A stretch of DNA of 64,000 nt from Bacteroidales bacterium (GTDB lineage Bacteria > Bacteroidota > Bacteroidia > Bacteroidales > JAADJA01): the NCBI GenBank assembly GCA_020052415.1, contig JAGVPB010000013.1, positions 1-64,000 of the forward strand, in the 5' to 3' direction. Under the pieces are notes generated by a model that had not been told where the DNA came from, ran no database searches, and saw only the letters and a program-made list of their open reading frames with translations. The position numbers were made by a program, and so were the translations under genes. Shown here piece after piece: positions 1 to 64,000 of the stretch (positions are counted from its first letter, which is position 1; each line of letters starts with the position of its first letter).

Positions 1-2
1 AA

Positions 3-96
3 GGGGGTCAGCATCCGCCGGAATGTCATGTAAATGACCGGCTGAATTTTTTATTTACAAAGCCGATTTATGGGGGTCAGTATGCTCCGGAATATC
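3..96. repeat. Two diverged copies of a 25-bp G-rich repeat
   Basis: A 25-bp word starting GGGGGTCAG and containing CCGGAAT occurs at 3-27 and again at 72-96, in the same orientation, with about 21 of 25 positions equal. It lies in the gene-free stretch downstream of the ppdK stop. Such words are often found at the ends of insertion sequences or as dispersed repeats in Bacteroidota, but no transposase is visible here, so its origin is not known. The rest of 97-292 shows no gene. Confidence 0.4.
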
Positions 97-292
97 CATT
101 TAGTGCTTAATACCAGTTTCGTGCTTTTAAATGCCCGCCTCCGCCTGTACCTGAAGCAATAATTTGAAATTTCCTTTTTCCAGATCCTATTCCATCGCTT
201 GCTGATTATTGGTGACTACCTAAGCCAAATACGACAAAAAAAGACCGCCGGTTCCAATACCGACAGCCTCTCAACTTTTATCAAACCACTAT

Positions 293-3064
293 TTATTTCG
301 GCTTCTTAGTTTTCTTTGCAGCTTTCTTAGCTTTCTTTTCCATCTTCTTTCTGATGACAGCCTGAGCAGCCGCCAATCGTGCAATCGGAACCCTGTAAGG
401 TGAGCAGCTCACATAGTCAAGTCCGACCCTGTAACAAAATTCGACCGAAGCCGGATCACCACCGTGCTCGCCGCAAATGCCGAGCTTAATGTTCGGACGG
501 GTTTTCCTTCCTCTCTTCACAGCCATCTTAATCAACTGTCCCACTCCTTCCTGGTCAAGCGACTGGAAAGGATCTACCTTCAATATATTTTTTTTCAGGT
601 AAACGGGCAGGAATTTTCCGGCATCATCCCTCGAATATCCGAAGGTCATCTGGGTCAAATCATTTGTGCCAAAGGAAAAGAATTCAGCAGACCTGGCTAT
701 TTCATCAGCCACAAGTGCCGCTCTCGGAACTTCAATCATGGTTCCTACCAGGAAATCAATACGGTCTTTTTTCTCTTTAAACACTACATCAGCCGTTGAC
801 CTCACAATGTCTTCCTGCATCTTCATCTCAGCTAAAGTTCCAGTTAAAGGGATCATTATTTCAGGAACCGCCCTGATGCCTTTTTTCTTCAGGTTCAGAG
901 CAGCCTCTATAATAGCTCGTGTTTGAGTTTCGGAAATCTCAGGATAGGTATTTCCCAAACGGCAGCCACGGTGTCCCAACATTGGATTAAATTCAGCAAG
1001 GCTTGCAATTTTATCCTTCACTTCCTTCAATGTGATGCCCATAAGAGCCGCCATTTCCTTTTGTTCTTTTTCTTCATGAGGAACAAATTCGTGCAAAGGC
1101 GGATCGAGCAAGCGAATGGTTACCGGAAGATCACGCATGGCTTCAAAAATTCCTTCAAAGTCTTTTCGCTGGATCGGCAACAATTTTTTCAAAGCTTTTT
1201 TCCTGCCATCAATATCATCAGCAAGGATCATTTCGCGCATTGCCTGAATTTTATCTTCACCAAAAAACATGTGCTCAGTCCGGCATAACCCGATGCCTAT
1301 GGCCCCAAATTCCCTTGCCACTTTTGCATCGAGCGGCGTATCTGCATTCGTTCTTACTTTCATATCGGCAGTTTTATCCGCCAGTTTCATAAGGTCACCG
1401 AAATCACCGCTCATAGCGGGATCTTTAGTCAGAATTTTTCCCTGATACACTTCACCTTCCGAGCCATTCAATGAAATCCAGTCTCCTTCTTTAAAGGTGA
1501 CGCCATCACAAGTCAGAGTTCTGGCCTTATAGTCAACTTTAATTGATCCTGCACCTGAGACACAGCATTTACCCATGCCGCGTGCCACGACAGCAGCATG
1601 AGAAGTCATTCCTCCCCGTGCAGTTAAAATACCTTCTGCCACGTTCATACCTTTCAAGTCCTCAGGTGAGGTTTCGATACGAACCAGGATGACTTTCGAA
1701 CCTTTAGCAGCCCATTCTTCCGCTTCATCAGCATGGAAAACAATCTGACCGGTTGCGGCTCCGGGTGATGCCGGCAATCCTTTGGCAATCACTTTTGCTT
1801 TTTTAATTGCATCCTTATCAAACACCGGGTGCAACAATTCATCCAGTTTATTGGGTTCAACGCGCATCAATGCTGTTTTCTTATCAATTTTATCCTGCTT
1901 CAGCATATCCATGGCAATTTTAACCATGGCTGCTCCTGTACGTTTGCCATTGCGGGTTTGCAAAAGCCACAGTTTTCCGTCCTGTATGGTAAACTCGAGG
2001 TCCTGCATATCCTTGTAATGATCCTCCAGTTTTTGCTGTATGGTATTAAGTTCGCTGTAAACTCTTGGCATCACCTCCTCAAGGGACGGATATACAGCTT
2101 TACGTTCTTTTTCGGTAACATTAGCCAATTTTGCCCACCTGACCGATCCTTCTTTGGTGATCTGCTGGGGCGTGCGGATACCGGCCACCACATCTTCACC
2201 CTGTGCATTGATCAGGTACTCCCCGTTAAAAATATCTTCACCGGTTCCGGCGTCTCTTGTAAAAGCCACGCCTGTTCCTGAATCTTCTCCCATATTTCCG
2301 AATACCATAGCCTGAACATTGACTGCTGTTCCCCATTCATCAGGGATACCGTTAAGCTTCCTGTAATAAATAGCCCGGTCGTTCATCCAGCTTCCGAATA
2401 CCGCCATGATCGAACCCCATAATTGTTCCCATGGATCTTCCGGGAAATCTTTCCCTGTCTTTTTCTTTACTGCTGATTTGAATCGTTTTACCAGTTCCTT
2501 TAAATCTTTTGTGTCAAGTTGAGTATCAAGCGAAACGCCTTTCCCGGCTTTCAATTCATCAATGATCTCTTCAAACGGATCAATATCTTCTTTTGAAGCA
2601 GGCTTCATGTCGAGAACCACATCACCGAACATCTGGACGAAGCGGCGGTACGAATCCCAGGCAAAACGTTCATTCCCCGACTTTTTTGCAATTCCTTTTA
2701 CAGCAGTATCATTCAAACCGAGGTTTAACACAGTATCCATCATACCGGGCATGGAAGCCCTGGCACCGGAACGAACTGAAAGCAGGCAAGGATTGGTTTT
2801 GTCGCCGAATTTGGCGCCCATTATCTTTTCAATATTTTTAACAGCTTCTTCCACCTGTGGCCTGATCAGTTTTACAACCTTATCCCGGCCTTCTTTGTAG
2901 TAAAGTGTGCAAACTTCAGTTGTAATTGTAAAACCCGGCGGAACCGGAACACCGATAAGATTCATCTCGGCGAGATTGGCGCCTTTACCTCCCAGCAGGT
3001 TTTTCATTCCTGCATTACCTTCGGCCTTTTTATTCCCAAAAGTATAGACGTGTTTATTGGTCAT
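293..3064 (-). CDS. ppdK: Pyruvate, phosphate dikinase
   Basis: This enzyme interconverts pyruvate + ATP + Pi and phosphoenolpyruvate + AMP + PPi in the cytoplasm. In anaerobic Bacteroidota it commonly runs a PPi-linked glycolytic or gluconeogenic step. The 923-residue length fits the family. The N-terminal ATP-grasp part begins with GGKGANLAEM near residue 26. The phosphohistidine domain carries GGMTSHAAVVARGMG near residue 485, whose His is the phosphorylated residue. The C-terminal TIM barrel has the catalytic Cys in LGICGEHGGDP near residue 865. The last 20 residues are Lys/Ala-rich, an unusual basic tail. The gene stands alone, with about 100 bp of AT-rich leader upstream. Confidence 0.97.
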   Translation of the reverse strand: MTNKHVYTFGNKKAEGNAGMKNLLGGKGANLAEMNLIGVPVPPGFTITTEVCTLYYKEGRDKVVKLIRPQVEEAVKNIEKIMGAKFGDKTNPCLLSVRSGARASMPGMMDTVLNLGLNDTAVKGIAKKSGNERFAWDSYRRFVQMFGDVVLDMKPASKEDIDPFEEIIDELKAGKGVSLDTQLDTKDLKELVKRFKSAVKKKTGKDFPEDPWEQLWGSIMAVFGSWMNDRAIYYRKLNGIPDEWGTAVNVQAMVFGNMGEDSGTGVAFTRDAGTGEDIFNGEYLINAQGEDVVAGIRTPQQITKEGSVRWAKLANVTEKERKAVYPSLEEVMPRVYSELNTIQQKLEDHYKDMQDLEFTIQDGKLWLLQTRNGKRTGAAMVKIAMDMLKQDKIDKKTALMRVEPNKLDELLHPVFDKDAIKKAKVIAKGLPASPGAATGQIVFHADEAEEWAAKGSKVILVRIETSPEDLKGMNVAEGILTARGGMTSHAAVVARGMGKCCVSGAGSIKVDYKARTLTCDGVTFKEGDWISLNGSEGEVYQGKILTKDPAMSGDFGDLMKLADKTADMKVRTNADTPLDAKVAREFGAIGIGLCRTEHMFFGEDKIQAMREMILADDIDGRKKALKKLLPIQRKDFEGIFEAMRDLPVTIRLLDPPLHEFVPHEEKEQKEMAALMGITLKEVKDKIASLAEFNPMLGHRGCRLGNTYPEISETQTRAIIEAALNLKKKGIRAVPEIMIPLTGTLAEMKMQEDIVRSTADVVFKEKKDRIDFLVGTMIEVPRAALVADEIARSAEFFSFGTNDLTQMTFGYSRDDAGKFLPVYLKKNILKVDPFQSLDQEGVGQLIKMAVKRGRKTRPNIKLGICGEHGGDPASVEFCYRVGLDYVSCSPYRVPIARLAAAQAVIRKKMEKKAKKAAKKTKKPK

Positions 3065-3171
3065 AATAATAAAATTTAACTTTTTTGAACTTAATTATAT
3101 TGATAGTCTGTATTTTAATACAGCGATTTTCAGGGGTGCAATATTACACAAAAAAATCTTTCCGGTTTGGG

Positions 3172-3648
3172 TCACATAAAAAAGACTAAATAATATTTTG
3201 ATGTGCTATGCATAGAATTGATAAATTCTGAAGAAGAAGAAATCACATCACGATGGTCATATTGTCCCTGAGATTTTCCTTTTTCAGGATCTTCAATCTC
3301 GTCAATACGTTCAGAACCTACCTTTGCAAGCCAAAGTTTGAAAGGTTCGGCTTTCGGGGATGGAATGGATTGGATCAACCGTAATAACTGTTCCGTATCA
3401 GCAACATCGGTTTTATAATATTTACCATCAGAAGAAAGCATTTTCAGTTGGTTACAATTTGTAACCAACTCACTTCCTTCTTTTTTTAACCTATGCTTTA
3501 GAACTTTCCAATAATTGTTGGCATTCGGACTATCCGTAAGAATTTCAACCACATCTACAATTGAAAAATACCATTTCTCATTCTCATCATCCCAATGCAC
3601 TCGCACCTTTTTGCTGTCAAATAATTTAATCGCATTTTGCTTTTCCAT
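3172..3648 (-). pseudogene. Truncated BRO-N family (phage antirepressor-like) protein
   Basis: The first ~120 residues match the N-terminal domain of a BRO-family, antirepressor-like protein common in Bacteroidota: KVRVHWDDENEKWYFSIVDV, then YKTDVADTEQLLRLIQSIPS and FKLWLAKVG. Family members normally run to about 250-290 residues with a C-terminal region that starts just after the EIEDPE motif. Here the sequence leaves the family after that point and stops at residue 158, so the C-terminal half is lost. The gene is probably a decayed remnant of a mobile-element regulator. It is the first gene of the accessory island. A shortened DNA-binding protein that still works cannot be excluded. Confidence 0.6.
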
Positions 3649-3925
3649 AAAAATCCTATTATACTTTCAAATTCTTTCAGTTATGATAGCTCCAAAGATA
3701 AGGAAAAGGATTATTTGAGGGAAATTAATATTGATTTGATACCATCGAAAGCTGAAGTGTAATTTAAATTCAGATATTGACTATTTGTTTTGTAATTTAT
3801 TTCACAAGATATGGATATTTAAAGAAAATTATGTAATTCTAAATAATAACATTAAAATGTTTACAAGTTAAGGTTATAAACGAGAGCATATTTTTATTTA
3901 TTTCTGTAATATTTCTGAATTATTT

Positions 3926-4786
3926 TTATTGTGAAAGGTTCTTATATAATTCAACTGCTTCCACTACACCTAGTTCACCTGCCTTTTTAATATCTGAACA
4001 CCCCTCACTAAATAAATCTAAAAAATCTAATCTAATAATTCCACGGGCAAAATATGCAATCGCTAATGAATGATCTAATTTAATTGCAGAATTAAAATCT
4101 TTTACTGCTTCTTCATAGAGTTGTTTGCGGAAATATATATCTCCTCTTTTGTAAAATGCTTTTGCTTCAGGATAATACTCGATAGCTCTATTATAATTAC
4201 TTATTGCTTTATCAAGTTCATTATTAATTAGAGCGACATCACCCTCATCAACTAAAAAAAGTGCCTTAGTTTTATTACTCATAAAACTATCTCCCCATGA
4301 ACTGCCTGTTAATGTTTCATTTTTAATTTGAGTATTTGCGCATTCGAATTGATTATTTTCAATTAAATAATTTTTACATATTGTACTAAGTATTTTTAAG
4401 TCAAATTTGTAATTGATAAAATTAGATTCATTGCTATAATATTCATCAGTTGTTTCGGTAATTTTAAAAAAATTATCTTCAGATTCCTCAATCTTAATTT
4501 CGATCCATCGCAATACATCTGGATATGCAGCAGTAAACCATTTTGGATATAAGTTTGAAGATGTAAGCAATAAATAAGCACTCTTTGTTGGTATGTATTC
4601 GCCCATATAAAATTGTGGCATCGACGTTTGAAGATACAAGAGATTAGCCGTAAACGACTCAAGATTAATCTTATCTTTAAGTAAAAAATTAGTTATTATT
4701 TCATTAGGGCTTGAAGTTTCTTCCTTCATATCTTTAAACCTTAAATCATCGAAAACTGACAACCATTTTTGTTCAATTGATTCCAT
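3926..4786 (-). CDS. TPR-repeat protein, unknown function
   Basis: The 286-residue protein has no recognised N-terminal domain (residues 1-180). Its C-terminal third holds at least two tetratricopeptide repeats: one around SNYNRAIEYYPEAKAFYKRG and one around AVKDFNSAIKLDHSLAIAYFARG, with a decayed third ending EGCSDIKKAGELG. Such repeats usually bind partner proteins. No signal peptide is seen. It is the last gene of a three-gene minus-strand operon with the 69- and 104-residue proteins upstream. Base composition is clearly more AT-rich than in the housekeeping neighbours, which suggests recent transfer. The function is unknown; island context would fit a defence or toxin role, but nothing in the sequence proves it. 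Confidence 0.75.
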   Translation of the reverse strand: MESIEQKWLSVFDDLRFKDMKEETSSPNEIITNFLLKDKINLESFTANLLYLQTSMPQFYMGEYIPTKSAYLLLTSSNLYPKWFTAAYPDVLRWIEIKIEESEDNFFKITETTDEYYSNESNFINYKFDLKILSTICKNYLIENNQFECANTQIKNETLTGSSWGDSFMSNKTKALFLVDEGDVALINNELDKAISNYNRAIEYYPEAKAFYKRGDIYFRKQLYEEAVKDFNSAIKLDHSLAIAYFARGIIRLDFLDLFSEGCSDIKKAGELGVVEAVELYKNLSQ

Positions 4787-4832
4787 AAAATGTGTATTAT
4801 TTGACTATAATTTTTTAAATAATATAAAAATT

Positions 4833-5042
4833 TCAACTAAATAACCATAGAAATAAGTATATTAAAATGAAAATTCCTAAACCCCAAAGGAATATTTGAA
4901 GAATTATAAACCCGCAACCCACACCACCTGAAACAGCACTACTTAAAGCATTTTTTGCTGCGTCCTCCTTCTTTGGTGATTTAAAATAACCAATAATACC
5001 AGAGATAACTGCAACAATAATTATAACAATCAACCAGTTCAT
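4833..5042 (-). CDS. Small two-helix membrane protein, unknown function
   Basis: A 69-residue protein with a hydrophobic N-terminal helix (residues 2-19), a short polar Lys/Asp-rich link (FKSPKKEDAAKN) and a long hydrophobic C-terminal stretch (about 42-68) preceded by a Gly-rich GGVGCG turn. It is predicted to sit in the inner membrane as a hairpin. It starts 3 bp after the stop of the upstream 104-residue gene and ends 46 bp before the TPR gene, so the three are probably co-transcribed. No family is recognised. Confidence 0.65.
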   Translation of the reverse strand: MNWLIVIIIVAVISGIIGYFKSPKKEDAAKNALSSAVSGGVGCGFIILQIFLWGLGIFILIYLFLWLFS

Positions 5043-5045
5043 TTT

Positions 5046-5360
5046 CTAATATTTTTGGATTTCAAAATGTCTATTGATATTATTAATAACATTATCTCTT
5101 TTATCTATACCCCAGTTATATTTTTTATTATTTTGAAACCATAGGTATACTTTATTCATAGTTTCAATCATTACTTCTCGGAGATTGCCCTGCCTATTAT
5201 ATGAAAAATGAGTCTTTTTGAATATGATAAAATTTTCCTTAAATTCTACCAAATAATTATTTGGACCTGTTTCATAAATATAAGTCGGAAAGCTTATATC
5301 AAATCTAATTTCATAAGTTTTCCCACCATAACTATTTTTCTTAGAATATTCACGAATCAT
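5046..5360 (-). CDS. Hypothetical 104-residue protein, first gene of an AT-rich operon
   Basis: A soluble-looking 104-residue protein rich in Tyr, Phe and Asn. It has beta-strand-like segments (TYEIRFDISFPTYIY, NYLVEFKENFIIFKK) and then a helical C-terminal half. There is no signal peptide or membrane segment, and no family is recognised. It is followed almost directly by the small membrane protein and then by the TPR protein. Together they form a compact cassette that ends near the palindromic repeat at 5428. Confidence 0.6.
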   Translation of the reverse strand: MIREYSKKNSYGGKTYEIRFDISFPTYIYETGPNNYLVEFKENFIIFKKTHFSYNRQGNLREVMIETMNKVYLWFQNNKKYNWGIDKRDNVINNINRHFEIQKY

Positions 5361-5427
5361 ATTATTTAGTTTTAATCAATCATTTTTTATTCCACCGCTT
5401 CCGAAAACCTTCTTGCCTAAGCCTTTA

Positions 5428-5480
5428 CCGCAGCATGTCCATCAGCCTTGGCTTTAGCGTTGGTGCGACCTGTGGCTTTT
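5428..5480. repeat. Palindromic repeat R1 (TA-island family)
   Basis: First of four ~53-bp elements in the same orientation (5428, 6082, 6519, 7540). The shared pattern on the plus strand is a left arm GGCAAGTC, then TTCCAGCCTTGGCCTTAGCG, then a right arm GCGACTTGTGGC. The arms can pair as CAAGTC/GACTTG. R1 is the most diverged copy (GCATGTCCATCAGCC...GCGACCTGTGGC). It lies 37 bp beyond the stop of the ORF6N gene. Confidence 0.7.
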
Positions 5481-5517
5481 CACTCAAAGCCACTCTATTC
5501 CTATCCAACATTTAAAA

Positions 5518-6030
5518 TCATTTATCATAAATTTTATACCCAACCGGCTTCAGAGGTTCTTTTTTCTTTTCTATTAATTCACGAAGGGCTTCAAAAACCA
5601 CCCTGAACTGCTTGTCGTATTTGCTTTCCATTTCGTCCAGTTTCTTCTTTAACTCTTTGTTTTCCTCCATTAATTGCCGCATTCGGACAAAAGCCCGCAT
5701 AATGGAAATATTTACCTGCACAGCTCTTTTGCTGCGCAACACACCACTGAGCATGGCAACACCCTGTTCTGTAAAGGCGAAAGGTGTTGCAGGCGAAAAT
5801 TTTACAGAGCCAAGGTTATCACAATTTGTGATAAGCTCCTTCCACTCAACTTCAGAGAGTTGAAACATAAAATCTTCAGGAAAACGGTCAATGTTTCTTT
5901 TTACCTGCTGCTTTAAAACCCTTGTTTCTACTTCATACAAAGTCGCAAGGTGAAAATCAAGCATCACTTTAGCACCCCTGATATGAAAAATCCGGGTTAT
6001 TAATTCTTTTGTGCTGATTATTTCATTCAT
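5518..6030 (-). CDS. ORF6N domain protein
   Basis: A 170-residue protein of the ORF6N family, a predicted DNA-binding domain found in phage and mobile-element regulators. The domain runs from about residue 5 ([20 protein letters not shown]) through [33 protein letters not shown] and [17 protein letters not shown]. It is followed by a coiled coil (about 120-150) and a short basic tail. The frame stays open upstream to 6141, but those 37 extra codons are encoded by palindrome R2, so I place the start at the Met at 6030 ([10 protein letters not shown]). It is flanked by R1 and R2. Confidence 0.85.
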
Positions 6031-6081
6031 AATTTTAACTCGAACGTTGTCACTAATTGTGATAAGCTTTTCCGGTACTTT

Positions 6082-6133
6082 TGCCGCAAGTCTTCCAGCC
6101 TTTGCCTTAGTGTTGGCGAGACTTGTGGCATTG
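6082..6133. repeat. Palindromic repeat R2 (TA-island family)
   Basis: Same element as R1, R3 and R4: arms GCAAGTC and GACTTGTGGC around TTCCAGCCTTTGCCTTAG. It lies between the ORF6N gene and the orphan antitoxin, 55 bp beyond the antitoxin stop. It is read through in the false N-terminal extension of the ORF6N frame. Confidence 0.75.
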
Positions 6134-6188
6134 TCAACCACTCTTTCAAATCACAAATCAAATATCATAACTCATATATCTAAAATCC

Positions 6189-6392
6189 TCAAACCTTCTC
6201 TTTAACTTCTTCCCAACTCACATTATTCCCGGGATTATTCGTGTAGGAGTCGAGGCGTTCATTCAGTATCGCCTTATGTCCATCGCTAATCGCAGCCTCC
6301 TCAGCTTCCCCTGAAATACTATCCCAGATGGTTTGAACCAGGTGAAGACGCTCTTCAACACTGAGCTTTAAAATATCCTTTATTTCTGTCAT
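6189..6392 (-). CDS. Addiction-module antitoxin of the Unstab_antitox/TIGR02574 type, orphan
   Basis: A 67-residue protein with the typical layout of this small antitoxin family: an N-terminal KLSVEERLHLVQTIWDSI helix, AILNERLDSYTNNPGN in the middle, and the C-terminal VSWEEVKEKV. In complete modules a RelE/ParE toxin gene follows directly. Here the stop is followed by palindrome R2 and then the ORF6N gene, so no toxin partner is present. It may act as an orphan antitoxin or be a remnant. Confidence 0.8.
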   Translation of the reverse strand: MTEIKDILKLSVEERLHLVQTIWDSISGEAEEAAISDGHKAILNERLDSYTNNPGNNVSWEEVKEKV

Positions 6393-6518
6393 TGTGTATT
6401 ATTTAGATGAAGTACAAATTTACATATTAAAAGTTGACACAGTTTAATCTTACCGTATTCTAAAACAAAACCCAGGCAAACATTTACGTCAACCTCCTCT
6501 TTCCCTTTCCAAATCTCC

Positions 6519-6573
6519 GCTGCGGCATGTCTTCCAACCCAAGCCTTAGCCTTGGCGCGACTTGTGGCATTTC
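6519..6573. repeat. Palindromic repeat R3 (TA-island family)
   Basis: Copy of the R element: GCGGCATGTCTTCCAACC, then GCCTTAGCCTTGGCGCGACT, then TGTGGC. It lies between the orphan antitoxin and the first HEPN/MNT pair, about 130 bp 3' of the MNT stop. Confidence 0.75.
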
Positions 6574-6705
6574 TAACCTATCTTTCAAATCATACATCAT
6601 ATCTCATAAATCTAAAATCCCTCGTTAAGTTAAGTCTCCCCATGCCTGGCTTCAGACTTACGCCAACTTAGGATGGGACGAAAAAATACCCGCCAGGAGC
6701 CTGTT

Positions 6706-7023
6706 TCAAACTGCGTTTATCTTTATCTCTTTACCGTATTTAACGATTTCATTTACCAGAGGATTTGACATGTCAAAGTCCTTTTCCCGGAATGGGTGTG
6801 GCTCGATACGGCTGTCAATATTCCTGCGGACCCGCATTAATTCCAGTTGTATGTCGAGTAAATTGGGATAATCGTTAAGTACCACAGCAATGTCAATATC
6901 GCTGTCATCGGTATAATTTCCTCTTGCGTAGGAACCAAAGAGAATTACTTTGACCAGATCAAAATTGTCTTTCAAAGCTCCCGCATATTTCTGAGCAATT
7001 GCTAAAGCATCAGTTTTATCCAT
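6706..7023 (-). CDS. MNT-type nucleotidyltransferase (antitoxin of HEPN/MNT pair)
   Basis: A 105-residue minimal nucleotidyltransferase. The signature ILFGSYARGNYTDDSDIDIA near residue 27 supplies the GS motif and the two catalytic Asp residues (DSDID). In known HEPN/MNT systems this protein neutralises the HEPN RNase toxin, in studied cases by adding AMP to it. The gene overlaps the end of the upstream HEPN gene by 22 bp, so the pair is translated together. The toxin comes first here, the opposite of the pair at 7.6-8.4 kb. Confidence 0.9.
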   Translation of the reverse strand: MDKTDALAIAQKYAGALKDNFDLVKVILFGSYARGNYTDDSDIDIAVVLNDYPNLLDIQLELMRVRRNIDSRIEPHPFREKDFDMSNPLVNEIVKYGKEIKINAV

Positions 7024-7409
7024 GAGCGTAATGTTTCAATTTTATTAATCCATTCTTTTGTAAAGTCGGGAGTGCACAGAGAATAAAACTCTCTTTTATA
7101 ATCATCATAACGTGCATTTATGTTAAAGGATGAAATTTTATCGAACCAATCCGACTGTTCCCTGGTCATTTCGATATTACATAATTCCGACAGCCGGTAA
7201 AGATTATGAATAAAAGGTGCATGTTTCCCGTATTTGTTGACGTAAATAGCTTTGAGCAATTTTTCAATTGACAGATGTCCTAAAAACAATGCCCATCCGT
7301 ATGATCCGGAAGTATATAAAGCCTGCATTGTGCGAAAATCATCTTCAGAAGTATCAATCCAATGTTTTACGATTTTTTCAACATTAATTCCGTTGCTATC
7401 TTCAATCAT
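7002..7409 (-). CDS. HEPN-domain protein (toxin of HEPN/MNT pair)
   Basis: A 135-residue all-helical HEPN-domain protein, with the typical DDFRTMQALYTSGSYGWALF opening and HLSIEKLLKAIYV, followed by HAPFIHNLYRLSEL where the conserved His of the HEPN RNase motif is expected. The family acts as RNases in toxin-antitoxin systems. It overlaps the MNT gene downstream by 22 bp. It is one of two HEPN/MNT pairs within 1.7 kb; the two HEPN proteins are clearly different in sequence, so they are not a recent duplication. Confidence 0.88.
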   Translation of the reverse strand: MIEDSNGINVEKIVKHWIDTSEDDFRTMQALYTSGSYGWALFLGHLSIEKLLKAIYVNKYGKHAPFIHNLYRLSELCNIEMTREQSDWFDKISSFNINARYDDYKREFYSLCTPDFTKEWINKIETLRSWIKLML

Positions 7410-7539
7410 GCTTTAAAATTTATTCAAACTTGATCTTTTAAATCCCTCGTTCGGGGTAGTCTCTGACTACGCCGAATCTAAATTTGATAGTCTCAGACTA
7501 TATTTCAAAGAAAACTTCATTTATACTTCCCATACCTTC

Positions 7540-7593
7540 GCTACGGCAAGTCTTCCAGCCTTGGCCTTAGCGTTGGCGCGACTTGTGGCTTTC
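7540..7593. repeat. Palindromic repeat R4 (TA-island family)
   Basis: The clearest R copy: left arm ACGGCAAGTC, TTCCAGCCTTGGCCTTAGCG, right arm GCGACTTGTGGC. The right arm ends only ~7 bp from the stop of the HEPN gene at 7601. Confidence 0.78.
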
Positions 7594-7600
7594 AAGTAAA

Positions 7601-8023
7601 TTATAATAAATCCTGGACCATACCCAAATTCATTTTAGAAACTAAAACCTCCCGAAAATACCTGCCTATAGAAATGGCCCGTTCAACATCCTCATTGGTT
7701 AAATCGATAATTGTATCGGGATACCTCACCTCAACAGAATAATCCAGCAGTTCAGCAGCCTGATCAAAAAGTTCATCGGGTATTGTTTCGGTCTGCGAAA
7801 TCATACCGAGCAACAATACAAGATCGTGTGTTCTTTTTACTGTAAGATCATTGAAAATTAAATAGCCTTTAAGGTATTTTTCAACTGCCTGCTGGCAATG
7901 AAATGCGATAGTTTCCCTGTATTTCGGAATATGCCTGTAAATCAGTTCGGCAGTGCCCAGGTCATGGTCTGCTTTCTCGATCCAAAGCCTAATGACATCT
8001 ATTTTATCGTTCATACAACACAA
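7601..8023 (-). CDS. HEPN-domain protein (second HEPN/MNT pair)
   Basis: A 140-residue HEPN protein: WIEKADHDLGTAELIYRHIP at the N-terminus, then HCQQAVEKYLKGYLIFND, followed by KRTHDLVLLLGMI, where the conserved Arg/His pair of the toxin family lies. It is a predicted RNase toxin. Its start overlaps the end of the MNT gene by 20 bp. The Met at codon 4 is an equally possible start. Palindrome R4 follows directly after the stop. Confidence 0.88.
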   Translation of the reverse strand: MCCMNDKIDVIRLWIEKADHDLGTAELIYRHIPKYRETIAFHCQQAVEKYLKGYLIFNDLTVKRTHDLVLLLGMISQTETIPDELFDQAAELLDYSVEVRYPDTIIDLTNEDVERAISIGRYFREVLVSKMNLGMVQDLL

Positions 8024-8399
8024 TGCTATTCTTCATAGCTGAATAAAGAAATGAAAATCGGTTACTTAGTTCATGATTAAACTCCTGCGGTGTGTAAACC
8101 TTTATATCTAATGGTATGAGTTGCCTGTAAAAGAGACGCCGGATTTCAATTCCACGTTTGTTCTTCGGCATGGTTGTTTTATTGACAATGATAAGGTCAA
8201 TGTCGCTGTCTTCAGTAGGAGTGCCATTCGCATAAGAACCGAATAAAATGATTTTTTCAGGAGCAATCTCCTTAACGATTTTTTTTGAGATTTCGTTGAT
8301 CCTGAATTCCTCTTTCTTTAAATGTTCCACAGCAAAGATTTTAAACAAAAATAAAGATAATATATATTGCTCAATCAAACGGTTAATAACAATTACCAA
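8004..8399 (-). CDS. MNT-type nucleotidyltransferase (second HEPN/MNT pair)
   Basis: Minimal nucleotidyltransferase with IILFGSYANGTPTEDSDIDL as the GS...DxD active-site signature, the predicted antitoxin of the HEPN partner encoded directly downstream with a 20-bp overlap. The first ATG gives a 23-residue hydrophobic N-terminus that is odd for this family. A GTG at 8328-8330 would place the GS motif near residue 30, as is usual, and may be the true start. Confidence 0.87.
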   Translation of the reverse strand: MVIVINRLIEQYILSLFLFKIFAVEHLKKEEFRINEISKKIVKEIAPEKIILFGSYANGTPTEDSDIDLIIVNKTTMPKNKRGIEIRRLFYRQLIPLDIKVYTPQEFNHELSNRFSFLYSAMKNSIVLYER

Positions 8400-8458
8400 A
8401 AAATATTAGCATATTCTTAAGACAACCGGAATCATAAATGAAATTATTTTTGAAATTA

Positions 8459-8489
8459 TTTGCCGGATAAAAAAAAAGACCTATTTTTG
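8459..8489 (+). promoter_or_regulatory. Bacteroidota-type promoter for rpmH
   Basis: TTTG at 8459-8462, a 19-bp spacer and TATTTTTG at 8482-8489 match the Bacteroidota sigma-70 consensus (TTTG, TAnnTTTG). The ATG of rpmH follows 23 bp later. Confidence 0.65.
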
Positions 8490-8512
8490 CCGTCCCAAAT
8501 TTTTAGTAGAAA

Positions 8513-8671
8513 ATGAAGAGAACATTTCAACCATCAAGGAGAAAACGGTCCAATAAACATGGATTCAGAGCAAGAATGGCCACAAAAAACGGCCGTAAGG
8601 TATTGGCCAGCAGAAGAGCAAAAGGACGTAGGAAACTTACAGTATCAGACGAAAATAACGACAGGAAATAA
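8513..8671 (+). CDS. rpmH: 50S ribosomal protein L34
   Basis: A 52-residue, very basic protein reading [20 protein letters not shown] and then [20 protein letters not shown], the hallmark of bacterial L34, with a short acidic/polar C-terminal extension (SDENNDRK) as in Bacteroidota. It is a structural protein of the large ribosomal subunit. It has its own promoter upstream and a terminator hairpin downstream. Neither rnpA nor dnaA lies beside it. Confidence 0.96.
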
Positions 8672-8705
8672 CCTGCAATCAGGTATAAATCCGCATAGAT
8701 AAAGC

Positions 8706-8735
8706 AAAAGGAGGTAAATAATTTATCTCCTTTTT
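8706..8735 (+). terminator. Rho-independent terminator after rpmH
   Basis: A 13-bp stem (AAAAGGAGGTAAA pairing with TTTATCTCCTTTT, one G-T pair) with a 3-base loop merges into a T run. It lies 35 bp after the rpmH stop. Confidence 0.8.
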
Positions 8736-8773
8736 CGTTTTGTACCAATGGATTTCAGTATAAAGAATTATCA

Positions 8774-8781
8774 TAATTTTG
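8774..8781 (+). promoter_or_regulatory. -7 element TAATTTTG upstream of the DUF4834 gene
   Basis: TAATTTTG fits the Bacteroidota -7 consensus TAnnTTTG and lies 64 bp before the ATG of the DUF4834 gene. No good TTTG is seen at -33. Confidence 0.4.
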
Positions 8782-8845
8782 CCCGAAGGTTTTTCCGGCA
8801 ACAGGAAGCAAGCATAAGCGTTTACAATTTAGTTAATAATTTGTC

Positions 8846-9091
8846 ATGCAACTCCTCAGAACAATTCTAATCATTATCCTGGTTTACTACCTAATCAAAA
8901 TTATTGCGCGTTATGTGTTGCCTGTACTGGCTAAATATTTTATCAGAAAAGCCATCGAAAATTCTCAAAATCCTTATTCACAATCCGGCAGTAAAAAAGG
9001 TGATATCAGGGTTGACCATCCCTCAAAAAAGATCAGGAATCAGGATAATCTGGGGGAATATATTGACTATGAAGAAATAGATGAAAAGTAG
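8846..9091 (+). CDS. DUF4834 family small membrane protein
   Basis: An 81-residue protein with one N-terminal membrane helix (about residues 4-28, LLRTILIIILVYYLIKIIAR) and a charged cytoplasmic tail ending in the acidic YIDYEEIDEK. This matches the DUF4834 family of Bacteroidota, whose role is unknown. It lies 18 bp upstream of the YfhO-like gene, an arrangement often kept in the phylum, so the two probably form an operon. Confidence 0.8.
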   Translation: MQLLRTILIIILVYYLIKIIARYVLPVLAKYFIRKAIENSQNPYSQSGSKKGDIRVDHPSKKIRNQDNLGEYIDYEEIDEK

Positions 9092-9109
9092 TTACTAATT
9101 ACCACAAAC

Positions 9110-11581
9110 ATGAAAAATTTACCAGTCAAACAAGCCATTCCATGGATTACAGCCGTGATCCTTTTTGTATTCATTTCACTGGCTTATTTATATCCGTTGC
9201 TTGAAGGATTAAAACTGAAACAGGATGATATTACCCGCCATAAAGGAGTGAGCAAAGAAATAGCTGATTTCAGGGCGAAGACCGGAGAAGAGGCGCTTTG
9301 GACTAATTCCATGTTTGGTGGGATGCCTGCATATCAAATATCCGTGGAGTATAAAGGGAACCTTTTGCAGTACATTGATCAGATCATACGGTTGGGACTG
9401 CCACATCCTGCAGGATATGTATTTCTGTACATGCTAGGATTTTATTTACTTCTGATTGTAATGCGGATTGATCCCTGGCTAAGCGTTGCAGGAGCAATTG
9501 CTTATGGATTTTCATCATATTTCTTCATTATTCTCGAAGCCGGACATAATTCAAAAGCTCATGCCATCGGATATATGGCTCCTGTTTTGGCAGGCATTAT
9601 TCTGACGTACAGGGGAAAATATCTTGCCGGAGGTATTCTTACGCTGTTATTTTTAGGACTTGAAATTCAGGCAGGCCATCCTCAGATAACATATTATTTG
9701 TTGATGTTGCTGTTGATTTTCGGTATCGCTGAATTCATTTCTGCAATCCGGACAAACGGGATTCCATCCTTTATTAAAGCATCGGTGATTGTTATAGCTG
9801 CCGGTTGTATTGCTGTTTTGACCAGCGTTACCAATCTTTGGGCAACATGGGAATACGGAAAAGAAACCATAAGGGGAAAATCAGAACTGACTACAGCTCA
9901 GACAAACCGGACGTCAGGTTTGGATAAAGACTATGCAGTTCAGTGGAGCTATGGGATTGCAGAATCCTTTTCTTTGCTGGTGCCCGATGTAAAGGGCGGC
10001 GCTACCGGACTCATCGGGGATAATGATTATTACCTTAAGAATGTTGATGATCAGTATAAGGATGCTGTTGCAAATAACGCGAACCACTATTGGGGCGATC
10101 AGCCTTTTACTTCAGGACCGGTATATGCAGGGTCCATAATCATACTGCTGTTTGTGTATGGATTGTTCATAATAAAGGGACGACTTAAGTGGTGGTTATT
10201 GGTAGGTACCATACTTTCCGTTATGCTTGCCTGGGGAAAAAACTTTATGGGCCTTTCGGATTTTTTCCTCGATTATTTCCCGGCATATAATAAATTCAGG
10301 GCTGTTTCGATGATCATGGTCATTGCAGAATTCACGATTCCGTTGCTGGCTTTATTAGCTTTGAATAAAGTAATCAGCGAGCCGGTGGGAATAAAACAGA
10401 AAATAAAAATATCCCAATACAAGGTAAATCCTTACTATCTTTCTTTTGGAATAGTCGCCCTGATCACTTTGTTATTTGCATTGATTCCGACAGCTTTTTT
10501 TAATTTTTTAAGCGACAATGAAATCATGAGCATTGCTCAGCAAAAAAAATCTAATCCTGAATATGCTTCACAGATCACTGAGTTTTATGCCAATGTTGAA
10601 ATTGCAAGACAGGCCATTCTGAGAGCTGATGCATTCAGGTCATTTGTATTTGTTTTATTAGCAACTGTTGTGATATGGGCATATATGGCCAACCGCCTTA
10701 AAAAGCAATATGTAATCGCACTGCTTGCAGTTCTTATTTTGATTGATATGTGGTCAGTAAATAAAAGATACCTGAACAAGGATAACTTTATATCAAAAGC
10801 AAAAGTGGAGCGTCCCTACCAAAAAACCAAAGCGGATGAACTGATCTTAAAAGATCCTGATCCCGATTTCAGGGTTCTGAATCTGATGGTTGATCCGTTT
10901 GCAGATGCTTCTACATCATATTTTCATAAGTCCATTGGCGGGTACCATGGAGCTAAGCTCAGAAGGTACCAGGAATTATATGATCACCATATCAAAGGGA
11001 AATTCAACATTAATGTCCTGAATATGTTGAACACCCGTTATATCATTCAACCCGATGATAAAAAGCAACCCACCGTTTACCCAAATGTACAGGCTTCAGG
11101 AAATGCATGGTTTGCAGAGGAAATAAAGTTTGTAAAAAATGCGGATGAAGAATTGAATGCATTGACCGATTTCGATCCGGAAAAAACGGCCATAATTGAT
11201 GAACGGTTCAAAGCAATAATAAAAGAGTTTAACCCTGTACATGATTCCACTGCACTTATTAAACTGATAGATTATAAGCCAAACCATCTTAAATACCAGG
11301 TAAATACTCATAAAGACCAGCTTACGGTCTTTTCCGAAATTTATTATGATAAAGGCTGGAATGCCTATATTGACGGAACACAGACACCGCATTTCAGGGC
11401 AAATTATGTATTGAGGGCAATGATAGTGCCTGCAGGAAAACATCTGGTTGAATTCAGGTTCGAACCAAAGGCTTATAAGATTGGGGAAAAGGTTTCCTTT
11501 GCTTCTTCCTTGCTTGTAATTCTTCTTGTTTTGGGTTACGGATTTTATGAAATAAGAAATTATTTCAAAAAGAGTGAATGA
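9110..11581 (+). CDS. YfhO family multi-pass membrane protein (GT-C-like)
   Basis: An 823-residue membrane protein. An N-terminal helix (15-33) is followed by an extracytoplasmic loop with FGGMPAYQI and then about ten further membrane helices up to residue ~560. Near 100-200 it carries GYVFLYMLGFYLLL, EAGHNSKAHAIGYMAPVLAG and GHPQITYYLL. A soluble domain at about 570-790 is followed by a final helix. YfhO relatives are GT-C-fold proteins that move sugars from lipid carriers onto cell-wall or lipid glycans. It overlaps the next glycosyltransferase gene by 4 bp (ATGA), which supports a shared cell-envelope glycosylation role. The exact acceptor is unknown. Confidence 0.88.
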   Translation: MKNLPVKQAIPWITAVILFVFISLAYLYPLLEGLKLKQDDITRHKGVSKEIADFRAKTGEEALWTNSMFGGMPAYQISVEYKGNLLQYIDQIIRLGLPHPAGYVFLYMLGFYLLLIVMRIDPWLSVAGAIAYGFSSYFFIILEAGHNSKAHAIGYMAPVLAGIILTYRGKYLAGGILTLLFLGLEIQAGHPQITYYLLMLLLIFGIAEFISAIRTNGIPSFIKASVIVIAAGCIAVLTSVTNLWATWEYGKETIRGKSELTTAQTNRTSGLDKDYAVQWSYGIAESFSLLVPDVKGGATGLIGDNDYYLKNVDDQYKDAVANNANHYWGDQPFTSGPVYAGSIIILLFVYGLFIIKGRLKWWLLVGTILSVMLAWGKNFMGLSDFFLDYFPAYNKFRAVSMIMVIAEFTIPLLALLALNKVISEPVGIKQKIKISQYKVNPYYLSFGIVALITLLFALIPTAFFNFLSDNEIMSIAQQKKSNPEYASQITEFYANVEIARQAILRADAFRSFVFVLLATVVIWAYMANRLKKQYVIALLAVLILIDMWSVNKRYLNKDNFISKAKVERPYQKTKADELILKDPDPDFRVLNLMVDPFADASTSYFHKSIGGYHGAKLRRYQELYDHHIKGKFNINVLNMLNTRYIIQPDDKKQPTVYPNVQASGNAWFAEEIKFVKNADEELNALTDFDPEKTAIIDERFKAIIKEFNPVHDSTALIKLIDYKPNHLKYQVNTHKDQLTVFSEIYYDKGWNAYIDGTQTPHFRANYVLRAMIVPAGKHLVEFRFEPKAYKIGEKVSFASSLLVILLVLGYGFYEIRNYFKKSE

Positions 11582-12876
11582 GGAAAGTACTGGTCATAAC
11601 TTATTACTGGCCTCCCGGAGGTGGAGCCGGTGTTCAGCGCTGGCTTAAGTTCGTTAAATACCTGCGGAATTTTGGCTGGGAACCCATAGTTTACACACCC
11701 GAAAATCCGGAATGGCCTGATGTTGACAATTCGCTTGAACAGGATATTCCATCGGGGTTGACTGTTCTTAAAACCAAAATTTGGGAACCATATACAGCCT
11801 ACAAAAGATTTGTCGGGCGGAAAAAAGATAATGGAATTAAAGCCGGCTTTTTATCAGAAAAGAAAAATCCTTCCCTGACCGAAAAAATTTCTGTCTGGAT
11901 AAGAGGAAACTTCTTTATACCTGATGCAAGAAAATTCTGGATTAAACCTTCGGTAAAATATCTTTCAGAATGGCTCAAAAATAATCCTGTGGATGCAATT
12001 GTTTCTACCGGCCCTCCGCACAGCATGCACCTGATTGCGATGGCCATTCATGAAAAACTTCGCCTTCCCTGGCTGGCTGATTTTCGGGATCCGTGGACGA
12101 ACATTGATTTCTACAGCAACCTGATGTTGAGTAAAAAAAGTGATAAAAAACATCACCGGCTTGAAAAAGAAGTACTAAGTAAAGCCGATAAAATTGTTGT
12201 CGTAAGTGAAGGCATGTCGCGTGATTTCCAATCTGTTGCGGGCAGGCAATATGATGTGATAACCAACGGATTCGACAATGAAATCCAACTCCCGAATGAT
12301 GTTGTTCCTGACATTAAGTTCAGCCTGGCTCACATCGGCTCGATGGTCCCGTCAAGAAATCCCGAAAATCTTTGGAAAGCGCTTGATGAGTTACTTCTGG
12401 AGGAAAAGGATCTCGCGGAAAATCTGGAAATCAAGCTTATCGGAGCAGTTGACTTTTCCGTAAGGGAAATGCTGGCCAAATATCGCCTTGAGAATTACAC
12501 TTCGATGATTCCTTACCTGCCTCATACCAAAGTAATAAAAATCCAGCAGGCTGCCCAGGTATTGCTGCTGATCATCAACAATACACCGAATGCTAAAATG
12601 GTGACTACAGGTAAAATTTTTGAATATATTTCATCGGGCCGCCCTGTGCTGTGCGTTGGTCCAGTTGCCGGTGATGCTGCGGGTATCATTTCGGAAACAA
12701 ATAGCGGAATTTCCGTGGATCAGCAGGATTTAAAAAGCATTAAAACTGCAATAAAGAATTATTATTTACTTTACAAACAAGCCAAACTGAAGTCTGAAAG
12801 CAAAGATATTTCAAAATACACCCGGAGAAACCTGACCAAAAAACTTGCGGAAATATTGGATGATATGATCAGCTAA
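11578..12876 (+). CDS. Glycosyltransferase family 4-like protein
   Basis: A 432-residue cytoplasmic GT-B-fold glycosyltransferase. The N-terminal part shows YYWPPGGGAGVQRWLKFVKY, a donor/acceptor loop typical of GT4 enzymes of Bacteroidota; the middle has STGPPHSMHLIA and LADFRDPWTN; the C-terminal part has HIGSMVPSRNPENLW and KIFEYISSGRPVLCVGP, where the Glu of the EX7E-type motif lies. It probably adds a sugar during polysaccharide or glycolipid assembly. Translation is coupled to the YfhO gene by the ATGA overlap. The 3' end overlaps the convergent gpsA-like gene by 4 bp. Confidence 0.9.
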   Translation: MRKVLVITYYWPPGGGAGVQRWLKFVKYLRNFGWEPIVYTPENPEWPDVDNSLEQDIPSGLTVLKTKIWEPYTAYKRFVGRKKDNGIKAGFLSEKKNPSLTEKISVWIRGNFFIPDARKFWIKPSVKYLSEWLKNNPVDAIVSTGPPHSMHLIAMAIHEKLRLPWLADFRDPWTNIDFYSNLMLSKKSDKKHHRLEKEVLSKADKIVVVSEGMSRDFQSVAGRQYDVITNGFDNEIQLPNDVVPDIKFSLAHIGSMVPSRNPENLWKALDELLLEEKDLAENLEIKLIGAVDFSVREMLAKYRLENYTSMIPYLPHTKVIKIQQAAQVLLLIINNTPNAKMVTTGKIFEYISSGRPVLCVGPVAGDAAGIISETNSGISVDQQDLKSIKTAIKNYYLLYKQAKLKSESKDISKYTRRNLTKKLAEILDDMIS

Positions 12877-13853
12877 TTGTGATTGATCACCCGGTTCACA
12901 AACTTCGAAATGTCATAATCTTCATTAAAAACCCTGTATAATTCAGCGATAATAGGGTATTTGCCTGAGATGGATTTTGATTTCGAGATTTCTTCACAGA
13001 ACACACCCACAGCAATTTTCCCTTCCAGGACTACCTTGTCGGAGATGTTGTTTGTAAAAAATCCTTTTCCTATCAAAAGCCCGAGAGTCCTGTTCCGGCT
13101 CAGATCGTTAAGAGCCGTAAGGCAAAAATCACCATAACCGCAATATTTGAACATGGTATCTTCTTTGCCGCCGTATTTTATCAGGATGTCTTTCATTTCA
13201 TTGAATGCCTTTGTAAGGAAAAGAAATCTCAGGTTCGGCGAGCTGAAATGCGCATCAACAATACCGGTGGCTATGGCATAAATGTTTTTCAGTATGCTTA
13301 GTAATTCCACTCCCTGTACATCAGTTGTAAAATCTATATGGATGGGTGTGTCTTCAAAAAGCTTTTTAAACAGGGTGAAATGTGATTTGTCTTTTGATCC
13401 GATCGTGAAGGCCGTCGGGAGGTTGTTGATCAGTTCTCTTGCAAAAGTAGGACCCTTGAATGAACAAACGGGATTGGACAATTTCGATTCGAGGCTTTCG
13501 GTAATAGTTTTATGATCCCTGCTAAATCCTTTTGCCATGTTTAGAAGTATGGTGCCGGGCTTAAGGTATTTACTCAGCTTCATGACATAATCCACCGTAA
13601 CTATGGAAGGGATTGCAAGGAAGACCGCATCCGACTGTGATAAAATATTTTCCTCTGCGGTCGCTTTTAAATATTTGCTTAGCTTAATGTTTGGAAAATA
13701 TTTTGCATTATACCGTGTTTCATTGATCGAGTTAATAACCTCTTTTTCGATAGATAAGATCAGGATTTCATTTTCGTGCTTTTTGGCAAGCGTGTTTCCC
13801 AGCGCTGTTCCTATTGTTCCGCCTCCAATAATGGTGATATTTTTAATTTCCAT
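12873..13853 (-). CDS. gpsA: Glycerol-3-phosphate dehydrogenase-like NAD(P)-dependent oxidoreductase
   Basis: A 326-residue cytoplasmic dehydrogenase. The N-terminal Rossmann motif is IIGGGTIGTALGNTLA (residues 8-23). It is followed by FLAIPS, KGPTFARELINNLPTAFTIG and the catalytic Lys region LLSILKNIYAIATGIVDA. NRTLGLLIGKG near residue 255 matches the substrate-binding C-terminal domain. GpsA makes sn-glycerol-3-phosphate for phospholipids. The sequence is fairly diverged, and many Bacteroidota hold a second, more canonical gpsA, so this could be a paralogue with another substrate. Confidence 0.8.
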   Translation of the reverse strand: MEIKNITIIGGGTIGTALGNTLAKKHENEILILSIEKEVINSINETRYNAKYFPNIKLSKYLKATAEENILSQSDAVFLAIPSIVTVDYVMKLSKYLKPGTILLNMAKGFSRDHKTITESLESKLSNPVCSFKGPTFARELINNLPTAFTIGSKDKSHFTLFKKLFEDTPIHIDFTTDVQGVELLSILKNIYAIATGIVDAHFSSPNLRFLFLTKAFNEMKDILIKYGGKEDTMFKYCGYGDFCLTALNDLSRNRTLGLLIGKGFFTNNISDKVVLEGKIAVGVFCEEISKSKSISGKYPIIAELYRVFNEDYDISKFVNRVINHN

Positions 13854-13978
13854 GTTTGGTAGTTATTTTCAGGGCGGTAAAATTACTTAATTCCCTGATT
13901 CCTTCCGAAGCTGTAAATCAGGATTAGAATGATGTGACAAAAGCGTTCCTTATGTGGAATAATGAACTTACTAAACTT

Positions 13979-14129
13979 GAGTCCACTCCGAAAAATGATA
14001 AGATGAAGAATGCCACCAAAACACAAAATCTCTAAATCCCACAAAAGTTTGAGAATCAACCAAAAGTTTTGGTGCAATTTTGTGTTTTAGAGCTTTTGTG
14101 GCATAATATTTACTTTTCGGAGGAGACTC
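13979..14129. mobile_element. MITE-like element, copy 1 (151 bp)
   Basis: Terminal inverted repeats GAGTCCACTCCGAAAA and TTTTCGGAGGAGACTC enclose an AT-rich core with several internal inverted words (CCACAAAAG/CTTTTGTGG, ACACAAAAT/ATTTTGTGT). The direct repeat AAACTT flanks both sides (13973-13978 and 14130-14135), a 6-bp target-site duplication. Copy 2 at 49437 has the same length and nearly the same core; copy 3 at 55958 shares the ends only. No transposase is encoded, so it would depend on an enzyme elsewhere. Confidence 0.85.
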
Positions 14130-14142
14130 AAACTTCAAACCT

Positions 14143-16389
14143 CTAATTCAGTCCTTCGTTTTTTATCCCAAAAGGAATTTTCAGGTTCAGGGAAATGTTC
14201 CTGCCCGGATTAAAATAACCAACCTCTCTTAATGTAGATAAATGGTCAATGTATTTCGTATCGAAAATATTATTTACACTAAATCCGAAAGAAACAAGCT
14301 GTTTTGCGACTTTAAAACCGGCGCCGATCCCTGCATTGAAAAGAGAATAACCCGGAGTTCGCTCTTCTTCAGTCGAAGGATGATTCTGATCGAAAGCAGA
14401 CGAGGAACTTATTCTTATAAAAGTATTCCTGAAAAATGCCAGTTTTCCCTTTTCTGCCCTCAACTCAAAATTCAGCTTGCCCGAAGGAATGAAAGGTAAA
14501 TTGTCTCCATTATCCCGCTCCCCGGTCACTGAGGCAAAGGTTGTTTCAAAATGCAGCCATTCGATGGGTCGCGGATGAAGATGGAATCCTGCCTCTCCCC
14601 CATAAAGCAAGGCATCGGATTGCAGGTATTTGAAAATTTCATCACCCGATAAAGTCGTATCGCTTGTCGGAGCAATGAAAATATAATTGTCAATTTTATT
14701 GTAAAACAAAGCAAGGTCAATGGTAATATAATGGGTGTGATAATGCACACTTACATCAGTTTCATAGGCATTTTGCGGGATCAGATCCGGATTGCCGAGC
14801 TCATAGCGGGTTTCATGCATTCCGTTTGAAGTAAGTTCAGCCAGGTTCGGAGTCCGGTAAGCCGCTGAAAAATTACTCCTGAACAAAAGATCATCAGATA
14901 AATTGTATGTTGCACCTGCCGATCCGCTGAAACTTCCGTATTCCCTGTTCAGAGATGCGCGGTAATCCTCGTTTTCAGGCAGTCCTGCCGCCAGAGTTTC
15001 GATGGATTTAAAGTCATAACGCATCCCGGCCTGTGTTCTCAACTTTCCGAAAAAAGTATATTGCAGCAATCCCATAAGCGAATAATTATCTGTTGTTGCA
15101 TCCGGCAAAAGCTTAGTTTCCCTGTTGTGGAGATTTTTGTTGTTCTGGTTCAATCCCTGGAATCCGATGATATATTCCGAATTTTTACCGGAAGGGAAAT
15201 GCAGCCTGGCCTCATATGTGAATGTACCAAGAGCCATTTCAATCTCAGTGACATCTTTTTCTCCAAAATGAATCAGGGTCGTATTTTGGTAGGCAGCATT
15301 GACTTCCACTTTATAATTCCCGGCAAAAATCTTATTTTGTGAAGAGATCAGATGATTGCGGAACTGCTGGTACCACACTTCATTTTTCCTGTCCCTTTCG
15401 GTGACTTCGACTACTGCTTCCTCTTCCGAAAGTCCCGGCATTTGATCGTTGTAATCGTAAAATAATTTAAAAGTTCCGAATTTGTTGGAATAACCTGTAT
15501 TGGAGCTCAACGACTGCTCGTTGAATCTTGAATTCGGTACAAACCGGCCACCTCCCTCCAAAAAATCTGAATGGGAAGACGCGGCTACCCTTAATCCGCC
15601 ATAAAAATTTTTTGAAGCGCCTTTAATTCCAAAATCATTTTGTATTCCCATAGTGTTCGAAAAAAGCTGAAGATGATAATCGCCGGCAATCTGACCAACC
15701 GGAGCTGGTTTCTCCTTCAGAAAATTAATAACTCCTCCAATGGCATCAGAGCCGTACAGCAGTGATGCAGGACCTTTGATGATCTCAATGTCATCTACGC
15801 CCGATTCACTGATACCCAGCGGATGATGATCGGAATACTGGTAATTTTCGAACCGCACACCATTGTTCAACACCAGGATGTCGTTCATCGAAAGGCCTCG
15901 TATCACGGGCTTTGAAACTCCCGGCCCTTTGGAGATCATATCCACTCCCGGAATTTTTGTAAGGATTTCCGTAAAATTGGGAGAGCCCGATATGTTCAGG
16001 TTATTCAGCCTTAGAATATCAATCTTGACAGCATTCTCATGCTGGGTTGAATTATATCCGCCCGAAACAACGATTCCTTCCGTTTCAATTGGTGATGGTT
16101 CAAGCACGACATTTAATTCAATCGGAGAATTGTTCAGGTCAATGGTTTCAATCCGGCTTGTGAAACCCAGGAAAGAAAACTGAACTTTTAGCTTTCCATT
16201 TCCTAAGTTGGTTAACCGGTACCATCCATTGGTATCCGCAACAGTTCCTTTTTGTGATTCAGGGACAAAAATGTTTGCACCGGCAAGCGGTGCTCCATTC
16301 AAATCGGAAATTATACCGTGAATCTGGTTTTGTGCTGAAATTTCCAGGTAATATAATATTACCAGGATAAATATCATTATCTTTTTCAT
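14143..16389 (-). CDS. TonB-dependent outer-membrane receptor
   Basis: A 748-residue outer-membrane receptor. A signal peptide (1-19, ending ISAQ) is followed by a carboxypeptidase-like regulatory domain (GIISDLNGAPLAGANIFVPE), a plug domain (NFTEILTKIPGVDMIS, PVIRGLSMNDILVLNNGVRF, SLLYGSDAIGGVINF) and a 22-strand barrel ending KIPFGIKNEGLN. It imports a ligand with TonB energy. Directly upstream (59 bp) is a small secreted protein with a HEHHPHD cluster, which suggests a metal or metal complex as ligand, possibly zinc or copper. That is inference. MITE copy 1 lies directly after its stop. Confidence 0.92.
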   Translation of the reverse strand: MKKIMIFILVILYYLEISAQNQIHGIISDLNGAPLAGANIFVPESQKGTVADTNGWYRLTNLGNGKLKVQFSFLGFTSRIETIDLNNSPIELNVVLEPSPIETEGIVVSGGYNSTQHENAVKIDILRLNNLNISGSPNFTEILTKIPGVDMISKGPGVSKPVIRGLSMNDILVLNNGVRFENYQYSDHHPLGISESGVDDIEIIKGPASLLYGSDAIGGVINFLKEKPAPVGQIAGDYHLQLFSNTMGIQNDFGIKGASKNFYGGLRVAASSHSDFLEGGGRFVPNSRFNEQSLSSNTGYSNKFGTFKLFYDYNDQMPGLSEEEAVVEVTERDRKNEVWYQQFRNHLISSQNKIFAGNYKVEVNAAYQNTTLIHFGEKDVTEIEMALGTFTYEARLHFPSGKNSEYIIGFQGLNQNNKNLHNRETKLLPDATTDNYSLMGLLQYTFFGKLRTQAGMRYDFKSIETLAAGLPENEDYRASLNREYGSFSGSAGATYNLSDDLLFRSNFSAAYRTPNLAELTSNGMHETRYELGNPDLIPQNAYETDVSVHYHTHYITIDLALFYNKIDNYIFIAPTSDTTLSGDEIFKYLQSDALLYGGEAGFHLHPRPIEWLHFETTFASVTGERDNGDNLPFIPSGKLNFELRAEKGKLAFFRNTFIRISSSSAFDQNHPSTEEERTPGYSLFNAGIGAGFKVAKQLVSFGFSVNNIFDTKYIDHLSTLREVGYFNPGRNISLNLKIPFGIKNEGLN

Positions 16390-16448
16390 TTCATTACGTA
16401 TGTTTAGTTAATAAAAACCTCCCCGATCTTCTGGTTTTGTAATTAAAA

Positions 16449-16754
16449 TTATGCTGCAGGAGGTGCACGTAATGAAATTGCAGAAAAGTCTTGTTTAGTA
16501 ATAAATTCGGCGGTAACAGGTAAAGTGGTTTTTTCTGCATAAACAAATTTACCAGGCAAAAGTGTGGTGGTACTATTATTGAAAAGCGATATCGTGAAGT
16601 CGCAAACGACGCATATTTCGTCAAACCTTATTTGGTTCGGGCCGCATTTGATAATACGGTCATGCGGATGGTGTTCATGCAATAGCCGGTGGATTCCAGG
16701 GCTAAAGAACAATACCAGCAACAGGTAAACGCTTATGCTTTTCTGAACCTTCAT
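16449..16754 (-). CDS. Small secreted His/Cys-containing protein upstream of a TonB receptor
   Basis: I start at the Met at 16754, which gives a signal peptide or anchor (MKVQKSISVYLLLVLFFSPG). Upstream Met codons would add 39 residues without matching features. The mature part begins with LLHEHHPHDR, a likely metal-binding cluster, then has CxxC-like cysteines (EICVVCDFTISL) and the C-terminal motif LRAPPAA seen in small Bacteroidota proteins encoded beside metal-related receptors. It probably forms an operon with the TonB receptor 59 bp downstream. The function is inferred only from the motif and the neighbour. Confidence 0.65.
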   Translation of the reverse strand: MKVQKSISVYLLLVLFFSPGIHRLLHEHHPHDRIIKCGPNQIRFDEICVVCDFTISLFNNSTTTLLPGKFVYAEKTTLPVTAEFITKQDFSAISLRAPPAA

Positions 16755-16901
16755 AAAATGAGTCAACAAAACTAACACTTCTGTTAAAGTTTTGTTCGGA
16801 GCTTTCAGGCAAATTTTGGTTTTAATAAAAATCTCAGGACAGAATCCTCTCTGGCAAAATAAAATACACACTAATGATTGTCGTACATATAATAAAATTA
16901 T

Positions 16902-16909
16902 TAAATTTG
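16902..16909 (+). promoter_or_regulatory. -7 element TAAATTTG upstream of the cysteine-synthase-like gene
   Basis: TAAATTTG matches TAnnTTTG. An ATTG word lies 21 bp upstream, near the expected -33 position. The ATG follows 60 bp later. Confidence 0.4.
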
Positions 16910-16968
16910 TTGAAAATGATTGGATCGGGAAAGAAATTGAAGAGTGGAACTGAAATAAAATTAAAAAG

Positions 16969-17883
16969 ATGAATGCAATAGGAAATACACCTTTATTAAA
17001 ATTAGAGAGGTTGTCGGAGCCGGACTGCGCTGAAATTTATGTGAAGTACGAAGGCGGAAATCCAACCGGAAGCATGAAGGACCGAATGGCGCTTTCGATG
17101 ATTGAAGGGGCCGAACGGAGAGGTGAGCTCAGGTCCGGAGGAAGTGTGGTTGAATACACAGGAGGAAGTACGGGAAGTTCCTTGGCAATGGTTTGTGCAA
17201 ATAAAGGCTACAAAGCACATTTTGTATCTTCGGATGCTTTTGCCAAAGAAAAACTTCAGACAATGCGGGCTTTTGGGGCTAAGCTCGAAATAATTCCAAG
17301 TGAAAATGGTAAAATAACCGCGAAACTCATTGACTCCCTGATTGAAAGGGCGAGAGAACTAAGCAAGTCGCCAAATACTTACTGGACCGACCAGTTTAAT
17401 AACGTTGACAACAGGAAAGCATATCATAATATGGCAAGAGAAATTATAAATGTTCTTGGACATAACGTTGATGAGTTTATAATGGGAGTTGGTACCGGCG
17501 GATGCTTTTCCGGAAATTCGGAAGTGCTTAAAAGCGAGATTCCACATATACGGTGTATCGCTATTGAACCTTTTAATGTTCGTGCACTTTCGGGTGGTGA
17601 TATTTCCGGAACTCACAGACTGGAGGGAATAGGATCCGGATTTGTACCTTCGATATGCAGGTTGGACCTCGCAGATGAAATCATAGCCGTTAAAGATGAT
17701 GATGCTTATGACACCACTCGAAAATTAGCCACGATGGAAGGGATTTTTGGAGGAATAACCTCCGGAGCAAATGTTTGGGCGGCAATTCAAAGGGCAAGGA
17801 TTTTAGGGGCAGGTAAAAGAATCGTAACAGTCATTATTGATTCAGGATTAAAATATCTGAATGGAGATTTGTATAAATTATAA
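16969..17883 (+). CDS. PLP-dependent cysteine synthase family protein
   Basis: A 304-residue fold-type II PLP enzyme. The PLP Lys is K37 in GGNPTGSMKDRM. The substrate loop reads EYTGGSTGSSLAMVC rather than the TSGNTG of O-acetylserine sulfhydrylase, and GVGTGGCFSG binds the phosphate. The C-terminal part ends VIIDSGLKYLNGDLYKL, close to CysK/CysM. It probably joins sulfide or another nucleophile to an activated serine. The changed substrate loop and short length make the exact reaction uncertain. The gene is single and plus-strand, divergent from the His-rich protein gene. Confidence 0.85.
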   Translation: MNAIGNTPLLKLERLSEPDCAEIYVKYEGGNPTGSMKDRMALSMIEGAERRGELRSGGSVVEYTGGSTGSSLAMVCANKGYKAHFVSSDAFAKEKLQTMRAFGAKLEIIPSENGKITAKLIDSLIERARELSKSPNTYWTDQFNNVDNRKAYHNMAREIINVLGHNVDEFIMGVGTGGCFSGNSEVLKSEIPHIRCIAIEPFNVRALSGGDISGTHRLEGIGSGFVPSICRLDLADEIIAVKDDDAYDTTRKLATMEGIFGGITSGANVWAAIQRARILGAGKRIVTVIIDSGLKYLNGDLYKL

Positions 17884-17994
17884 AATAATGGACATACGCC
17901 TTAGGTGTCTTTAATCCATTCGATATTTAATAACGTCCAATTTTGTAAGTGACTTATGGATTATTGCATTAGTTAGCCGTAATATGAAAAGACA

Positions 17995-18570
17995 ATGAAA
18001 GAACTGTCGTATGAAATAAATGAATTGCTGAATAAGGAATCAACGATTGACTTTTTGAAAGCTGCTCGACAGTTTTTAGCACTTTTGGAAAATGTTGAAA
18101 TAAACCAAGAGACTTTTTATAAGGAAGCTCATAAAGCGTTAGCTCAACTTTATCAGACAGGTTTGAAACTAGAAACTGTTGAACTTAAATTCTCAGGAGA
18201 ACAAAGTGAGTTTCCAGATATTAATAAAGACCATTTAAACAAACAGAATCAGAACTTGATTTCCAAACTCGGAAAAGACTGTTTCTATTGGGAAGTTTTC
18301 AACCCAACCTATACTGAAGAAAACGGGAAGCCAGGACAAGGTTGGAAAATAACTGAAAAAGAAGCAAGCCAAGGTTGGCTCGTTGATGATTTCTCCGCCA
18401 TTTACACTGACTTAAAAGAAGAACTATATAAAATTGACGAGATTGGAACAGATGAATCAATTGAAGACGCATTATGGCAGTTAGAATTTGGATATAATCA
18501 CCATTGGGGAAATCATTGTATAAATGCAATGAGAGCACTCCATTACCTGTGGTATAATGGAAAAATTTAA
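17995..18570 (+). CDS. DUF5063 family protein
   Basis: A 191-residue soluble protein with helical N-terminal segments (STIDFLKAARQFLALLENVE, FYKEAHKALAQLYQTGLKL), a WLVDDFSAIYTDLKEELYKI segment and the C-terminal signature QLEFGYNHHWGNHCINAMRA followed by LHYLWYNGK. These are the marks of the DUF5063 family of Bacteroidota. The function is unknown. It has no close neighbour in the same direction, and the base composition is slightly AT-rich. Confidence 0.75.
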   Translation: MKELSYEINELLNKESTIDFLKAARQFLALLENVEINQETFYKEAHKALAQLYQTGLKLETVELKFSGEQSEFPDINKDHLNKQNQNLISKLGKDCFYWEVFNPTYTEENGKPGQGWKITEKEASQGWLVDDFSAIYTDLKEELYKIDEIGTDESIEDALWQLEFGYNHHWGNHCINAMRALHYLWYNGKI

Positions 18571-18655
18571 ATCTGAACGACAAGACTACTGTGGCTAATA
18601 GGCGTTAAATCAGTTCATGGAAATCCCAATTCAGCTTACCTTAAGTTCGCAATGT

Positions 18656-18848
18656 GAAATAAGGTAATAAGGTATTTGCATTTTATAGGGTGTTTTATAC
18701 TAAGGTTAGCAAAAGAGCAAAATAAGGTTATTTCGTTATATCATAACTTCATTTTATTCTTGAGGGTTATTTAAACCTTATTTTTGAAATGATTTAAACT
18801 TTAGTAATAGTAGGAACCCGCGGGACTCTCACCTTATTACCTTATTCC
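18656..18848. repeat. Palindromic intergenic island with AATAAGGT repeats
   Basis: The gene-free stretch 18571-18949 holds an 18-bp inverted pair (GAAATAAGGTAATAAGGT at 18656-18673; its complement at 18831-18848, 17 of 18 matching) made of tandem AATAAGGT units. Inner inverted words lie between them (AAATAAGG and CCTTATTT). It could fold into a ~190-nt hairpin. No gene is seen in the gap. Confidence 0.6.
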
Positions 18849-18949
18849 TTTAAGGAATCAGGCGTTTTTAAACAAGACCTTGCAAAAAGTACCTTCTCCG
18901 AAAATTTTTGGTAAGACTGATTAATACCGATGTTATTTATGCAAACTAA

Positions 18950-19303
18950 TTATTTATCACCCTTTCCGGCAGCATAAACAAACAACAAACCCGAAATAAG
19001 AAATGGGACAGAAAATACCAAGGCGAATAAGATATCTTTCATCCCGCTGTTATAAAACATGGTCAGACCTATTACAAAACCACTGAATGCCAATATCCAG
19101 CCACCTTCCTTTTCACGGAACAAAGAAAAAATGTACCCAAGTACTGCAAAGGACATCAGGATCATCATTGATCGCAAATGACTGTCAGCTTCTTTTACTA
19201 AATCCGGTATTCCTCCGCCGATGTAGAATACTCCGAAAAAAACTACCGCTACACCGCCAAGTATGCGGGCAAACCATTTAACTACATTATTGTTGAAAAT
19301 CAT
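18950..19303 (-). CDS. Hypothetical four-helix membrane protein
   Basis: A 117-residue integral membrane protein with four predicted helices at about 8-28, 43-61, 68-84 and 92-112, linked by short loops with EADSHLRS and REKEGG. Such small proteins are common in Bacteroidota and have no assigned role. The short microsatellite palindrome at 19326-19391 separates it from the S9 peptidase gene. Confidence 0.65.
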   Translation of the reverse strand: MIFNNNVVKWFARILGGVAVVFFGVFYIGGGIPDLVKEADSHLRSMMILMSFAVLGYIFSLFREKEGGWILAFSGFVIGLTMFYNSGMKDILFALVFSVPFLISGLLFVYAAGKGDK

Positions 19304-19325
19304 AATGAATTATAGAAGTTCTGAG

Positions 19326-19391
19326 TTTAGATTTCAGAGTTCCGGGTCAGAACTAAAATCCGAAACTCTGAACCTGGAACCCGGAACCCTG
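19326..19391. repeat. Inverted GAACCTGGAACC-type microsatellite
   Basis: Words TTCAGAGTT and TTCCGGGT on the left are mirrored by AACTCTGAA and ACCCGGAA on the right, inside a run of GAACC-like units. It can form a hairpin between the convergent or tandem gene ends. Confidence 0.5.
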
Positions 19392-19400
19392 AACCCAAAA

Positions 19401-21506
19401 CTATTTCAACCATTTGTCCAACCAATCGAAATAAGTCCTCTGCCAGAGGATTCCGTTCTGAGGTTTGAGCACCCAATGGTTTTCATCAGGAAAATAGAGG
19501 AATTCAGCCTGGAGGTCTCTGAGTTTCGCTGCATTGAAAGCTGTCATGCCCTGCGTAAAAACAACACGATAGTCGTTTTCACTGTGAATTACAAGGATGG
19601 GAGTATCCCATTTTTCAATGTATTTATGTGGTGAATGAGCATAAGCCTCTACGGCTGTTTTATTGTTTTTATCCCAAAAGGAACCACCCTTATCCCAGTT
19701 CTCGAACCACATTTCTTCTGTTTCAAGGTATTGTGCTTCTTCATTAAATATCCCGTCGTGAGCTATGAAAGCTTTAAATCTTTTGTTGTGATTGCCGGCT
19801 AGATAATAGACAGCCCAGCCGCCGGCGCTTGCCCCTACAGCTCCCAAATGGTCTTTATCCACAAAAGGTTCTTTCGCCATTTCATCTATAGCCACAAGGT
19901 AGTCATCCATACTTTTTCCATGATAGTCGCCGCTGATCTGTTCCTGCCATGCCTGTCCGAAACCTGACACACCCCGCCTGTTGGGAGCAACGATGATATA
20001 ACCATTAGCAGCCATGATCTGGTAATTCCAGCGATAATGGAAATCCTGGCTAAGTGGTCCCTGCGGGCCACCTTTGCAATAGAGCAAAGCTGGATATTTT
20101 TTACCCGGGTCAAAATGCGGCGGATAAATGATCATGGTAAGCATATCCTCATTGTCTTTTGTTTTCATCCATCTTTCTTCAACCTTTCCCATTGTAATTT
20201 TTTCGAGCAGATCTTTATTTGTGAACGTAAGCTGTTGTGCAGAGCCATCAGAAGGATTTACAATAAACAATTCGGTTGGGAAGGACATGGTTTCCCGTGT
20301 GGCAACAAGTTTGTCGCCTGCGGGTACAACCGCTGTATAGTCATGCAATCCTTCAGTAAGCTTATCAATTTTCCCGCTTTCGGTGCTGTATCTGTATATC
20401 TGAAATGTTCCATGCCAGTCGCTTGTAAAGTATATTGCCTTGCTGTCAGCCGACCAGATCAGGCTGCCGGCATTCTGATCAAAATCTTTGGTGGCATAGA
20501 TTTTCTCCGAGGTTTTGAGATTCATCACAAACAGACGGTCTTTATCGGATTCAAAACCATCGCGTTCCATGCTCTGCCAGGCCATATAATTGCCGTCAGG
20601 TGAGAACAACGGACCAACATCAAATCCCATCATGCCTTCAGTCATATTTTTTGTTTCGCCGGTTTCGATATTAAACAGGTAAATATCGGAGTTGGTGGAT
20701 AACGATGCGGCTTTTCCAAGGAGTTTTTTGCATGTGTATGCGATCATTTTGCTATCGCTGCTCCAGTCCACCTGCTCAATACCGCCAAAAGGCGATAAAG
20801 GAGCTTCGAACGGCTCACCTTCGAGGATGTCCTTGCTATTGGAAATCGTATTTCCATCATAATAGGCATAAAATACATGGCTGTAAGTATCAACCCAATG
20901 ATCCCAGTGGCGGTACATCAGATCATCATTGATACGACCTGAAGCTTTAGGCAATCCCTTGTATAAATGGTCAAATTTGTTTTTTATAGGGAGATCCCTG
21001 GTGTAAAGTATTTTTGTTTGGTCAGGAGAATATTTGAAGCCTGTTATACCGTCTTCTATATTGGAAATCTGAGTTCTGCCCGAACCATCCGGATTCATTT
21101 CCCAAAGCTGCACGGAACCGCTTTCGGCAGAAAGGAATCCGATTTTCTTTCCATCTGGCCTCCAGGTTTCATTAAACTCACTTTTTGGCGACCTGGTAAT
21201 CTGAATGGGATCACCACCATTCACATTGATCGTAAATAATTCGCGGTTACCTTTATTTTCCTCGATAGAATAATAAGTAACGCCATAAAGGACGGTTTTA
21301 CCGTCAGGTGATACTTCATTTCCGCTGACCCTGCCAAAAGACCACAGGACTTCAGGTGTCATAAGATCAGAAGTGACCTGGATATCAGGTTTTCCAATGA
21401 TTTCTACTGCCGGTGAGTTCTGTTCTTCAACATTAACCTTGTTGGTACATGACCAGATTATTGAACCCAGTCCAATCATAAACGCAATTGCAAATAACTT
21501 TTTCAT
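19401..21506 (-). CDS. S9 family peptidase (prolyl oligopeptidase-like), lipoprotein
   Basis: A 701-residue exported peptidase. The lipoprotein signal ends at SIIWSC (Cys about residue 20). Residues 50-420 form a WD40-like beta-propeller (repeats such as VSPDGKTVLYG, WRPDGKKIGFLS, WSADSKAIYFTS). The C-terminal alpha/beta-hydrolase carries the catalytic Ser in GASAGGWAVYYL near 560, Asp in HSENDYRV near 640 and His in ENHWVLKPQ near 680. It cleaves short peptides, probably in the periplasm. The gene is single. Confidence 0.93.
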   Translation of the reverse strand: MKKLFAIAFMIGLGSIIWSCTNKVNVEEQNSPAVEIIGKPDIQVTSDLMTPEVLWSFGRVSGNEVSPDGKTVLYGVTYYSIEENKGNRELFTINVNGGDPIQITRSPKSEFNETWRPDGKKIGFLSAESGSVQLWEMNPDGSGRTQISNIEDGITGFKYSPDQTKILYTRDLPIKNKFDHLYKGLPKASGRINDDLMYRHWDHWVDTYSHVFYAYYDGNTISNSKDILEGEPFEAPLSPFGGIEQVDWSSDSKMIAYTCKKLLGKAASLSTNSDIYLFNIETGETKNMTEGMMGFDVGPLFSPDGNYMAWQSMERDGFESDKDRLFVMNLKTSEKIYATKDFDQNAGSLIWSADSKAIYFTSDWHGTFQIYRYSTESGKIDKLTEGLHDYTAVVPAGDKLVATRETMSFPTELFIVNPSDGSAQQLTFTNKDLLEKITMGKVEERWMKTKDNEDMLTMIIYPPHFDPGKKYPALLYCKGGPQGPLSQDFHYRWNYQIMAANGYIIVAPNRRGVSGFGQAWQEQISGDYHGKSMDDYLVAIDEMAKEPFVDKDHLGAVGASAGGWAVYYLAGNHNKRFKAFIAHDGIFNEEAQYLETEEMWFENWDKGGSFWDKNNKTAVEAYAHSPHKYIEKWDTPILVIHSENDYRVVFTQGMTAFNAAKLRDLQAEFLYFPDENHWVLKPQNGILWQRTYFDWLDKWLK

Positions 21507-21595
21507 TTCCTGAAATTATAATTTAACAATGAACTGATTTTTCAGCGAAAGTAGAAAAACTTCGGGTTCATCAGAATGAAATAAAGATTGATATT

Positions 21596-22213
21596 TTATT
21601 GCAAATAATTCTTCCAGATGAAGTAAACCAGCTCTTTCCCTGCTTTGGCATAAGCTTCCTGAATCCTCAATCCGGTATCATAATCAGCGCCAAATGCATC
21701 TCTGCCGGGTGAATTTTCGATGCTGACTTTAGCCAGTATCTTATCGTGATTGGCCGATTCGACGAAAATGGCTTCACCATTGATATAGGCATTTTTGCGG
21801 GCTACTCCTACATTGAATCCGGGTTCGATAAAAGTAGTTTTAAATATTACAGTATAGGTTGCTTGTAAGTCTTGTCCGACCTTACAACTGACACCTCTCT
21901 TAATAAATTGAAGGTTCATCTCTTCTTCAAAACGGGGAGCATACCTTTCGGATCGATCGGCAAACCATGCGGTTTCCCACCGTTCACCGCTGCCGGGCTC
22001 TCTCAGATTGTAATCAGCTTTTTTCTGAACAATGTAATCAGCTTCTTTAGCAAATTTCCCGACACTGACATCGTTGTAGTTGTATTCGACTTTTAATTCG
22101 GACACTCCTTTGAAAAAATCAATTTTACCTGATTCCAGTTTGATCTTTTGTGCTGAAACATTATTAATACCTGCGAGCAGCAATACAAAAAATAACAGAC
22201 TTAAATTTTTCAT
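21596..22213 (-). CDS. Hypothetical secreted protein
   Basis: A 205-residue protein with a signal peptide (1-21, ending NNVSAQ). The mature part begins IKLESGKIDFFKGVSELKVE and ends LRIQEAYAKAGKELVYFIWK, a layout seen in unnamed periplasmic proteins of Bacteroidales; it shows alternating beta and helix. One Cys (SCKVGQ) is present. The function is unknown. It lies between the S9 peptidase and a TonB receptor, all on the minus strand, but spacing of ~90 bp on both sides does not prove an operon. Confidence 0.65.
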   Translation of the reverse strand: MKNLSLLFFVLLLAGINNVSAQKIKLESGKIDFFKGVSELKVEYNYNDVSVGKFAKEADYIVQKKADYNLREPGSGERWETAWFADRSERYAPRFEEEMNLQFIKRGVSCKVGQDLQATYTVIFKTTFIEPGFNVGVARKNAYINGEAIFVESANHDKILAKVSIENSPGRDAFGADYDTGLRIQEAYAKAGKELVYFIWKNYLQ

Positions 22214-22301
22214 ATTTCACTTGTTTTATTTTTAGACATCTTATTTTTTCAATAAAGATTCAACAATACAATGATAGCAATTTTTCTGTAATTGCTCACT
22301 T

Positions 22302-24677
22302 TTAAAACTGAATCCTCCAAACGCCCAATGGGTAAAATCCCATCTTATAAGTCTTAACGATCTCACCGGTAACGATATCAATCCTGTAAAGATAGACATA
22401 GGTATAATTAGCACGGTATTGAAGGTCAATATAAAATTGCATGTTGAATCCTTTTTCGTTTCTCCTTATTCCGAACCTGAAGCTGCCTCTAAGGTAGTCT
22501 TCATATTTTTCCTGATAAGCCCTGTTCCAGTCGTAAACAACTTCTCTATTTGTAACAGTTGCCTGCTGATCAAAGGGAACATAAGGCCGGCCACCCGCCC
22601 ACGTCATTCGTAATCCCAGGATCAGAATCCGGTTTTTACGTTTTCCAAGAGGCAGCTCATAACCGGCAACACCATTCAAAATATAATTGCAATTAAAAGA
22701 AGTGCTTCTTTCGGTTCCATCATAACCTTTATACTTCGATTGGAAAAGCGAACCGGTAAACAGGAAATAATAATTTCGGTCAAAAAATTTTTCCAGTGTC
22801 AGTTCAAGCCCGTAGTTGGTGCCTGTTCCATTATTAACCAGGCTGTCCTGGCGATCAACAAAGTATTGGGTACCTTCGTTCAGGATAGAATATTGAGGAA
22901 TGCTTTCCGAAACCGGGATATTGTATAAATGCTGGTAATAAGTTTCGGCTTTTAACCTGAGGTTCTCAGCTATAAGGAAATTGTAACCCAGAACAAAATG
23001 AAGGCTCTTTGAAAAATCAAGTTGGCGGTTCGAAAGAACAGATTTCCCATCAGTATCCAGTGATTCTACATAATACATCATCCGGGGCTGCATCTGGCTG
23101 TGCATACCCATTCCGAAATTGAAAGTTTGTAAAGGGCTGATCTCCCACAAAAGTCCGGCCCTTGGTTCTAAAGATACTGAAGAGTTAAGGGTCAGGTATT
23201 GAAAATTCAATCCAAGGTAACTGGTAAGCCTGTAGATATATCTTCGTTCCCACTGGCTATATGCTCTCAGGAGGCTGAATAAATCCCTGCTATCCGTTTC
23301 AATGCGGTAATTTCCTTTAAAAAAAGTGCTGTCGGAATAATCTACATCGTACTTATCTCCTGTTATCCCGAATGCGAAGTTATTTTTTGCATCAATTTTC
23401 TTCTTTAATGAACTGGTGATGGTATATTTTAATTCAGTGGATTTTTCACCCGCCCAGTTGAATTTTTCAGGTGATGTTAGACCGAAAGTATCAATTTGAG
23501 TAGAGACATTGGAGCCGACAAAAGAGAGATCGGTTTTGATGCGGGTGGATTCATTAAAAAAATATTGATTAGAAATTCCGAAAGAGAGGACGGCTGAACC
23601 GGTATTGATATCTTCACCATGTGTTTCAAATGTCCAGTCTTCCTGGTCGGATTCGGAATCAAGGATTTTAATCCGGCTGGTGCCTCCAATTCCAATCAGG
23701 CTGAATGTTCCGGCGTTCTTTGTTGGGAAATTCAGCTTAATAGAAAGATCCTGGTATTTGGCGCTTTCATCCAGCTCGACACCAAGCTTTTCAAGGATAT
23801 CTACAAACGAGTATCTGTAAGCTGCAAGGTAAGACGACCCGCTTTTTCTTGAAACCGGGCCCTCTGTCCCGAATTCAAGTCCATTGAAACCCATCTGCGT
23901 CCAGTATTCACGACGCTCAGTATTTCCCGTTCGCATTTTGAGGTCGAAAATTCCGGCAAGCGCATTTCCATATTCTGCCGGAAAGGCTCCGGTCAGAAAA
24001 TCGGAATTGGTGAGAAGATTTGTATTTATCACTGAAATAGGCCCACCTGTAGTTCCGAGTGCTCCGAAATGATTCGGATTGGCAATCTCGATTCCATCCA
24101 TTCGATACTGAAGACCCATGGACGAATTGCCTCTGATTATGATATCATTCCTGTTATCGCGCGACGACAGTACTCCGGCGTAGTTGGCTGCCATTCGGGC
24201 GGGATCACCATAGCTGCCTGCATATTTATCGGTTTCCTCGATGGTGAATGAACGGGCACTCACCAGCGCCATAAGGTTCAATGGTTTATCCTTCCGGATT
24301 TCACTGCTGATTGTGACCTCGCCTGCTGTATAAATATTTTCTTCAAGCTCAATCTTTAGAACCGTTTCTTTTGCACTTGATACAATCAGGTCAGTAAGAT
24401 CGGTGGATTGATAACCAATAAAGCTTACTCTCAGACTTTGCCGTCCTGACGGCACATTTTTCAGGACGAAATTTCCACTTAGGTCGGTAACTGTGCCATT
24501 TAAAGGATCAGAATTAACCAGGATAACATTAGCTCCAGCCAAAGGAACCTGGGAGGTTTTATCTACGACTATTCCTTTGATGATCTGAAAGAAACCAGTT
24601 TGACACTGCAATGTAACCGTTGCGGATAAAATCGAAATGAATATAAGAAAAACACTTTTTTGAACTGAGTATAGCAT
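22302..24677 (-). CDS. TonB-dependent receptor with carboxypeptidase-like domain
   Basis: A 791-residue outer-membrane receptor: signal peptide to about residue 26, regulatory domain (KGIVVDKTSQVPLAGANVIL, SFIGYQS), plug (IIRGNSSMGLQYRMDGIEIA, FLTGAFPAEYGNALAGIFDL) and a long beta-barrel ending FYPLGVWRIQF with the terminal aromatic residue needed by the BAM machinery. There is no SusD partner nearby, so the substrate is unlikely to be a typical SUS glycan. The ligand is unknown. Confidence 0.9.
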   Translation of the reverse strand: MLYSVQKSVFLIFISILSATVTLQCQTGFFQIIKGIVVDKTSQVPLAGANVILVNSDPLNGTVTDLSGNFVLKNVPSGRQSLRVSFIGYQSTDLTDLIVSSAKETVLKIELEENIYTAGEVTISSEIRKDKPLNLMALVSARSFTIEETDKYAGSYGDPARMAANYAGVLSSRDNRNDIIIRGNSSMGLQYRMDGIEIANPNHFGALGTTGGPISVINTNLLTNSDFLTGAFPAEYGNALAGIFDLKMRTGNTERREYWTQMGFNGLEFGTEGPVSRKSGSSYLAAYRYSFVDILEKLGVELDESAKYQDLSIKLNFPTKNAGTFSLIGIGGTSRIKILDSESDQEDWTFETHGEDINTGSAVLSFGISNQYFFNESTRIKTDLSFVGSNVSTQIDTFGLTSPEKFNWAGEKSTELKYTITSSLKKKIDAKNNFAFGITGDKYDVDYSDSTFFKGNYRIETDSRDLFSLLRAYSQWERRYIYRLTSYLGLNFQYLTLNSSVSLEPRAGLLWEISPLQTFNFGMGMHSQMQPRMMYYVESLDTDGKSVLSNRQLDFSKSLHFVLGYNFLIAENLRLKAETYYQHLYNIPVSESIPQYSILNEGTQYFVDRQDSLVNNGTGTNYGLELTLEKFFDRNYYFLFTGSLFQSKYKGYDGTERSTSFNCNYILNGVAGYELPLGKRKNRILILGLRMTWAGGRPYVPFDQQATVTNREVVYDWNRAYQEKYEDYLRGSFRFGIRRNEKGFNMQFYIDLQYRANYTYVYLYRIDIVTGEIVKTYKMGFYPLGVWRIQF

Positions 24678-24767
24678 TTAGCGAAAATAGTAAATATTGG
24701 ATGTAAAAACCTGTTTTAACCGGGAAAAGATTCAAAATCCACAACACCTGATTCTAAAAAATTGATT

Positions 24768-25067
24768 TTAGGCAACTTTAATTTTGGCTTTCCTGATTGA
24801 TTTATAAAATTCTGGTTTATCTGAAAATACTTCCTCTAAATCAAAATCGTTCTGAAGTCCAAGCCAAAATTTCGCAGAATTGCCAAAATAATTGCCAAGC
24901 CTCAAAGCGGTATCTGCGGTTATTCTTCTTTTCCCCTTTATAATCTTGCTTATTCTGGTTTGCGGAATATTAATATCAGCCGACAACCGGTAAGCTGAAA
25001 TTTTCATTGGATTTAAAAACTCCTCAAGCAATATCTCACCAGGATGTATGTTCTTCAAATGATTCAT
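24768..25067 (-). CDS. higA: HigA-type antitoxin
   Basis: A 99-residue helix-turn-helix protein of the HigA addiction-module family: HPGEILLEEFLNPMKISAYR, PQTRISKIIKGKRRITADTA, LRLGNYFGNSAKFWLGLQND. It represses its own operon and neutralises a toxin. Normally a ~95-residue RelE-like HigB lies directly upstream; here the upstream gene (11 bp away) codes for an unrelated 125-residue protein. HigA is therefore either an orphan or paired with a new kind of partner. Confidence 0.9.
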   Translation of the reverse strand: MNHLKNIHPGEILLEEFLNPMKISAYRLSADINIPQTRISKIIKGKRRITADTALRLGNYFGNSAKFWLGLQNDFDLEEVFSDKPEFYKSIRKAKIKVA

Positions 25068-25078
25068 AACTCATATTA

Positions 25079-25456
25079 TTAGTGTAAATTAATAAGATCA
25101 TTTACCTTTTCTAATGATAATCTTTCCCACGACGGGTTCATTAGTTTTGTTCCATCCCACTCAAAATTTACTCTATCGAAGGTTTCCTTAAAAAACTCCA
25201 GGCTTGATTTCCGGTCGGGGTTGTGCTCAATGAAAATCAATTTTTCATGATTAATATTATATTTATTAATCAGTTCCGTAGCTAACTTATCAACACGGCT
25301 TGTAACCGAGCTTCCCGGATTGGAGTCGTACAATTCTGTGGCAATAACAATAGTTTTGTCTATTTTTTCAATGATTTTAAGACCGCAAAAGGATGGTACA
25401 TCCCAGGCGCCTTTGAAGTGGTAAATCTGGTCAATGTATTGTGAGTGAGAAATCAT
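25079..25456 (-). CDS. Unknown 125-residue protein paired with HigA
   Basis: A soluble protein with the segments TIVIATELYDSNPGSSVTSR, VDKLATELINKYNINHEKLI and FIEHNPD. These suggest an alpha/beta fold with a conserved NPGSS..T loop and an IEHxP motif. It has none of the RelE/HigB traits (no small basic beta-sheet fold ending with a conserved Arg/His set). It lies 11 bp upstream of higA in the same direction, in the position of a HigB toxin. No known family name can be given with confidence; a new toxin or an unrelated passenger are both possible. Confidence 0.6.
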   Translation of the reverse strand: MISHSQYIDQIYHFKGAWDVPSFCGLKIIEKIDKTIVIATELYDSNPGSSVTSRVDKLATELINKYNINHEKLIFIEHNPDRKSSLEFFKETFDRVNFEWDGTKLMNPSWERLSLEKVNDLINLH

Positions 25457-25488
25457 GCAATAGTGATTAATTCGAAAAAAAAATCATA

Positions 25489-25520
25489 AGTGGCAGTAGC
25501 AGCGGCAGTAGCAGTTTAGA
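25489..25520. repeat. GGCAGTAGCAG microsatellite, left bracket of the IVP-like gene
   Basis: A run of GGCAGT/AGCAG units between the HigA-partner gene and the four-helix-bundle gene. It is the inverse complement of the larger CTGCCACTGC run on the other side of that gene (25955-26061). Confidence 0.6.
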
Positions 25521-25540
25521 AATGTAATCGGAGATTTCCA

Positions 25541-25912
25541 TTATTTGGGTAGGAATTTTTCAGGATTATCTGCCATTTTACCCAACATCTTTCCTACCTC
25601 CTCATATCTTGTCGTCAATGATATTTTAATGTCCTCAGTAATATATTTGCAGTCTTTCGCAAAATCAATCCAAACCAATGATTCACTTGCTTCTCCATCA
25701 GCATCCGTTATTTTGCTGGTAAAATGCTTAGGATATCTTCTTTTTCTATAAGCTTCAGCAATATTTGTACATACCGATCTTGATGATCTCCTGATTTGAT
25801 CAGTCAAAGAGTAAGTTTCTTCCTTTGGAAACTTTTTAGAAAGTTCGAAAATCTCCATTGCTAATTGATAAGCAAGTTGATAAACCTTCAGACTTTTGTA
25901 ACCGCCATTCAT
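25541..25912 (-). CDS. Four-helix bundle protein (23S rRNA intervening-sequence protein family)
   Basis: A 123-residue all-helical protein of the IVP/TIGR02436 family: YKSLKVYQLAYQLAMEIFEL, FPKEETYSLTDQIRRSSRSV, then the NIAEAYRKRR signature and SLVWIDFAKDC. The family occurs in intervening sequences of 23S rRNA genes, as the Avd partner in diversity-generating retroelements, and as stand-alone copies. I start at the Met at 25912 (MNGGYKSLK); 18 codons further upstream also stay open but do not fit the family. Both flanks are microsatellites of opposite sense, as if the gene moves as a small cassette. Confidence 0.85.
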   Translation of the reverse strand: MNGGYKSLKVYQLAYQLAMEIFELSKKFPKEETYSLTDQIRRSSRSVCTNIAEAYRKRRYPKHFTSKITDADGEASESLVWIDFAKDCKYITEDIKISLTTRYEEVGKMLGKMADNPEKFLPK

Positions 25913-25954
25913 TATGTAAAAATTAGTGATTATTATATTTTGTATTTCATTTTC

Positions 25955-26061
25955 CTGCACCTGCACCTACTCCTACTATTACTCCTGCCGCTGCCACTGC
26001 CACTGCCGCTGCCACGGCCGCTGCCACTGCCCCTGCTACTGCCGCTGCCGCTGCTGCTATC
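25955..26061. repeat. CTGCC(A/G)CTGC microsatellite, right bracket of the IVP-like gene
   Basis: About 105 bp of CTGCACC, CTACTC and CTGCCACTGCCGC units with point changes. It lies upstream of the four-helix-bundle gene and directly touches the 3' end of the radical SAM gene. Confidence 0.8.
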
Positions 26062-27322
26062 TTCTAATATCTTTTCCAAAACTTTGATCAATAAGTTCCT
26101 TTTTCGGTGAACGGTAAGTCCCGTCGGTCATCTCTTTCTCTATCACCTTCATCAGCAGCTTGAACATTTTTTGCTCCTGACTTTCATTCCGGTAAAATTC
26201 ATTCCATGCAAAATGATAAAGGCTTTGTAATCTCTCAGAAGTCATGTGTTTGGGTTGAAATACAACCTTGCCAGCATTGTAATCATTCCAGTCAAAATTG
26301 AATATTCTCTTTTCTTTAATCAGATCATCCCAGGCCTTGGTATGCGGGAAAGGCGTCATGACAGTAAATTCCGCAAGATCAAGGTCAATCTCCAGTAAAA
26401 AATCAATCAAACGTTTGAGGTCATCTTCTGTTTGATTATCCATTCCTAAAAGGATGGTTCCCTCAACTGCAATTCCATGATCGTGATACCGTTTGATACG
26501 GTCCTTGATAAAGTTCGAAGTATCGAAAATTGCCTGGTAAACATACCACGCTCCTGCCTGTGCTGCAAGGTCAAGTACCTCGGGCTTATCCTCGATGGTA
26601 TGGCTGCACCATTTCTTCTTAAATGGTATCATCGTCCTGAAAAGTTCTTTTTCCCATTCCGTATCCTGTGCCAGTGAATTATCAACGACAAACATCCGGT
26701 TGTTCTCCATTTTATCCAACTCTTCAGCAACTTTATCAAATGGCCTTGGGCGAAATTTCCTGCCTCCCAAATACGAAACAGCACAAGGATAACAACTGAA
26801 CCTGCATCCTCTGGAAGCATGAAACAGATCGAGCATTTGAACACCTTTGTGATAATACAATTCCTTTTGAAGAATGTCCCTTCTTGCAGGACCAATCAGC
26901 CCGATATCAGGTGGATAGGGAAGGTAATTGTAAACTTTTTTCAACCGGTTATTTTTAAAATCGTTAAAAACTTCCTCCATTCTGCCTTCGGCCTCTCCGA
27001 GGAAGATGCTGTCGGCATGTTCAAGTGTTTCTTCAGCATGAAGCATAGTGGAAATTCCGCCAAAAATTACTTTTAAACCTCTTTTGCGGTATTCATCAGC
27101 AATTTCCCAGCCTCTTTTAATCTGTGAGGTAAGCATCATTGATATGCCGACAAATTCAGCCGTTTCATCGAAATTAAGCTTCTGAACATTTTCATCAATG
27201 AATTCAACTTCAACATAATCGGGCAATGCAGCAGCAAATACAATAGGCCCGTGAGGCGGCAGATTAAACTGGGTTTGTTCCGGTAGTTTTTCCCACTTCG
27301 GGTATATCAGTTGGAACTTCAT
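26057..27322 (-). CDS. B12-binding-domain radical SAM protein
   Basis: A 421-residue enzyme. Residues 1-150 form a cobalamin-binding-like Rossmann domain (EFIDENVQKLNFDETAEFVG, GLKVIFGGISTMLH). The radical SAM domain has the CxxxCxxC cluster in GCRFSCYPCAVSYLGG near 178, binding a 4Fe-4S cluster that splits S-adenosylmethionine. Members do methylations, ring changes and other difficult C-C chemistry. It is the last gene of the minus-strand biosynthetic locus, 14 bp after the sulfotransferase gene. The stop lies at the edge of the CTGCC microsatellite. Confidence 0.92.
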   Translation of the reverse strand: MKFQLIYPKWEKLPEQTQFNLPPHGPIVFAAALPDYVEVEFIDENVQKLNFDETAEFVGISMMLTSQIKRGWEIADEYRKRGLKVIFGGISTMLHAEETLEHADSIFLGEAEGRMEEVFNDFKNNRLKKVYNYLPYPPDIGLIGPARRDILQKELYYHKGVQMLDLFHASRGCRFSCYPCAVSYLGGRKFRPRPFDKVAEELDKMENNRMFVVDNSLAQDTEWEKELFRTMIPFKKKWCSHTIEDKPEVLDLAAQAGAWYVYQAIFDTSNFIKDRIKRYHDHGIAVEGTILLGMDNQTEDDLKRLIDFLLEIDLDLAEFTVMTPFPHTKAWDDLIKEKRIFNFDWNDYNAGKVVFQPKHMTSERLQSLYHFAWNEFYRNESQEQKMFKLLMKVIEKEMTDGTYRSPKKELIDQSFGKDIRR

Positions 27323-27336
27323 AGTTTTAATTTTAG

Positions 27337-28416
27337 TCAGCGTGAGTATTTGTAGTGATAAAAATGTGCGGCCAGTTTGGATCTTATTATTGCTTTTTCA
27401 TCATTGGTAATCGAATAGCTGTTCTTACGGTAATCACTCAGTTCGGTAAGAAATTGCCTTACTTTCTGTTCGAACTGACTGGAATATTTCAATCCGATGG
27501 CACGATATATTTTTTTCAGTTCATTTATGGGATCAGTTTCAAGGTCCTCAAAGTCAACCTCACAAAAAATCCCATCGGGTAACACAGCAAGGTCTGTCCT
27601 GATTTTAGTAAGCATCCTGTCCAGAACTATTGCAACATCTTCAACCCCCGGATTTATCCACTTACCATTGAGCATATTTTGTGTCGCAACAATGTTCCAC
27701 ATGTGTATGGTTGAGGGAACTACCCGGTAAGGATGCCGGTGAATGTGAATGAACCGGGCACTGGGAAATACTTCTCTCAGCAATTGAATCCTCAAAGAAT
27801 GAAAGGGATTCTTCAGTACTATTCTTTTTTTCGATTCAAAGGCAAGTTTTCGGCAAAAATTCATTATAGCCGTTTGCCAGGTTATCTTGTCAGCAGGTTC
27901 AAAATTGTTGTATCGCTTGAGAAAATATGTATTTGTCTTTGGAAAAATTATATCTTTCAGGGGTGAATCAAGCGTTAATTTAAAAATCGCATACTCATCT
28001 TCCTGGGGCTCATCTATACCGAGTTTAACATTGTCCATCGGGCGCCGGGAGCTTATCATTGCCGACATAACAGGTTGGTAATATTTTTTTGAAACCAGGA
28101 AACTATCGGGTAATGAAACATGAAATACCGTCGGAGCAACAAGATTTTCATCAAGATTAAGCAGCTGGTGCAGAAATGTGCTTCCAGTCCGCCAATGGCC
28201 TATAATGATGATCGGATCATCCGGGACCGGAAAGTTTTGCAATTGAGTTTCAAATTTCTGCCGCTCCATGCGCTTAAATATAGATGCCCAAATACCATTT
28301 TGTAAAAGGAAAAGTGTTCTGACAAGCAGCCGGGGTTTGATGGAAATCCCATTCCTTATTAATAGTTTCATCATAACTCCGAAACTGGTCCCGGCAAGCA
28401 TGTAAGAGTGCTTCAT
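27337..28416 (-). CDS. Sulfotransferase family protein
   Basis: A 359-residue PAPS-dependent sulfotransferase. The 5'-phosphosulfate loop is IIIIGHWRTGSTFLHQLLNL near residue 70; the 3'-phosphate-binding part is FIHIHRHPYRVVPSTIHMWN near 230. Hydrophobic N-terminal residues may hold it at the membrane. It would move a sulfonate group to a hydroxyl or amine of a small molecule or lipid. Its place between the ACP gene and the radical SAM gene suggests late modification of the product of this locus (inference). Confidence 0.88.
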   Translation of the reverse strand: MKHSYMLAGTSFGVMMKLLIRNGISIKPRLLVRTLFLLQNGIWASIFKRMERQKFETQLQNFPVPDDPIIIIGHWRTGSTFLHQLLNLDENLVAPTVFHVSLPDSFLVSKKYYQPVMSAMISSRRPMDNVKLGIDEPQEDEYAIFKLTLDSPLKDIIFPKTNTYFLKRYNNFEPADKITWQTAIMNFCRKLAFESKKRIVLKNPFHSLRIQLLREVFPSARFIHIHRHPYRVVPSTIHMWNIVATQNMLNGKWINPGVEDVAIVLDRMLTKIRTDLAVLPDGIFCEVDFEDLETDPINELKKIYRAIGLKYSSQFEQKVRQFLTELSDYRKNSYSITNDEKAIIRSKLAAHFYHYKYSR

Positions 28417-28464
28417 GAAATTTTTACTATGATCGAATGATTAATATTGCCAATTATACCATAA

Positions 28465-28606
28465 ACGGGATAAAACCGTACATTCTGCAAATTGGTACAA
28501 AGGTATAGGGAATATAGGGGAAATACGGATGGGCAGGCCCTTATATTCCTTATATCCCTTATTTCCCTTATTTCCTCATTTTTCATTTTGTAATAATTTA
28601 TCCCGT
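28465..28606. repeat. Palindrome with purine/pyrimidine microsatellite arms
   Basis: A 10-bp inverted pair, ACGGGATAAA at 28465-28474 and TTTATCCCGT at 28597-28606, encloses a left run of GGGAATATAGGGGAAATA units and a right run of TTCCTTATATCCCTTATTTC units, roughly complementary. It lies between the ACP and sulfotransferase genes and may act as a hairpin. Confidence 0.55.
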
Positions 28607-28631
28607 GTGCAGTATAAAATCCTTAGGATGA

Positions 28632-28922
28632 TTACAATTTTTTATTCGATTCCGTCACAACAAAATCAGCAATAGTATTAATGGATTCAAGTACATTTCG
28701 CGCTAAATTCTGATCGCCTATCCTGACATCATATTTTTTCTGGATCGCCATGATCAACTCGATCCCATCTATTGAATCAAGGTTCAAAATATTTTCCTTC
28801 GAAAAAAGAGGAACGGCTTCATCAATGCTGTCTGGCTGTATATTCTTAATATTGAGGGTTTCAAGGATTAATAGTTTTATATCTTTTTTCAGTTCTGCTG
28901 AATTGATTACATCCATTTTCAT
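28632..28922 (-). CDS. Acyl carrier protein
   Basis: A 96-residue carrier protein. The phosphopantetheine Ser lies in LNLDSIDGIELIMAIQKKYD, equivalent to the DSL motif of classical ACPs. It carries acyl or polyketide chains as thioesters. I start at the Met at 28922, 10 bp after the stop of the BtrH-like gene; an open frame extends further upstream, but over that neighbour. Pairing with a BtrH-like acyltransferase recalls butirosin synthesis, where BtrH moves a side chain from the ACP BtrI to the core. Confidence 0.85.
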   Translation of the reverse strand: MKMDVINSAELKKDIKLLILETLNIKNIQPDSIDEAVPLFSKENILNLDSIDGIELIMAIQKKYDVRIGDQNLARNVLESINTIADFVVTESNKKL

Positions 28923-28932
28923 CTGAATTAAA

Positions 28933-29937
28933 TTATTTAACCAGCTTTGCAAGATCGCTGAAGAATTGTTGTTCCTCATCGGCTCTTGCATTGATCATCT
29001 CACTAAGCTCATTAAGCCTTTCCGGTCCAAGATCCCTGTTTTTTCCGGACTTGGCTGCAAAATACGAAATGTTTCTCCAATTATCACCAATAAGCATCAT
29101 CCTTTTCGACATGTCTTTAAGGCTGTTTTCGTTAAGCTTTGCTGCCACCTGCTGCAGGAAGGTAGCATAAAGGTATCTGAATCCTGCACCACCCGTTCCC
29201 TGATCTTCAAGCAGTATATTTATCCGCATTATTTCATGCGAAAGATGATCAATATCTCTTGCAATGTTGGGCCAGCCTTTGACTTTCCGGGCAAATTTTC
29301 TCATGCCTTTGATCCCGATAAAAGGAACAGGCAGCTTCAGCATATTATAAGAGGCTTTTTTTATTCCGGTAATGATGGCTTTTTCAAAATTAATCTCAGA
29401 TGGAATAGCAAGCGGATAGAATAAAAATCCTTTAGGCGCCATAAATCCTCCGGCAAATCGTGCTTTGTTAAGGGTTCCGATTTTCAATTCGGATTTTTTC
29501 GGATAGTAACTGTCACTCACGAGGTAGGCAGTTTCATTTTTACCGATCACATTTACGAAATGCACATTGATGTGTACTCTCTGGTACTCCGGCATGTAAT
29601 CCATGTAATAAAAATCCACCTGGGCTGCTGTTGGAATTCCATTTGAAATAAGTTCATTCAGAACTCTTTCACCTTTTAAAGGATCACTGAATTTCTGTTC
29701 GTGGAATTTGACCCCCAGCCTTTTGGAAATGTTTTTCCGTATCGAACCGGGCTTATTACGAACAATGAAAGTTGGGAAGGAGAAGTTAGATGATTCAAAA
29801 TACCCGAAAAAAATGCCACTGGCGATACCAAAAACCATGGGCTCTGTGATGTCGAGTCCTCCATAATTAAGCAATGCCGTAACAGTTCCGGTTTCGCAAT
29901 GCGCCGCCATCCGGTGTTCAAATGTTATTTCTTTCAT
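28933..29937 (-). CDS. BtrH N-terminal domain acyltransferase-like protein (DUF4872)
   Basis: A 334-residue protein. Residues 10-140 match the BtrH_N domain (AAHCETGTVTALLNYGG, with the conserved HCE near 13-15; PMVFGIASGIFFGYF; VHINVHFVNVIG), and the C-terminal half matches DUF4872, with RINILLEDQGTGGAGFRYLY and GDNWRNISYFAA. BtrH of butirosin synthesis moves an acyl chain from a carrier protein onto an amine. It starts in the end of the small HTH gene (4-bp overlap) and is followed at 10 bp by the ACP gene, so the three are one operon. Confidence 0.88.
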   Translation of the reverse strand: MKEITFEHRMAAHCETGTVTALLNYGGLDITEPMVFGIASGIFFGYFESSNFSFPTFIVRNKPGSIRKNISKRLGVKFHEQKFSDPLKGERVLNELISNGIPTAAQVDFYYMDYMPEYQRVHINVHFVNVIGKNETAYLVSDSYYPKKSELKIGTLNKARFAGGFMAPKGFLFYPLAIPSEINFEKAIITGIKKASYNMLKLPVPFIGIKGMRKFARKVKGWPNIARDIDHLSHEIMRINILLEDQGTGGAGFRYLYATFLQQVAAKLNENSLKDMSKRMMLIGDNWRNISYFAAKSGKNRDLGPERLNELSEMINARADEEQQFFSDLAKLVK

Positions 29938-30410
29938 TCCTGTTTTGCTTCAATTTTTGAAATTACAAAGTAGGGGTTTGCTGTTTCACCATGTTCTATA
30001 TTCAACTTATCCCTGTTTTCCAGGCGGGCCATAAAAAGCTGAAACATATTGGCAACCGGAATGTCGAAAGCATCCGCATATTTTTTTAGCAATGACAATT
30101 TTATCTTTGTAAAGTTTTCCATTTTATAATGTTTCCTGAGCTTCCTGAGACTAACACCAACCCTTGATGCAAGGTCACCTTCTCCAAACTCACGAACAAT
30201 GCAATAATAATATACCGGGCTGATTTCTCCGACTTTAAGTTTTTCCCTCAGCACCTGCTCCTGCTTATTCATTTTTTCATAAAAATCATCGAGGTAATAT
30301 TTGGAAAGGAAAGAACCACTGACTACCGGACCATAAGATTCATCCGGTTTTTCGACATAATAAACCGACTGCTGCGACTTAAAATCCACATATAAATCTT
30401 TTTCTTTCAT
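29934..30410 (-). CDS. Small protein with helix-turn-helix-like segment, first in BtrH-ACP operon
   Basis: A 158-residue protein with no membrane part. Residues 75-125 (GDLASRVGVSLRKLRKHYKM, KLSLLKKYADAFDIPVANMF) look like an XRE-type helix-turn-helix. The N-terminal 60 residues are unrecognised. It overlaps the BtrH-like gene by 4 bp. It may be a pathway regulator or an accessory protein to the acyltransferase. The 285-bp gap upstream ends the first half of the locus. Confidence 0.65.
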   Translation of the reverse strand: MKEKDLYVDFKSQQSVYYVEKPDESYGPVVSGSFLSKYYLDDFYEKMNKQEQVLREKLKVGEISPVYYYCIVREFGEGDLASRVGVSLRKLRKHYKMENFTKIKLSLLKKYADAFDIPVANMFQLFMARLENRDKLNIEHGETANPYFVISKIEAKQE

Positions 30411-30582
30411 CAGCTTGCAGGTATTAGCAATTCATTAACAACTTCTCTTTTAAAGTCAACAACATTAACAAGGCAAAAATACGGGAGTTTTTGTTTTTAA
30501 TCAAAAGGTGACGGAAAAATTAGTAACAACTGCTTATATATTTGGGAATTAGCAAACAGTAAGATCAGTCTCATCACACTCA

Positions 30583-30690
30583 GTTAAATATTTCAGCAGT
30601 AAGCCTTGGGCCAACCTTGTTTCTGCACTTGCTCATTTCGGAGTACCGGCGGCAATCGAAAGGAAATTTACAGGTAAAAAATTTTATTAA
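30583..30690 (+). pseudogene. Possible gene remnant
   Basis: An open stretch of 35 codons in the gap between the HTH gene and the TA module reads as a protein C-terminus (SSKPWANLVSALAHFGVPAA...ERKFTGKKFY, then stop), with good codon use but no start. It is on the opposite strand to its neighbours. I cannot name the family. It may be the end of a gene cut by the TA insertion. Confidence 0.25.
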
Positions 30691-30695
30691 TTGAT

Positions 30696-31058
30696 TTATT
30701 TTATCAGGTGCGATTTTTTTATTCTTAGCCCTTTTTTGTTCAAAACAGTAAAATTGTTATTCAGCTTATCAAAGTGACTCTGTATCGTTCTAATAGCTGT
30801 TTCAACACGATATTGTCTGCTCAAATCACTTAACCGAATCAGTAATATACCGTAATGTTTAAGCTTTAACCGAAAGGTTAACTCTCCAAAGTCTTTGTCT
30901 TCAGTTATGAGAAGGCATTTATAATCCGTGGCAATTTTTAAGACCTCAGTATCTGTTAATCCTGAGAAATCTTCTAAAACCGAAATTACCTCAAATCCGT
31001 TTTGCCTCAACCCTGTAATGATTCCGAAATCAACACTTTCATCGGCCAAAAGTTTCAT
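30696..31058 (-). CDS. DUF5615 family PIN-like toxin
   Basis: A 120-residue PIN-fold protein: MKLLADESVDFGIITGLRQN at the start with the first acidic residues, then TDTEVLKIATDYKCLLITED and KDFGEL, which supply the other acidic residues of the Mg-dependent nuclease site. DUF5615 proteins pair with DUF433 partners in VapBC-like modules. I use the Met at 31058, 1 bp after the DUF433 stop (TGAAATG). The frame also has Met codons at 31070 and 31088, which would overlap the partner gene. Confidence 0.85.
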   Translation of the reverse strand: MKLLADESVDFGIITGLRQNGFEVISVLEDFSGLTDTEVLKIATDYKCLLITEDKDFGELTFRLKLKHYGILLIRLSDLSRQYRVETAIRTIQSHFDKLNNNFTVLNKKGLRIKKSHLIK

Positions 31059-31059
31059 T

Positions 31060-31293
31060 TCAGGAAGCATTGGATAAAAGCAGTTCATTCTTTACCGAGT
31101 CGGCTGCAAATAAAAGGCAGGCAACGATGTCTTCTTCTTTCAGATTAGGATAGGCATTCAATAAATCCACCACCGAATCACCTGCGGCGAGTTTCTCAAG
31201 TATCAAATCCACCGGGATTCGGGTGTGAGCTATTACGGGCTTTCCGAACAATTTGCCGGGGTCCGATTCGATATGTAAAGTCCAGTCAACCAT
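31060..31293 (-). CDS. DUF433 family antitoxin-like protein
   Basis: A 77-residue protein of the DUF433 family: DPGKLFGKPVIAHTRIPVDL followed by ILEKLAAGDSVVDLLNAYPN and LKEEDIVACLLFAADS, a winged helix-type DNA-binding fold. It is the usual partner and presumed antitoxin of DUF5615 PIN-like proteins. The toxin gene follows at once. The module lies with its promoter side towards the TonB-tail/palindrome repeats. Confidence 0.88.
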   Translation of the reverse strand: MVDWTLHIESDPGKLFGKPVIAHTRIPVDLILEKLAAGDSVVDLLNAYPNLKEEDIVACLLFAADSVKNELLLSNAS

Positions 31294-31349
31294 ATTTTTT
31301 TAACAAAATTACTTAAATTCTTGCTTGTATTTTACATCTGTTATTAATA

Positions 31350-31409
31350 AACGGCTATTTCCCGCAGGCTAAGTTAAATTTTATGGCCGGGGTGAGGTTG
31401 AAGTTTTAG
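31350..31409 (+). pseudogene. TonB-receptor C-terminal fragment, copy D
   Basis: Plus-strand frame reads NGYFPQAKLNFMAGVRLKF followed by TAG, matching the last 19 residues of the intact receptor encoded at 45483-47945 (DGYFPQAKFNFMAGVSLKF). No upstream receptor sequence is present. Palindrome F1 begins 12 bp after the stop. Confidence 0.8.
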
Positions 31410-31420
31410 ATTTTATACAA

Positions 31421-31470
31421 GGCACCAGTCCTGCTTACCCACTTGCCTTAGCTTGAAGACTGGCGCCAGT
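31421..31470. repeat. Palindrome F1 (GGCACCAGTC...GACTGGCGCC)
   Basis: Arms GGCACCAGTC and GACTGGCGCC pair over 10 bp with one mismatch. The loop of ~28 bases contains TTACCCACTTGCC. Related copies are F2, F3 and F4, each placed 5-12 bp after a TonB-receptor stop. Confidence 0.8.
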
Positions 31471-31505
31471 TGGGTTGGTTTACCGGAATCCACTAATCAT
31501 CATTC

Positions 31506-31538
31506 TTTTTTATGGCTGGTGTGAGTTTGAAGTTTTAG
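31506..31538 (+). pseudogene. TonB-receptor C-terminal fragment, copy E
   Basis: Plus-strand frame reads FFMAGVSLKF then TAG, the last ten residues of a TonB receptor, and is followed 10 bp later by palindrome F2. It forms a tandem with copy D and F1. Confidence 0.7.
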
Positions 31539-31548
31539 CTGTAAGCTC

Positions 31549-31597
31549 GGCACCAGTCTCTCTTACCCGCTTGCCGTGGCTGGAAGACTGGCGCCAG
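31549..31597. repeat. Palindrome F2 (GGCACCAGTC...GACTGGCGCC)
   Basis: Same arms as F1. On the minus strand it reads GGCGCCAGTCTTCCAGCC, which shares the AGTCTTCCAGCC block with the R elements at 6-7.6 kb. Confidence 0.8.
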
Positions 31598-31710
31598 ACG
31601 GGGTTTGATTTTGTTTTGGATTTTTTTTCAAAAATTCAACAAAGTCGGCAACTTCCTCTCACAAGTCCTTAGGTAATGAATTTATCTCTAATTTTAAAGA
31701 AATTTTATTT

Positions 31711-31718
31711 TACCTTTG
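31711..31718 (+). promoter_or_regulatory. -7 element TACCTTTG of the RelBE-like module
   Basis: TACCTTTG matches TAnnTTTG and lies 21 bp before the antitoxin ATG at 31740. Confidence 0.5.
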
Positions 31719-31739
31719 CATGGTTTTCAGATAAAAAAT

Positions 31740-31952
31740 ATGTCGCAACAACAATATATCACTGACAAAAAAGGAAAAAAGATAAGCGTAGTAGTTCCTG
31801 TTAAAGATTACAATAAGCTGATTGAGGCATGGGAAGAACTTGAGGATATTAAGGCTTATGATGCTGCCAAATCGAAAAAGTCTGATCCTATAGAAGCTCA
31901 AATTGCCTTTGAGGAGGTTGAAAATTACTTCAGTAGCAAAAAAATCCAATAG
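31740..31952 (+). CDS. Type II antitoxin (RelB-like)
   Basis: A 70-residue protein: ITDKKGKKISVVVPVKDYNK looks like a short beta strand followed by a helix with EAWEELEDIKAYDAA, the usual layout of RelB/Phd-like antitoxins, where the C-terminal tail binds the toxin. The Met at 31740 is preferred over 31716 because the latter is too close to the promoter element. The stop (TAG) overlaps the GTG start of the toxin gene. Confidence 0.8.
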   Translation: MSQQQYITDKKGKKISVVVPVKDYNKLIEAWEELEDIKAYDAAKSKKSDPIEAQIAFEEVENYFSSKKIQ

Positions 31953-32212
31953 TGCTGTACCAAATCGTTGTTGAACGTTTAGTAATTAAATATCTGAAAC
32001 GAATTCCTGAAACAGATTACTACCTTATTAAAAATAAAATTAAATCGCTGGCAAATGACCCCCGGCCGAATGGCTCAATAAAACTGAAAGGCAGAAATGC
32101 TTATAGGATCAGGCAGGGAGATTACAGGATAATTTACGAGATCAGAGATAAAGCTCTTTTAATTATTGTAGTTACAGTGGGGCATCGAAAGGAAATTTAC
32201 AGGATTACATAA
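31952..32212 (+). CDS. RelE/ParE family toxin
   Basis: An 86-residue RelE-type mRNA interferase: IVVERLVIKYLKRIPETDYY, then SLANDPRPNGSIKLKGRN and AYRIRQGDYRIIYEI, with HRKEIYR at the end, where the catalytic Arg and His/Lys residues of RelE lie. The start is GTG, one base inside the antitoxin stop, so translation is coupled. It is complete, unlike the RelE-like toxin at 44215. It points away from the TonB tails and separates the two halves of the biosynthetic locus. Confidence 0.9.
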   Translation: MLYQIVVERLVIKYLKRIPETDYYLIKNKIKSLANDPRPNGSIKLKGRNAYRIRQGDYRIIYEIRDKALLIIVVTVGHRKEIYRIT

Positions 32213-32279
32213 TTGGACATAACCAGAGACTATGCCCAACTGGGTCTGTGGCAGGAGGATGTGGCAAAATATTCCGCTT

Positions 32280-33392
32280 TCAGGCATCCTTCACCGCTTC
32301 CACTATCGAAAATGGCGACACAGTTGGAATTACCTTTTTTAATCGGAATCCGGATTCCTTAATAATGTATTGAAACTCCTTTCGTGTCCGTTCTTTACCA
32401 CCCTCGGTTCCAAGAAGCATCTGCAGGTCGAACAACTTTCCGAATTCAGGTTTGTTGTTTTCGCTGATCACAGTTTCAATAATCAGCAGCCTGACCCTGT
32501 CATTCATGCTGCTTCGGATGTTTTTCAGCAATTTGATACAAGTAGTATCATCAAAGGCGTGAAGGATGTTTTTCATGATATAGGTATCGCCGCCGGCTGG
32601 GATGGTTTCAAAAAAATTACCCGAAACTATCTGTACCCTGTTTCCGGTACCTAATTGGTCAAAGGTAGCCCCGGCATTCTTTACCACATGCGGAAAGTCA
32701 AAAAGTATTCCCCGGAGATGCCTGTTCTTTTTCAAAATATTAGCCAGCAGATGCCCTTCACCACCACCAATGTCAACGACACATTTTAAATCCCTGAATG
32801 AATATGCTGAAAGTATTGCCGTGCTTGATAATACCGATGTATTTGTCATAGCCTTGTTGTACAATTCATTCTTTTCCGTATTTTTTGAAAGATGGTCAAA
32901 AATATCGGTGCCCAAAACTTCTCTGGCCGCACTTTGCCCGGTTGCAATACTAAAGTTCAGCTTTCCGATGATATTCCAGTTCGTTTCGTTCATTTGATGC
33001 TGTATCATATATTTCATTGATCCTGGATCGCTGGTCAGCGCCAGGGAAAGCCGGGTGTTCGTAAAAATTTTGCCCGGCAATTCCTTAAAAATTCCTTCTC
33101 CTGCCAATGCCCTCAAAAGCCTGCAAAGAGATTGCGGATGTGTATGACTCTCGTTCGCAATTTCTTCAATCGTTTTTGGTCCCGTTTTCAGGATGTCGGC
33201 AAGATTAAGTTCGCAGGCAACGCCAAGTGCTTTCGCAATCCATATTTGCTGAGCTTTTTCAAAGACCTCGACTGTCGGAGGAATAAAAACATTCTGCATT
33301 TTCCTGAAGAATGTCCTCAATCCTTTTATAATACTGAACAAACCTGCTGGCGGCACCCACGGAACATTCCCGGTTGATCTCATAATTTTCAA
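32280..33392 (-). CDS. O-methyltransferase (acetylserotonin-O-methyltransferase-like)
   Basis: A 370-residue SAM-dependent O-methyltransferase. The N-terminal winged-helix dimerisation domain spans about 40-130 (VACELNLADILKTGPKTIEE, HPQSLCRLLRAL). The SAM-binding motif CVVDIGGGEGHLLANIL is near 205, and MKNILHAFDD near 280 is where the catalytic His of this family sits. It resembles polyketide O-methyltransferases. It is the last gene of the KS-containing half of the locus; the 270-bp gap to the ketosynthase-like gene holds a CACAGATT microsatellite. Confidence 0.88.
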   Translation of the reverse strand: MKIMRSTGNVPWVPPAGLFSIIKGLRTFFRKMQNVFIPPTVEVFEKAQQIWIAKALGVACELNLADILKTGPKTIEEIANESHTHPQSLCRLLRALAGEGIFKELPGKIFTNTRLSLALTSDPGSMKYMIQHQMNETNWNIIGKLNFSIATGQSAAREVLGTDIFDHLSKNTEKNELYNKAMTNTSVLSSTAILSAYSFRDLKCVVDIGGGEGHLLANILKKNRHLRGILFDFPHVVKNAGATFDQLGTGNRVQIVSGNFFETIPAGGDTYIMKNILHAFDDTTCIKLLKNIRSSMNDRVRLLIIETVISENNKPEFGKLFDLQMLLGTEGGKERTRKEFQYIIKESGFRLKKVIPTVSPFSIVEAVKDA

Positions 33393-33662
33393 TTTATTTC
33401 GAAAGGTAAAAGTAAGGAGGATTTGAATAATATTGAAACATTAAAGTGTAGTACCCGGAAATTATACCAAAGTGAAATTCTGTATAGTCCGTTAGGATGT
33501 AACGGAATTTCTTACTTTGGTTAATGCCGTGTAGATTTATGTTATAGTCCTGTTTGCCTGGCTGATTTAACGTCTGGACTATTACATAAATCACTTCGGT
33601 ATTATAAATGGACACAGATTTCACAGATGACACAGATTGGAGCGGCTTCAATCATTAGTTCA

Positions 33663-34733
33663 TCACTGGCAGGAGGAAAGCAGCATCAGCGAATGGTTTT
33701 TATTCCGGTAGTGGTTGTAGATCAAAATATTTTTTATTGAACGGGCAGGAGCCGGGTTGAAGCGCACGGCCTCCGGAATATGATCTTTTTTCAGGATATT
33801 GGCTGCCATCCATAGGGCAAATGCCGAAGCCGTATGATATTCTCCGCAAAGATGTTTGAACGCTGCAACCGGTGACGCTGAGAAATGCCTTTTTGAAATT
33901 TCATAGTAAATCTTGTCGGAGTTCGCATCACCGTTGTACCCGGCAACGAAGAGATCAATTTCACTGAAGGTAAGGTTATGCGAAGTTAGAAAGTTGGTTA
34001 TGTTTTCAGAAACCGAATCCGCATCAACATGATTATTAAAGGTAGTTATGCCGGAAAGGGCAGCATAGCTCCTTTCATTCTTTTCCGAACTCAGTATAAA
34101 AAATGTATTGCCTTCACCGGCAATAGTCCCTGGTGTTCCTGAATTTAAAAGACCTAAATTGTTGATTGGTACTTTCTTATAATAATTCAACCTGTTGTAT
34201 AAAATCATTTGATTATCAGTCATTTCATCAAAACCTCCCACAAGAATGTGCCTATATGTAGGCTCATTCAAAAGCAATAATGCATCTGTCATGGCATTTT
34301 CAAACGAGATCCCCCGTTGTGAATAAGTCACGTTATAATTCGTGCATTGCAGCATCAGGGCTATCTGTGCGCCGATTGTATTATGTGTGGACTGGATGAA
34401 TGGAGTGGGTGGTAAAAATTTTTCATCGTTTTCATAAATGGACAGTAAAAACTTTTCCGTATCTTCGAGGCAGCCCATGCCCGACCCGGTAATGATGGCA
34501 TCGGGGGCTGCAATCCCTGCATCATCAAGGCAAATACGCGCAGATGAATAGCTCATCCTGATGATCCTGCTCATCCTCCGCAAAAGTTTCGGATCAATCA
34601 ATTTTTCATAATCTCCGGGTTCGGTACAGCGAAGACAATTTGAATCTGATTCAATTACTTCATCTAAAAACAAATTATTATCCCAGGTTTTCTGAGGTGA
34701 AATATTCCCGATTCCATTGATGAAAACTTTCAT
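33663..34733 (-). CDS. Ketosynthase-like protein lacking the active Cys (chain-length-factor-like)
   Basis: A 356-residue beta-ketoacyl-synthase-fold protein. The site where active ketosynthases have the TACSS nucleophile reads VTYSQRGISFENAMTDALLL, with no Cys; the two later His motifs are also weak (HLCGEYHTASAF remains). Such Cys-less partners act as chain-length factors in type II polyketide, aryl-polyene and flexirubin systems, where they pair with an active ketosynthase. It overlaps the active ketosynthase gene by 4 bp, which strongly supports a KS/CLF heterodimer. Confidence 0.82.
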   Translation of the reverse strand: MKVFINGIGNISPQKTWDNNLFLDEVIESDSNCLRCTEPGDYEKLIDPKLLRRMSRIIRMSYSSARICLDDAGIAAPDAIITGSGMGCLEDTEKFLLSIYENDEKFLPPTPFIQSTHNTIGAQIALMLQCTNYNVTYSQRGISFENAMTDALLLLNEPTYRHILVGGFDEMTDNQMILYNRLNYYKKVPINNLGLLNSGTPGTIAGEGNTFFILSSEKNERSYAALSGITTFNNHVDADSVSENITNFLTSHNLTFSEIDLFVAGYNGDANSDKIYYEISKRHFSASPVAAFKHLCGEYHTASAFALWMAANILKKDHIPEAVRFNPAPARSIKNILIYNHYRNKNHSLMLLSSCQ

Positions 34734-35917
34734 GCTTTTGAAAAGATAAGGGTTGTGTTGTTACCTCCGAACCCAAATGAGTTCGACATAATGTGCCGGA
34801 TGCTGATTTCCCTGATCATTTCTATGACCGGGGAATAGCTCAGCTCTTTCATTTTTGCAGAGAAATTTAAATTTGGCGGAATACAGCCGTTTTTCATAGC
34901 AATGATTGAAATGCCGGCTTCAATAGCTCCGGCGGCTCCCAGCAAATGTCCTGTCATGGATTTCGTTGAACTCACATAAGGGATCCGCGATTGGAAAAGT
35001 CTTTCAATAGCTTTACCTTCTGAAAGATCATTGTTTTGAGTTGCAGTGCCGTGAGCATTGATGTAGTCAATCTGACCGGGTTCCAATCCTCCCTTATCGA
35101 GGGCTGCCTTCATTGACAAAAATGCACCTCGTCCATCCGGTGATAAAGCTGTTTGGTGATGAGCATCGTTAGCATTTCCATACCCGGTGATTTCACATAA
35201 AATTTCTTTCTCCCCGATCACCTTTTCCGATTCAAGAACCAGAAATCCGGCTCCTTCTCCTAGGTTCAGGCCATTTCTGTTTTCGTCGAATGGTTTGCAT
35301 AAATTCTGATCCACGATCATCAGGGTGTTGAATCCATTTAGTGTAAATTTCGATAAGGCATCCGTTCCACCCGCGACAGCCCTTTCTATTCGCCCGCTTT
35401 TAATTAGGCGGGTTGCAAGCATAATGGCATTAGCTGAGCTTGAACAGGCCGTGTTTATAGTTGACAAATATCCCTTAATGCCAAGAAATTCTGCAATCCT
35501 TTCTGTACTATCACCGCAGTCATGCGACTCTATGAACTCATTCTTTGTATCATTGGTTAGAAAATCGTTGTAATATTTTTCGGTCGCCACCATTCCACCA
35601 ACAGTTGTTCCGGAGATAAAAGCGAGAGTGGCAGGGTCTTTTAATCGTGACTGATGCAATGCTTCTTTAGCAGCGATTATTCCCAGCAGGGTCGTACGTG
35701 TTAATCCCGGCCCAAATGAAATTCCAGCCATTTCAGCAAGCTCCTCATCCGTATGTTTTATCTCGCCTGCAACCAACTGATTCCTGTATCCGGTTTCGAG
35801 CAAGGTGATATCTCCGATTCCTGATTTACCGGTCAGAACCGATTCTTCCATCTCCGCGAAGGTATTGCCTATCGCCGAAATCATCCCGCAGCCGGTGACA
35901 TATACTTTTGGGGGCAT
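34730..35917 (-). CDS. Beta-ketoacyl-ACP synthase (KS, FabF-like)
   Basis: A 395-residue condensing enzyme. The nucleophile Cys lies in TINTACSSSANAIMLA near 158. The two His residues lie in YINAHGTATQNNDLSEG and SSTKSMTGHLLGAAGAIEAG. The FabF-like C-terminal SNSFGFGGNNTTLIFSKA ends the protein. It joins malonyl-ACP units to a growing acyl chain. The frame stays open to 36076, but these 53 extra codons (MVACCLLLVACCWLLV...) come from a low-complexity intergenic repeat, so I start at the Met at 35917 (MPPKVYVTGCG). It is translationally coupled to the chain-length-factor-like gene. Confidence 0.93.
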   Translation of the reverse strand: MPPKVYVTGCGMISAIGNTFAEMEESVLTGKSGIGDITLLETGYRNQLVAGEIKHTDEELAEMAGISFGPGLTRTTLLGIIAAKEALHQSRLKDPATLAFISGTTVGGMVATEKYYNDFLTNDTKNEFIESHDCGDSTERIAEFLGIKGYLSTINTACSSSANAIMLATRLIKSGRIERAVAGGTDALSKFTLNGFNTLMIVDQNLCKPFDENRNGLNLGEGAGFLVLESEKVIGEKEILCEITGYGNANDAHHQTALSPDGRGAFLSMKAALDKGGLEPGQIDYINAHGTATQNNDLSEGKAIERLFQSRIPYVSSTKSMTGHLLGAAGAIEAGISIIAMKNGCIPPNLNFSAKMKELSYSPVIEMIREISIRHIMSNSFGFGGNNTTLIFSKA

Positions 35918-35924
35918 GTTTAGT

Positions 35925-36118
35925 GTTGAGTATTTAGTATTTAGACTTGAGAACTGTGACTTGAGACTTGTGACTTGAGAACAGAGAACTGAAAACTGAA
36001 TATTGAGAACACACAACCAGCAACAAGCAACCAGTAACCAGCAACAAGCAACCAGTAACAAGCAACAAGCAACCAACCTGTCTCGCCTACGGCGAGATGA
36101 AACCTGAAACCTGAAACA
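35925..36118. repeat. AACCAGCAACAAGC/TGACTTGAGA low-complexity block
   Basis: About 190 bp of word-like tandem units: TGACTTGAGACT/GAGAACTGA in the first half, CAACCAGCAACAAGCAACCAGTA in the second, ending in GAAACCTGAAACCTGAAAC. It separates the ketosynthase from the methyltransferase gene. It produces the false Cys/Trp-rich N-terminal extension of the ketosynthase frame. Confidence 0.85.
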
Positions 36119-36119
36119 T

Positions 36120-37190
36120 CTATCTCTTCCTGCACTTGACGAGTGTATGGCTTATGCCCAAATTATTATACTCTTCAACAATTTCAAAACCAGACTGTTT
36201 TATCAGGTTTATCAAATCTTCCGAGTGATACATCCTGCTGTTGCCATTTGCAAGACAGGTAAAATATAAGGAAGTCGCGTTCAGAACATAAGACGATACC
36301 TCATACTGCTGCCTGTCCCAAAAGAGTTCAAGAATATATAAAAAAGAATTTTTGCTCATGCACTGATATGCTCTTTTGAGAATACTGATGATCTGTTCCT
36401 CTGAAAAACAATCCAATAGCTGGCTCATCCAGATAGCATCAAACCCGGATGGGAATGGCAGAGAATGATCCAGTAAATTCAGTGAATAAGTATGAATTCG
36501 ATCCTGATACCCCTTAACCTTAATGTTTTCGGTTGCTTTTTTCAACTGGCCGGGAAGATCCATAATGGTTACCTGTACAACATCTGAAAAGCCAATACAC
36601 TGCATTGCAAATTTTCCAGTGTTTCCGCCAATATCCAGCAATTTTTTTACATCTTCCTTAAAGACTACCGGCAACACTTCGGGGAACATCACATCTGAAT
36701 AAAAATGATCAAAATCAAACCAGCTTTTTTTTGCCTTTTCGGGTAGCGACATAAGGTAGGGATAGATCGTTTCCCAGTCGCCAAATTCCTTAAGTCCGGC
36801 AGGTTTGCCTGTTTTAACTGCTTCTTCAAGATGAAAAAATCCCTTGTAACAAACATCATGGACAAAATCAAAATTGACATTTGTCAGTTCATCAGAAAGA
36901 ACAAAAAAACCGGTCTTTGTCAGGAAAAAAATTTCGTTTTTCATTTTCACCAGTCCCATACTCAATCCCGCATCCAGAAGGACTTTAACCGAATAAAGCG
37001 ACAGGTTTAATTTTGAAGCAATCTCACCTGGTTTCATTCCTTTTTCCCTTGCCAGATTCATTTCTCTAAGTATGCCAAGATCCCTTAGCAAGCGAGCCGC
37101 CTGGAACATGATCGGGCCGAAAGCTATTTTCTGAGCTTCGAACCTGGCATTTATTGCACTCAGCTTATCCGAACCGTAATCTTTTTTCAT
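36120..37190 (-). CDS. SAM-dependent methyltransferase (dimerisation-domain type)
   Basis: A 356-residue methyltransferase. The N-terminal winged-helix part (about 10-100) reads MFQAARLLRDLGILREMNLA and MKPGEIASKLNLSLYSVKVL. The SAM-binding motif KKLLDIGGNTGKFAMQCI is near 190, followed by IMDLPGQLKKA and DAIWMSQLLDCFSEEQI. It is more diverged than the O-methyltransferase at 32.3 kb, with Gln-Leu-Leu-Asp-Cys in place of the usual catalytic His position, so the methyl acceptor may be carbon or nitrogen. Homologues occur beside KS genes in pigment clusters of Bacteroidota. Confidence 0.82.
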   Translation of the reverse strand: MKKDYGSDKLSAINARFEAQKIAFGPIMFQAARLLRDLGILREMNLAREKGMKPGEIASKLNLSLYSVKVLLDAGLSMGLVKMKNEIFFLTKTGFFVLSDELTNVNFDFVHDVCYKGFFHLEEAVKTGKPAGLKEFGDWETIYPYLMSLPEKAKKSWFDFDHFYSDVMFPEVLPVVFKEDVKKLLDIGGNTGKFAMQCIGFSDVVQVTIMDLPGQLKKATENIKVKGYQDRIHTYSLNLLDHSLPFPSGFDAIWMSQLLDCFSEEQIISILKRAYQCMSKNSFLYILELFWDRQQYEVSSYVLNATSLYFTCLANGNSRMYHSEDLINLIKQSGFEIVEEYNNLGISHTLVKCRKR

Positions 37191-37311
37191 TCAATAAGAT
37201 AAAACATATTTATTGTGCCTTATTTGCGTTTGCGAAGATATGATTTAATTGCTTTTTGGAGGAATTGAAGTCAGAAAATATCATCTCCACCCAACACGAG
37301 ATTTTGCAGGA

Positions 37312-38601
37312 TCATAAAATATTGATCCTTTTTCCTTTAGTTTCTGGTAATGTCCAAATCCACGCCCCGGTAAGGAGTGCGAAAAGAACTGCGATGGAAA
37401 TACCGCCGCTCAAACCATAACCTGTAGCTACAACAGCAATGATAACAGGAGTAAAGAACTGTATCCCCCTCGCCAGATTAAAAGCTGTTCCCATTGCAGT
37501 TCCACGTATTTTTGTCGGAAAAAGTTCTGCAAACAAAGGCCCATATCCTCCGAACATTCCGGTTCCAAAACCAACAGTGAACATAAAAACGAGGATCAGG
37601 TAATTATGCGCCACGATGTGATTCCAGAAAGTGGTGATCATTAAAAGGCCGATGGCCATGAAAACCGAATAGATGGAATAGGCTGGCCTCCTTCCCAGCC
37701 AGTCTGCCACAAATCCGAATGAGAAGTAACCTAAAAATCCTCCTAATTGTGTAATCAGCATGAATTCTGTTGATTTTGCCATAGTGAAGGCCCTTTCACG
37801 ATGCAAATAACCCGGCATCCATGAATAGGTGAACCAGTAAGCCGACATGTCGAAAATAGCCAGAACAAGGCATAAAATGAAAATCTTCCGGTATTCGGAT
37901 GTGAAAAGCAAAGTAAATTTATTCTTATTTTCTTTCCTGATCTGATCGGTAGTGAGCTTGCCTTCGTTGATAAGCTTTTTCCGTTCCAGCCAAACATCGG
38001 ATTCCTGCATGTTCTTTCTTATAAAAAGCACAAGGATGGCCGGCAGTATTGAAATAAAAAAACTGGCTCTCCAGCCAATGATGGGAGTTATATAGCCACC
38101 GACAAGGGAGGCAAGCGCTATTCCCAAAGGCGCTCCGGTTTGCATGAAAGCCCCAAAACGCCCTCGTACCTTAGCCGGGAAGGTTTCACCGATATAAGTC
38201 TGACCTGTTCCCCATTCTCCTCCCACACCAAGACCGGTAATAATGCGAAAGACAAGTAAAAACCAAAGGTTATAAGAAAATCCGCACAGGAATGTACCAA
38301 GGCTATAAGTTAATATTGTCCATTGAAGTACCCTTTTCCTTCCGAAACGATCCGATAAATAACCGAAAATTATACCACCCACTGCCGTAGCTGCAAGACT
38401 TGCACCAAGAACAAGTGAGATTTCCACATCGGTCAGGTTAAGCTCGGCTTTAATGGAACCCATAAGGAAAGTATAAAGGATCAGGTCATAAAAGTCGAAG
38501 ACCCATCCGGCCCACGACATAAACAGAATGTTGTAGTGTTTGCGGGTAATCCTGCCGTATTCATTAAGAAGTGCGGGCATAAACTGAAAATATATCCTCA
38601 A
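37312..38601 (-). CDS. MFS transporter (metabolite:H+ symporter type)
   Basis: A 429-residue inner-membrane protein with 12 predicted helices. MFS motif GYLSDRFGRKRVLQ follows helix 2, RIITGLGVGGEWGTGQTYIG spans helix 4, and GFVADWLGRRPAYS is the repeat in the second half. This is the sugar/metabolite:H+ symporter type (sialate/lactate-like). The Met at 38580 is also a possible start. Placed at the head of the minus-strand biosynthetic locus, it may export the product or import a precursor; which one cannot be told from sequence. Confidence 0.88.
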   Translation of the reverse strand: MRIYFQFMPALLNEYGRITRKHYNILFMSWAGWVFDFYDLILYTFLMGSIKAELNLTDVEISLVLGASLAATAVGGIIFGYLSDRFGRKRVLQWTILTYSLGTFLCGFSYNLWFLLVFRIITGLGVGGEWGTGQTYIGETFPAKVRGRFGAFMQTGAPLGIALASLVGGYITPIIGWRASFFISILPAILVLFIRKNMQESDVWLERKKLINEGKLTTDQIRKENKNKFTLLFTSEYRKIFILCLVLAIFDMSAYWFTYSWMPGYLHRERAFTMAKSTEFMLITQLGGFLGYFSFGFVADWLGRRPAYSIYSVFMAIGLLMITTFWNHIVAHNYLILVFMFTVGFGTGMFGGYGPLFAELFPTKIRGTAMGTAFNLARGIQFFTPVIIAVVATGYGLSGGISIAVLFALLTGAWIWTLPETKGKRINIL

Positions 38602-38669
38602 AAATAAAAAAAATATATTTCCTGATAGCTCAGATTAATTCTATTTTTACAACTCTAAATTATATATCA

Positions 38670-40505
38670 ATGAAAAATATACCTTTAAGTTTGCTTGTTG
38701 TCTGGTTAATTACCGGATCGTCATTTTTATACGGACAGGCAGAAAATCGCCCGAGTAAAAGGGCATTCTCACCGGTTCAAAACAGAAATCTTAAAAATGA
38801 AGCAGTTAAAACAGGTACGGGAAGAGCTGTCCTGACTCATAACCATAAGATTGCTGTTCCTTCAGAAGCCCCGAAGTCAACTGACGAAAAGCAATTAATT
38901 TCGACCTCAGATACCTTGCATTTTCCACTGGAAGGGACTTACGCATTATATATTTCCGGGCAGGGTGGATATGTTACAGGCAACAATGAATATGGTGACC
39001 TTGCAAAGGCAGATTATTTTGAAGCAAACCTGGAATACCAGGTTAATGGAATTCTTTTTGATTTTGCTCATGCGGTTGGAGGTAATCCGCCTGTTGAAGT
39101 TGCAATTTGGGATAATACCGGTACGGGTAATTCGCCGGGTGTAAAGATTGCGACTGCTTCGGTCAGTCTGAATACCATCAAAAACGATGTTACAAACCAG
39201 GTAATGACTTATGTGCCTTTTAATCCACCGGTAATAATGACCACTTCCTTTTATGCCGGAGTTGTTCTGCCAACTGCAACTGGCGACACACTTGCCATCT
39301 GGTCGAATACAGATGGTGATACCAATCCCGGTATTGGATGGGAGATGTGGAGTACAGGCGCATGGAGTCCAATGTCAAGCAATGATTCATGGGGGCTTAA
39401 TATAGGACAGGCCATTTTCCCGGTAGTTAGTTATGATGAGTCGCTGAATGCTGAATTTTCAGCCAGTGATGTTACAATTCAACCGGGTCAGACCATTACT
39501 TTTCAGGATTTTTCAACTGGAAATCCAACATCGTGGGATTGGACTTTTGAAGGTGGCAATCCCGCAACTTCAAACCTTCAAAATCCTGTGGTTACATATA
39601 ATAACGTAGGTAATTATGATGTAACTTTGGTCGTTGGTAATGATTCAATAAGCGACACCGAATTTAAAGAGGATTATATTTCAGTTGAAGAATCTTCTGT
39701 TGAGACTGACACATTAAATTTTCCCCTTGCCGGTACTTATGCCATCTATATTACCAATTTGAATGCGTATGTTTCAGGAAATAATGAATATGGCGATCTT
39801 GCCAAGGCAAACTTCTTTTCAAATGAACAGGATCAATACATAACGGGTGTTTTGATCGAATTTGCTTATGCAACAGGAGCAAATCCCAATATTGAAATAG
39901 CCCTTTGGAATAATTCAGGAGCCGGCGGATCACCGGGAAGCAAATTGTCAGGTGTTAACATGCCGCTCAACACCATCAAAAATGATATTAATAACCAGGT
40001 AATGACTTATGTTGAAATTAATCCACCTGTTCAAATCGCAACTTCTTTCTATGCAGGTTTTATGCTTCCCACAACTGCAGGCGATACCCTGGTGGTTTGG
40101 TCAAATACCGATGGGGACACGAATCCAGGTACAGCCTGGGAATTATGGAATACCAACCAATGGTACAGCTTTAGTGATGCGGCAAACTCATGGGGGTTGA
40201 ATGTTGCACTGGCTATTTTTCCTGTAGTGCAGAGCACACTAGGTATAAATGAACAGGAACCATTAAATTCAATTGAATTTTATCCAAATCCTTCATCTGG
40301 TACTTTTCAATTGAAAGCCGGGAAGGTCAGGAACGAAGTGTATGAAATTATTGTTTTTACGACCAACGGGATTGAAATTTTCCGACAGATTTTTAGTCTC
40401 CCGGAAAATGTCACAGTTGACCTTTCAAATCAACCGGCCGGATTATATATTGCAAAGATCAAAAGTGGAAATCATGTTTACTATGAGAGAATAATTATCC
40501 ACTAA
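38670..40505 (+). CDS. T9SS-exported protein with two duplicated domains around a PKD domain
   Basis: A 611-residue secreted protein: signal peptide (1-22), a ~175-residue beta-rich domain starting DTLHFPLEGTYALYISG (about 85-260), a PKD domain (about 262-345, FQDFSTGNPTSWDWTFEGGN), a second copy of the first domain starting DTLNFPLAGTYAIYITN (about 350-520), and a type A T9SS sorting domain (FYPNPSSGTFQL ... AGLYIAKIKSG) at the end. The two domain copies are about 60% alike (SGNNEYGDLAKA, LNTIKNDINNQVMTYV, VWSNTDGDTNPGTAWELWNT). It is probably surface-bound; the ligand is unknown. A TATTTTTA element lies 22 bp upstream. Confidence 0.88.
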   Translation: MKNIPLSLLVVWLITGSSFLYGQAENRPSKRAFSPVQNRNLKNEAVKTGTGRAVLTHNHKIAVPSEAPKSTDEKQLISTSDTLHFPLEGTYALYISGQGGYVTGNNEYGDLAKADYFEANLEYQVNGILFDFAHAVGGNPPVEVAIWDNTGTGNSPGVKIATASVSLNTIKNDVTNQVMTYVPFNPPVIMTTSFYAGVVLPTATGDTLAIWSNTDGDTNPGIGWEMWSTGAWSPMSSNDSWGLNIGQAIFPVVSYDESLNAEFSASDVTIQPGQTITFQDFSTGNPTSWDWTFEGGNPATSNLQNPVVTYNNVGNYDVTLVVGNDSISDTEFKEDYISVEESSVETDTLNFPLAGTYAIYITNLNAYVSGNNEYGDLAKANFFSNEQDQYITGVLIEFAYATGANPNIEIALWNNSGAGGSPGSKLSGVNMPLNTIKNDINNQVMTYVEINPPVQIATSFYAGFMLPTTAGDTLVVWSNTDGDTNPGTAWELWNTNQWYSFSDAANSWGLNVALAIFPVVQSTLGINEQEPLNSIEFYPNPSSGTFQLKAGKVRNEVYEIIVFTTNGIEIFRQIFSLPENVTVDLSNQPAGLYIAKIKSGNHVYYERIIIH

Positions 40506-40548
40506 CAAAAATCTTTTAAACATGGAACCTTGAACCATGAACCCAATA

Positions 40549-40752
40549 TTATCCCCCGCTGATCAGGTGTATTACAGCGACATTGTCGCCATCCCTCACT
40601 TCGGTAATGATACGGTCTTCTTTTTTTATTAAGCTGCCATTAACTTTTGTCACCAGCAGTCTGAATGTAAAATTTTTATATTCGATAAGCTCCTGTAAGG
40701 TAAGATGTTCTGCATCTACTGTTTCGGGATTATTATTGAGAGTTATTTTCAT
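40549..40752 (-). CDS. thiS: ThiS/MoaD-like sulfur carrier protein
   Basis: A 67-residue ubiquitin-fold sulfur carrier ending in the required Gly-Gly (VAVIHLISGG), the site of thiocarboxylate formation. It is followed 7 bp upstream in the operon by the ThiF-like gene that activates this C-terminus. No other thiamine gene and no TPP riboswitch is linked to it, while an AOR-family oxidoreductase gene starts divergently next to the pair. So supply of sulfur for the tungsten/molybdenum pterin cofactor (MoaD-like role) is as likely as thiamine synthesis. Confidence 0.88.
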   Translation of the reverse strand: MKITLNNNPETVDAEHLTLQELIEYKNFTFRLLVTKVNGSLIKKEDRIITEVRDGDNVAVIHLISGG

Positions 40753-40759
40753 TTTATTT

Positions 40760-41341
40760 TTAATTGCTTAATAAAATTTCCATTACTGTATTTGCCTGCA
40801 TGTGTGCAACAATTCCAACTCTTGGAGCCAAGGGCGGTAGTTGTTCTGCTATTTCACTTTTTTCGTCTCCGCAAATATAAAGATTATCAATTTTTCGCAT
40901 ACCTATTGAATTACTGTCTCCCCAGCCTGCCATACCCAATCCGGCAACCAGCGGGGTATTTGGAAAATAGCCAAGTACTGTTTCAATAATCATTTGCTTC
41001 ATGTCGGCCCTGTCGAAAGCTTCAACGATTACATCACATTTTTTGAAAATCGTTCTGATAGATTCGGGATTGAGCTTTATAACATGAGGTTCAACTTTTA
41101 CCGCAGGATTTATGAACAGGATATTTTCTTCAAGCGCAAAAACCTTCTTTTGGCCCAATTGTTCGTGAAAATAGTATTGTCTGTTGAGGTTATCCTTAGT
41201 AATAACATCGAAGTCACAGACAATTATTTTACCTATGCCGACACGTGCAAGTGCAACAGCACAGTTGGAACCCAACCCGCCCGCACCTGCTATTCCGACG
41301 GTCTTTTTTTTAAGAATACTCCTAATTTCCCTGAATGTCAT
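40760..41341 (-). CDS. thiF: ThiF/MoeB-like adenylyltransferase
   Basis: A 193-residue E1-like enzyme: GIAGAGGLGSNCAVALARVG is the nucleotide-binding loop, followed by VCDFDVITKDNLNRQYYFHE (the conserved DxDxxxxxNLNRQ) and the substrate-binding VAGLGMAGWGDSNS. It adenylates the C-terminal Gly of the sulfur carrier encoded downstream. It is shorter than MoeB and has no zinc Cys pairs, which fits the ThiF type 2 group. I start at the Met at 41341; a further 12 codons upstream are also open. It is divergent from the AOR gene. Confidence 0.88.
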   Translation of the reverse strand: MTFREIRSILKKKTVGIAGAGGLGSNCAVALARVGIGKIIVCDFDVITKDNLNRQYYFHEQLGQKKVFALEENILFINPAVKVEPHVIKLNPESIRTIFKKCDVIVEAFDRADMKQMIIETVLGYFPNTPLVAGLGMAGWGDSNSIGMRKIDNLYICGDEKSEIAEQLPPLAPRVGIVAHMQANTVMEILLSN

Positions 41342-41432
41342 TGAAGTAAGGTTTAAGTGAGACTCAAACTGAAACAAAAATATATAATTATCAATATGTG
41401 TTATGATAAAAAATCATTTTTCAACATTTTAA

Positions 41433-41463
41433 TTTGGAGATTTGTCATTAAAATTTATTTTTG
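41433..41463 (+). promoter_or_regulatory. Bacteroidota-type promoter of the AOR gene
   Basis: TTTG at 41433-41436, a 19-bp spacer and TATTTTTG at 41456-41463 match the consensus. The ATG follows 40 bp later. Confidence 0.65.
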
Positions 41464-41503
41464 TGAATTCATTAACGATAATTGAAAGATAAAATACAGA
41501 GAC

Positions 41504-43663
41504 ATGACAGATGTAATGGAAATGAAGAAAGCTCACACAGTTCTTAAGCAATGGAGCTATGAATGGAAACCCCTCGACAAGGGCTATACAGATAAAATAT
41601 TATATATTAACCTGAGCAGAAATGAGGTTGGTGCGAAGGACGTACCTCCCCTGATGAAGGAAAAATTTATCGGAGGTAAGGGTTATGGACTCAGGCTTCT
41701 GTGGGATGCAACAAAACACAATACCTGCTGGAACGATCCGGAAAATGAGATCAATATTTCTTCAGGGCCGGTTGGCGGGATCACTCAGTATTCGGGGACA
41801 GGCAAGGCTATCTGCGTTTCAATTTCACCTCAAACCGATATTCCGATTGACAGTAATGTCGGAGGACATTTTGGTCCTTTCCTGAAGTTTGCAGGTTTCG
41901 ATGCTCTCGAAATTCAGGGTAAAGCCTTAAATGATGTGATCATCTTTATTGACGGGATCAACCATAAGGTAGAGATCTTTGATGCCCCCCTGGAACCTGT
42001 TAACAGCCACCTCCTTGCCGAGAACCTGCACGAGATGTTTTCGGATGAAGAAAAAGATAAGAAAAATGTTGCTGTTGTTTCGGCAGGTATCGCAGCAGAT
42101 CATTCATTGATCGGAATGCTGAACTTCAGTTTTTATGACCCCAAGCGCAAGCTTGTCAGGCTGAAGCAGGCAGGTCGCGGAGGAATCGGGACGGTTTTCA
42201 GAGATAAAAAGATCAAGGCATTGGTTGTTAAAATTCCCGGCGTTAAGGGCAACCTGAATAATGTTGTTGATCTCGATTCCATCATCGAAAGAGGTAAGAA
42301 ATTCAACAAGGAAATGCGTGAGCTCGACGACAGTCAGTGCCAGATGCGGGCAATCGGAACAGCTCACCTCACCAACATTATGAACGACTATGATCTTCTT
42401 CCGGTTAATAATTTCAAGTTCGGAAGCCATAAAGATGCCGATAAAATCCACGCCAATGTCTGGAAGTCGAGGTTTACTCAAGGGATTCCTGATGGTTGCT
42501 GGATCGGATGCAATATGTCGTGTGCAAAAGGTATTGACAACTATGAGCTCAGAACCGGCCCGTATAAAGGCTCAAAGGTAATCGTTGACGGCCCTGAATA
42601 TGAATCCACATCTTCCCTTGGTTCTATCATGGGTATTTTCAATCCTGACTTTACCATCGAAACCAATTTTTATTGTGACACTTATGGGATTTGTACGATT
42701 ACCTGGGGAACTACCATGGGTTTTATTATGGAATGTTTTGAAAACGGTATTCTGAACGAAGAACGCACCGGAGGTTTGAAGCTGAATTTCGGAAATGCAG
42801 ATGCTGCTATGGAACTGCTTCACCAGCTCGCACGTGGTGAAGGTTTCGGGTTGATCGCCGGAAAAGGTGTTCGCATGATGAAAAAAATCTTTGCTGAAAA
42901 AGGCTGGGGCGATCCTCAGTTCATGCAGGATATAGGTATGGAAAACAAGGGACTCGAATATTCGCAATATGTTTCCAAAGAATCACTGGCTCAGCAGGGT
43001 GGTTATGCCATGACCAATAAAGGCCCCCAGCACGATGAAGCCTGGCTAATCTTTATGGACATGGTGAACAACCAGATACCGACTTTCGAAAAGAAAGCCG
43101 AAGCGCTTCATTATTTTCCCATGTTCCGAACCTGGTTCGGGTTGATGGGACTATGCAAGCTACCATGGAATGACGTGGAACCTGAAAACAACGCGCAGAC
43201 CGATGAGCCAGCCAAGGTTCCGGAGCATGTAGATAATTATGTGACCATATATAAAGCCGTTACCGGAAAAGAATTTGATAAGAAGGAGCTGATCCGCATG
43301 TCTGAAAGGGTTTATAATTTCCAGAGGATATTCAGCATTCGAAGAGGTTACGGACTTCGGAAACATGATGCACAACCTTATCGGGCTGCCGGCCCTGTGA
43401 CTGCTGAAGAATATGAATCGAGAGCCGAAAGATACGACAAGCAGATGAAGGAGATTATTGGTGTTGATCCGGTGGGAAAATCAACTGTAGAGAAACTGGC
43501 CATTACACGCAAATACCGCGAAGACCGTTATGAAAAGCTTCTCGATGCAGTTTATCAGAGGCGCGGCTGGACAAAGAATGGCGTTCCCAAGATAGAACAC
43601 CTTAAGAACCTGGGGATGGATTTGCCGGAATTGCTCGAGGTAGTTGGTCCATTGCAGGATTAG
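41504..43663 (+). CDS. aor: Aldehyde:ferredoxin oxidoreductase family protein (probable tungsten enzyme)
   Basis: A 719-residue cytoplasmic enzyme. The N-terminal AOR domain reads KILYINLSRNEV, FIGGKGYGLRLLWD, SSGPVGGITQYSGTGKAICV and SNVGGHFGPFLKFAGFDALE, which bind the pterin cofactor. The 4Fe-4S cluster ligands are the three Cys in CWIGCNMSCAKG near 331-339, plus a distal Cys in GLMGLCKLPWND near 551. The family oxidises aldehydes to acids, or the reverse, with ferredoxin. It is ~100 residues longer than classical AOR, with a 30-residue N-terminal and a ~60-residue C-terminal extension, so the true substrate may differ. ThiS/ThiF lie divergently beside it. Confidence 0.93.
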   Translation: MTDVMEMKKAHTVLKQWSYEWKPLDKGYTDKILYINLSRNEVGAKDVPPLMKEKFIGGKGYGLRLLWDATKHNTCWNDPENEINISSGPVGGITQYSGTGKAICVSISPQTDIPIDSNVGGHFGPFLKFAGFDALEIQGKALNDVIIFIDGINHKVEIFDAPLEPVNSHLLAENLHEMFSDEEKDKKNVAVVSAGIAADHSLIGMLNFSFYDPKRKLVRLKQAGRGGIGTVFRDKKIKALVVKIPGVKGNLNNVVDLDSIIERGKKFNKEMRELDDSQCQMRAIGTAHLTNIMNDYDLLPVNNFKFGSHKDADKIHANVWKSRFTQGIPDGCWIGCNMSCAKGIDNYELRTGPYKGSKVIVDGPEYESTSSLGSIMGIFNPDFTIETNFYCDTYGICTITWGTTMGFIMECFENGILNEERTGGLKLNFGNADAAMELLHQLARGEGFGLIAGKGVRMMKKIFAEKGWGDPQFMQDIGMENKGLEYSQYVSKESLAQQGGYAMTNKGPQHDEAWLIFMDMVNNQIPTFEKKAEALHYFPMFRTWFGLMGLCKLPWNDVEPENNAQTDEPAKVPEHVDNYVTIYKAVTGKEFDKKELIRMSERVYNFQRIFSIRRGYGLRKHDAQPYRAAGPVTAEEYESRAERYDKQMKEIIGVDPVGKSTVEKLAITRKYREDRYEKLLDAVYQRRGWTKNGVPKIEHLKNLGMDLPELLEVVGPLQD

Positions 43664-43725
43664 GTTTCACGATCCAGGTTCATCACCTTGTTCGGCTCAG
43701 GCTCTGCCTTAGTCGAACCTATCCT

Positions 43726-43745
43726 TTCAGGCTGCTGCCTGAAAA
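43726..43745. other. Perfect 8-bp stem hairpin downstream of aor
   Basis: TTTCAGGC-TGCT-GCCTGAAA. It follows the aor stop by 63 bp and has no T run, so it may be a weak terminator or an mRNA 3' stabiliser. The rest of 43664-43999 holds palindrome F4 and TonB tail C and no intact gene. Confidence 0.4.
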
Positions 43746-43760
43746 ATGATCTATCTGCTC

Positions 43761-43808
43761 TGGTGCATTCTTTCATTCACGGCATGCGGGAAAGCGAGAC
43801 TGATGCCG
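43761..43808. repeat. Palindrome F4, degraded copy
   Basis: Reads TGGTGCATTCTTTCATTCAC, GGCATGCGGGAAAGCGAGAC, TGATGCCGG; aligns with F2 and F3 (GGCGCCAGTCTTCCAGCCAC ... GACTGGTGCC) with one gap and several changes that weaken the stem. It lies 9 bp after the stop of TonB tail C. Confidence 0.6.
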
Positions 43809-43817
43809 GGCGATAAA

Positions 43818-43905
43818 TTAAAACTTCAAACTCACCCCAGCCATAAAATTGAATTTTGCCTGCGGTGAATAATTATTCATCTTGTTTTTCATGTTTTTTG
43901 CATAT
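43818..43905 (-). pseudogene. TonB-receptor C-terminal fragment, copy C
   Basis: Minus-strand frame ends KNKMNNYSPQAKFNFMAGVS-LKF-stop, matching the last ~25 residues of the intact receptor (ENKMDGYFPQAKFNFMAGVS-LKF). Homology fades upstream into a stop codon. It lies between the aor gene and the RelE-like TA module. Confidence 0.8.
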
Positions 43906-43974
43906 AGTCAGGCATTTCAACTTTATTAAATTCAATCTCACGGTTAATATGAACAAACAATTATGTTCTTTTAT

Positions 43975-43982
43975 TAATTTTG
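43975..43982 (+). promoter_or_regulatory. -7 element TAATTTTG of the RelE-like module
   Basis: TAATTTTG matches TAnnTTTG and lies 17 bp before the antitoxin ATG. Confidence 0.5.
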
Positions 43983-43999
43983 CATAAAATAAATTTGAA

Positions 44000-44218
44000 A
44001 TGAATATTCAGGCTGAAAAATTGGAAATCATGAAAATGGTGCTCGATACTGAGAATCCATCAATACTTCAAAAAATTAAAAGTTTATTTATTAAGGAAAA
44101 AGATTTCTGGAATACTCTGACTGCCAATGAGAAGGAAGAAATCCAAAAAGGTATAGATGAGTTGGAAAGGGGTGAGATATATCCATATGAGGCTGTCATG
44201 AAGAAGCACAGGAAATGA
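44000..44218 (+). CDS. Antitoxin of RelE/ParE-type module
   Basis: A 72-residue protein with the layout of small antitoxins paired with ParE-like toxins: an N-terminal EKLEIMKMVLDTENPSILQK helix, ANEKEEIQKGIDELERGEIY, then YEAVMKKHRK. It overlaps the toxin start by 4 bp (ATGA). The partner toxin carries a premature stop, so this antitoxin may be without a target. Confidence 0.82.
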   Translation: MNIQAEKLEIMKMVLDTENPSILQKIKSLFIKEKDFWNTLTANEKEEIQKGIDELERGEIYPYEAVMKKHRK

Positions 44219-44520
44219 TAAGAAAAGTAGTTTTATCAAAAAGAGCCAAAACAAAACTTGAAAACTTACTTCTTTTTCTTGAGACGGAATGGTCCATGTC
44301 AGTCAAAAATGAATTTATTGAAAAGTTAGATCATGCTTTGCAAATTATCCAAAATAATCCGGAAAGTTCTCCAAAAACCTCTTCTCTGAAAGGCCTGCAT
44401 AAATGTGCCGTCACCAAATAAAACACGCTTTATTATCGCTATATAGTTTCATCCATCGAAATAATCGCAATTTTTGATTCAAGGCAAGATCCAAATAAAC
44501 TCAAGAAAGAGTTCAAATAG
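44215..44520 (+). pseudogene. RelE/ParE-type toxin interrupted by one nonsense codon
   Basis: The frame from ATG 44215 runs KVVLSKRAKTKLENLLLFLE, ... SLKGLHKCAVTK, then TAA at 44419-44421. Reading on in the same frame gives NTLYYRYIVSSIEIIAIFDS-RQDPNKLKKEFK-stop, the rest of a normal ParE-like toxin (family members read VTKQ-TLYYR at this place). A single C-to-T change (CAA to TAA) therefore cuts a 101-residue toxin after residue 68 and removes the C-terminal catalytic strand. The antitoxin is intact. Confidence 0.85.
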
Positions 44521-44558
44521 TTATTTTTTCCCTGGATAGAATATTTCAATCTGATTAA

Positions 44559-44728
44559 TTAAAACTTCAAACTCACCCCTCCCATAAAATTAAACTACGC
44601 CTGCGGGAAATAGCCGTTCATTTCGTATTCTGTATTATCATAAAAATAGCGATATACTCAGGCTTTGGATTCGTATTCCACATTAAAAATGTTGTTCAGG
44701 CCGAGCATAAGGTCAATTTACCTGATAT
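44559..44728 (-). pseudogene. TonB-receptor C-terminal fragment, copy B
   Basis: The minus strand codes, in one frame, for IDLMLGLNNIFNVEYESKA, stop, VYRYFYDNTEYEMNGYFPQA, stop, FNFMGGVSLKF, stop. It aligns along about 56 residues with the end of the intact receptor (IDLMLSLNNIFNLEYESNAW ...). At least two codons have become stops (Trp to TGA, Lys to TAG), and a third lies at the edge of the match (Gln to TAA). No palindrome follows it. It lies between the two TA modules. Confidence 0.88.
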
Positions 44729-44768
44729 TTTGAAAGGATCATCACGCCTGTTATTATCTTGCTTTTTG

Positions 44769-44776
44769 TAACTTTG
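44769..44776 (+). promoter_or_regulatory. -7 element TAACTTTG of the VapBC-like module
   Basis: TAACTTTG matches TAnnTTTG and lies 19 bp before the ATG of the VapB-like gene. Confidence 0.5.
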
Positions 44777-44795
44777 TATCGCTAAACTTTTAATA

Positions 44796-45017
44796 ATGGA
44801 AGCATATAAAACTCATACACAGTATAATAAGGATATTCAAGCATGGTTTGATAATTTACCATTGCAGGAAGGCCAGGAGATCGAAGTGATCGTTATTCCA
44901 ACTGGAAGTAAAAAGAAAAAACAATCTTCTGCGAAAAATCTTACAGGAACAGTAATTGAATACATTGATCCATTTAAGCCTGCTGTCGCAGAAAAAGATT
45001 GGGAGGTGATAAATTGA
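44796..45017 (+). CDS. VapB-like antitoxin
   Basis: A 73-residue protein: beta-rich N-terminus (QEGQEIEVIVIPTGSKKKKQ) as in AbrB-fold antitoxins and an acidic tail (YIDPFKPAVAEKDWEVIN) that would fill the toxin groove. The stop overlaps the TTG start of the PIN toxin gene. Confidence 0.8.
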   Translation: MEAYKTHTQYNKDIQAWFDNLPLQEGQEIEVIVIPTGSKKKKQSSAKNLTGTVIEYIDPFKPAVAEKDWEVIN

Positions 45018-45406
45018 TTTTACTGGATACACATATCTGGGTTTGGTGGGTAAATAAATCAGGTGATTTAAAGCCACAGCAACTGGAAATTTTAAATAAA
45101 GCTATTGATTCGGGATTGTTTATCAGTGTTATTTCGGTTTGGGAAGTCGCCAAGTTGGTGGAATATAACAGACTGAAATTGAGTATTTCTATTGATGACT
45201 GGCTTGATAAAGCCCTGAAATATCCCGGTATAAACAAAGTAGAATTATCAAATGAAATCATTATTCAGTCAACTCGCTTAAAAGGTGATTTTCATAAAGA
45301 CCCTGCAGACCAGATAATTGTTGCTACCTCAAATATTATCGGAGTTCCTTTATTAACTGCAGATGACAAAATCTTATCCTATCCCTATATAAAATTAGCA
45401 CATTGA
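45014..45406 (+). CDS. vapC: VapC-type PIN-domain toxin
   Basis: A 130-residue PIN RNase: ILLDTHIWVWW with the first catalytic Asp, SVISVWEVAKLVEYNRLKLS with the Glu, and DFHKDPADQIIVATSNIIG plus LLTADDKI with the remaining acidic residues. VapC proteins cut tRNA or rRNA. The start is TTG at 45014, chosen because GGGAGGTGAT (45001-45010) is a strong ribosome-binding site at the right distance, unusual for this phylum; another TTG at 44999 lies over that site. All catalytic residues are kept, so it is likely active. Confidence 0.9.
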   Translation: MILLDTHIWVWWVNKSGDLKPQQLEILNKAIDSGLFISVISVWEVAKLVEYNRLKLSISIDDWLDKALKYPGINKVELSNEIIIQSTRLKGDFHKDPADQIIVATSNIIGVPLLTADDKILSYPYIKLAH

Positions 45407-45423
45407 TAATGTAAGTTTTCCGT

Positions 45424-45474
45424 CTGGCGCCAGTCTTCCAGCAAAAGTCTGTGGGTAAGCAGGACTGGTGCCAG
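45424..45474. repeat. Palindrome F3 at the 3' end of the thiamine-type TonB receptor
   Basis: CTGGCGCCAGTC pairs with GACTGGTGCCAG over 12 bp with one mismatch; the loop holds TTCCAGC and GTGGGTAAGC. It lies 8 bp after the receptor stop, in the same relation as F1, F2 and F4 to the receptor fragments. It may be a receptor-linked terminator-like hairpin, though no T run follows. Confidence 0.82.
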
Positions 45475-45482
45475 TTACGCAA

Positions 45483-47945
45483 TTAAAACTTCAAACTCAC
45501 CCCTGCCATAAAATTAAACTTCGCCTGAGGGAAATATCCGTCCATCTTATTTTCCTGGTTGCCGGTATAGTACCGATAAACCCATGCATTGGATTCATAT
45601 TCCAAATTAAAGATATTGTTCAGGCTGAGCATGAGGTCAATTTGCCGGATAACACCCGTTTTTATGGTATAATAAAATTTTAAATCGTTAATAAAATAAG
45701 GATCGAGACTGCGGTCAACGTTTGAAGTATTATCTATGAATTGACTTCCGACGTACTTCGATTGTAAACTTACCTTTAAAGCCTTCAGGGGTTCCCATGT
45801 AAGATTGCTGCCTCCGATGATTTCGGGTGAAAAAGAAATGTCGGTAGTACCCAAAGTATCAATGTTTTGTTCCGGCCATGTATCCCAGTTATCAGTGTAG
45901 GCCACAAAGTCAATGATCTTATTTTGGCTAAGGGTTAGATTCATGTCCCACCGGAGCTGTTTTAGAATTTGTATTCCACCGCTTAGTTCAATGCCTGTCC
46001 GGTAGCTCTTAGGAACATTCATTAGGATAGGATCGCCTACATTGTTGATTTTTCCAGTCAGAACCAGCTGATCGCGGTATTTCATGTAATAGTAGTTTGC
46101 TTCAAGGCTGATGTTTTTACTTTGAAATATATAACCTGACTCAAAATCAATAAGCTGTTCTGCGCTTATCTGTTGCCCAGGATCTGCATCCCGATAAGCC
46201 GACCGATTAGGCTCCCGGTGAGCAATGGCAACCGATACATACAAACTGTTGCTTTTATCGAGTGTGAAAAACACACCTCCTTTGGGGTTGAAAAAAGTAA
46301 ATGTATGTTCCTGTGTCAGATCGCGAAGGTCGTCATGGGTTCCTTCGATGGAATAATCTATATTCCGCAACTGCACGTCAGCATAAAGGTTCAACAGTTT
46401 GGTGAGTTGGTAATTTGCTTTGGCATAAACATTATAATCGGTCTTTTTGCCGGTACTTTCGTACCAGGGTTTGTCAATAAAACTGTAGCTGCCGTGTTCC
46501 ACCCAGATGATGTAGCCGTAGTGGTCGCCTTTATAGGAATTCCATCCTCCGCCCAAGGTTGCATTGATTTTATTCCGGGAATAATTGAGGGCAACATTCA
46601 ATCCATAAAAATCATTGTCTAACCATTTCTGATTGATCAGGTTTGTACTTGTAATTGTGTCCGAACCTATAATGACATCATTTAAACCGTAATCAGCAAA
46701 ATCCTCCCCATAGTTAAAACTTTCATAATATCCTTTTCCTTTGGTATAAAATAAAGCCGAAGTAAGGTTCAGAGCCATACCGAACTGATGTGCAAAATGT
46801 AGTTGGTAGTAATCCTGCTGATAATTGTCGGTTTGATTTGCATAAGTATATAAGTTAAACGTACGATTATCCGATTGGAGCATATGAAGAGTTTCTTCGT
46901 GGGCATAAAGGTTATGCTCCTCATATCGCATCATTCCAGCAGTATCGTTATTGATCCTGACACTTGGCACCCCGTTCCATGACTGGTAAGTTTGTTCCCT
47001 TCCGGAAGTAACAATGGCTTTCAGAATTGTTTTCTCACTAAAATAACCACCCGAAACATAGAACGACTTTAGGTCACTCCAGCCGCGATCTATATAACCA
47101 TCAGATTCAATTGCCGAAAGCCTTCCGTCGAAAGCCCACTTGCTGTTAATGAGTCCTGATCCAAACTGAAGCGTGTTCTTAAAGGTATTGTAGGAACCAA
47201 TTCCACTGTTTATCCCGGCATAAGGATCCGAATTCAGTTTTGTCGTCTGAATATTAATGCTTGCTCCAAAGGCCGCAGCACCATTGGTGGATGTACCCAC
47301 GCCGCGCTGTATCTGGATGTTATCAACCGAAGATGCAAGATCAGGAAGATCAACGAAGAAAACATCCTGCGATTCAGCATCATTCACCGGCACTCCGTTC
47401 ATCGTCACATTGATCCTTGTGATGTCGGTTCCCCTGATCCTGATGCCTGTGTAACCCACGCCGGCGCCGGCATCGGAGGTTGTGACTACCGAAGGGGTGA
47501 TTTGCAGAATAAAAGGAAGATCCTGTCCGGTGTTTTGCCGTTCAATATCTTTATTTTCCAAAGATGTAAAGGTGGAAGGTGTTTTTTCATGAACACGGGT
47601 AGATTGAACGATCACCTCATCGCTTATCACCGGGCTGTACTCCAATACAAAATCTAAGTTCGCGTTGTTGATGATTTCCACCTTCTGTGATAATGTTTTG
47701 TACCCGATATAAGAAATCCTGAGCTGATATTCGCCCTGCTTCAGTCCCGAAATTACATAAGTCCCATCAGAAGCCGAAATGGTTGAAAATCGTGAGTTCT
47801 GGACTACGATGTTTGCACCGGGCAGTGGCTTATTGCTTGTCTTGTCCGAAATTTTTCCTGAAAGGGTGAATTGAGGAAAAACCATTTGCGGTGCGATTAC
47901 AAAAAGAATTGCAATCCATGCAGAAATTAATTTTTGTCGTTTCAT
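45483..47945 (-). CDS. TonB-dependent receptor under TPP riboswitch control (probable thiamine receptor)
   Basis: An 820-residue outer-membrane receptor: signal peptide (1-25), carboxypeptidase-like domain (SGKISDKTSNKPLPGANIVV, SYIGYKTLSQKVEI), plug (LPFILQITPSVVTTSDAGAG, GIRIRGTDITRINVTMNGVP, IQIQRGVGTSTNGAAAFGAS) and a barrel ending FPQAKFNFMAGVSLKF. A TPP riboswitch lies ~70 bp upstream, so it is made when thiamine pyrophosphate is low and probably imports thiamine or a precursor (inference from the riboswitch). Its last ~60 codons are repeated as decayed copies downstream. Confidence 0.92.
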   Translation of the reverse strand: MKRQKLISAWIAILFVIAPQMVFPQFTLSGKISDKTSNKPLPGANIVVQNSRFSTISASDGTYVISGLKQGEYQLRISYIGYKTLSQKVEIINNANLDFVLEYSPVISDEVIVQSTRVHEKTPSTFTSLENKDIERQNTGQDLPFILQITPSVVTTSDAGAGVGYTGIRIRGTDITRINVTMNGVPVNDAESQDVFFVDLPDLASSVDNIQIQRGVGTSTNGAAAFGASINIQTTKLNSDPYAGINSGIGSYNTFKNTLQFGSGLINSKWAFDGRLSAIESDGYIDRGWSDLKSFYVSGGYFSEKTILKAIVTSGREQTYQSWNGVPSVRINNDTAGMMRYEEHNLYAHEETLHMLQSDNRTFNLYTYANQTDNYQQDYYQLHFAHQFGMALNLTSALFYTKGKGYYESFNYGEDFADYGLNDVIIGSDTITSTNLINQKWLDNDFYGLNVALNYSRNKINATLGGGWNSYKGDHYGYIIWVEHGSYSFIDKPWYESTGKKTDYNVYAKANYQLTKLLNLYADVQLRNIDYSIEGTHDDLRDLTQEHTFTFFNPKGGVFFTLDKSNSLYVSVAIAHREPNRSAYRDADPGQQISAEQLIDFESGYIFQSKNISLEANYYYMKYRDQLVLTGKINNVGDPILMNVPKSYRTGIELSGGIQILKQLRWDMNLTLSQNKIIDFVAYTDNWDTWPEQNIDTLGTTDISFSPEIIGGSNLTWEPLKALKVSLQSKYVGSQFIDNTSNVDRSLDPYFINDLKFYYTIKTGVIRQIDLMLSLNNIFNLEYESNAWVYRYYTGNQENKMDGYFPQAKFNFMAGVSLKF

Positions 47946-48017
47946 GGCAATAAAATTTAATGATACAATGACTTTAAGTCATCAAATAGGGAATTGCCAT
48001 ACTTTGTTTGATTTTTT

Positions 48018-48190
48018 GTTTCCCTACGCCGGCATTACCCGGATCAGGTTACTGCTCATTGAATACAAGCAAAGAGTATGTTCTCAGCCCGCAGATTTCA
48101 GAAAATGAATGTTAAACTTTAAATCTACTGTCTGGCATCTAACATCTAACATCTAACTTCTAAAATCTTTCAGGGCACCCCTGTTTGAAT
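48018..48190 (-). promoter_or_regulatory. TPP riboswitch (thi box)
   Basis: On the minus strand, in order: GGGGTGCCC (48173-48181), then GGCTGAGA (48082-48089), then CCTGATCCGGGTAATGCCGG followed by CGTAGGGA (to 48021). These are the conserved blocks of the thiamine-pyrophosphate aptamer. The part between the first two blocks (the P3 arm) is ~85 nt and holds an ATGTTAG microsatellite. It controls the TonB receptor downstream. Confidence 0.93.
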
Positions 48191-48248
48191 CGACGACACA
48201 AAGATAAAACATATTGCCACAGATTACACAGGTTTTCACAGATTAAAA

Positions 48249-48938
48249 TTATATTTGAGTATCTGCGGCCAAATTATTCATATCAATAAATTTCGGCCAA
48301 AAATGGTATTCGAGTGTTGAACGTGCCAGGTCAAATACTTTCAACGGCGTCCTTTCAATTATAACTGAGTCTGATGTGCAAATAATACCTTTGGTCAGTT
48401 TAATCAATTCGCTGTCCGTATTTTCAGAGCTTACTAATTCCGGGTTAAGTTTGAAATCCGGTAAGGCTTTATTGAGTTTCTCCATAAAAAGCTCATGGCC
48501 ATTTATCTGTGTATCGAAGATCAGTTTGGCGCCTTCGATTCCGGTGGTAAGCAGGAAGGAAATAATAATTTCCACTGCCCTCATTGGGAGTAATGGGCTA
48601 ATGGATTTTCCATGAATCTCAGATGCATCGCGTAAACAGCCGTCAAAACTTATAAAGACCGGCTTGCCATGGAGATAACTGCTTATGGTCAGCAGCTGGT
48701 TGAAGGCATCAATATGCAGCACTTCACCTTTTAAAGCATTGAGATTTGTTAGTTTTGAACGTCTCCGGACAGCTTTATCAAAAGTTGTAACTCCCCTGTA
48801 AAGCATCGCCCGTTCGGTACCGGTAAGCTTATATCTGTCACCGGCGAGTTTCAAAACAGCCTTTTGCGGATATTGTTTCCACAAAAAAGTTTCGTAATCC
48901 TTTATTGCCTGAGGAAAATCTTTTGAAAAAGTAAACAT
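48249..48938 (-). CDS. DUF434 domain-containing protein
   Basis: A 229-residue protein. The N-terminal ~55 residues with ETFLWKQYPQKAVLKLAGDR and YKLTGTERAMLYRG match DUF434; the rest (VLHIDAFNQLLTISSYLHGK, VFISFDGCLRDASEIHG, GAKLIFDTQINGH) looks like the associated C-terminal domain, a PIN/Toprim-like alpha/beta fold with conserved acidic residues. The function is unknown. I start at the Met at 48938 (MFTFSKDFPQ); a longer frame to 49022 would overlap the aroQ promoter and start. It is divergent from aroQ. Confidence 0.82.
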   Translation of the reverse strand: MFTFSKDFPQAIKDYETFLWKQYPQKAVLKLAGDRYKLTGTERAMLYRGVTTFDKAVRRRSKLTNLNALKGEVLHIDAFNQLLTISSYLHGKPVFISFDGCLRDASEIHGKSISPLLPMRAVEIIISFLLTTGIEGAKLIFDTQINGHELFMEKLNKALPDFKLNPELVSSENTDSELIKLTKGIICTSDSVIIERTPLKVFDLARSTLEYHFWPKFIDMNNLAADTQI

Positions 48939-48958
48939 AAGGACAAATATAAAAAATC

Positions 48959-48966
48959 TATCTTTG
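48959..48966 (+). promoter_or_regulatory. -7 element TATCTTTG of aroQ
   Basis: TATCTTTG matches TAnnTTTG, 27 bp before the ATG at 48994. It lies across an upstream in-frame ATG at 48964, which makes that codon an unlikely start. Confidence 0.5.
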
Positions 48967-48993
48967 AATTTATTTACAGAGAAACAAATTAAC

Positions 48994-49407
48994 ATGGAAT
49001 TATGCATCATCAACGGCCCCAACCTAAACCTTTTGGGAACACGTGAAACTTCAATTTATGGTTCAGTATCATTTGATCTCTACCTCGAGGAACTTAAAAC
49101 CTCCTATCCGGAGATCGGAATCAGTTATTTCCAAAGTAATATTGAGGGGGAGATCATCAATAAATTACATGAAGTTGGTTTTATTTCTGATGGAATTATT
49201 TTGAATGCGGGGGGCTACACCCACACCTCCGTAGCCATTGCCGATGCTGTTAAAGCCATTTCCACGCCTGTGGTTGAAGTACATATTTCAAATGTTGCGA
49301 CACGTGAGGAGTTCCGGCAAAAGTCATTAATAGCTCCTAATGCAAAAGGAAGCATCATTGGATTCGGATTAAATTCATACCGGCTTGCAATACAAAGCTT
49401 CTTATAG
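48994..49407 (+). CDS. aroQ: 3-dehydroquinate dehydratase, type II
   Basis: A 137-residue enzyme of the shikimate pathway that removes water from 3-dehydroquinate. The signature INGPNLNLLGTRETSIYGS near residue 6 includes the catalytic Tyr. FQSNIEGEIINKLHEV, NAGGYTHTSVAIADA and VEVHISNVATREEFR, with the catalytic His, follow. Length and motifs are canonical for the dodecameric type II form. It stands alone; MITE copy 2 follows 29 bp after the stop. Confidence 0.95.
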   Translation: MELCIINGPNLNLLGTRETSIYGSVSFDLYLEELKTSYPEIGISYFQSNIEGEIINKLHEVGFISDGIILNAGGYTHTSVAIADAVKAISTPVVEVHISNVATREEFRQKSLIAPNAKGSIIGFGLNSYRLAIQSFL

Positions 49408-49436
49408 AAATTACTCTGTGTTTTGAGTTCAATTAT

Positions 49437-49587
49437 GAGTCCACTCGGAAAAAGGACAAGATGAAGAATGCCACCAAAACACAAAATCTCTAAATCCCAC
49501 AAAAGTTTGAAAATCAACGAAAAGTTTTGGTGAAATTTTGTGTTTTAGAGCTTTTGTGGCGTAATTTTTACTTTTCGGAGTGGACTC
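49437..49587. mobile_element. MITE-like element, copy 2 (151 bp)
   Basis: Same ends (GAGTCCACTCGGAAAA and TTTTCGGAGTGGACTC) and nearly the same core as copy 1 at 13979, over the full 151 bp. The flanks AATTAT (49431-49436) and AATGTT (49588-49593) are a decayed 6-bp target duplication (4 of 6 equal). It lies between aroQ and the EF-G gene. Confidence 0.85.
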
Positions 49588-49657
49588 AATGTTCATTGTT
49601 CAAAGTTCGGTTTCTCATTTCTGACACCTATCTTCTCAGGACTGACTTATGATAAAA

Positions 49658-51727
49658 TCACCGTTCCTTCTTCACCGCCAGCTTTTTAATTACCTCCTCT
49701 TGTATGCTTTTCGTTAGTGGCAGGTATTTATAAAACTCCATAGAATAGTTAGCTCTTCCGCTGGAAATATTTCGAAGCTGGGTTGCATAGCCGAACATTT
49801 CCATCAGGGGTACAAAGCCGTTGACTTTCTGGGCGCCTTTTCTGTGCCTTCGCATAGATTCAATTTTTCCCCTTCGCTTATTCAGGTCACCAACGATATT
49901 CCCGATATAATCATCCGGTGTATTGATCTCGATTTTCATTACCGGTTCGAGAAGAATGGGATTGGCTTTAAGAAATCCGTTTTTAAAACAGATGGAGGCG
50001 CAGGTCTGGAATGCCATATCGGAAGAATCAACGGGATGAAATCCCCCGTCCAATAAAACCACTTTAACATCCACGATCGGAAATCCGGCCAAAACTCCTC
50101 TATCCAGAGTCTTAACAATACCCTTATTGACGGAAGGAATATATTCATTCGGAATGGCTCCTCCCTTGATCTTGTCAATAAATTCGTAACCATTTCCCTC
50201 GTTGGGCTCAATCCGGATGACGGTTTGAGCAAACTGGCCTTTTCCTCCCGTCTGCTTGGAATGTTTGTAATTGCTCTCAACCTCGCTTGTAATGGTTTCT
50301 CTGAAGGCAACAGCAGGCTCGCCAACTTCAACCTCCACATCAAATTCATGTTTGAGCCTGTCAACGATGATCTCAAGGTGGAGTTCACCCATCCCTGAAA
50401 TGATGGTCTCTTCTGTTTCATCATCAAAACGCACCGTGAAGGATGGATCTTCGTTTGCAAGTTTGCCCAGGGCTTCTCCTAATTTTTCCTGATCCTTGCG
50501 CTTCATCGGTAATATTTTCAGTTCGATCACAGTCGGAGGAATATGGATAGATTCAAGGTAAAGGCGATGGCCGGGTTCACACAAAGTATCACCGGTTTTT
50601 GTAAACTTCATGCCGATTAAAGCTACGATATCGCCCGGACCGGCTTCCTTAACTTCCTCGCGGTCTTTTGCATGTATTTTGTAAATTCTTCCGATGCGCT
50701 CCTGTTTATCCTTTGTTGAGTTAATAATGGGCATTCCGCTTTTCAGCGAACCGGAAAATATCCGGATAAAAGTCTGCTGGCCGACAAACGGATCGTGGAT
50801 CAGCTTAAAAGCAAGCGCTGAAAAAGGATCGTGGGAAGAAGGATGACGTGTATGCGTCTTTTCAGGATCATTCACATCAGTACCAACGACCGCTCCGATA
50901 TCAATGGGCGATGGAAGGTAGCTAATGACGGCATCCAATAACAACTGTACCCCTTTATTTTTGTATGCAGCTCCTGTAAAAACCGGTGTGATGAGCAATT
51001 TTAAGGTGGCATACCTTGCTGTCTTTTTTAAAAGGACTTCAGAAACCTCCTTGTCTTCAAGAAAAAGACCCATGATCTCATCGTCAAATTCTGCTAATTT
51101 TTCGACGATTGAATATCTTGCTTCCTCGGCTTTACTTTTGTAAACAGCCGGGATTTCTATTTCAATCTGCTCCAGTTCCCTGAATGTATAGGCTTTTCTG
51201 CTTATTACATCAATAACTCCTGCAAAATCCTCTTCAGCGCCCATGGGCAGTTGAAAGGGAAGTGCATTCGCATCGAGGTATTTATTCATTTGTGTAACCA
51301 CTTCCGTGAAATCGGCACCGGTTCTATCCATTTTATTTATAAAAGCAATGCGCGGTACACGGTAACGGTCTGCCTGGTTCCAAACCGTTTCACTCTGGGG
51401 TTCTACTCCTCCGACTGCACAAAACAGTGCGACCATTCCATCAATAACCCGTAGAGAGCGTTCGACTTCGACAGTAAAATCAACATGTCCGGGAGTATCA
51501 ATGATATTGATTTGAGAGCCTTTCCATGCACAGGTGATCGCGGCGCTGGCGATGGTAATACCCCTCTCCTGTTCCTGTTTCATAAAATCCATGGTAGCCT
51601 GCCCGTCATGGACTTCTCCCATTTTCCTTGTAGTTCCTGTAAAAAAAAGTATGCGTTCAGTTACTGTAGTTTTTCCTGCATCTATATGTGCAGCGATTCC
51701 GATATTTCTTAGTCTTGTTAGAGGCAT
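49658..51727 (-). CDS. fusA: Elongation factor G (possible second, EF-G2-like copy)
   Basis: A 689-residue translational GTPase: G1 [17 protein letters not shown] near 12, [16 protein letters not shown] near 77, [10 protein letters not shown] near 131, then domains II-V with [20 protein letters not shown] near 450 and [20 protein letters not shown] near 620. EF-G moves tRNA and mRNA through the ribosome or helps recycle it. The gene stands alone, not in the usual str operon with rpsL, rpsG and tuf, and is slightly short. So it may be the second EF-G of Bacteroidota with a recycling role. Confidence 0.92.
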
Positions 51728-51908
51728 TATATTAATTTGATTTTAATCCGCAATTCCTGAATGTTGTTTTAAAAATGAAGATTCGTTTGATCCTTTTTGA
51801 CCCTGACAAATTAGGAAAGAATTCCGGAGGCAAAATTAAGCAAATAGAATTAACAACAAAATGATAACAAAAATCTGACTGAGAAGTCAGGTTCTATTTC
51901 TTTCCTAT

Positions 51909-51916
51909 TAATTTTG
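51909..51916 (+). promoter_or_regulatory. -7 element TAATTTTG of the BamA-like gene
   Basis: TAATTTTG matches TAnnTTTG and lies 22 bp before the proposed TTG start. Confidence 0.45.
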
Positions 51917-51938
51917 TACAATATCAAATGCTAATTTA

Positions 51939-54266
51939 TTGCGATTGAAAGTAATTTGTTTTTTCTTCCGGCTGATTCTGTTGATTCTGGTAATAAGCGC
52001 CTGCCGCACGACGCGAAACGTGCAGGAAGACCAATTTTTGCTTGTAAAAAACAAAGTTGAAATAATCAACCCGGCAAAAGAGGTTTCATCAGGTGACCTG
52101 GAAAGCCTGATACATCAAAAGCCAAATAACCGGTTCCTGAAAATATTCCCTGTAAAATTGTGGATCAATGGTATAAACCGGAAATGGGGAGAACCTCCGG
52201 TAGTGCTTGATGTACCCCTCATAACTGAATCAGAGGATCAGATGATGAAATATTTGAACAACATCGGTTACTTTGGTTCAAATGTCAGCCATGATATTAA
52301 ATACAGGAAAAAGAAAGCGAGGAAAGTGACCTATATCGTGAATCTCTCAGATCCTTATAGGTTAAGGGATATTGCTTACGCTATCAAAGATGAGGAAATA
52401 AAAATAATTGTGCTTTCCGATACTGCGCAATCACTTTTAAAGAAGGCATCTATTTTTAATACATTCAATCTTGATCAGGAACGAATGAGGATTGCCAAAT
52501 TGCTGAACGATAACGGGTATTTTGGGTTCAACAGGGATTATGTATATTATGAAGTTGACAGCGCTTTGAACAATAAGTTAATGGATATTGTAGTAGTGAT
52601 CAAAAATGTTACAGTTCCTTCTTCTGATATAAATACTCCTCTGCATGAAGAAAAGCACAAGGTATATTATATAAATGACGTCTTTATCCATCCGGGTAAT
52701 AAAACTTTTCAGCCTGATACTTTGGTTTTCGACACTCTTGTGGAACACCTGGAGCGTCGTGGTGATGCGGTTCCTCATGATTACATTTTTGTTTATACGC
52801 CACCCATGAAAATCAAACCCAAACTGCTCATGCGGTCAATGTTTGTGGAAAAGGATAGAAAGTATAATGCCACAGATGCCCAGCAATCCTATAAAAAGCT
52901 GAGTAATCTAAGGATTTTCAAATATGTGGATATTAACTTCAAAGAAAGCAATACTACACGAAAGAACCTGCCACAAAAGAATTATCTTGATTGCACGGTA
53001 CAGCTTATCCGTTTTCCTGTCCATTCTTATTCCATCGAAGCACAGGGAACCAATTCAGGAGGTGATTTGGGGATAGGAGGCTATCTGGTTTATCAGAATA
53101 AGAACCTTTTCAGGGGTGGAGAGGTGTTCTTTATTAAGCTAAAAGGAGCGTTGGAAGCACAGGAAGGAGGAACAACCCAGGGGGTGCAGGAAAGAAAATT
53201 GCTTTTTTTTAATACTTATGAAACAGGAATTGAAGCGAATCTTAACTTTCCGCAGTTTCTGGCGCCCATAAGCCAGGATATTTTTTCGCGGTACTTCAGA
53301 CCAACCACAACCCTGAACATCGGCTATTATTTACAGGACAGGCTGGATTATCAGAGAACAATTACCAATTTTTCATTTGGGTATCTGTGGTCGGAAACAA
53401 AGTTTAAAAGCCATATATTATATCCTGCAGATATTAACTTCGTTAAAGTAACAACAACACCCGGTTTTGATTCAATACTTGCAAATGAGTCGGAAAGATA
53501 CAAAAACCAATATAAGGACCACCTCATTGTCGGATCGAAATACAGTTATATTTACAACAATCAGGATATAAATAAATTAGGCAAATATCTCTATTTCAGA
53601 GGGAATATTGAGATCGCCGGTAATCTGCTGGGATTAATTAATAATGTAGCAGGAAATCATACACTTCCGGAAGGCTACAAAACTATTTTTGGGATCAGGT
53701 ATTCACAGTATGTTAAAAATGACTATGATTTCAGATATTATCTGAACTTGAATAAGAAGCACAGCATTGTCGTCAGGGTGGCTGCCGGAGTTGCTGTTCC
53801 TTATGCGAATTCAATTGATATACCCTTTGAAAAAGGATTTTATGGAGGAGGCGCCAATGGTATGCGTGCCTGGCCGCTCCGGTTCCTTGGACCCGGATCC
53901 TACGAGAATACAAATCCTGATATCGAACGTGTTGGTGATGTAATGCTGGAAGGTAACTTTGAATACAGGTTCAATATTTATAAAGTTTTTGAGGGAGGAC
54001 TATTTTATGATATCGGTAATATCTGGTTCCTTTCTGAAAATGAGACCTTTCCCGGAGGTAAGTTTACCTTCGGGAATTTCGCTAAAGAACTTGCAATGGA
54101 CGTTGGATTCGGTATCAGGCTTGATTTTAGTTACTTCCTTTTCCGGGTGGACATTGCCCAACGAATAAAAGATCCGGCTTACTCTGAAGGAAGCAGGTGG
54201 ATAATCGGTAAGAACAGGAATTGGCTGAATCCCTGGTACAATCTGGGAATAGGTTATCCTTTCTGA
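51939..54266 (+). CDS. BamA/TamA-family outer-membrane protein with lipoprotein signal
   Basis: A 775-residue protein: lipoprotein signal with Cys in VISACRTTRNVQ, then POTRA-like repeats (about 40-370) and a 16-strand Omp85-type barrel from about 400 with the late GFYGGGANGMRAWPLRFLGP motif, ending GIGYPF with the terminal Phe. This class builds or moves outer-membrane proteins or lipids. No ATG fits: the only upstream ATG (51929) soon meets a stop in its own frame. The start is therefore TTG at 51939 or 51945. The gene is followed by the helicase gene 48 bp later. Confidence 0.87.
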   Translation: MRLKVICFFFRLILLILVISACRTTRNVQEDQFLLVKNKVEIINPAKEVSSGDLESLIHQKPNNRFLKIFPVKLWINGINRKWGEPPVVLDVPLITESEDQMMKYLNNIGYFGSNVSHDIKYRKKKARKVTYIVNLSDPYRLRDIAYAIKDEEIKIIVLSDTAQSLLKKASIFNTFNLDQERMRIAKLLNDNGYFGFNRDYVYYEVDSALNNKLMDIVVVIKNVTVPSSDINTPLHEEKHKVYYINDVFIHPGNKTFQPDTLVFDTLVEHLERRGDAVPHDYIFVYTPPMKIKPKLLMRSMFVEKDRKYNATDAQQSYKKLSNLRIFKYVDINFKESNTTRKNLPQKNYLDCTVQLIRFPVHSYSIEAQGTNSGGDLGIGGYLVYQNKNLFRGGEVFFIKLKGALEAQEGGTTQGVQERKLLFFNTYETGIEANLNFPQFLAPISQDIFSRYFRPTTTLNIGYYLQDRLDYQRTITNFSFGYLWSETKFKSHILYPADINFVKVTTTPGFDSILANESERYKNQYKDHLIVGSKYSYIYNNQDINKLGKYLYFRGNIEIAGNLLGLINNVAGNHTLPEGYKTIFGIRYSQYVKNDYDFRYYLNLNKKHSIVVRVAAGVAVPYANSIDIPFEKGFYGGGANGMRAWPLRFLGPGSYENTNPDIERVGDVMLEGNFEYRFNIYKVFEGGLFYDIGNIWFLSENETFPGGKFTFGNFAKELAMDVGFGIRLDFSYFLFRVDIAQRIKDPAYSEGSRWIIGKNRNWLNPWYNLGIGYPF

Positions 54267-54314
54267 TCCTTTAACCGACATTTTGAAAAACAGAAATCTG
54301 AAAAACAACATCCT

Positions 54315-55739
54315 ATGGACAGTAAGCATTTTGCAAACCTCATCCTTCAGGATTTCCCGTACGCTCCTACCGAAACGCAAAACAGCCTGATTCATGTTTT
54401 ATCGGATTTCATGATTCATTCCTCAGGTCGTGAATTATTTATTCTGAAAGGCTATGCCGGAACAGGAAAGACGACTGTGGTAAGTTCTTTTGTTAAGAGC
54501 CTCCCGGCAATAGGAAGAGAATCGGTATTACTGGCTCCGACAGGCAGGGCGGCAAAAGTTTTATCATCCTACTCGGGCAAAAAGGCATTTACCATCCATA
54601 AAAAAATCTATTTTTTATCAACGGGTTATGATGGTGCTGTAAGGCTTGTTTTATCAGTGAATAAGCATAAAAATACAATTTTTATGGTGGATGAGGCATC
54701 AATGATTCCGGATGATTCGGTCTCACCTGATTTCAGCTTGTTTTCTATCCGTAATCTTCTGGACGATTTGGTAAGTTATGTTTACAGTGGTGAAAACTGC
54801 AACCTGGTGCTGATTGGTGATACTGCGCAGCTTCCACCTGTAGGTATTGATGAAAGTCCGGCACTGAACCTTGAATATCTTAAAAATACGTATCATTTTC
54901 AAATTGATACATTCGAATTAAAGGAAGTCGTCAGGCAATCACTCGAATCCGGAATACTCGCAAATGCCACAAACCTCCGGAAAAACATTCTGGAAAATAA
55001 ACCTGAGGCTGTTATTGAATTAGGGAGCTATCCGGATTTAATAAGAATAAACGGTACCGAACTCGAAGACATCCTCAATGAATCTTATTCAAATTCAGGA
55101 GCTGAAGAAACCGTAGTCATTACGCGTTCAAACAAAAGGGCAAATATTTTTAACCAGGAAATAAGGAAACGCATCCTTTATCTTGAAAATGAAATTGCAA
55201 CCGGTGATTACCTGATGATCGTAAAGAATAATTATTTCTGGGTCACTAAAGAATCCAAACCGGGTTTTCTGGCAAACGGAGATATAGTCCAGATCATGCG
55301 GATAGAAAAGTATGAGGAATTATATGGCTTCCGGTTTGCCACTATTGTCATCCGGTTGATGGATTATCCTGAAGAAAACGACCTCTCTGTCAAGATTTTA
55401 CTCGATACGATTATGGTTGATGGCCCTTCCCTTCCACGTCAGGATCATCAATGTTTATATGAGGAGGTAATGAAGGATTATGAGGAAATTCCTTCAAAAC
55501 GTGTCAGGGTAGAAAAAGTCAAAAACAATCCTTATTACAATGCACTTCAGGTTAAATTTGCTTATTCGTTAACCTGCCACAAGACGCAGGGCGGGCAATG
55601 GGAGCGTGTGTTCATAGATCAGGGTTACATTACGGAAGATCAAATCAACAGGGAATATCTGAGGTGGTTATATACGGCTTTTACGAGAGCCACAAAACTG
55701 CTGTACCTTGTTAATTTTAACGACAGGTTTTTTAAATAA
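54315..55739 (+). CDS. RecD-like ATP-dependent DNA helicase
   Basis: A 474-residue superfamily 1B helicase: Walker A GYAGTGKTTVVSSF near 47, LLAPTGRAAKVLS, Walker B FMVDEASMI near 120, LIGDTAQLPPVG, and the C-terminal UvrD_C_2-like FAYSLTCHKTQGGQWERVFI and LYTAFTRATKLLYLV. It lacks the N-terminal extension of RecD2 and is typical of the compact 'AAA ATPase/ exodeoxyribonuclease V alpha-like' helicases of Bacteroidota. It probably acts in DNA repair or restart. Confidence 0.9.
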   Translation: MDSKHFANLILQDFPYAPTETQNSLIHVLSDFMIHSSGRELFILKGYAGTGKTTVVSSFVKSLPAIGRESVLLAPTGRAAKVLSSYSGKKAFTIHKKIYFLSTGYDGAVRLVLSVNKHKNTIFMVDEASMIPDDSVSPDFSLFSIRNLLDDLVSYVYSGENCNLVLIGDTAQLPPVGIDESPALNLEYLKNTYHFQIDTFELKEVVRQSLESGILANATNLRKNILENKPEAVIELGSYPDLIRINGTELEDILNESYSNSGAEETVVITRSNKRANIFNQEIRKRILYLENEIATGDYLMIVKNNYFWVTKESKPGFLANGDIVQIMRIEKYEELYGFRFATIVIRLMDYPEENDLSVKILLDTIMVDGPSLPRQDHQCLYEEVMKDYEEIPSKRVRVEKVKNNPYYNALQVKFAYSLTCHKTQGGQWERVFIDQGYITEDQINREYLRWLYTAFTRATKLLYLVNFNDRFFK

Positions 55740-55746
55740 TAAAATT

Positions 55747-55776
55747 AAAGTCCGTCGAAAAATTCCGGCGGACTTT
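55747..55776. terminator. Strong hairpin after the helicase gene
   Basis: AAAGTCCGTCG and CGGCGGACTTT form an 11-bp stem (one G-T pair) with an 8-base loop, 8 bp after the stop. No long T run follows, so it is a probable but not ideal terminator. The rest of the gap to 56144 holds MITE copy 3 and no gene. Confidence 0.55.
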
Positions 55777-55957
55777 ACCCTCTACGCTAATGAAAAATAA
55801 TTATGAAATTGTTGCGCCAAGATCATGCCATTTTAAACAAATCTGTGAATTAGGTAGTTAGTGTGTTGGTTATCCGGTAGAAAGTTTGTGACTAAAAATT
55901 TTCTCTATGATTCAGGAGAATAAATTACGAAAATGGAATAATTCAGTCGGGAATTTT

Positions 55958-56087
55958 GAGTCCACTCCAAAAAGTCATTCTCGTCATTGCGAACGTAGTG
56001 AAGCAATCTGTATGTATCATAGATCAAGAGATTGCTTCAGGCTCCGCCTTCGCAATGACGTTCCACAATACTTTTCGGAGTGGACTC
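55958..56087. mobile_element. MITE-like element, copy 3 (130 bp, different core)
   Basis: Ends GAGTCCACTCCAAAAA and TTTTCGGAGTGGACTC equal those of copies 1 and 2. The exact 6-bp duplication AATTTT flanks it (55952-55957 and 56088-56093). The core is different: a palindrome CGTCATTGCGAACGTAGTG ... GCCTTCGCAATGACG with GAAGCAATCT and AGATTGCTTC inside, a word spread widely in bacterial genomes. Confidence 0.87.
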
Positions 56088-56144
56088 AATTTTTAATGAT
56101 TAAAATGAATTTTATAATTTCACGATCTTAAAACAATAAATGAT

Positions 56145-57413
56145 ATGAATAAATTATTACTGTTTTTACTGGTTTTTATTTCTTTTTCGCTAAACGCCGC
56201 GTTTGATGATTATTTTATTAATAAAACATTACGAATTGATTACACACGGGCCGGTGATTACCAGAGTGATGAATACTTTTTCGATGAAGCAATCCTCGAA
56301 CCATTCTGGGGCGGATCGCATATCAATCTCATTGATACCTTTAACTACGGCCAATGCTATGTTAAGGTTTTCGACCGTACCTCCAATGAGTTGATATATT
56401 CACGGGGATACAGCACCCTGTTCGGTGAATGGCAGACCACCGATGAAGCCAAATTGGTTAAAAGAAGTTTTAGCGAATCAGTAGTCATTCCCCTACCAAA
56501 AAACGAAGCAAAAGTTATTCTTTATTGCCGTGAGAGAAGTGGTGAGATGAAAGAAAAATTTCAGTACGATTATAATCCCTTTGACTATTTTATTAAGCAT
56601 GAGAACCGGCTTGCTTATTCAGCATTTGATGTATTTATTTCGGGAACAACGGATAAAAAGGCAGATATTGTAATCCTTCCGGAAGGATACAATGAATCTG
56701 AACTTGGGACATTCATAAGTGATTGTAATAGATTTGCTGAGACTCTTTTTACATTTGAACCTTATTCCAGTCACAAGGACAAATTCAATATTCGCGGAAT
56801 TCTGGCACCGTCTCCCGAATCAGGAAGCGATGTTCCGGCCGATACCACCTGGAGGCAAACACTCATGGGAACTTCATTTTATACCTTCGATAGCGAACGT
56901 TACTGCATGACCTATAATAATAAAAGTGTCCGCGATCTGGCAGCCAATGCGCCTTATGATCAGATTTACATTCTTGTAAATTCTACTAAATACGGGGGCG
57001 GAGCTATTTACAATTATTATTCTGTGAGTGTGAACAGCAACCTGCATGCGGCAAAGATATTTGTTCACGAGTTCGGGCATGGATTTGCCGGACTTGCTGA
57101 TGAATATTATATGGACGATGTTTCCTACAATGATTTTTATCCCGTTGATGTGGAGCCCTGGGAACCCAACCTGACCACCCTGGTGAATTTTTCGGTTAAA
57201 TGGAAAAATATGCTGGATAAAGAAACACCGGTTCCCACGCCTTCAGAAAAAAAATTCTTTTCCATTACTGGAGTTTTTGAGGGCGGTGGTTATGCTTCCA
57301 AAGGTGTTTATCGCCCTTCACATGATTGTTTAATGAATACTTTCAAAGGTGATGAGTTTTGTCCTGTCTGTAAGAAGGCAATTGACAGAATGATACTTTT
57401 TTATTCGGAATAG
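56145..57413 (+). CDS. M64 family metallopeptidase (IgA-peptidase-like)
   Basis: A 422-residue secreted peptidase: signal peptide (1-18, FSLNA), an N-terminal beta-sandwich (about 30-150), and an M64 catalytic domain starting ADIVILPEGYNESELGTF near 185. The zinc site HEFGHGFAGLADEYY lies near 306-320 (HExxH plus Asp), with CPVCKKAIDRMI at the end. Relatives include IgA peptidase of gut bacteria and many of unknown target. Its leader contains MITE copy 3, which may affect its promoter. Confidence 0.9.
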   Translation: MNKLLLFLLVFISFSLNAAFDDYFINKTLRIDYTRAGDYQSDEYFFDEAILEPFWGGSHINLIDTFNYGQCYVKVFDRTSNELIYSRGYSTLFGEWQTTDEAKLVKRSFSESVVIPLPKNEAKVILYCRERSGEMKEKFQYDYNPFDYFIKHENRLAYSAFDVFISGTTDKKADIVILPEGYNESELGTFISDCNRFAETLFTFEPYSSHKDKFNIRGILAPSPESGSDVPADTTWRQTLMGTSFYTFDSERYCMTYNNKSVRDLAANAPYDQIYILVNSTKYGGGAIYNYYSVSVNSNLHAAKIFVHEFGHGFAGLADEYYMDDVSYNDFYPVDVEPWEPNLTTLVNFSVKWKNMLDKETPVPTPSEKKFFSITGVFEGGGYASKGVYRPSHDCLMNTFKGDEFCPVCKKAIDRMILFYSE

Positions 57414-57504
57414 GAAATTAACCTTTTGCTCAAATAGCTACTCTATATCAGCCTAATCTTTTGGTAGGGATTGGATTAGATGAAAAATGCTGATTAAAAT
57501 GTTA

Positions 57505-57578
57505 TCCACCATTCCATCATTCCACCATTCCATCATTCCAATATTCCATCATTCCAGTATTCCAGTATTCCATCATTC
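57505..57578. repeat. ATTCCATC/ATTCCAGT microsatellite
   Basis: About nine units of ATTCCANN (CATC, ACCATTCC, GTATTCC variants) between the convergent M64 peptidase and TolC-like genes. No gene is present in this 166-bp gap. Confidence 0.8.
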
Positions 57579-57579
57579 C

Positions 57580-58899
57580 TTACTTATAAACGAAAATCTT
57601 ATTTAGTTCCCCGCTCATCCTTAACAATTCGGTTTCTGCCTGTTTTGCCCGGAATTGTGAAAGAAGCAACTGATACTGTGCATCAATATACTTGTTCTGA
57701 ATTTCGCGCAATTCAAAATCACTGATGGCACCTAACTTATATTTTTCAATCGCTACTTCAACGTTTTCACGTGCAACCTCACAGTTTGAGGTTTCCAATT
57801 GAATAATGTCAAGGTTCAGTTTATACTCCTGGAAGGTTTTATATAGTTGTGTGCGAATGCCTAATTGAGTATCATTTAACTGGATTTCCGATGAACTGAC
57901 TTCAATTTTTGCATTTTTAATGTTCCGGTTTGTATTAAATCCATTGAACAGGTTGTATGATAACGTCAGACCGAGGTTCGGACCGTATGCCCTGTTGTAT
58001 TCAAGGAATCCGCTTTGTGAATTTGACAGGTTGAAATTATATGCTGCGTCCAGATCAAGTTTCGGATAGCGATCAGAGCGGGTATCATATAAAGCCAAAC
58101 CGGCTATTTCCTGGTTATTGCGGGCGATTAAAAGTTCGGCATTCTGGGATTGCAGTTTTGAAAGCAAATCTTCAAATATCAGATTTCCATTTATCTCAAG
58201 TAAATCCAAAACTTCATAACCTGTTTCAGGATTCCTGCCAAGTAAATGGTTCAAATCGGCTTTCAGGTTTGCAAGTGTGGTGAGTTCATTTAACAATCTT
58301 GCACTATCTGCGTTCAGATCAACGGAAGATTGCAGAAGCATAAGTTTAGAACCTGCGCCTATTGATATTTTTGCAGCCGCAAGTTTTTTCCGTTCCATTG
58401 AAAGCCCGACCGCCTCATATAATACCTGTACTAATTTCTTCTCCTGAACAATCCCAAAATAGGTGAGAATAATAGTATTCAATGTATTCTCAACCGTAAG
58501 CCTTACCTGAGTTTCACCCATTTGTTCGAGAACCTCCAGCATTTTTTTATCCGCGAACATGCTGAACCCATCGAATATTGTCCAGGTGAGTTCAAGTCCG
58601 GCTGTAAATGAGTTATTCACTGCGTTTGATACATCTTTTTCAGTGCCGGATATGTATTTTGAATGTGCGGTGCTTATTGACCTGTTCGGCGACGCCTCAA
58701 GGTCAACTGCCGGAAGGAACCCGGCATTTCCAACAGAATTGTTATTGTCAGCTACCTGCTGGTAATTTCGCTGGAGTTTTATTGAATAATTATTTTCCAA
58801 ACCGATCTCAATGGCCTGAAAAAGACTAACTGTATCCTGTGCAGCAGCAATCAGGAATGTTATTGAGAGAAAAAATATGGTTACTGTCCTTTTTATCAT
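57580..58899 (-). CDS. TolC-like outer-membrane efflux protein
   Basis: A 439-residue OMF protein: signal peptide (1-20), two repeats of the TolC coiled-coil layout with LFQAIEIGLENNYSIKLQRN at the start, LGLTLSYNLFNGFNTNRNIK in the second half, and ANVEVAIEKYKLGAISDFELREIQNKY near the end. It is the outer-membrane duct of the RND pump encoded just upstream. It overlaps the pump gene by 4 bp and is the third gene of the operon. Confidence 0.93.
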   Translation of the reverse strand: MIKRTVTIFFLSITFLIAAAQDTVSLFQAIEIGLENNYSIKLQRNYQQVADNNNSVGNAGFLPAVDLEASPNRSISTAHSKYISGTEKDVSNAVNNSFTAGLELTWTIFDGFSMFADKKMLEVLEQMGETQVRLTVENTLNTIILTYFGIVQEKKLVQVLYEAVGLSMERKKLAAAKISIGAGSKLMLLQSSVDLNADSARLLNELTTLANLKADLNHLLGRNPETGYEVLDLLEINGNLIFEDLLSKLQSQNAELLIARNNQEIAGLALYDTRSDRYPKLDLDAAYNFNLSNSQSGFLEYNRAYGPNLGLTLSYNLFNGFNTNRNIKNAKIEVSSSEIQLNDTQLGIRTQLYKTFQEYKLNLDIIQLETSNCEVARENVEVAIEKYKLGAISDFELREIQNKYIDAQYQLLLSQFRAKQAETELLRMSGELNKIFVYK

Positions 58900-61800
58900 T
58901 CGTTTTTACTTTCCGCTAAGGATTCGGGATTAAGATTCATTTTCACTTTTTTGCCGGTCAGGTATGTATAAAGCGCCGGAATAATATATAAAGTAAGCAT
59001 CAGCGAGAAAATCAAGCCTCCGATAATTGCAATACCCATCGGGATGCGGCTTTTGGAGGAAGCTCCAAGGGCAAGTGCTATGGGTAATGCGCCCAGAGCA
59101 GTCGCAAGACTGGTCATCAGAATGGGTCTGAGCCTCCGGGTAGCTGCGTCAATTACTGCATCCGTCTTGTTTAATCCGGCGGCTTTCCGCTGATTGGCAA
59201 ACTCAACAATCAGAATTCCGTTCTTGGTGACGATCCCAATAAGGATGATCACTCCAATCTGACTGAAAATATTAATGGTTTGACCAAAAAGCCATAACGA
59301 CAATACTGCTCCCGCAAGTGCAAGCGGAACCGTAAACATGATGATGAGCGGATCACGGTAACTTTCGAATTGGGCGGCCAGAACCAGATAAATCAATACC
59401 AATGCAAGCAGAAAAGCGAAAACAAGGCTTCCAGAGCTGTCGGCAAATTCTTTTGAAGTTCCCGCAAGGTCAGTTGAGAAAGTTTCATCAAGTGTTTTCT
59501 TTGCAATTCTTTTCATTTCGTCAATTCCCTGGCCAAGCGTCACTCCGGACGATGGTTGTGCCGAAACAGTGGCCGAAACATAACGGTTATACCTGTAAAG
59601 CTGCGGAGGATTATTCTGTTCCACCATTGTTACCAGGTTGTCGAGTTGAATCATTTCACCCCGGTTATTGCTTAAATAGATCGAACTCAGGTCAAGTGGT
59701 TTGTTGCGATCTTCTCTCTGAGCCTGCCCGATTACCTGATATTGCTTGCTGTTCAGGATAAAATATCCAAATCGCTGCCCGCTGAAATATAGTTGTAGGC
59801 TTTCGGCGACATCTCTCACAGTAACACCTAATGCACGGGCTTTTTCGCGGTCAATCTTAATGGATATTTCCGGTTTATTAAATTTCAGGTTCAGGTCAAT
59901 GATTTGAAACAGAGGACTCGATTGGGCTTCTTCCATAAAAGCCGGAAGTTTGCTTTTCAACTTTTCAAAATCAGGTGCCTGCAATACAAATTGCACTGGA
60001 AGTCCGGAACTCCTTCCTCCTCCGATGGTTTGTTCCTGAGTAACATAAGTCCTTGCAAAATTGTATTTTCTGAATACAGCACTTAATTCGTCTGCGATCT
60101 CCTGTTGAGATCGTTCCCGCTCGCCGGGTTCCGTAAAAGTAATCCTGATAAAACCGCTGTTCACCGAACTGGAAGCCCCGAACCCCGGAGAAGTTACGCT
60201 CAGCATTGCCATTCGTTCAGGAATTGTATCAGCGATTCTCTGAAGCTGTAACATATATTCGTCCATGAGTTCAAAAGACACTCCTTCAGGAGCTGAAGAA
60301 ATCACAGACAGGCGGCCCTTGTCTTCAAGGGGAGCCAGTTCCGAAGGCAGCAAATAACCCAGTCCGGCTATGATTCCGGCTGAGATCGCAATGATGACAA
60401 ATGAAATCCACCGATGATTTACAAAACTTCTTAATGTCCGGTTATAACCGGCAATGAGGTCGTTGATCCATTGTTCGGTGATCCTGAAAATACGGCTGTG
60501 AGATTTACTTTTTTTCAGCATTCTCGAACTCATCATTGGTGTGAGTGTAAGTGAAACAAGAGCTGAAATTAATACGGCACCTGCTACGACGATTCCGAAT
60601 TCGCGGAACAGCCGTCCGGTAAGCCCCTTTAAAAATATAATTGGCAGGAACACAGAAGCCAGTGTAATTGTCGTCGAAAGGATTGCAAAATAAATTTCCT
60701 TCGAACCCTTGTGGCCGGCTTCTACCGGGTTCATTCCCGACTCTACCTTATGGTAAATATTTTCAAGTACAACAATGGCATCATCAACTACGAGCCCGGT
60801 CGCCAGAACGATTCCCAGCAGGGTAAGAATATTGATGGAGAAACCGGCGACGTACATGATAAAAAAAGTGCTGATCAGAGAAATAGGGATGGCAATTACC
60901 GGGATCAACGTCGTTCGCCAGTTTCGCAGGAATACAAATATCACAAGGACGACAAGGACAAAGGCAATTAAAATGGTATCCTGAACCTCCGTTATGGCAT
61001 TGCGAATGCTGATGGTGGTATCAATGGCCATTCCCAGCTTGATATCCGCAGGTAATTCATTTTTAATCTGGTCAACCCTTTTATAAAATTCATCAGCGAT
61101 CGCAATCTGGTTGGCTCCCGGTTGGGGAGTAAGAACCACACCGACCATCGGAAGCAAGTCTTTCCCCCTGAGAATACTCCTCTCATTTTCAGGTAACAGT
61201 TTGGCCTCACCTACATCTCTCATCCTGACCAATACGCCATTATCTTCACGGATGATCATATTATTAAACTCTTCGGGTGTGGTAAGCCTGCCGCTGGTCC
61301 TAATAGTGAGCTCGGTTCCGTAACCTTCAATTCGCCCGGTCGGAAGTTCAACATTTTCACGATTGAGAGCCTGGCGTATATCCTCTGGAGTCAGTTTATA
61401 ACTTGCTAATTTTGAAGGATCAAGCAGGAGTTTCATAGAATATTTTTTCTCGCCCCATATCCTGATTTCACTTACTCCTTTTATTGTCTGAAGCCGTTCT
61501 TTAAATACATTGATTGCAAAATCGGTCAGCTCCATCAAATTCCGTGAGTCACTTTGAATGGTCAGCGCAACAATAGGACCCGCATCCGCATCCGACTTGA
61601 TGACAACCGGTGGATCGGTATCCTGCGGGAGATTGCGTGTTGCTCTCGAAACCCTGTCCCTGACATCATTTGCCGCCGCTTCCATATCAACTCCGAGCTC
61701 GAATTCCACGGTAATGGTACTTCTGCCGTCACTGCTAACGGAACTCAATGACCTTATCCCGGCAATTCCGTTGATGGATTCTTCGAGCGGTTCGGTAATC

Positions 61801-61985
61801 TGCGCTTCTATGACATCTGCATTTGCACCGACGTAATTTGTAGATACTGTGACCACAGGCGGATCCACGCTTGGAAATTCCCTGACGCCAAGAAAAGTAT
61901 ATCCGATGATCCCGAACAGCACCAGGACAATCGAAATGACCGTCGCTAAAACCGGCCGATTTATACTTGTTGAGGAAATATTCAC
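58896..61985 (-). CDS. RND efflux transporter permease (AcrB/HAE1 type)
   Basis: A 1029-residue, 12-helix inner-membrane pump. Opening MNISSTSINRPVLATVIS and the periplasmic head with AQITEPLEESINGIAGIRSLSSVS are typical. The proton-relay helix 4 carries GLVVDDAIVVLENIYHKVE near 400-415 with the two Asp residues. The second half repeats the layout (GIVTKNGILIVEFANQ near 935). It expels drugs, bile salts or metabolites with proton energy. It is the middle gene of adaptor-pump-duct order; the adaptor stop lies 25 bp upstream of its start. Confidence 0.96.
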   Translation of the reverse strand: MNISSTSINRPVLATVISIVLVLFGIIGYTFLGVREFPSVDPPVVTVSTNYVGANADVIEAQITEPLEESINGIAGIRSLSSVSSDGRSTITVEFELGVDMEAAANDVRDRVSRATRNLPQDTDPPVVIKSDADAGPIVALTIQSDSRNLMELTDFAINVFKERLQTIKGVSEIRIWGEKKYSMKLLLDPSKLASYKLTPEDIRQALNRENVELPTGRIEGYGTELTIRTSGRLTTPEEFNNMIIREDNGVLVRMRDVGEAKLLPENERSILRGKDLLPMVGVVLTPQPGANQIAIADEFYKRVDQIKNELPADIKLGMAIDTTISIRNAITEVQDTILIAFVLVVLVIFVFLRNWRTTLIPVIAIPISLISTFFIMYVAGFSINILTLLGIVLATGLVVDDAIVVLENIYHKVESGMNPVEAGHKGSKEIYFAILSTTITLASVFLPIIFLKGLTGRLFREFGIVVAGAVLISALVSLTLTPMMSSRMLKKSKSHSRIFRITEQWINDLIAGYNRTLRSFVNHRWISFVIIAISAGIIAGLGYLLPSELAPLEDKGRLSVISSAPEGVSFELMDEYMLQLQRIADTIPERMAMLSVTSPGFGASSSVNSGFIRITFTEPGERERSQQEIADELSAVFRKYNFARTYVTQEQTIGGGRSSGLPVQFVLQAPDFEKLKSKLPAFMEEAQSSPLFQIIDLNLKFNKPEISIKIDREKARALGVTVRDVAESLQLYFSGQRFGYFILNSKQYQVIGQAQREDRNKPLDLSSIYLSNNRGEMIQLDNLVTMVEQNNPPQLYRYNRYVSATVSAQPSSGVTLGQGIDEMKRIAKKTLDETFSTDLAGTSKEFADSSGSLVFAFLLALVLIYLVLAAQFESYRDPLIIMFTVPLALAGAVLSLWLFGQTINIFSQIGVIILIGIVTKNGILIVEFANQRKAAGLNKTDAVIDAATRRLRPILMTSLATALGALPIALALGASSKSRIPMGIAIIGGLIFSLMLTLYIIPALYTYLTGKKVKMNLNPESLAESKNE

Positions 61986-62010
61986 CTAAATGTCGCTTTA
62001 AACTTTATCA

Positions 62011-63057
62011 TTACTTTACACCAACATCAACCTTCATATTTTCACGGAGTTGCAATAACCCGGTCGTAATCACAGTATCGCCGGGCTGAAGCCCTGCACT
62101 GACCTGAACTTCCCTTTCGCCACGAATCCCTGTCGTTATATAAACAATCTTTACCATACCGTTTTCACGCACATAGACTTTTTCACCCCTGATATCGGGA
62201 ATAATAGCTTCTGACGGTATGATAAGGGCATCGGTTAATTTCTCAATGACGATCTCAACCTTTGCAAATGACCCCGGGAAAATAAGTTTTTCTTTGTTTT
62301 GACACCTTGCCCTGATAGAAAGCGAGCGTGTGGAAGGATCTATCTTTGGATCAACAGCATAAACTATTCCTGTAAAAGTACTGTCATAACTATCTGTTTG
62401 AAAAAATACTTCAGTGCCGTTTTTGATTTTGCCAAGATATTTTTCGGGAACAGCAAATTCAATTTTTACCGGGTCAACTTCCATCAGTCTTGCGATAAGC
62501 ATGGAAGGCGTAGCAAATCCACCAGGGCTTACATATCTCAATCCGATTTGTCCGCTGAAAGGAGCAAATATTTCTGTTTTTGCTATCTGAGATCCGACCA
62601 GTTCAATATCTGCTTGTATTACTCCAAGCTGGTTTTTTGCAATGTCCATTTCTTCCTGGCTGATGGCATCAAGTTCCAGAAGTTTAGTTTTCCTGTAAAC
62701 ATCCTCTTTTGAAAGAGATACTTCAAGAAGCAATTTTTTTAATTGAGCCTGCAAATCCACATCATTGATCTTGACCAGCAGATCGCCCCTGTTCACCCAG
62801 CCTCCTTCGGTAAAGTTTATTTTAACAACTCTGCCAGATACTTCACTCCTGATCTCAATTTCTTCGTTTGCCAATATGGAACCTGTTGTGTAAATTTTGT
62901 TTTCTATTTCTTTTGGCATCACAACAACCCCGTTTACATTTACCGGCTTTTGAACCGCCATTCCACTTGCATTAGTGTTCTTTTCTTTGCAGCTTGTGAA
63001 CGCAACAACAAGTAGGATTATCGGCAGGCTGAATACAAATGGTTTAAACGTTCCCAT
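62011..63057 (-). CDS. RND efflux periplasmic adaptor (HlyD/MFP family)
   Basis: A 348-residue lipoprotein adaptor: lipobox VAFTSCKEK, lipoyl-like half-domain EEIEIRSEVSGRVVKINFTE, helical hairpin (about 105-165), second half-domain IFAPFSGQIGLRYVSPGGFA, and the beta-barrel and membrane-proximal parts with GSFAKVEIVIEKLTDALIIP and GEREVQVSAGLQPGDTVITT. It links the pump and the TolC-like duct. It is the first gene of the operon. No regulator gene (TetR or AraC type) lies nearby within the window. Confidence 0.95.
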   Translation of the reverse strand: MGTFKPFVFSLPIILLVVAFTSCKEKNTNASGMAVQKPVNVNGVVVMPKEIENKIYTTGSILANEEIEIRSEVSGRVVKINFTEGGWVNRGDLLVKINDVDLQAQLKKLLLEVSLSKEDVYRKTKLLELDAISQEEMDIAKNQLGVIQADIELVGSQIAKTEIFAPFSGQIGLRYVSPGGFATPSMLIARLMEVDPVKIEFAVPEKYLGKIKNGTEVFFQTDSYDSTFTGIVYAVDPKIDPSTRSLSIRARCQNKEKLIFPGSFAKVEIVIEKLTDALIIPSEAIIPDIRGEKVYVRENGMVKIVYITTGIRGEREVQVSAGLQPGDTVITTGLLQLRENMKVDVGVK

Positions 63058-63220
63058 GATATAATTCCGAAATAGTTTAATAACGGTATGCTATTGCAAA
63101 AATATATTTATTTACACTTCTGACTCTCGAAAATTTATATCGTAACTACGGGCTAATTTCAATTTCCCGGTATCGCTAGTCCAATGTCATTAAGTTAAGC
63201 AACCTGTTATAGTTCTGTAT

Positions 63221-63362
63221 CACCCCTTCGGGGTTTTTATTAAACAATTGTAAATATTTTCTATAATACTATCATCCCTTCGGGATTTTTAAAGCCTGAA
63301 AGGCTGATATTATTATAGATATCAAATTATTAGAAGGAAAATAACCCAGAAAGGGTGACATT
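63221..63362. repeat. CCCTTCGGG/CCTGAAAGGC palindromic repeats
   Basis: The 320-bp gap between the adaptor gene and aconitase holds short hairpins: ACCCC-TTC-GGGGT plus T run (63222-63238), ATCCC-TTC-GGGAT plus T run (63274-63290), GCC-TGAAA-GGC and CCC-AGAAA-GGG. They look like terminator-type repeats on the plus strand, but no plus gene ends here; such words are spread in Bacteroidota intergenic DNA. Confidence 0.55.
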
Positions 63363-63378
63363 ATTTGACAAATTCTCA

Positions 63379-64000
63379 TTAATTTATTTTTCGACCTGAC
63401 TGCTGATTTTGCAATTTGATCAGATTTAAAGCGCTTCCTGCCTTAAACCATTCAAACTGATTTTCATTATAGGTATGATTTGCAGGGATTTTTTCATTCG
63501 TCCCATCCTTGTGATTCAAAATAACAGTAAATGTCTTTAACGGGGAAAATGACTCCAGTCCAAGTATATCAATAGTGTCATCCTCTCTAACTTTATAATA
63601 ATCTTCCTTGTCGGCAAAAGTCAATGCAAGCATTCCCTGCTTTTTGAGGTTGGTTTCGTGTATTCTTGCGAATGATTTTACAAGAACTACTTTAACGCCC
63701 AAATGCCGGGGTTCCATAGCCGCATGTTCGCGGGATGAACCTTCACCGTAGTTTTCATCGCCGATGACAACCGAACTGTATCCTTTTGCTTTATAAGCCC
63801 TTGCGGTTGCCGGGACCGGTTCATAATTACCCGTAATTGCGTTTTTAACGTTATTGATCTTTTCATTAAAAGAATTGACTGCGCCAATCAACATATTGTC
63901 TGAAATATTATCGAGGTGCCCTCTGAATCTGAGCCAGGGGCCGGCCATTGAAATGTGGTCGGTAGTGCATTTGCCTTTGGCTTTAATCAATAATTTTAAA
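63379..64000 (-). CDS. acnA: Aconitate hydratase, C-terminal part (cut by the window end)
   Basis: The last ~205 residues of aconitase, which converts citrate to isocitrate in the TCA cycle: [40 protein letters not shown] near the swivel-domain active site (SSREH), [32 protein letters not shown]. The cluster-binding N-terminal part lies beyond the window. The large form in Bacteroidota resembles mitochondrial-type aconitase. The frame is open to the window edge, so the Met at 63990 is internal. Confidence 0.95.

Follow-up and report, generated by a model that had tools for sequence, protein, structure and literature searches.

The window analysed here is the whole 64,000-nt stretch of a Bacteroidales contig. 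At positions 31351-31602, it presents two tandem units on the plus strand. Each consists of a receptor C-terminal tail, a stop codon, and a palindrome. Toxin-antitoxin (TA) modules lie on both sides, a DUF433/DUF5615 module on the minus strand (30696-31293) and a RelB-like/ParE module on the plus strand (31740-32212). The original prediction, made from the DNA alone, had described this arrangement, and we found it as described. The features at this site are the following (bit scores refer to R1, a covariance model of the hairpin introduced below).

30644..30674, plus strand: probable RelE gene-end remnant (84% over 31 nt to the toxin gene 3' end, 32173-32203)
30696..31088, minus strand: DUF5615 PIN-like protein, toxin-type partner (PF18480, 7.1e-21)
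31060..31293, minus strand: DUF433 protein, antitoxin-type partner (PF04255, 1.9e-22)
31351..31409, plus strand: receptor tail copy 1, some 19 codons plus a stop (84% identity between 31351-31469 and the receptor end with its palindrome)
31419..31470, plus strand: REP hairpin 1, then TGGG at 31471-31474 (R1, 69.4 bits)
31508..31538, plus strand: receptor tail copy 2, some 10 codons plus a stop (90% to copy 1; 93% identity with the receptor end across 30 nt)
31547..31598, plus strand: REP hairpin 2, then CGGG at 31599-31602 (R1, 65.3 bits)
31740..31952, plus strand: RelB-like antitoxin (PF18506, 5.8e-8)
31952..32212, plus strand: ParE/RelE-family toxin (PF05016, 3e-10)

The spacing of the two units is 128 nt. 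Their tails (31379-31409 and 31508-31538) share 90% identity over 31 aligned nt, and their palindromes 83% over 54 nt. Both palindromes have the form GGCACCAGTC-27 nt-GACTGGCGCC, at 31421-31467 and 31549-31595 of the plus strand. The gaps from stop to palindrome are 11 and 10 nt, within the predicted 10-12 bp. Read in one frame, 31351-31409 translates to GYFPQAKLNFMAGVRLKF, and the receptor ends in ...DGYFPQAKFNFMAGVSLKF. The palindrome 10-mer, with one mismatch at most, occurs 8 times in the window; 100 shuffles gave a mean of 1.44 and a largest count of 6. A search of the 4.67-Mb genome for the exact palindrome pattern gave three places, all of them inside the window. The reversed pattern, a control in the same genome search, gave 0 matches.

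The focal site was said to hold no intact receptor. This is correct for the site itself, but not for the window. At a distance of 14 kb from the focal units there is an intact donor-type receptor, with its own palindrome and an array of TA genes and further tail copies.

43692..43717, plus strand: copy of a second REP family, adjoining the degenerate REP (second-family search)
43759..43888, minus strand: third receptor tail copy and degenerate REP (76% to the receptor end over 43785-43888; REP 23.5 bits)
44000..44418, plus strand: small ORF, antitoxin-like by position only (no family matched in Pfam or NCBIfam), and a shortened ParE-like toxin (second ORF, ParE 8.9e-4, below the curated cut-off)
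44557..44727, minus strand: decayed 171-nt receptor tail copy with in-frame stops and no REP 3' of it (81% identity)
44796..45406, plus strand: VapBC-like module, a small ORF (no TA family matched) and then a PIN protein (PF01850, 1.9e-11 for 45026-45406)
45423..45474, minus strand: REP directly 3' of the receptor stop, then CGGA (R1, 72.6 bits; palindrome 45472-45426)
45483..47945, minus strand: intact TonB-dependent receptor, donor type of the tails (820 aa; Plug domain PF07715, 7.4e-12)

Receptor tails bearing a REP occur at five loci of the genome: the receptor array, the focal site, C41:99579, C54:120059, and C79:31749. This agrees with the claim that the unit was brought into the focal site. 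A sixth tail, at C79:184507, has no palindrome, and by eye no TA gene is present there. The left ends of the eight tails differ. They lie at -169, -71, -59, -55, -36, -31, -13, and -10 nt from the stop; a ninth, weak alignment (C41:97608, score 35) was left out of this count. The first focal tail matches the resident receptor at 88% and the receptor of the relative G003 at 90%, so that the resident gene is no closer to it as a candidate donor.

We also considered whether a cassette had replaced the receptor end. The displaced-tail identities (60-79%) fail to separate the options, and this idea was abandoned. Insertions seem to be drawn to the end of the receptor gene. The listed genus matches include none 3' of the receptor outside the genome under study. 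In the relative G004, an antitoxin-like gene (Unstab_antitox, 1.7e-4, just below the cut-off) follows the receptor stop directly, on a contig without any REP model match. The relative G009 has a different gene in that place. Upstream of the receptor, at about 48000-48200, a stretch resembles by eye a thiamine (THI-box) riboswitch, and a similar one precedes several relatives' receptors. An Rfam search of the window at gathering thresholds gave no match.

The palindrome belongs to a family of 52-nt hairpins. At E<=0.1, the R1 model, built from 12 genome copies, gives 31 matches in the genome, counting its own 12 seeds; at E<=10 the number is 41. In the genus, 14 of 17 genomes, this one included, have matches at E<=0.01. 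Changes in the stem compensate each other (CCAGTC/GACTGG, CAAGTC/GACTTG, and CGAGTC/GACTCG in a 51-copy alignment). Over these 51 copies, stem covariation is 0.311, compared with 0.125 in shuffles, none of 500 being as high, and slid partners reach at most 0.088. Likewise, 58 cells of the stem are double-changed, against 19.8 in shuffles. One exact consensus pattern matched six stretches, including two further Bacteroidetes MAGs, a Cyclobacteriaceae MAG, and a Chlorobiota MAG. In the window, another group of hairpins lies near its start.

5424..5478, minus strand: weak REP of the first family (20.4 bits)
6080..6131, minus strand: first-family REP with the CAAGTC arm type (61.1 bits; model seed)
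6192..6392, minus strand: addiction-module antitoxin between two REPs (PF09720 and TIGR02574 from the tally; ORF assigned by sequence)
6519..6570, minus strand: first-family REP (52.6 bits; model seed)
6709..7409, minus strand: MNT nucleotidyltransferase and HEPN pair between two REPs (PF01909, PF05168, and NF047752 from the tallies; ORFs assigned by sequence)
7540..7591, minus strand: first-family REP (57.8 bits; model seed)

In the covariance-model listing of this genome, all 12 pairs of REP neighbours less than 1.7 kb apart are direct (of two identical C87 loci, one was entered). However, two REP pairs on C4, which surfaced only in a later search, face opposite ways, so the direct order is less absolute. 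A hand-made list of relatives' pairs, which omits weak matches, holds 9 direct and 8 opposite ones. Two further repeats should be read with caution. The C87 regions 23000-28000 and 102000-107000 (L092 and L093) are an exact inverted duplicate over 3000 of 3000 bases compared, with REPs inside, either real or an assembly artefact. At G013:C275 (L155), a 1.7-kb tandem repeat of an outer-membrane protein gene, a REP, and a HicAB-like pair could be an assembly artefact.

The genus has 33 RAYT transposase matches, and 25 were fetched as loci for flank inspection. The five best-matching loci (G003, G009, G007, G010, and G014:C43; 55-100% identity) have a REP on both sides of the gene. These REPs face opposite ways and lie at most 71 nt from the gene; two of the ten are weak matches (16.5 and 18.5 bits). 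The remaining 20 fetched loci gave 0 flanking REP matches. Outside the 25 are eight shorter RAYT matches, of which G004:C334 has a REP match 28 nt off and another is the C4 stub described below. Two of three RAYT proteins (L148 and L129) present the motifs NHVH, WQ, and YIHNNP, and the third (L154) differs in having YLHNNP as the last of them. Their HuH-Y distance is 86 residues; about 82 is given for subclass 2.6. As excerpted, PMC6006769 lists NH[LIV]H, WQ, and YIH[QN]NP as motifs of RAYT subclass 2.6 (Bertels group 5) in Bacteroidetes. Of the flanks of the gene it says only that they hold atypical structures, further copies of which are scattered through the genome. The motifs of our predicted proteins fit this subclass. 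To judge from sequence relations, the palindrome is the REP of a RAYT family, since the RAYT gene is flanked on both sides in relatives and the motifs fit subclass 2.6.

No intact cognate RAYT was found in the genome under study. The only trace found of a matching one is a 28-aa N-terminal stub between the weak REPs C4:149 and C4:734. The units in this genome are therefore probably fossils, or were mobilised in the past. At C4:149-800 (L096), the decayed RAYT start is followed by an antitoxin-sized ORF (C4:330-527), which was unrecognised by NCBIfam and Pfam and was not counted as TA. Here, cargo may have replaced the transposase body. The RAYTs present in this genome were examined as carriers and rejected: seven Y1_Tnp matches have no REP model match within about 1.5 kb on each side. 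Two of the seven (C2 and C8) carry a second REP family instead (TCGGCTNNGGCTCTGCC..). This second family lies at most about 100 nt from first-family REPs at 3 of 16 places (43692-43717, C54:120153, and C41:43768). One of its copies, at C41:6755 (L279), is near two ThsB-type TIR proteins (PF08937).

We compared the flanks of 71 REP copies, 200 nt on each side. Matches were counted if they began at most 40 nt from both REPs and were in register within 10 nt. Upstream, seven groups of copies match: the receptor tails, C67/C46, 6080/6519 of the window, G014, G007, G012, and the G003 RAYT. Downstream, none does within 40 nt. Orthologous or displaced comM and RAYT ends also match upstream, beyond the seven groups. 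Farther out, one downstream match in register (C41:43859 and 7540 of the window; 38 nt, 82%, 63-65 nt past the REP) makes the one-sidedness less absolute. REPs commonly lie behind genes, as noted in PMC3733652, and so orthologous genes (comM in G003 and G007, and the RAYT loci) account for some of the upstream matches. The left ends of the carried sequence vary between copies, and no hairpin defines them. Altogether, tail-plus-REP units involve the ends of three unrelated genes, those of the receptor, comM, and RAYT. In G012, a decayed comM end with a REP is present, without a comM gene in the 4 kb examined. In G007, a copy of the comM end has no recognised REP.

More precise junctions come from 14 neighbouring REP pairs chosen by hand. 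In three pairs, the repeated piece begins 4-5 nt past the preceding REP, at the end of a short conserved tag: the comM end of G003 (4 nt past, 581 nt, 94%), the RAYT end plus REP of G003 (4 nt past, 100 nt, 99%), and G014 (5 nt past, 326 nt including the REP, 97%). We saw no common left motif on the source side of these three junctions. The other 11 pairs, including the receptor array and the focal pair, have no exact junction; at the focal pair, 37 nt of unrelated sequence separate the preceding REP from the second tail. The tag is visible in the conservation 3' of the REP, with 0.33, 0.59, 0.63, and 0.57 bits at positions 1-4 and at most 0.21 afterwards. A strict NRGG directly past the model end occurs in 28 of 70 copies. 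A GTAG-type guide 5' of the hairpin is absent, with upstream positions at most 0.31 bits over 70 copies; some RAYT-side copies read TAG ahead of the stem. The RAYT and G014 junctions could also have arisen by simple tandem duplication. However, the short ends of receptor and comM genes at foreign sites are hard to explain either by such duplication or by the habit of REPs to lie behind genes.

Considering these results, we think it fairly probable that the focal unit is a RAYT-family REP with upstream sequence carried along by one-ended, REP-terminated mobilisation. The receptor pieces were probably brought by a mobile hairpin family that seems to take with it the sequence immediately upstream. 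Transposition would be one-ended and single-stranded, with the hairpin and its tag as the right end of the unit. A RAYT enzyme of subclass 2.6 would nick behind the tag. The mobilised strand would have its 5' end anywhere in the neighbouring gene and its 3' end at the tag, and would be attached either past the tag of another REP or at some other site. Once a REP had settled behind the receptor stop, receptor tails would spread. TA modules upstream of a REP could be carried likewise, and kept because their loss is punished. In a broader and more tentative form, this might be a Helitron-style gene capture in bacteria. A RAYT-family HUH enzyme would mobilise REP-ended strands that begin anywhere upstream, scattering gene ends and building direct TA arrays without an integrase. 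Helitrons differ from the system proposed here: they occur in eukaryotes, their 5' end is defined, and their enzyme is large and multidomain.

The original prediction had the unit arrive together with the TA genes. In its favor, a TA family is recognised at most 1.5 kb away at four of the five REP-bearing tail loci; the RAYT-linked REP is, however, the better carrier. We mapped TA genes in 3-kb REP windows (one REP per cluster, Pfam E<=1e-3). TA families are present in 10 of 22 REP windows and 1 of 40 random windows (Fisher p = 5e-5). Counting one weak PIN match (0.0021) would give 11, and the random count is at most 2, because the family tallies do not name the member. TA members were placed in windows from the tallies and single scans. 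The random windows, some of them overlapping, were drawn from 19 contigs that make up 2.45 of the 4.67 Mb. Excluded were ORFs running past the window ends, those below 50 or above 260 aa, and those lost to a longer overlapping ORF; ORF6N genes were not counted as TA. Without the model-seed windows, 4 of 15 windows of this genome have TA genes (p = 0.017). In relatives, the count is 3 of 26 REP windows against 0 of 20 controls, some overlapping (p = 0.17; L132 was dropped as belonging to the same cluster as L120). Pooling both gives 13/48 versus 1/60 (p = 9e-5), or 7/41 versus 1/60 without seeds (p = 0.007).

The second REP family, beside two of this genome's RAYTs, served as a further control. 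Of its 11 windows, 2 contain TA genes, and the count becomes 4 of 14 when three windows next to the first family (C54, C77:43692, and C41:43768, the first two with TA genes) are retained; the cluster duplicates C2:19600 and C8:12464 were set aside. The difference between families (10/22 versus 2/11) has p = 0.12. So, the enrichment is not specific to the first family, and we rejected it as proof of carriage. REPs and TA genes share places, and TA carriage by REPs is plausible. In L106, two near-identical small HicB-like ORFs (C39:1188-1388 and 2483-2683) flank a REP-bounded MNT-HEPN pair; the one that was scanned was unrecognised by Pfam.

These counts bear on a reading in which REPs and TA modules gather in tolerant intergenic stretches. 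The tails would have moved with the REP, and the TA genes otherwise. The second-family control, the low proportion in relatives, and the G004 antitoxin-like gene behind the receptor stop on a contig without a REP match are consistent with it. On the other hand, several TA modules are bracketed by two REPs of the same orientation, and the neighbouring pairs of the covariance-model listing are all direct, the two opposite C4 pairs aside. Moreover, in the Chlorobiota MAG a REP lies 60 nt past a ParE/antitoxin pair. We regard such shared hot spots as evenly poised between true and false. They are compatible with REP-terminated mobilisation, and both can hold.

Homologous recombination is a different route, and an improbable one. 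TA circles carrying a receptor 3' piece would cross over in the receptor tail, with the palindrome as a passenger, leaving the order receptor, palindrome, TA, and tail. The 171-nt tail behind VapBC is long enough for a crossover, and it encodes ..EYEMNGYFPQ.., which is found in several relatives' receptors and not in the resident one. However, tails of about 10-59 nt occur at loci without a resident receptor, with their 3' ends at a REP. The same pattern appears with comM and RAYT in other species, with the 4-nt junctions of G003.

An integron-like array, with the palindrome as recombination site and TA modules as cassettes of a site-specific recombinase, is very unlikely. Integrons do hold TA modules between direct palindromic sites, and here too neighbouring sites are mostly direct and the cargo is TA. 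By contrast, the tail travels with the site, the left ends are variable, and no attC core (RYYYAAC/GTTRRRY) is seen by eye. With a Y1 transposase gene bracketed by the site in relatives, we set this reading aside on inspection. Finally, it is scarcely credible that the focal tails are what a deletion left of a receptor gene once present there: the tail has a normal stop, but there are two tails in tandem, the same tail is found at other loci, and no receptor ORF is seen beside the 158-aa gene (ending at 30410) in the flanks of five relatives.

This 158-aa gene also bears on the proposal that the insertion split a biosynthetic locus, which is not supported. Its orthologues in five relatives have other neighbours than here, and the methyltransferase was found in 0 of 5 (flanks of 1.5 kb in four relatives and 0.59 kb in one). 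None of these relatives offered a usable empty version of the focal site for comparison. So far as the feature itself is concerned, it is real and was correctly seen. The main actor appears to be the RAYT-linked REP, and not the TA genes as proposed.

Other repeats in the window are of a different kind. Two 160-nt elements (13978-14137 and 49436-49595) are 93% identical, with inverted ends TTGAGTCCACTCC..GGAGTGGACTCAA, and are MITE-like. An array of 8-bp repeats, TCCAYCAT-like, lies at 57497-57587.

Compared with known systems, the closest is REP/RAYT. Subclass 2.6, in the excerpted PMC6006769, shares with our case the Y1 motifs, the Bacteroidetes host, the hairpin-flanked gene, and the copies elsewhere. 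Inverted REPs flanking the RAYT gene, as at the relatives' genes here, are described in PMC2817692 (excerpt). In contrast, the REPs studied here come with upstream sequence, including unrelated gene ends. The conserved tag is 3' of the hairpin and not a GTAG in front, which is a canonical REP feature, although not stated for subclass 2.6 in the excerpted source. Besides, direct orientation prevails among neighbouring REPs of this genome. IS200/IS605 elements resemble the system in their Y1/HUH enzyme, near-end hairpins, a tetranucleotide closing the right end, and a target tetranucleotide at the left end (PMC6006769, excerpt). However, the piece carried here lacks both a fixed left end and an internal transposase gene.

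In vitro, the TnpA-REP enzyme of E. coli cleaves single-stranded REP on the 5' or the 3' side of the hairpin and links strands together, and REP spread is described as poorly understood (both from PMC8266576). A survey of open-access papers, at listing level, gave no report of REP-linked gene-end capture or of REP-linked TA cassettes. The REP/RAYT system is known, and the apparent taking along of upstream sequence would be its new feature. The carried gene ends trace the process naturally: from them, the side of the REP that moves and the point where a new copy is joined may be read, which makes the mechanism of REP spread testable in vitro. In Bacteroidetes, this could be a route for gene fragments, and perhaps TA genes, to spread without integrases or classical transposons.
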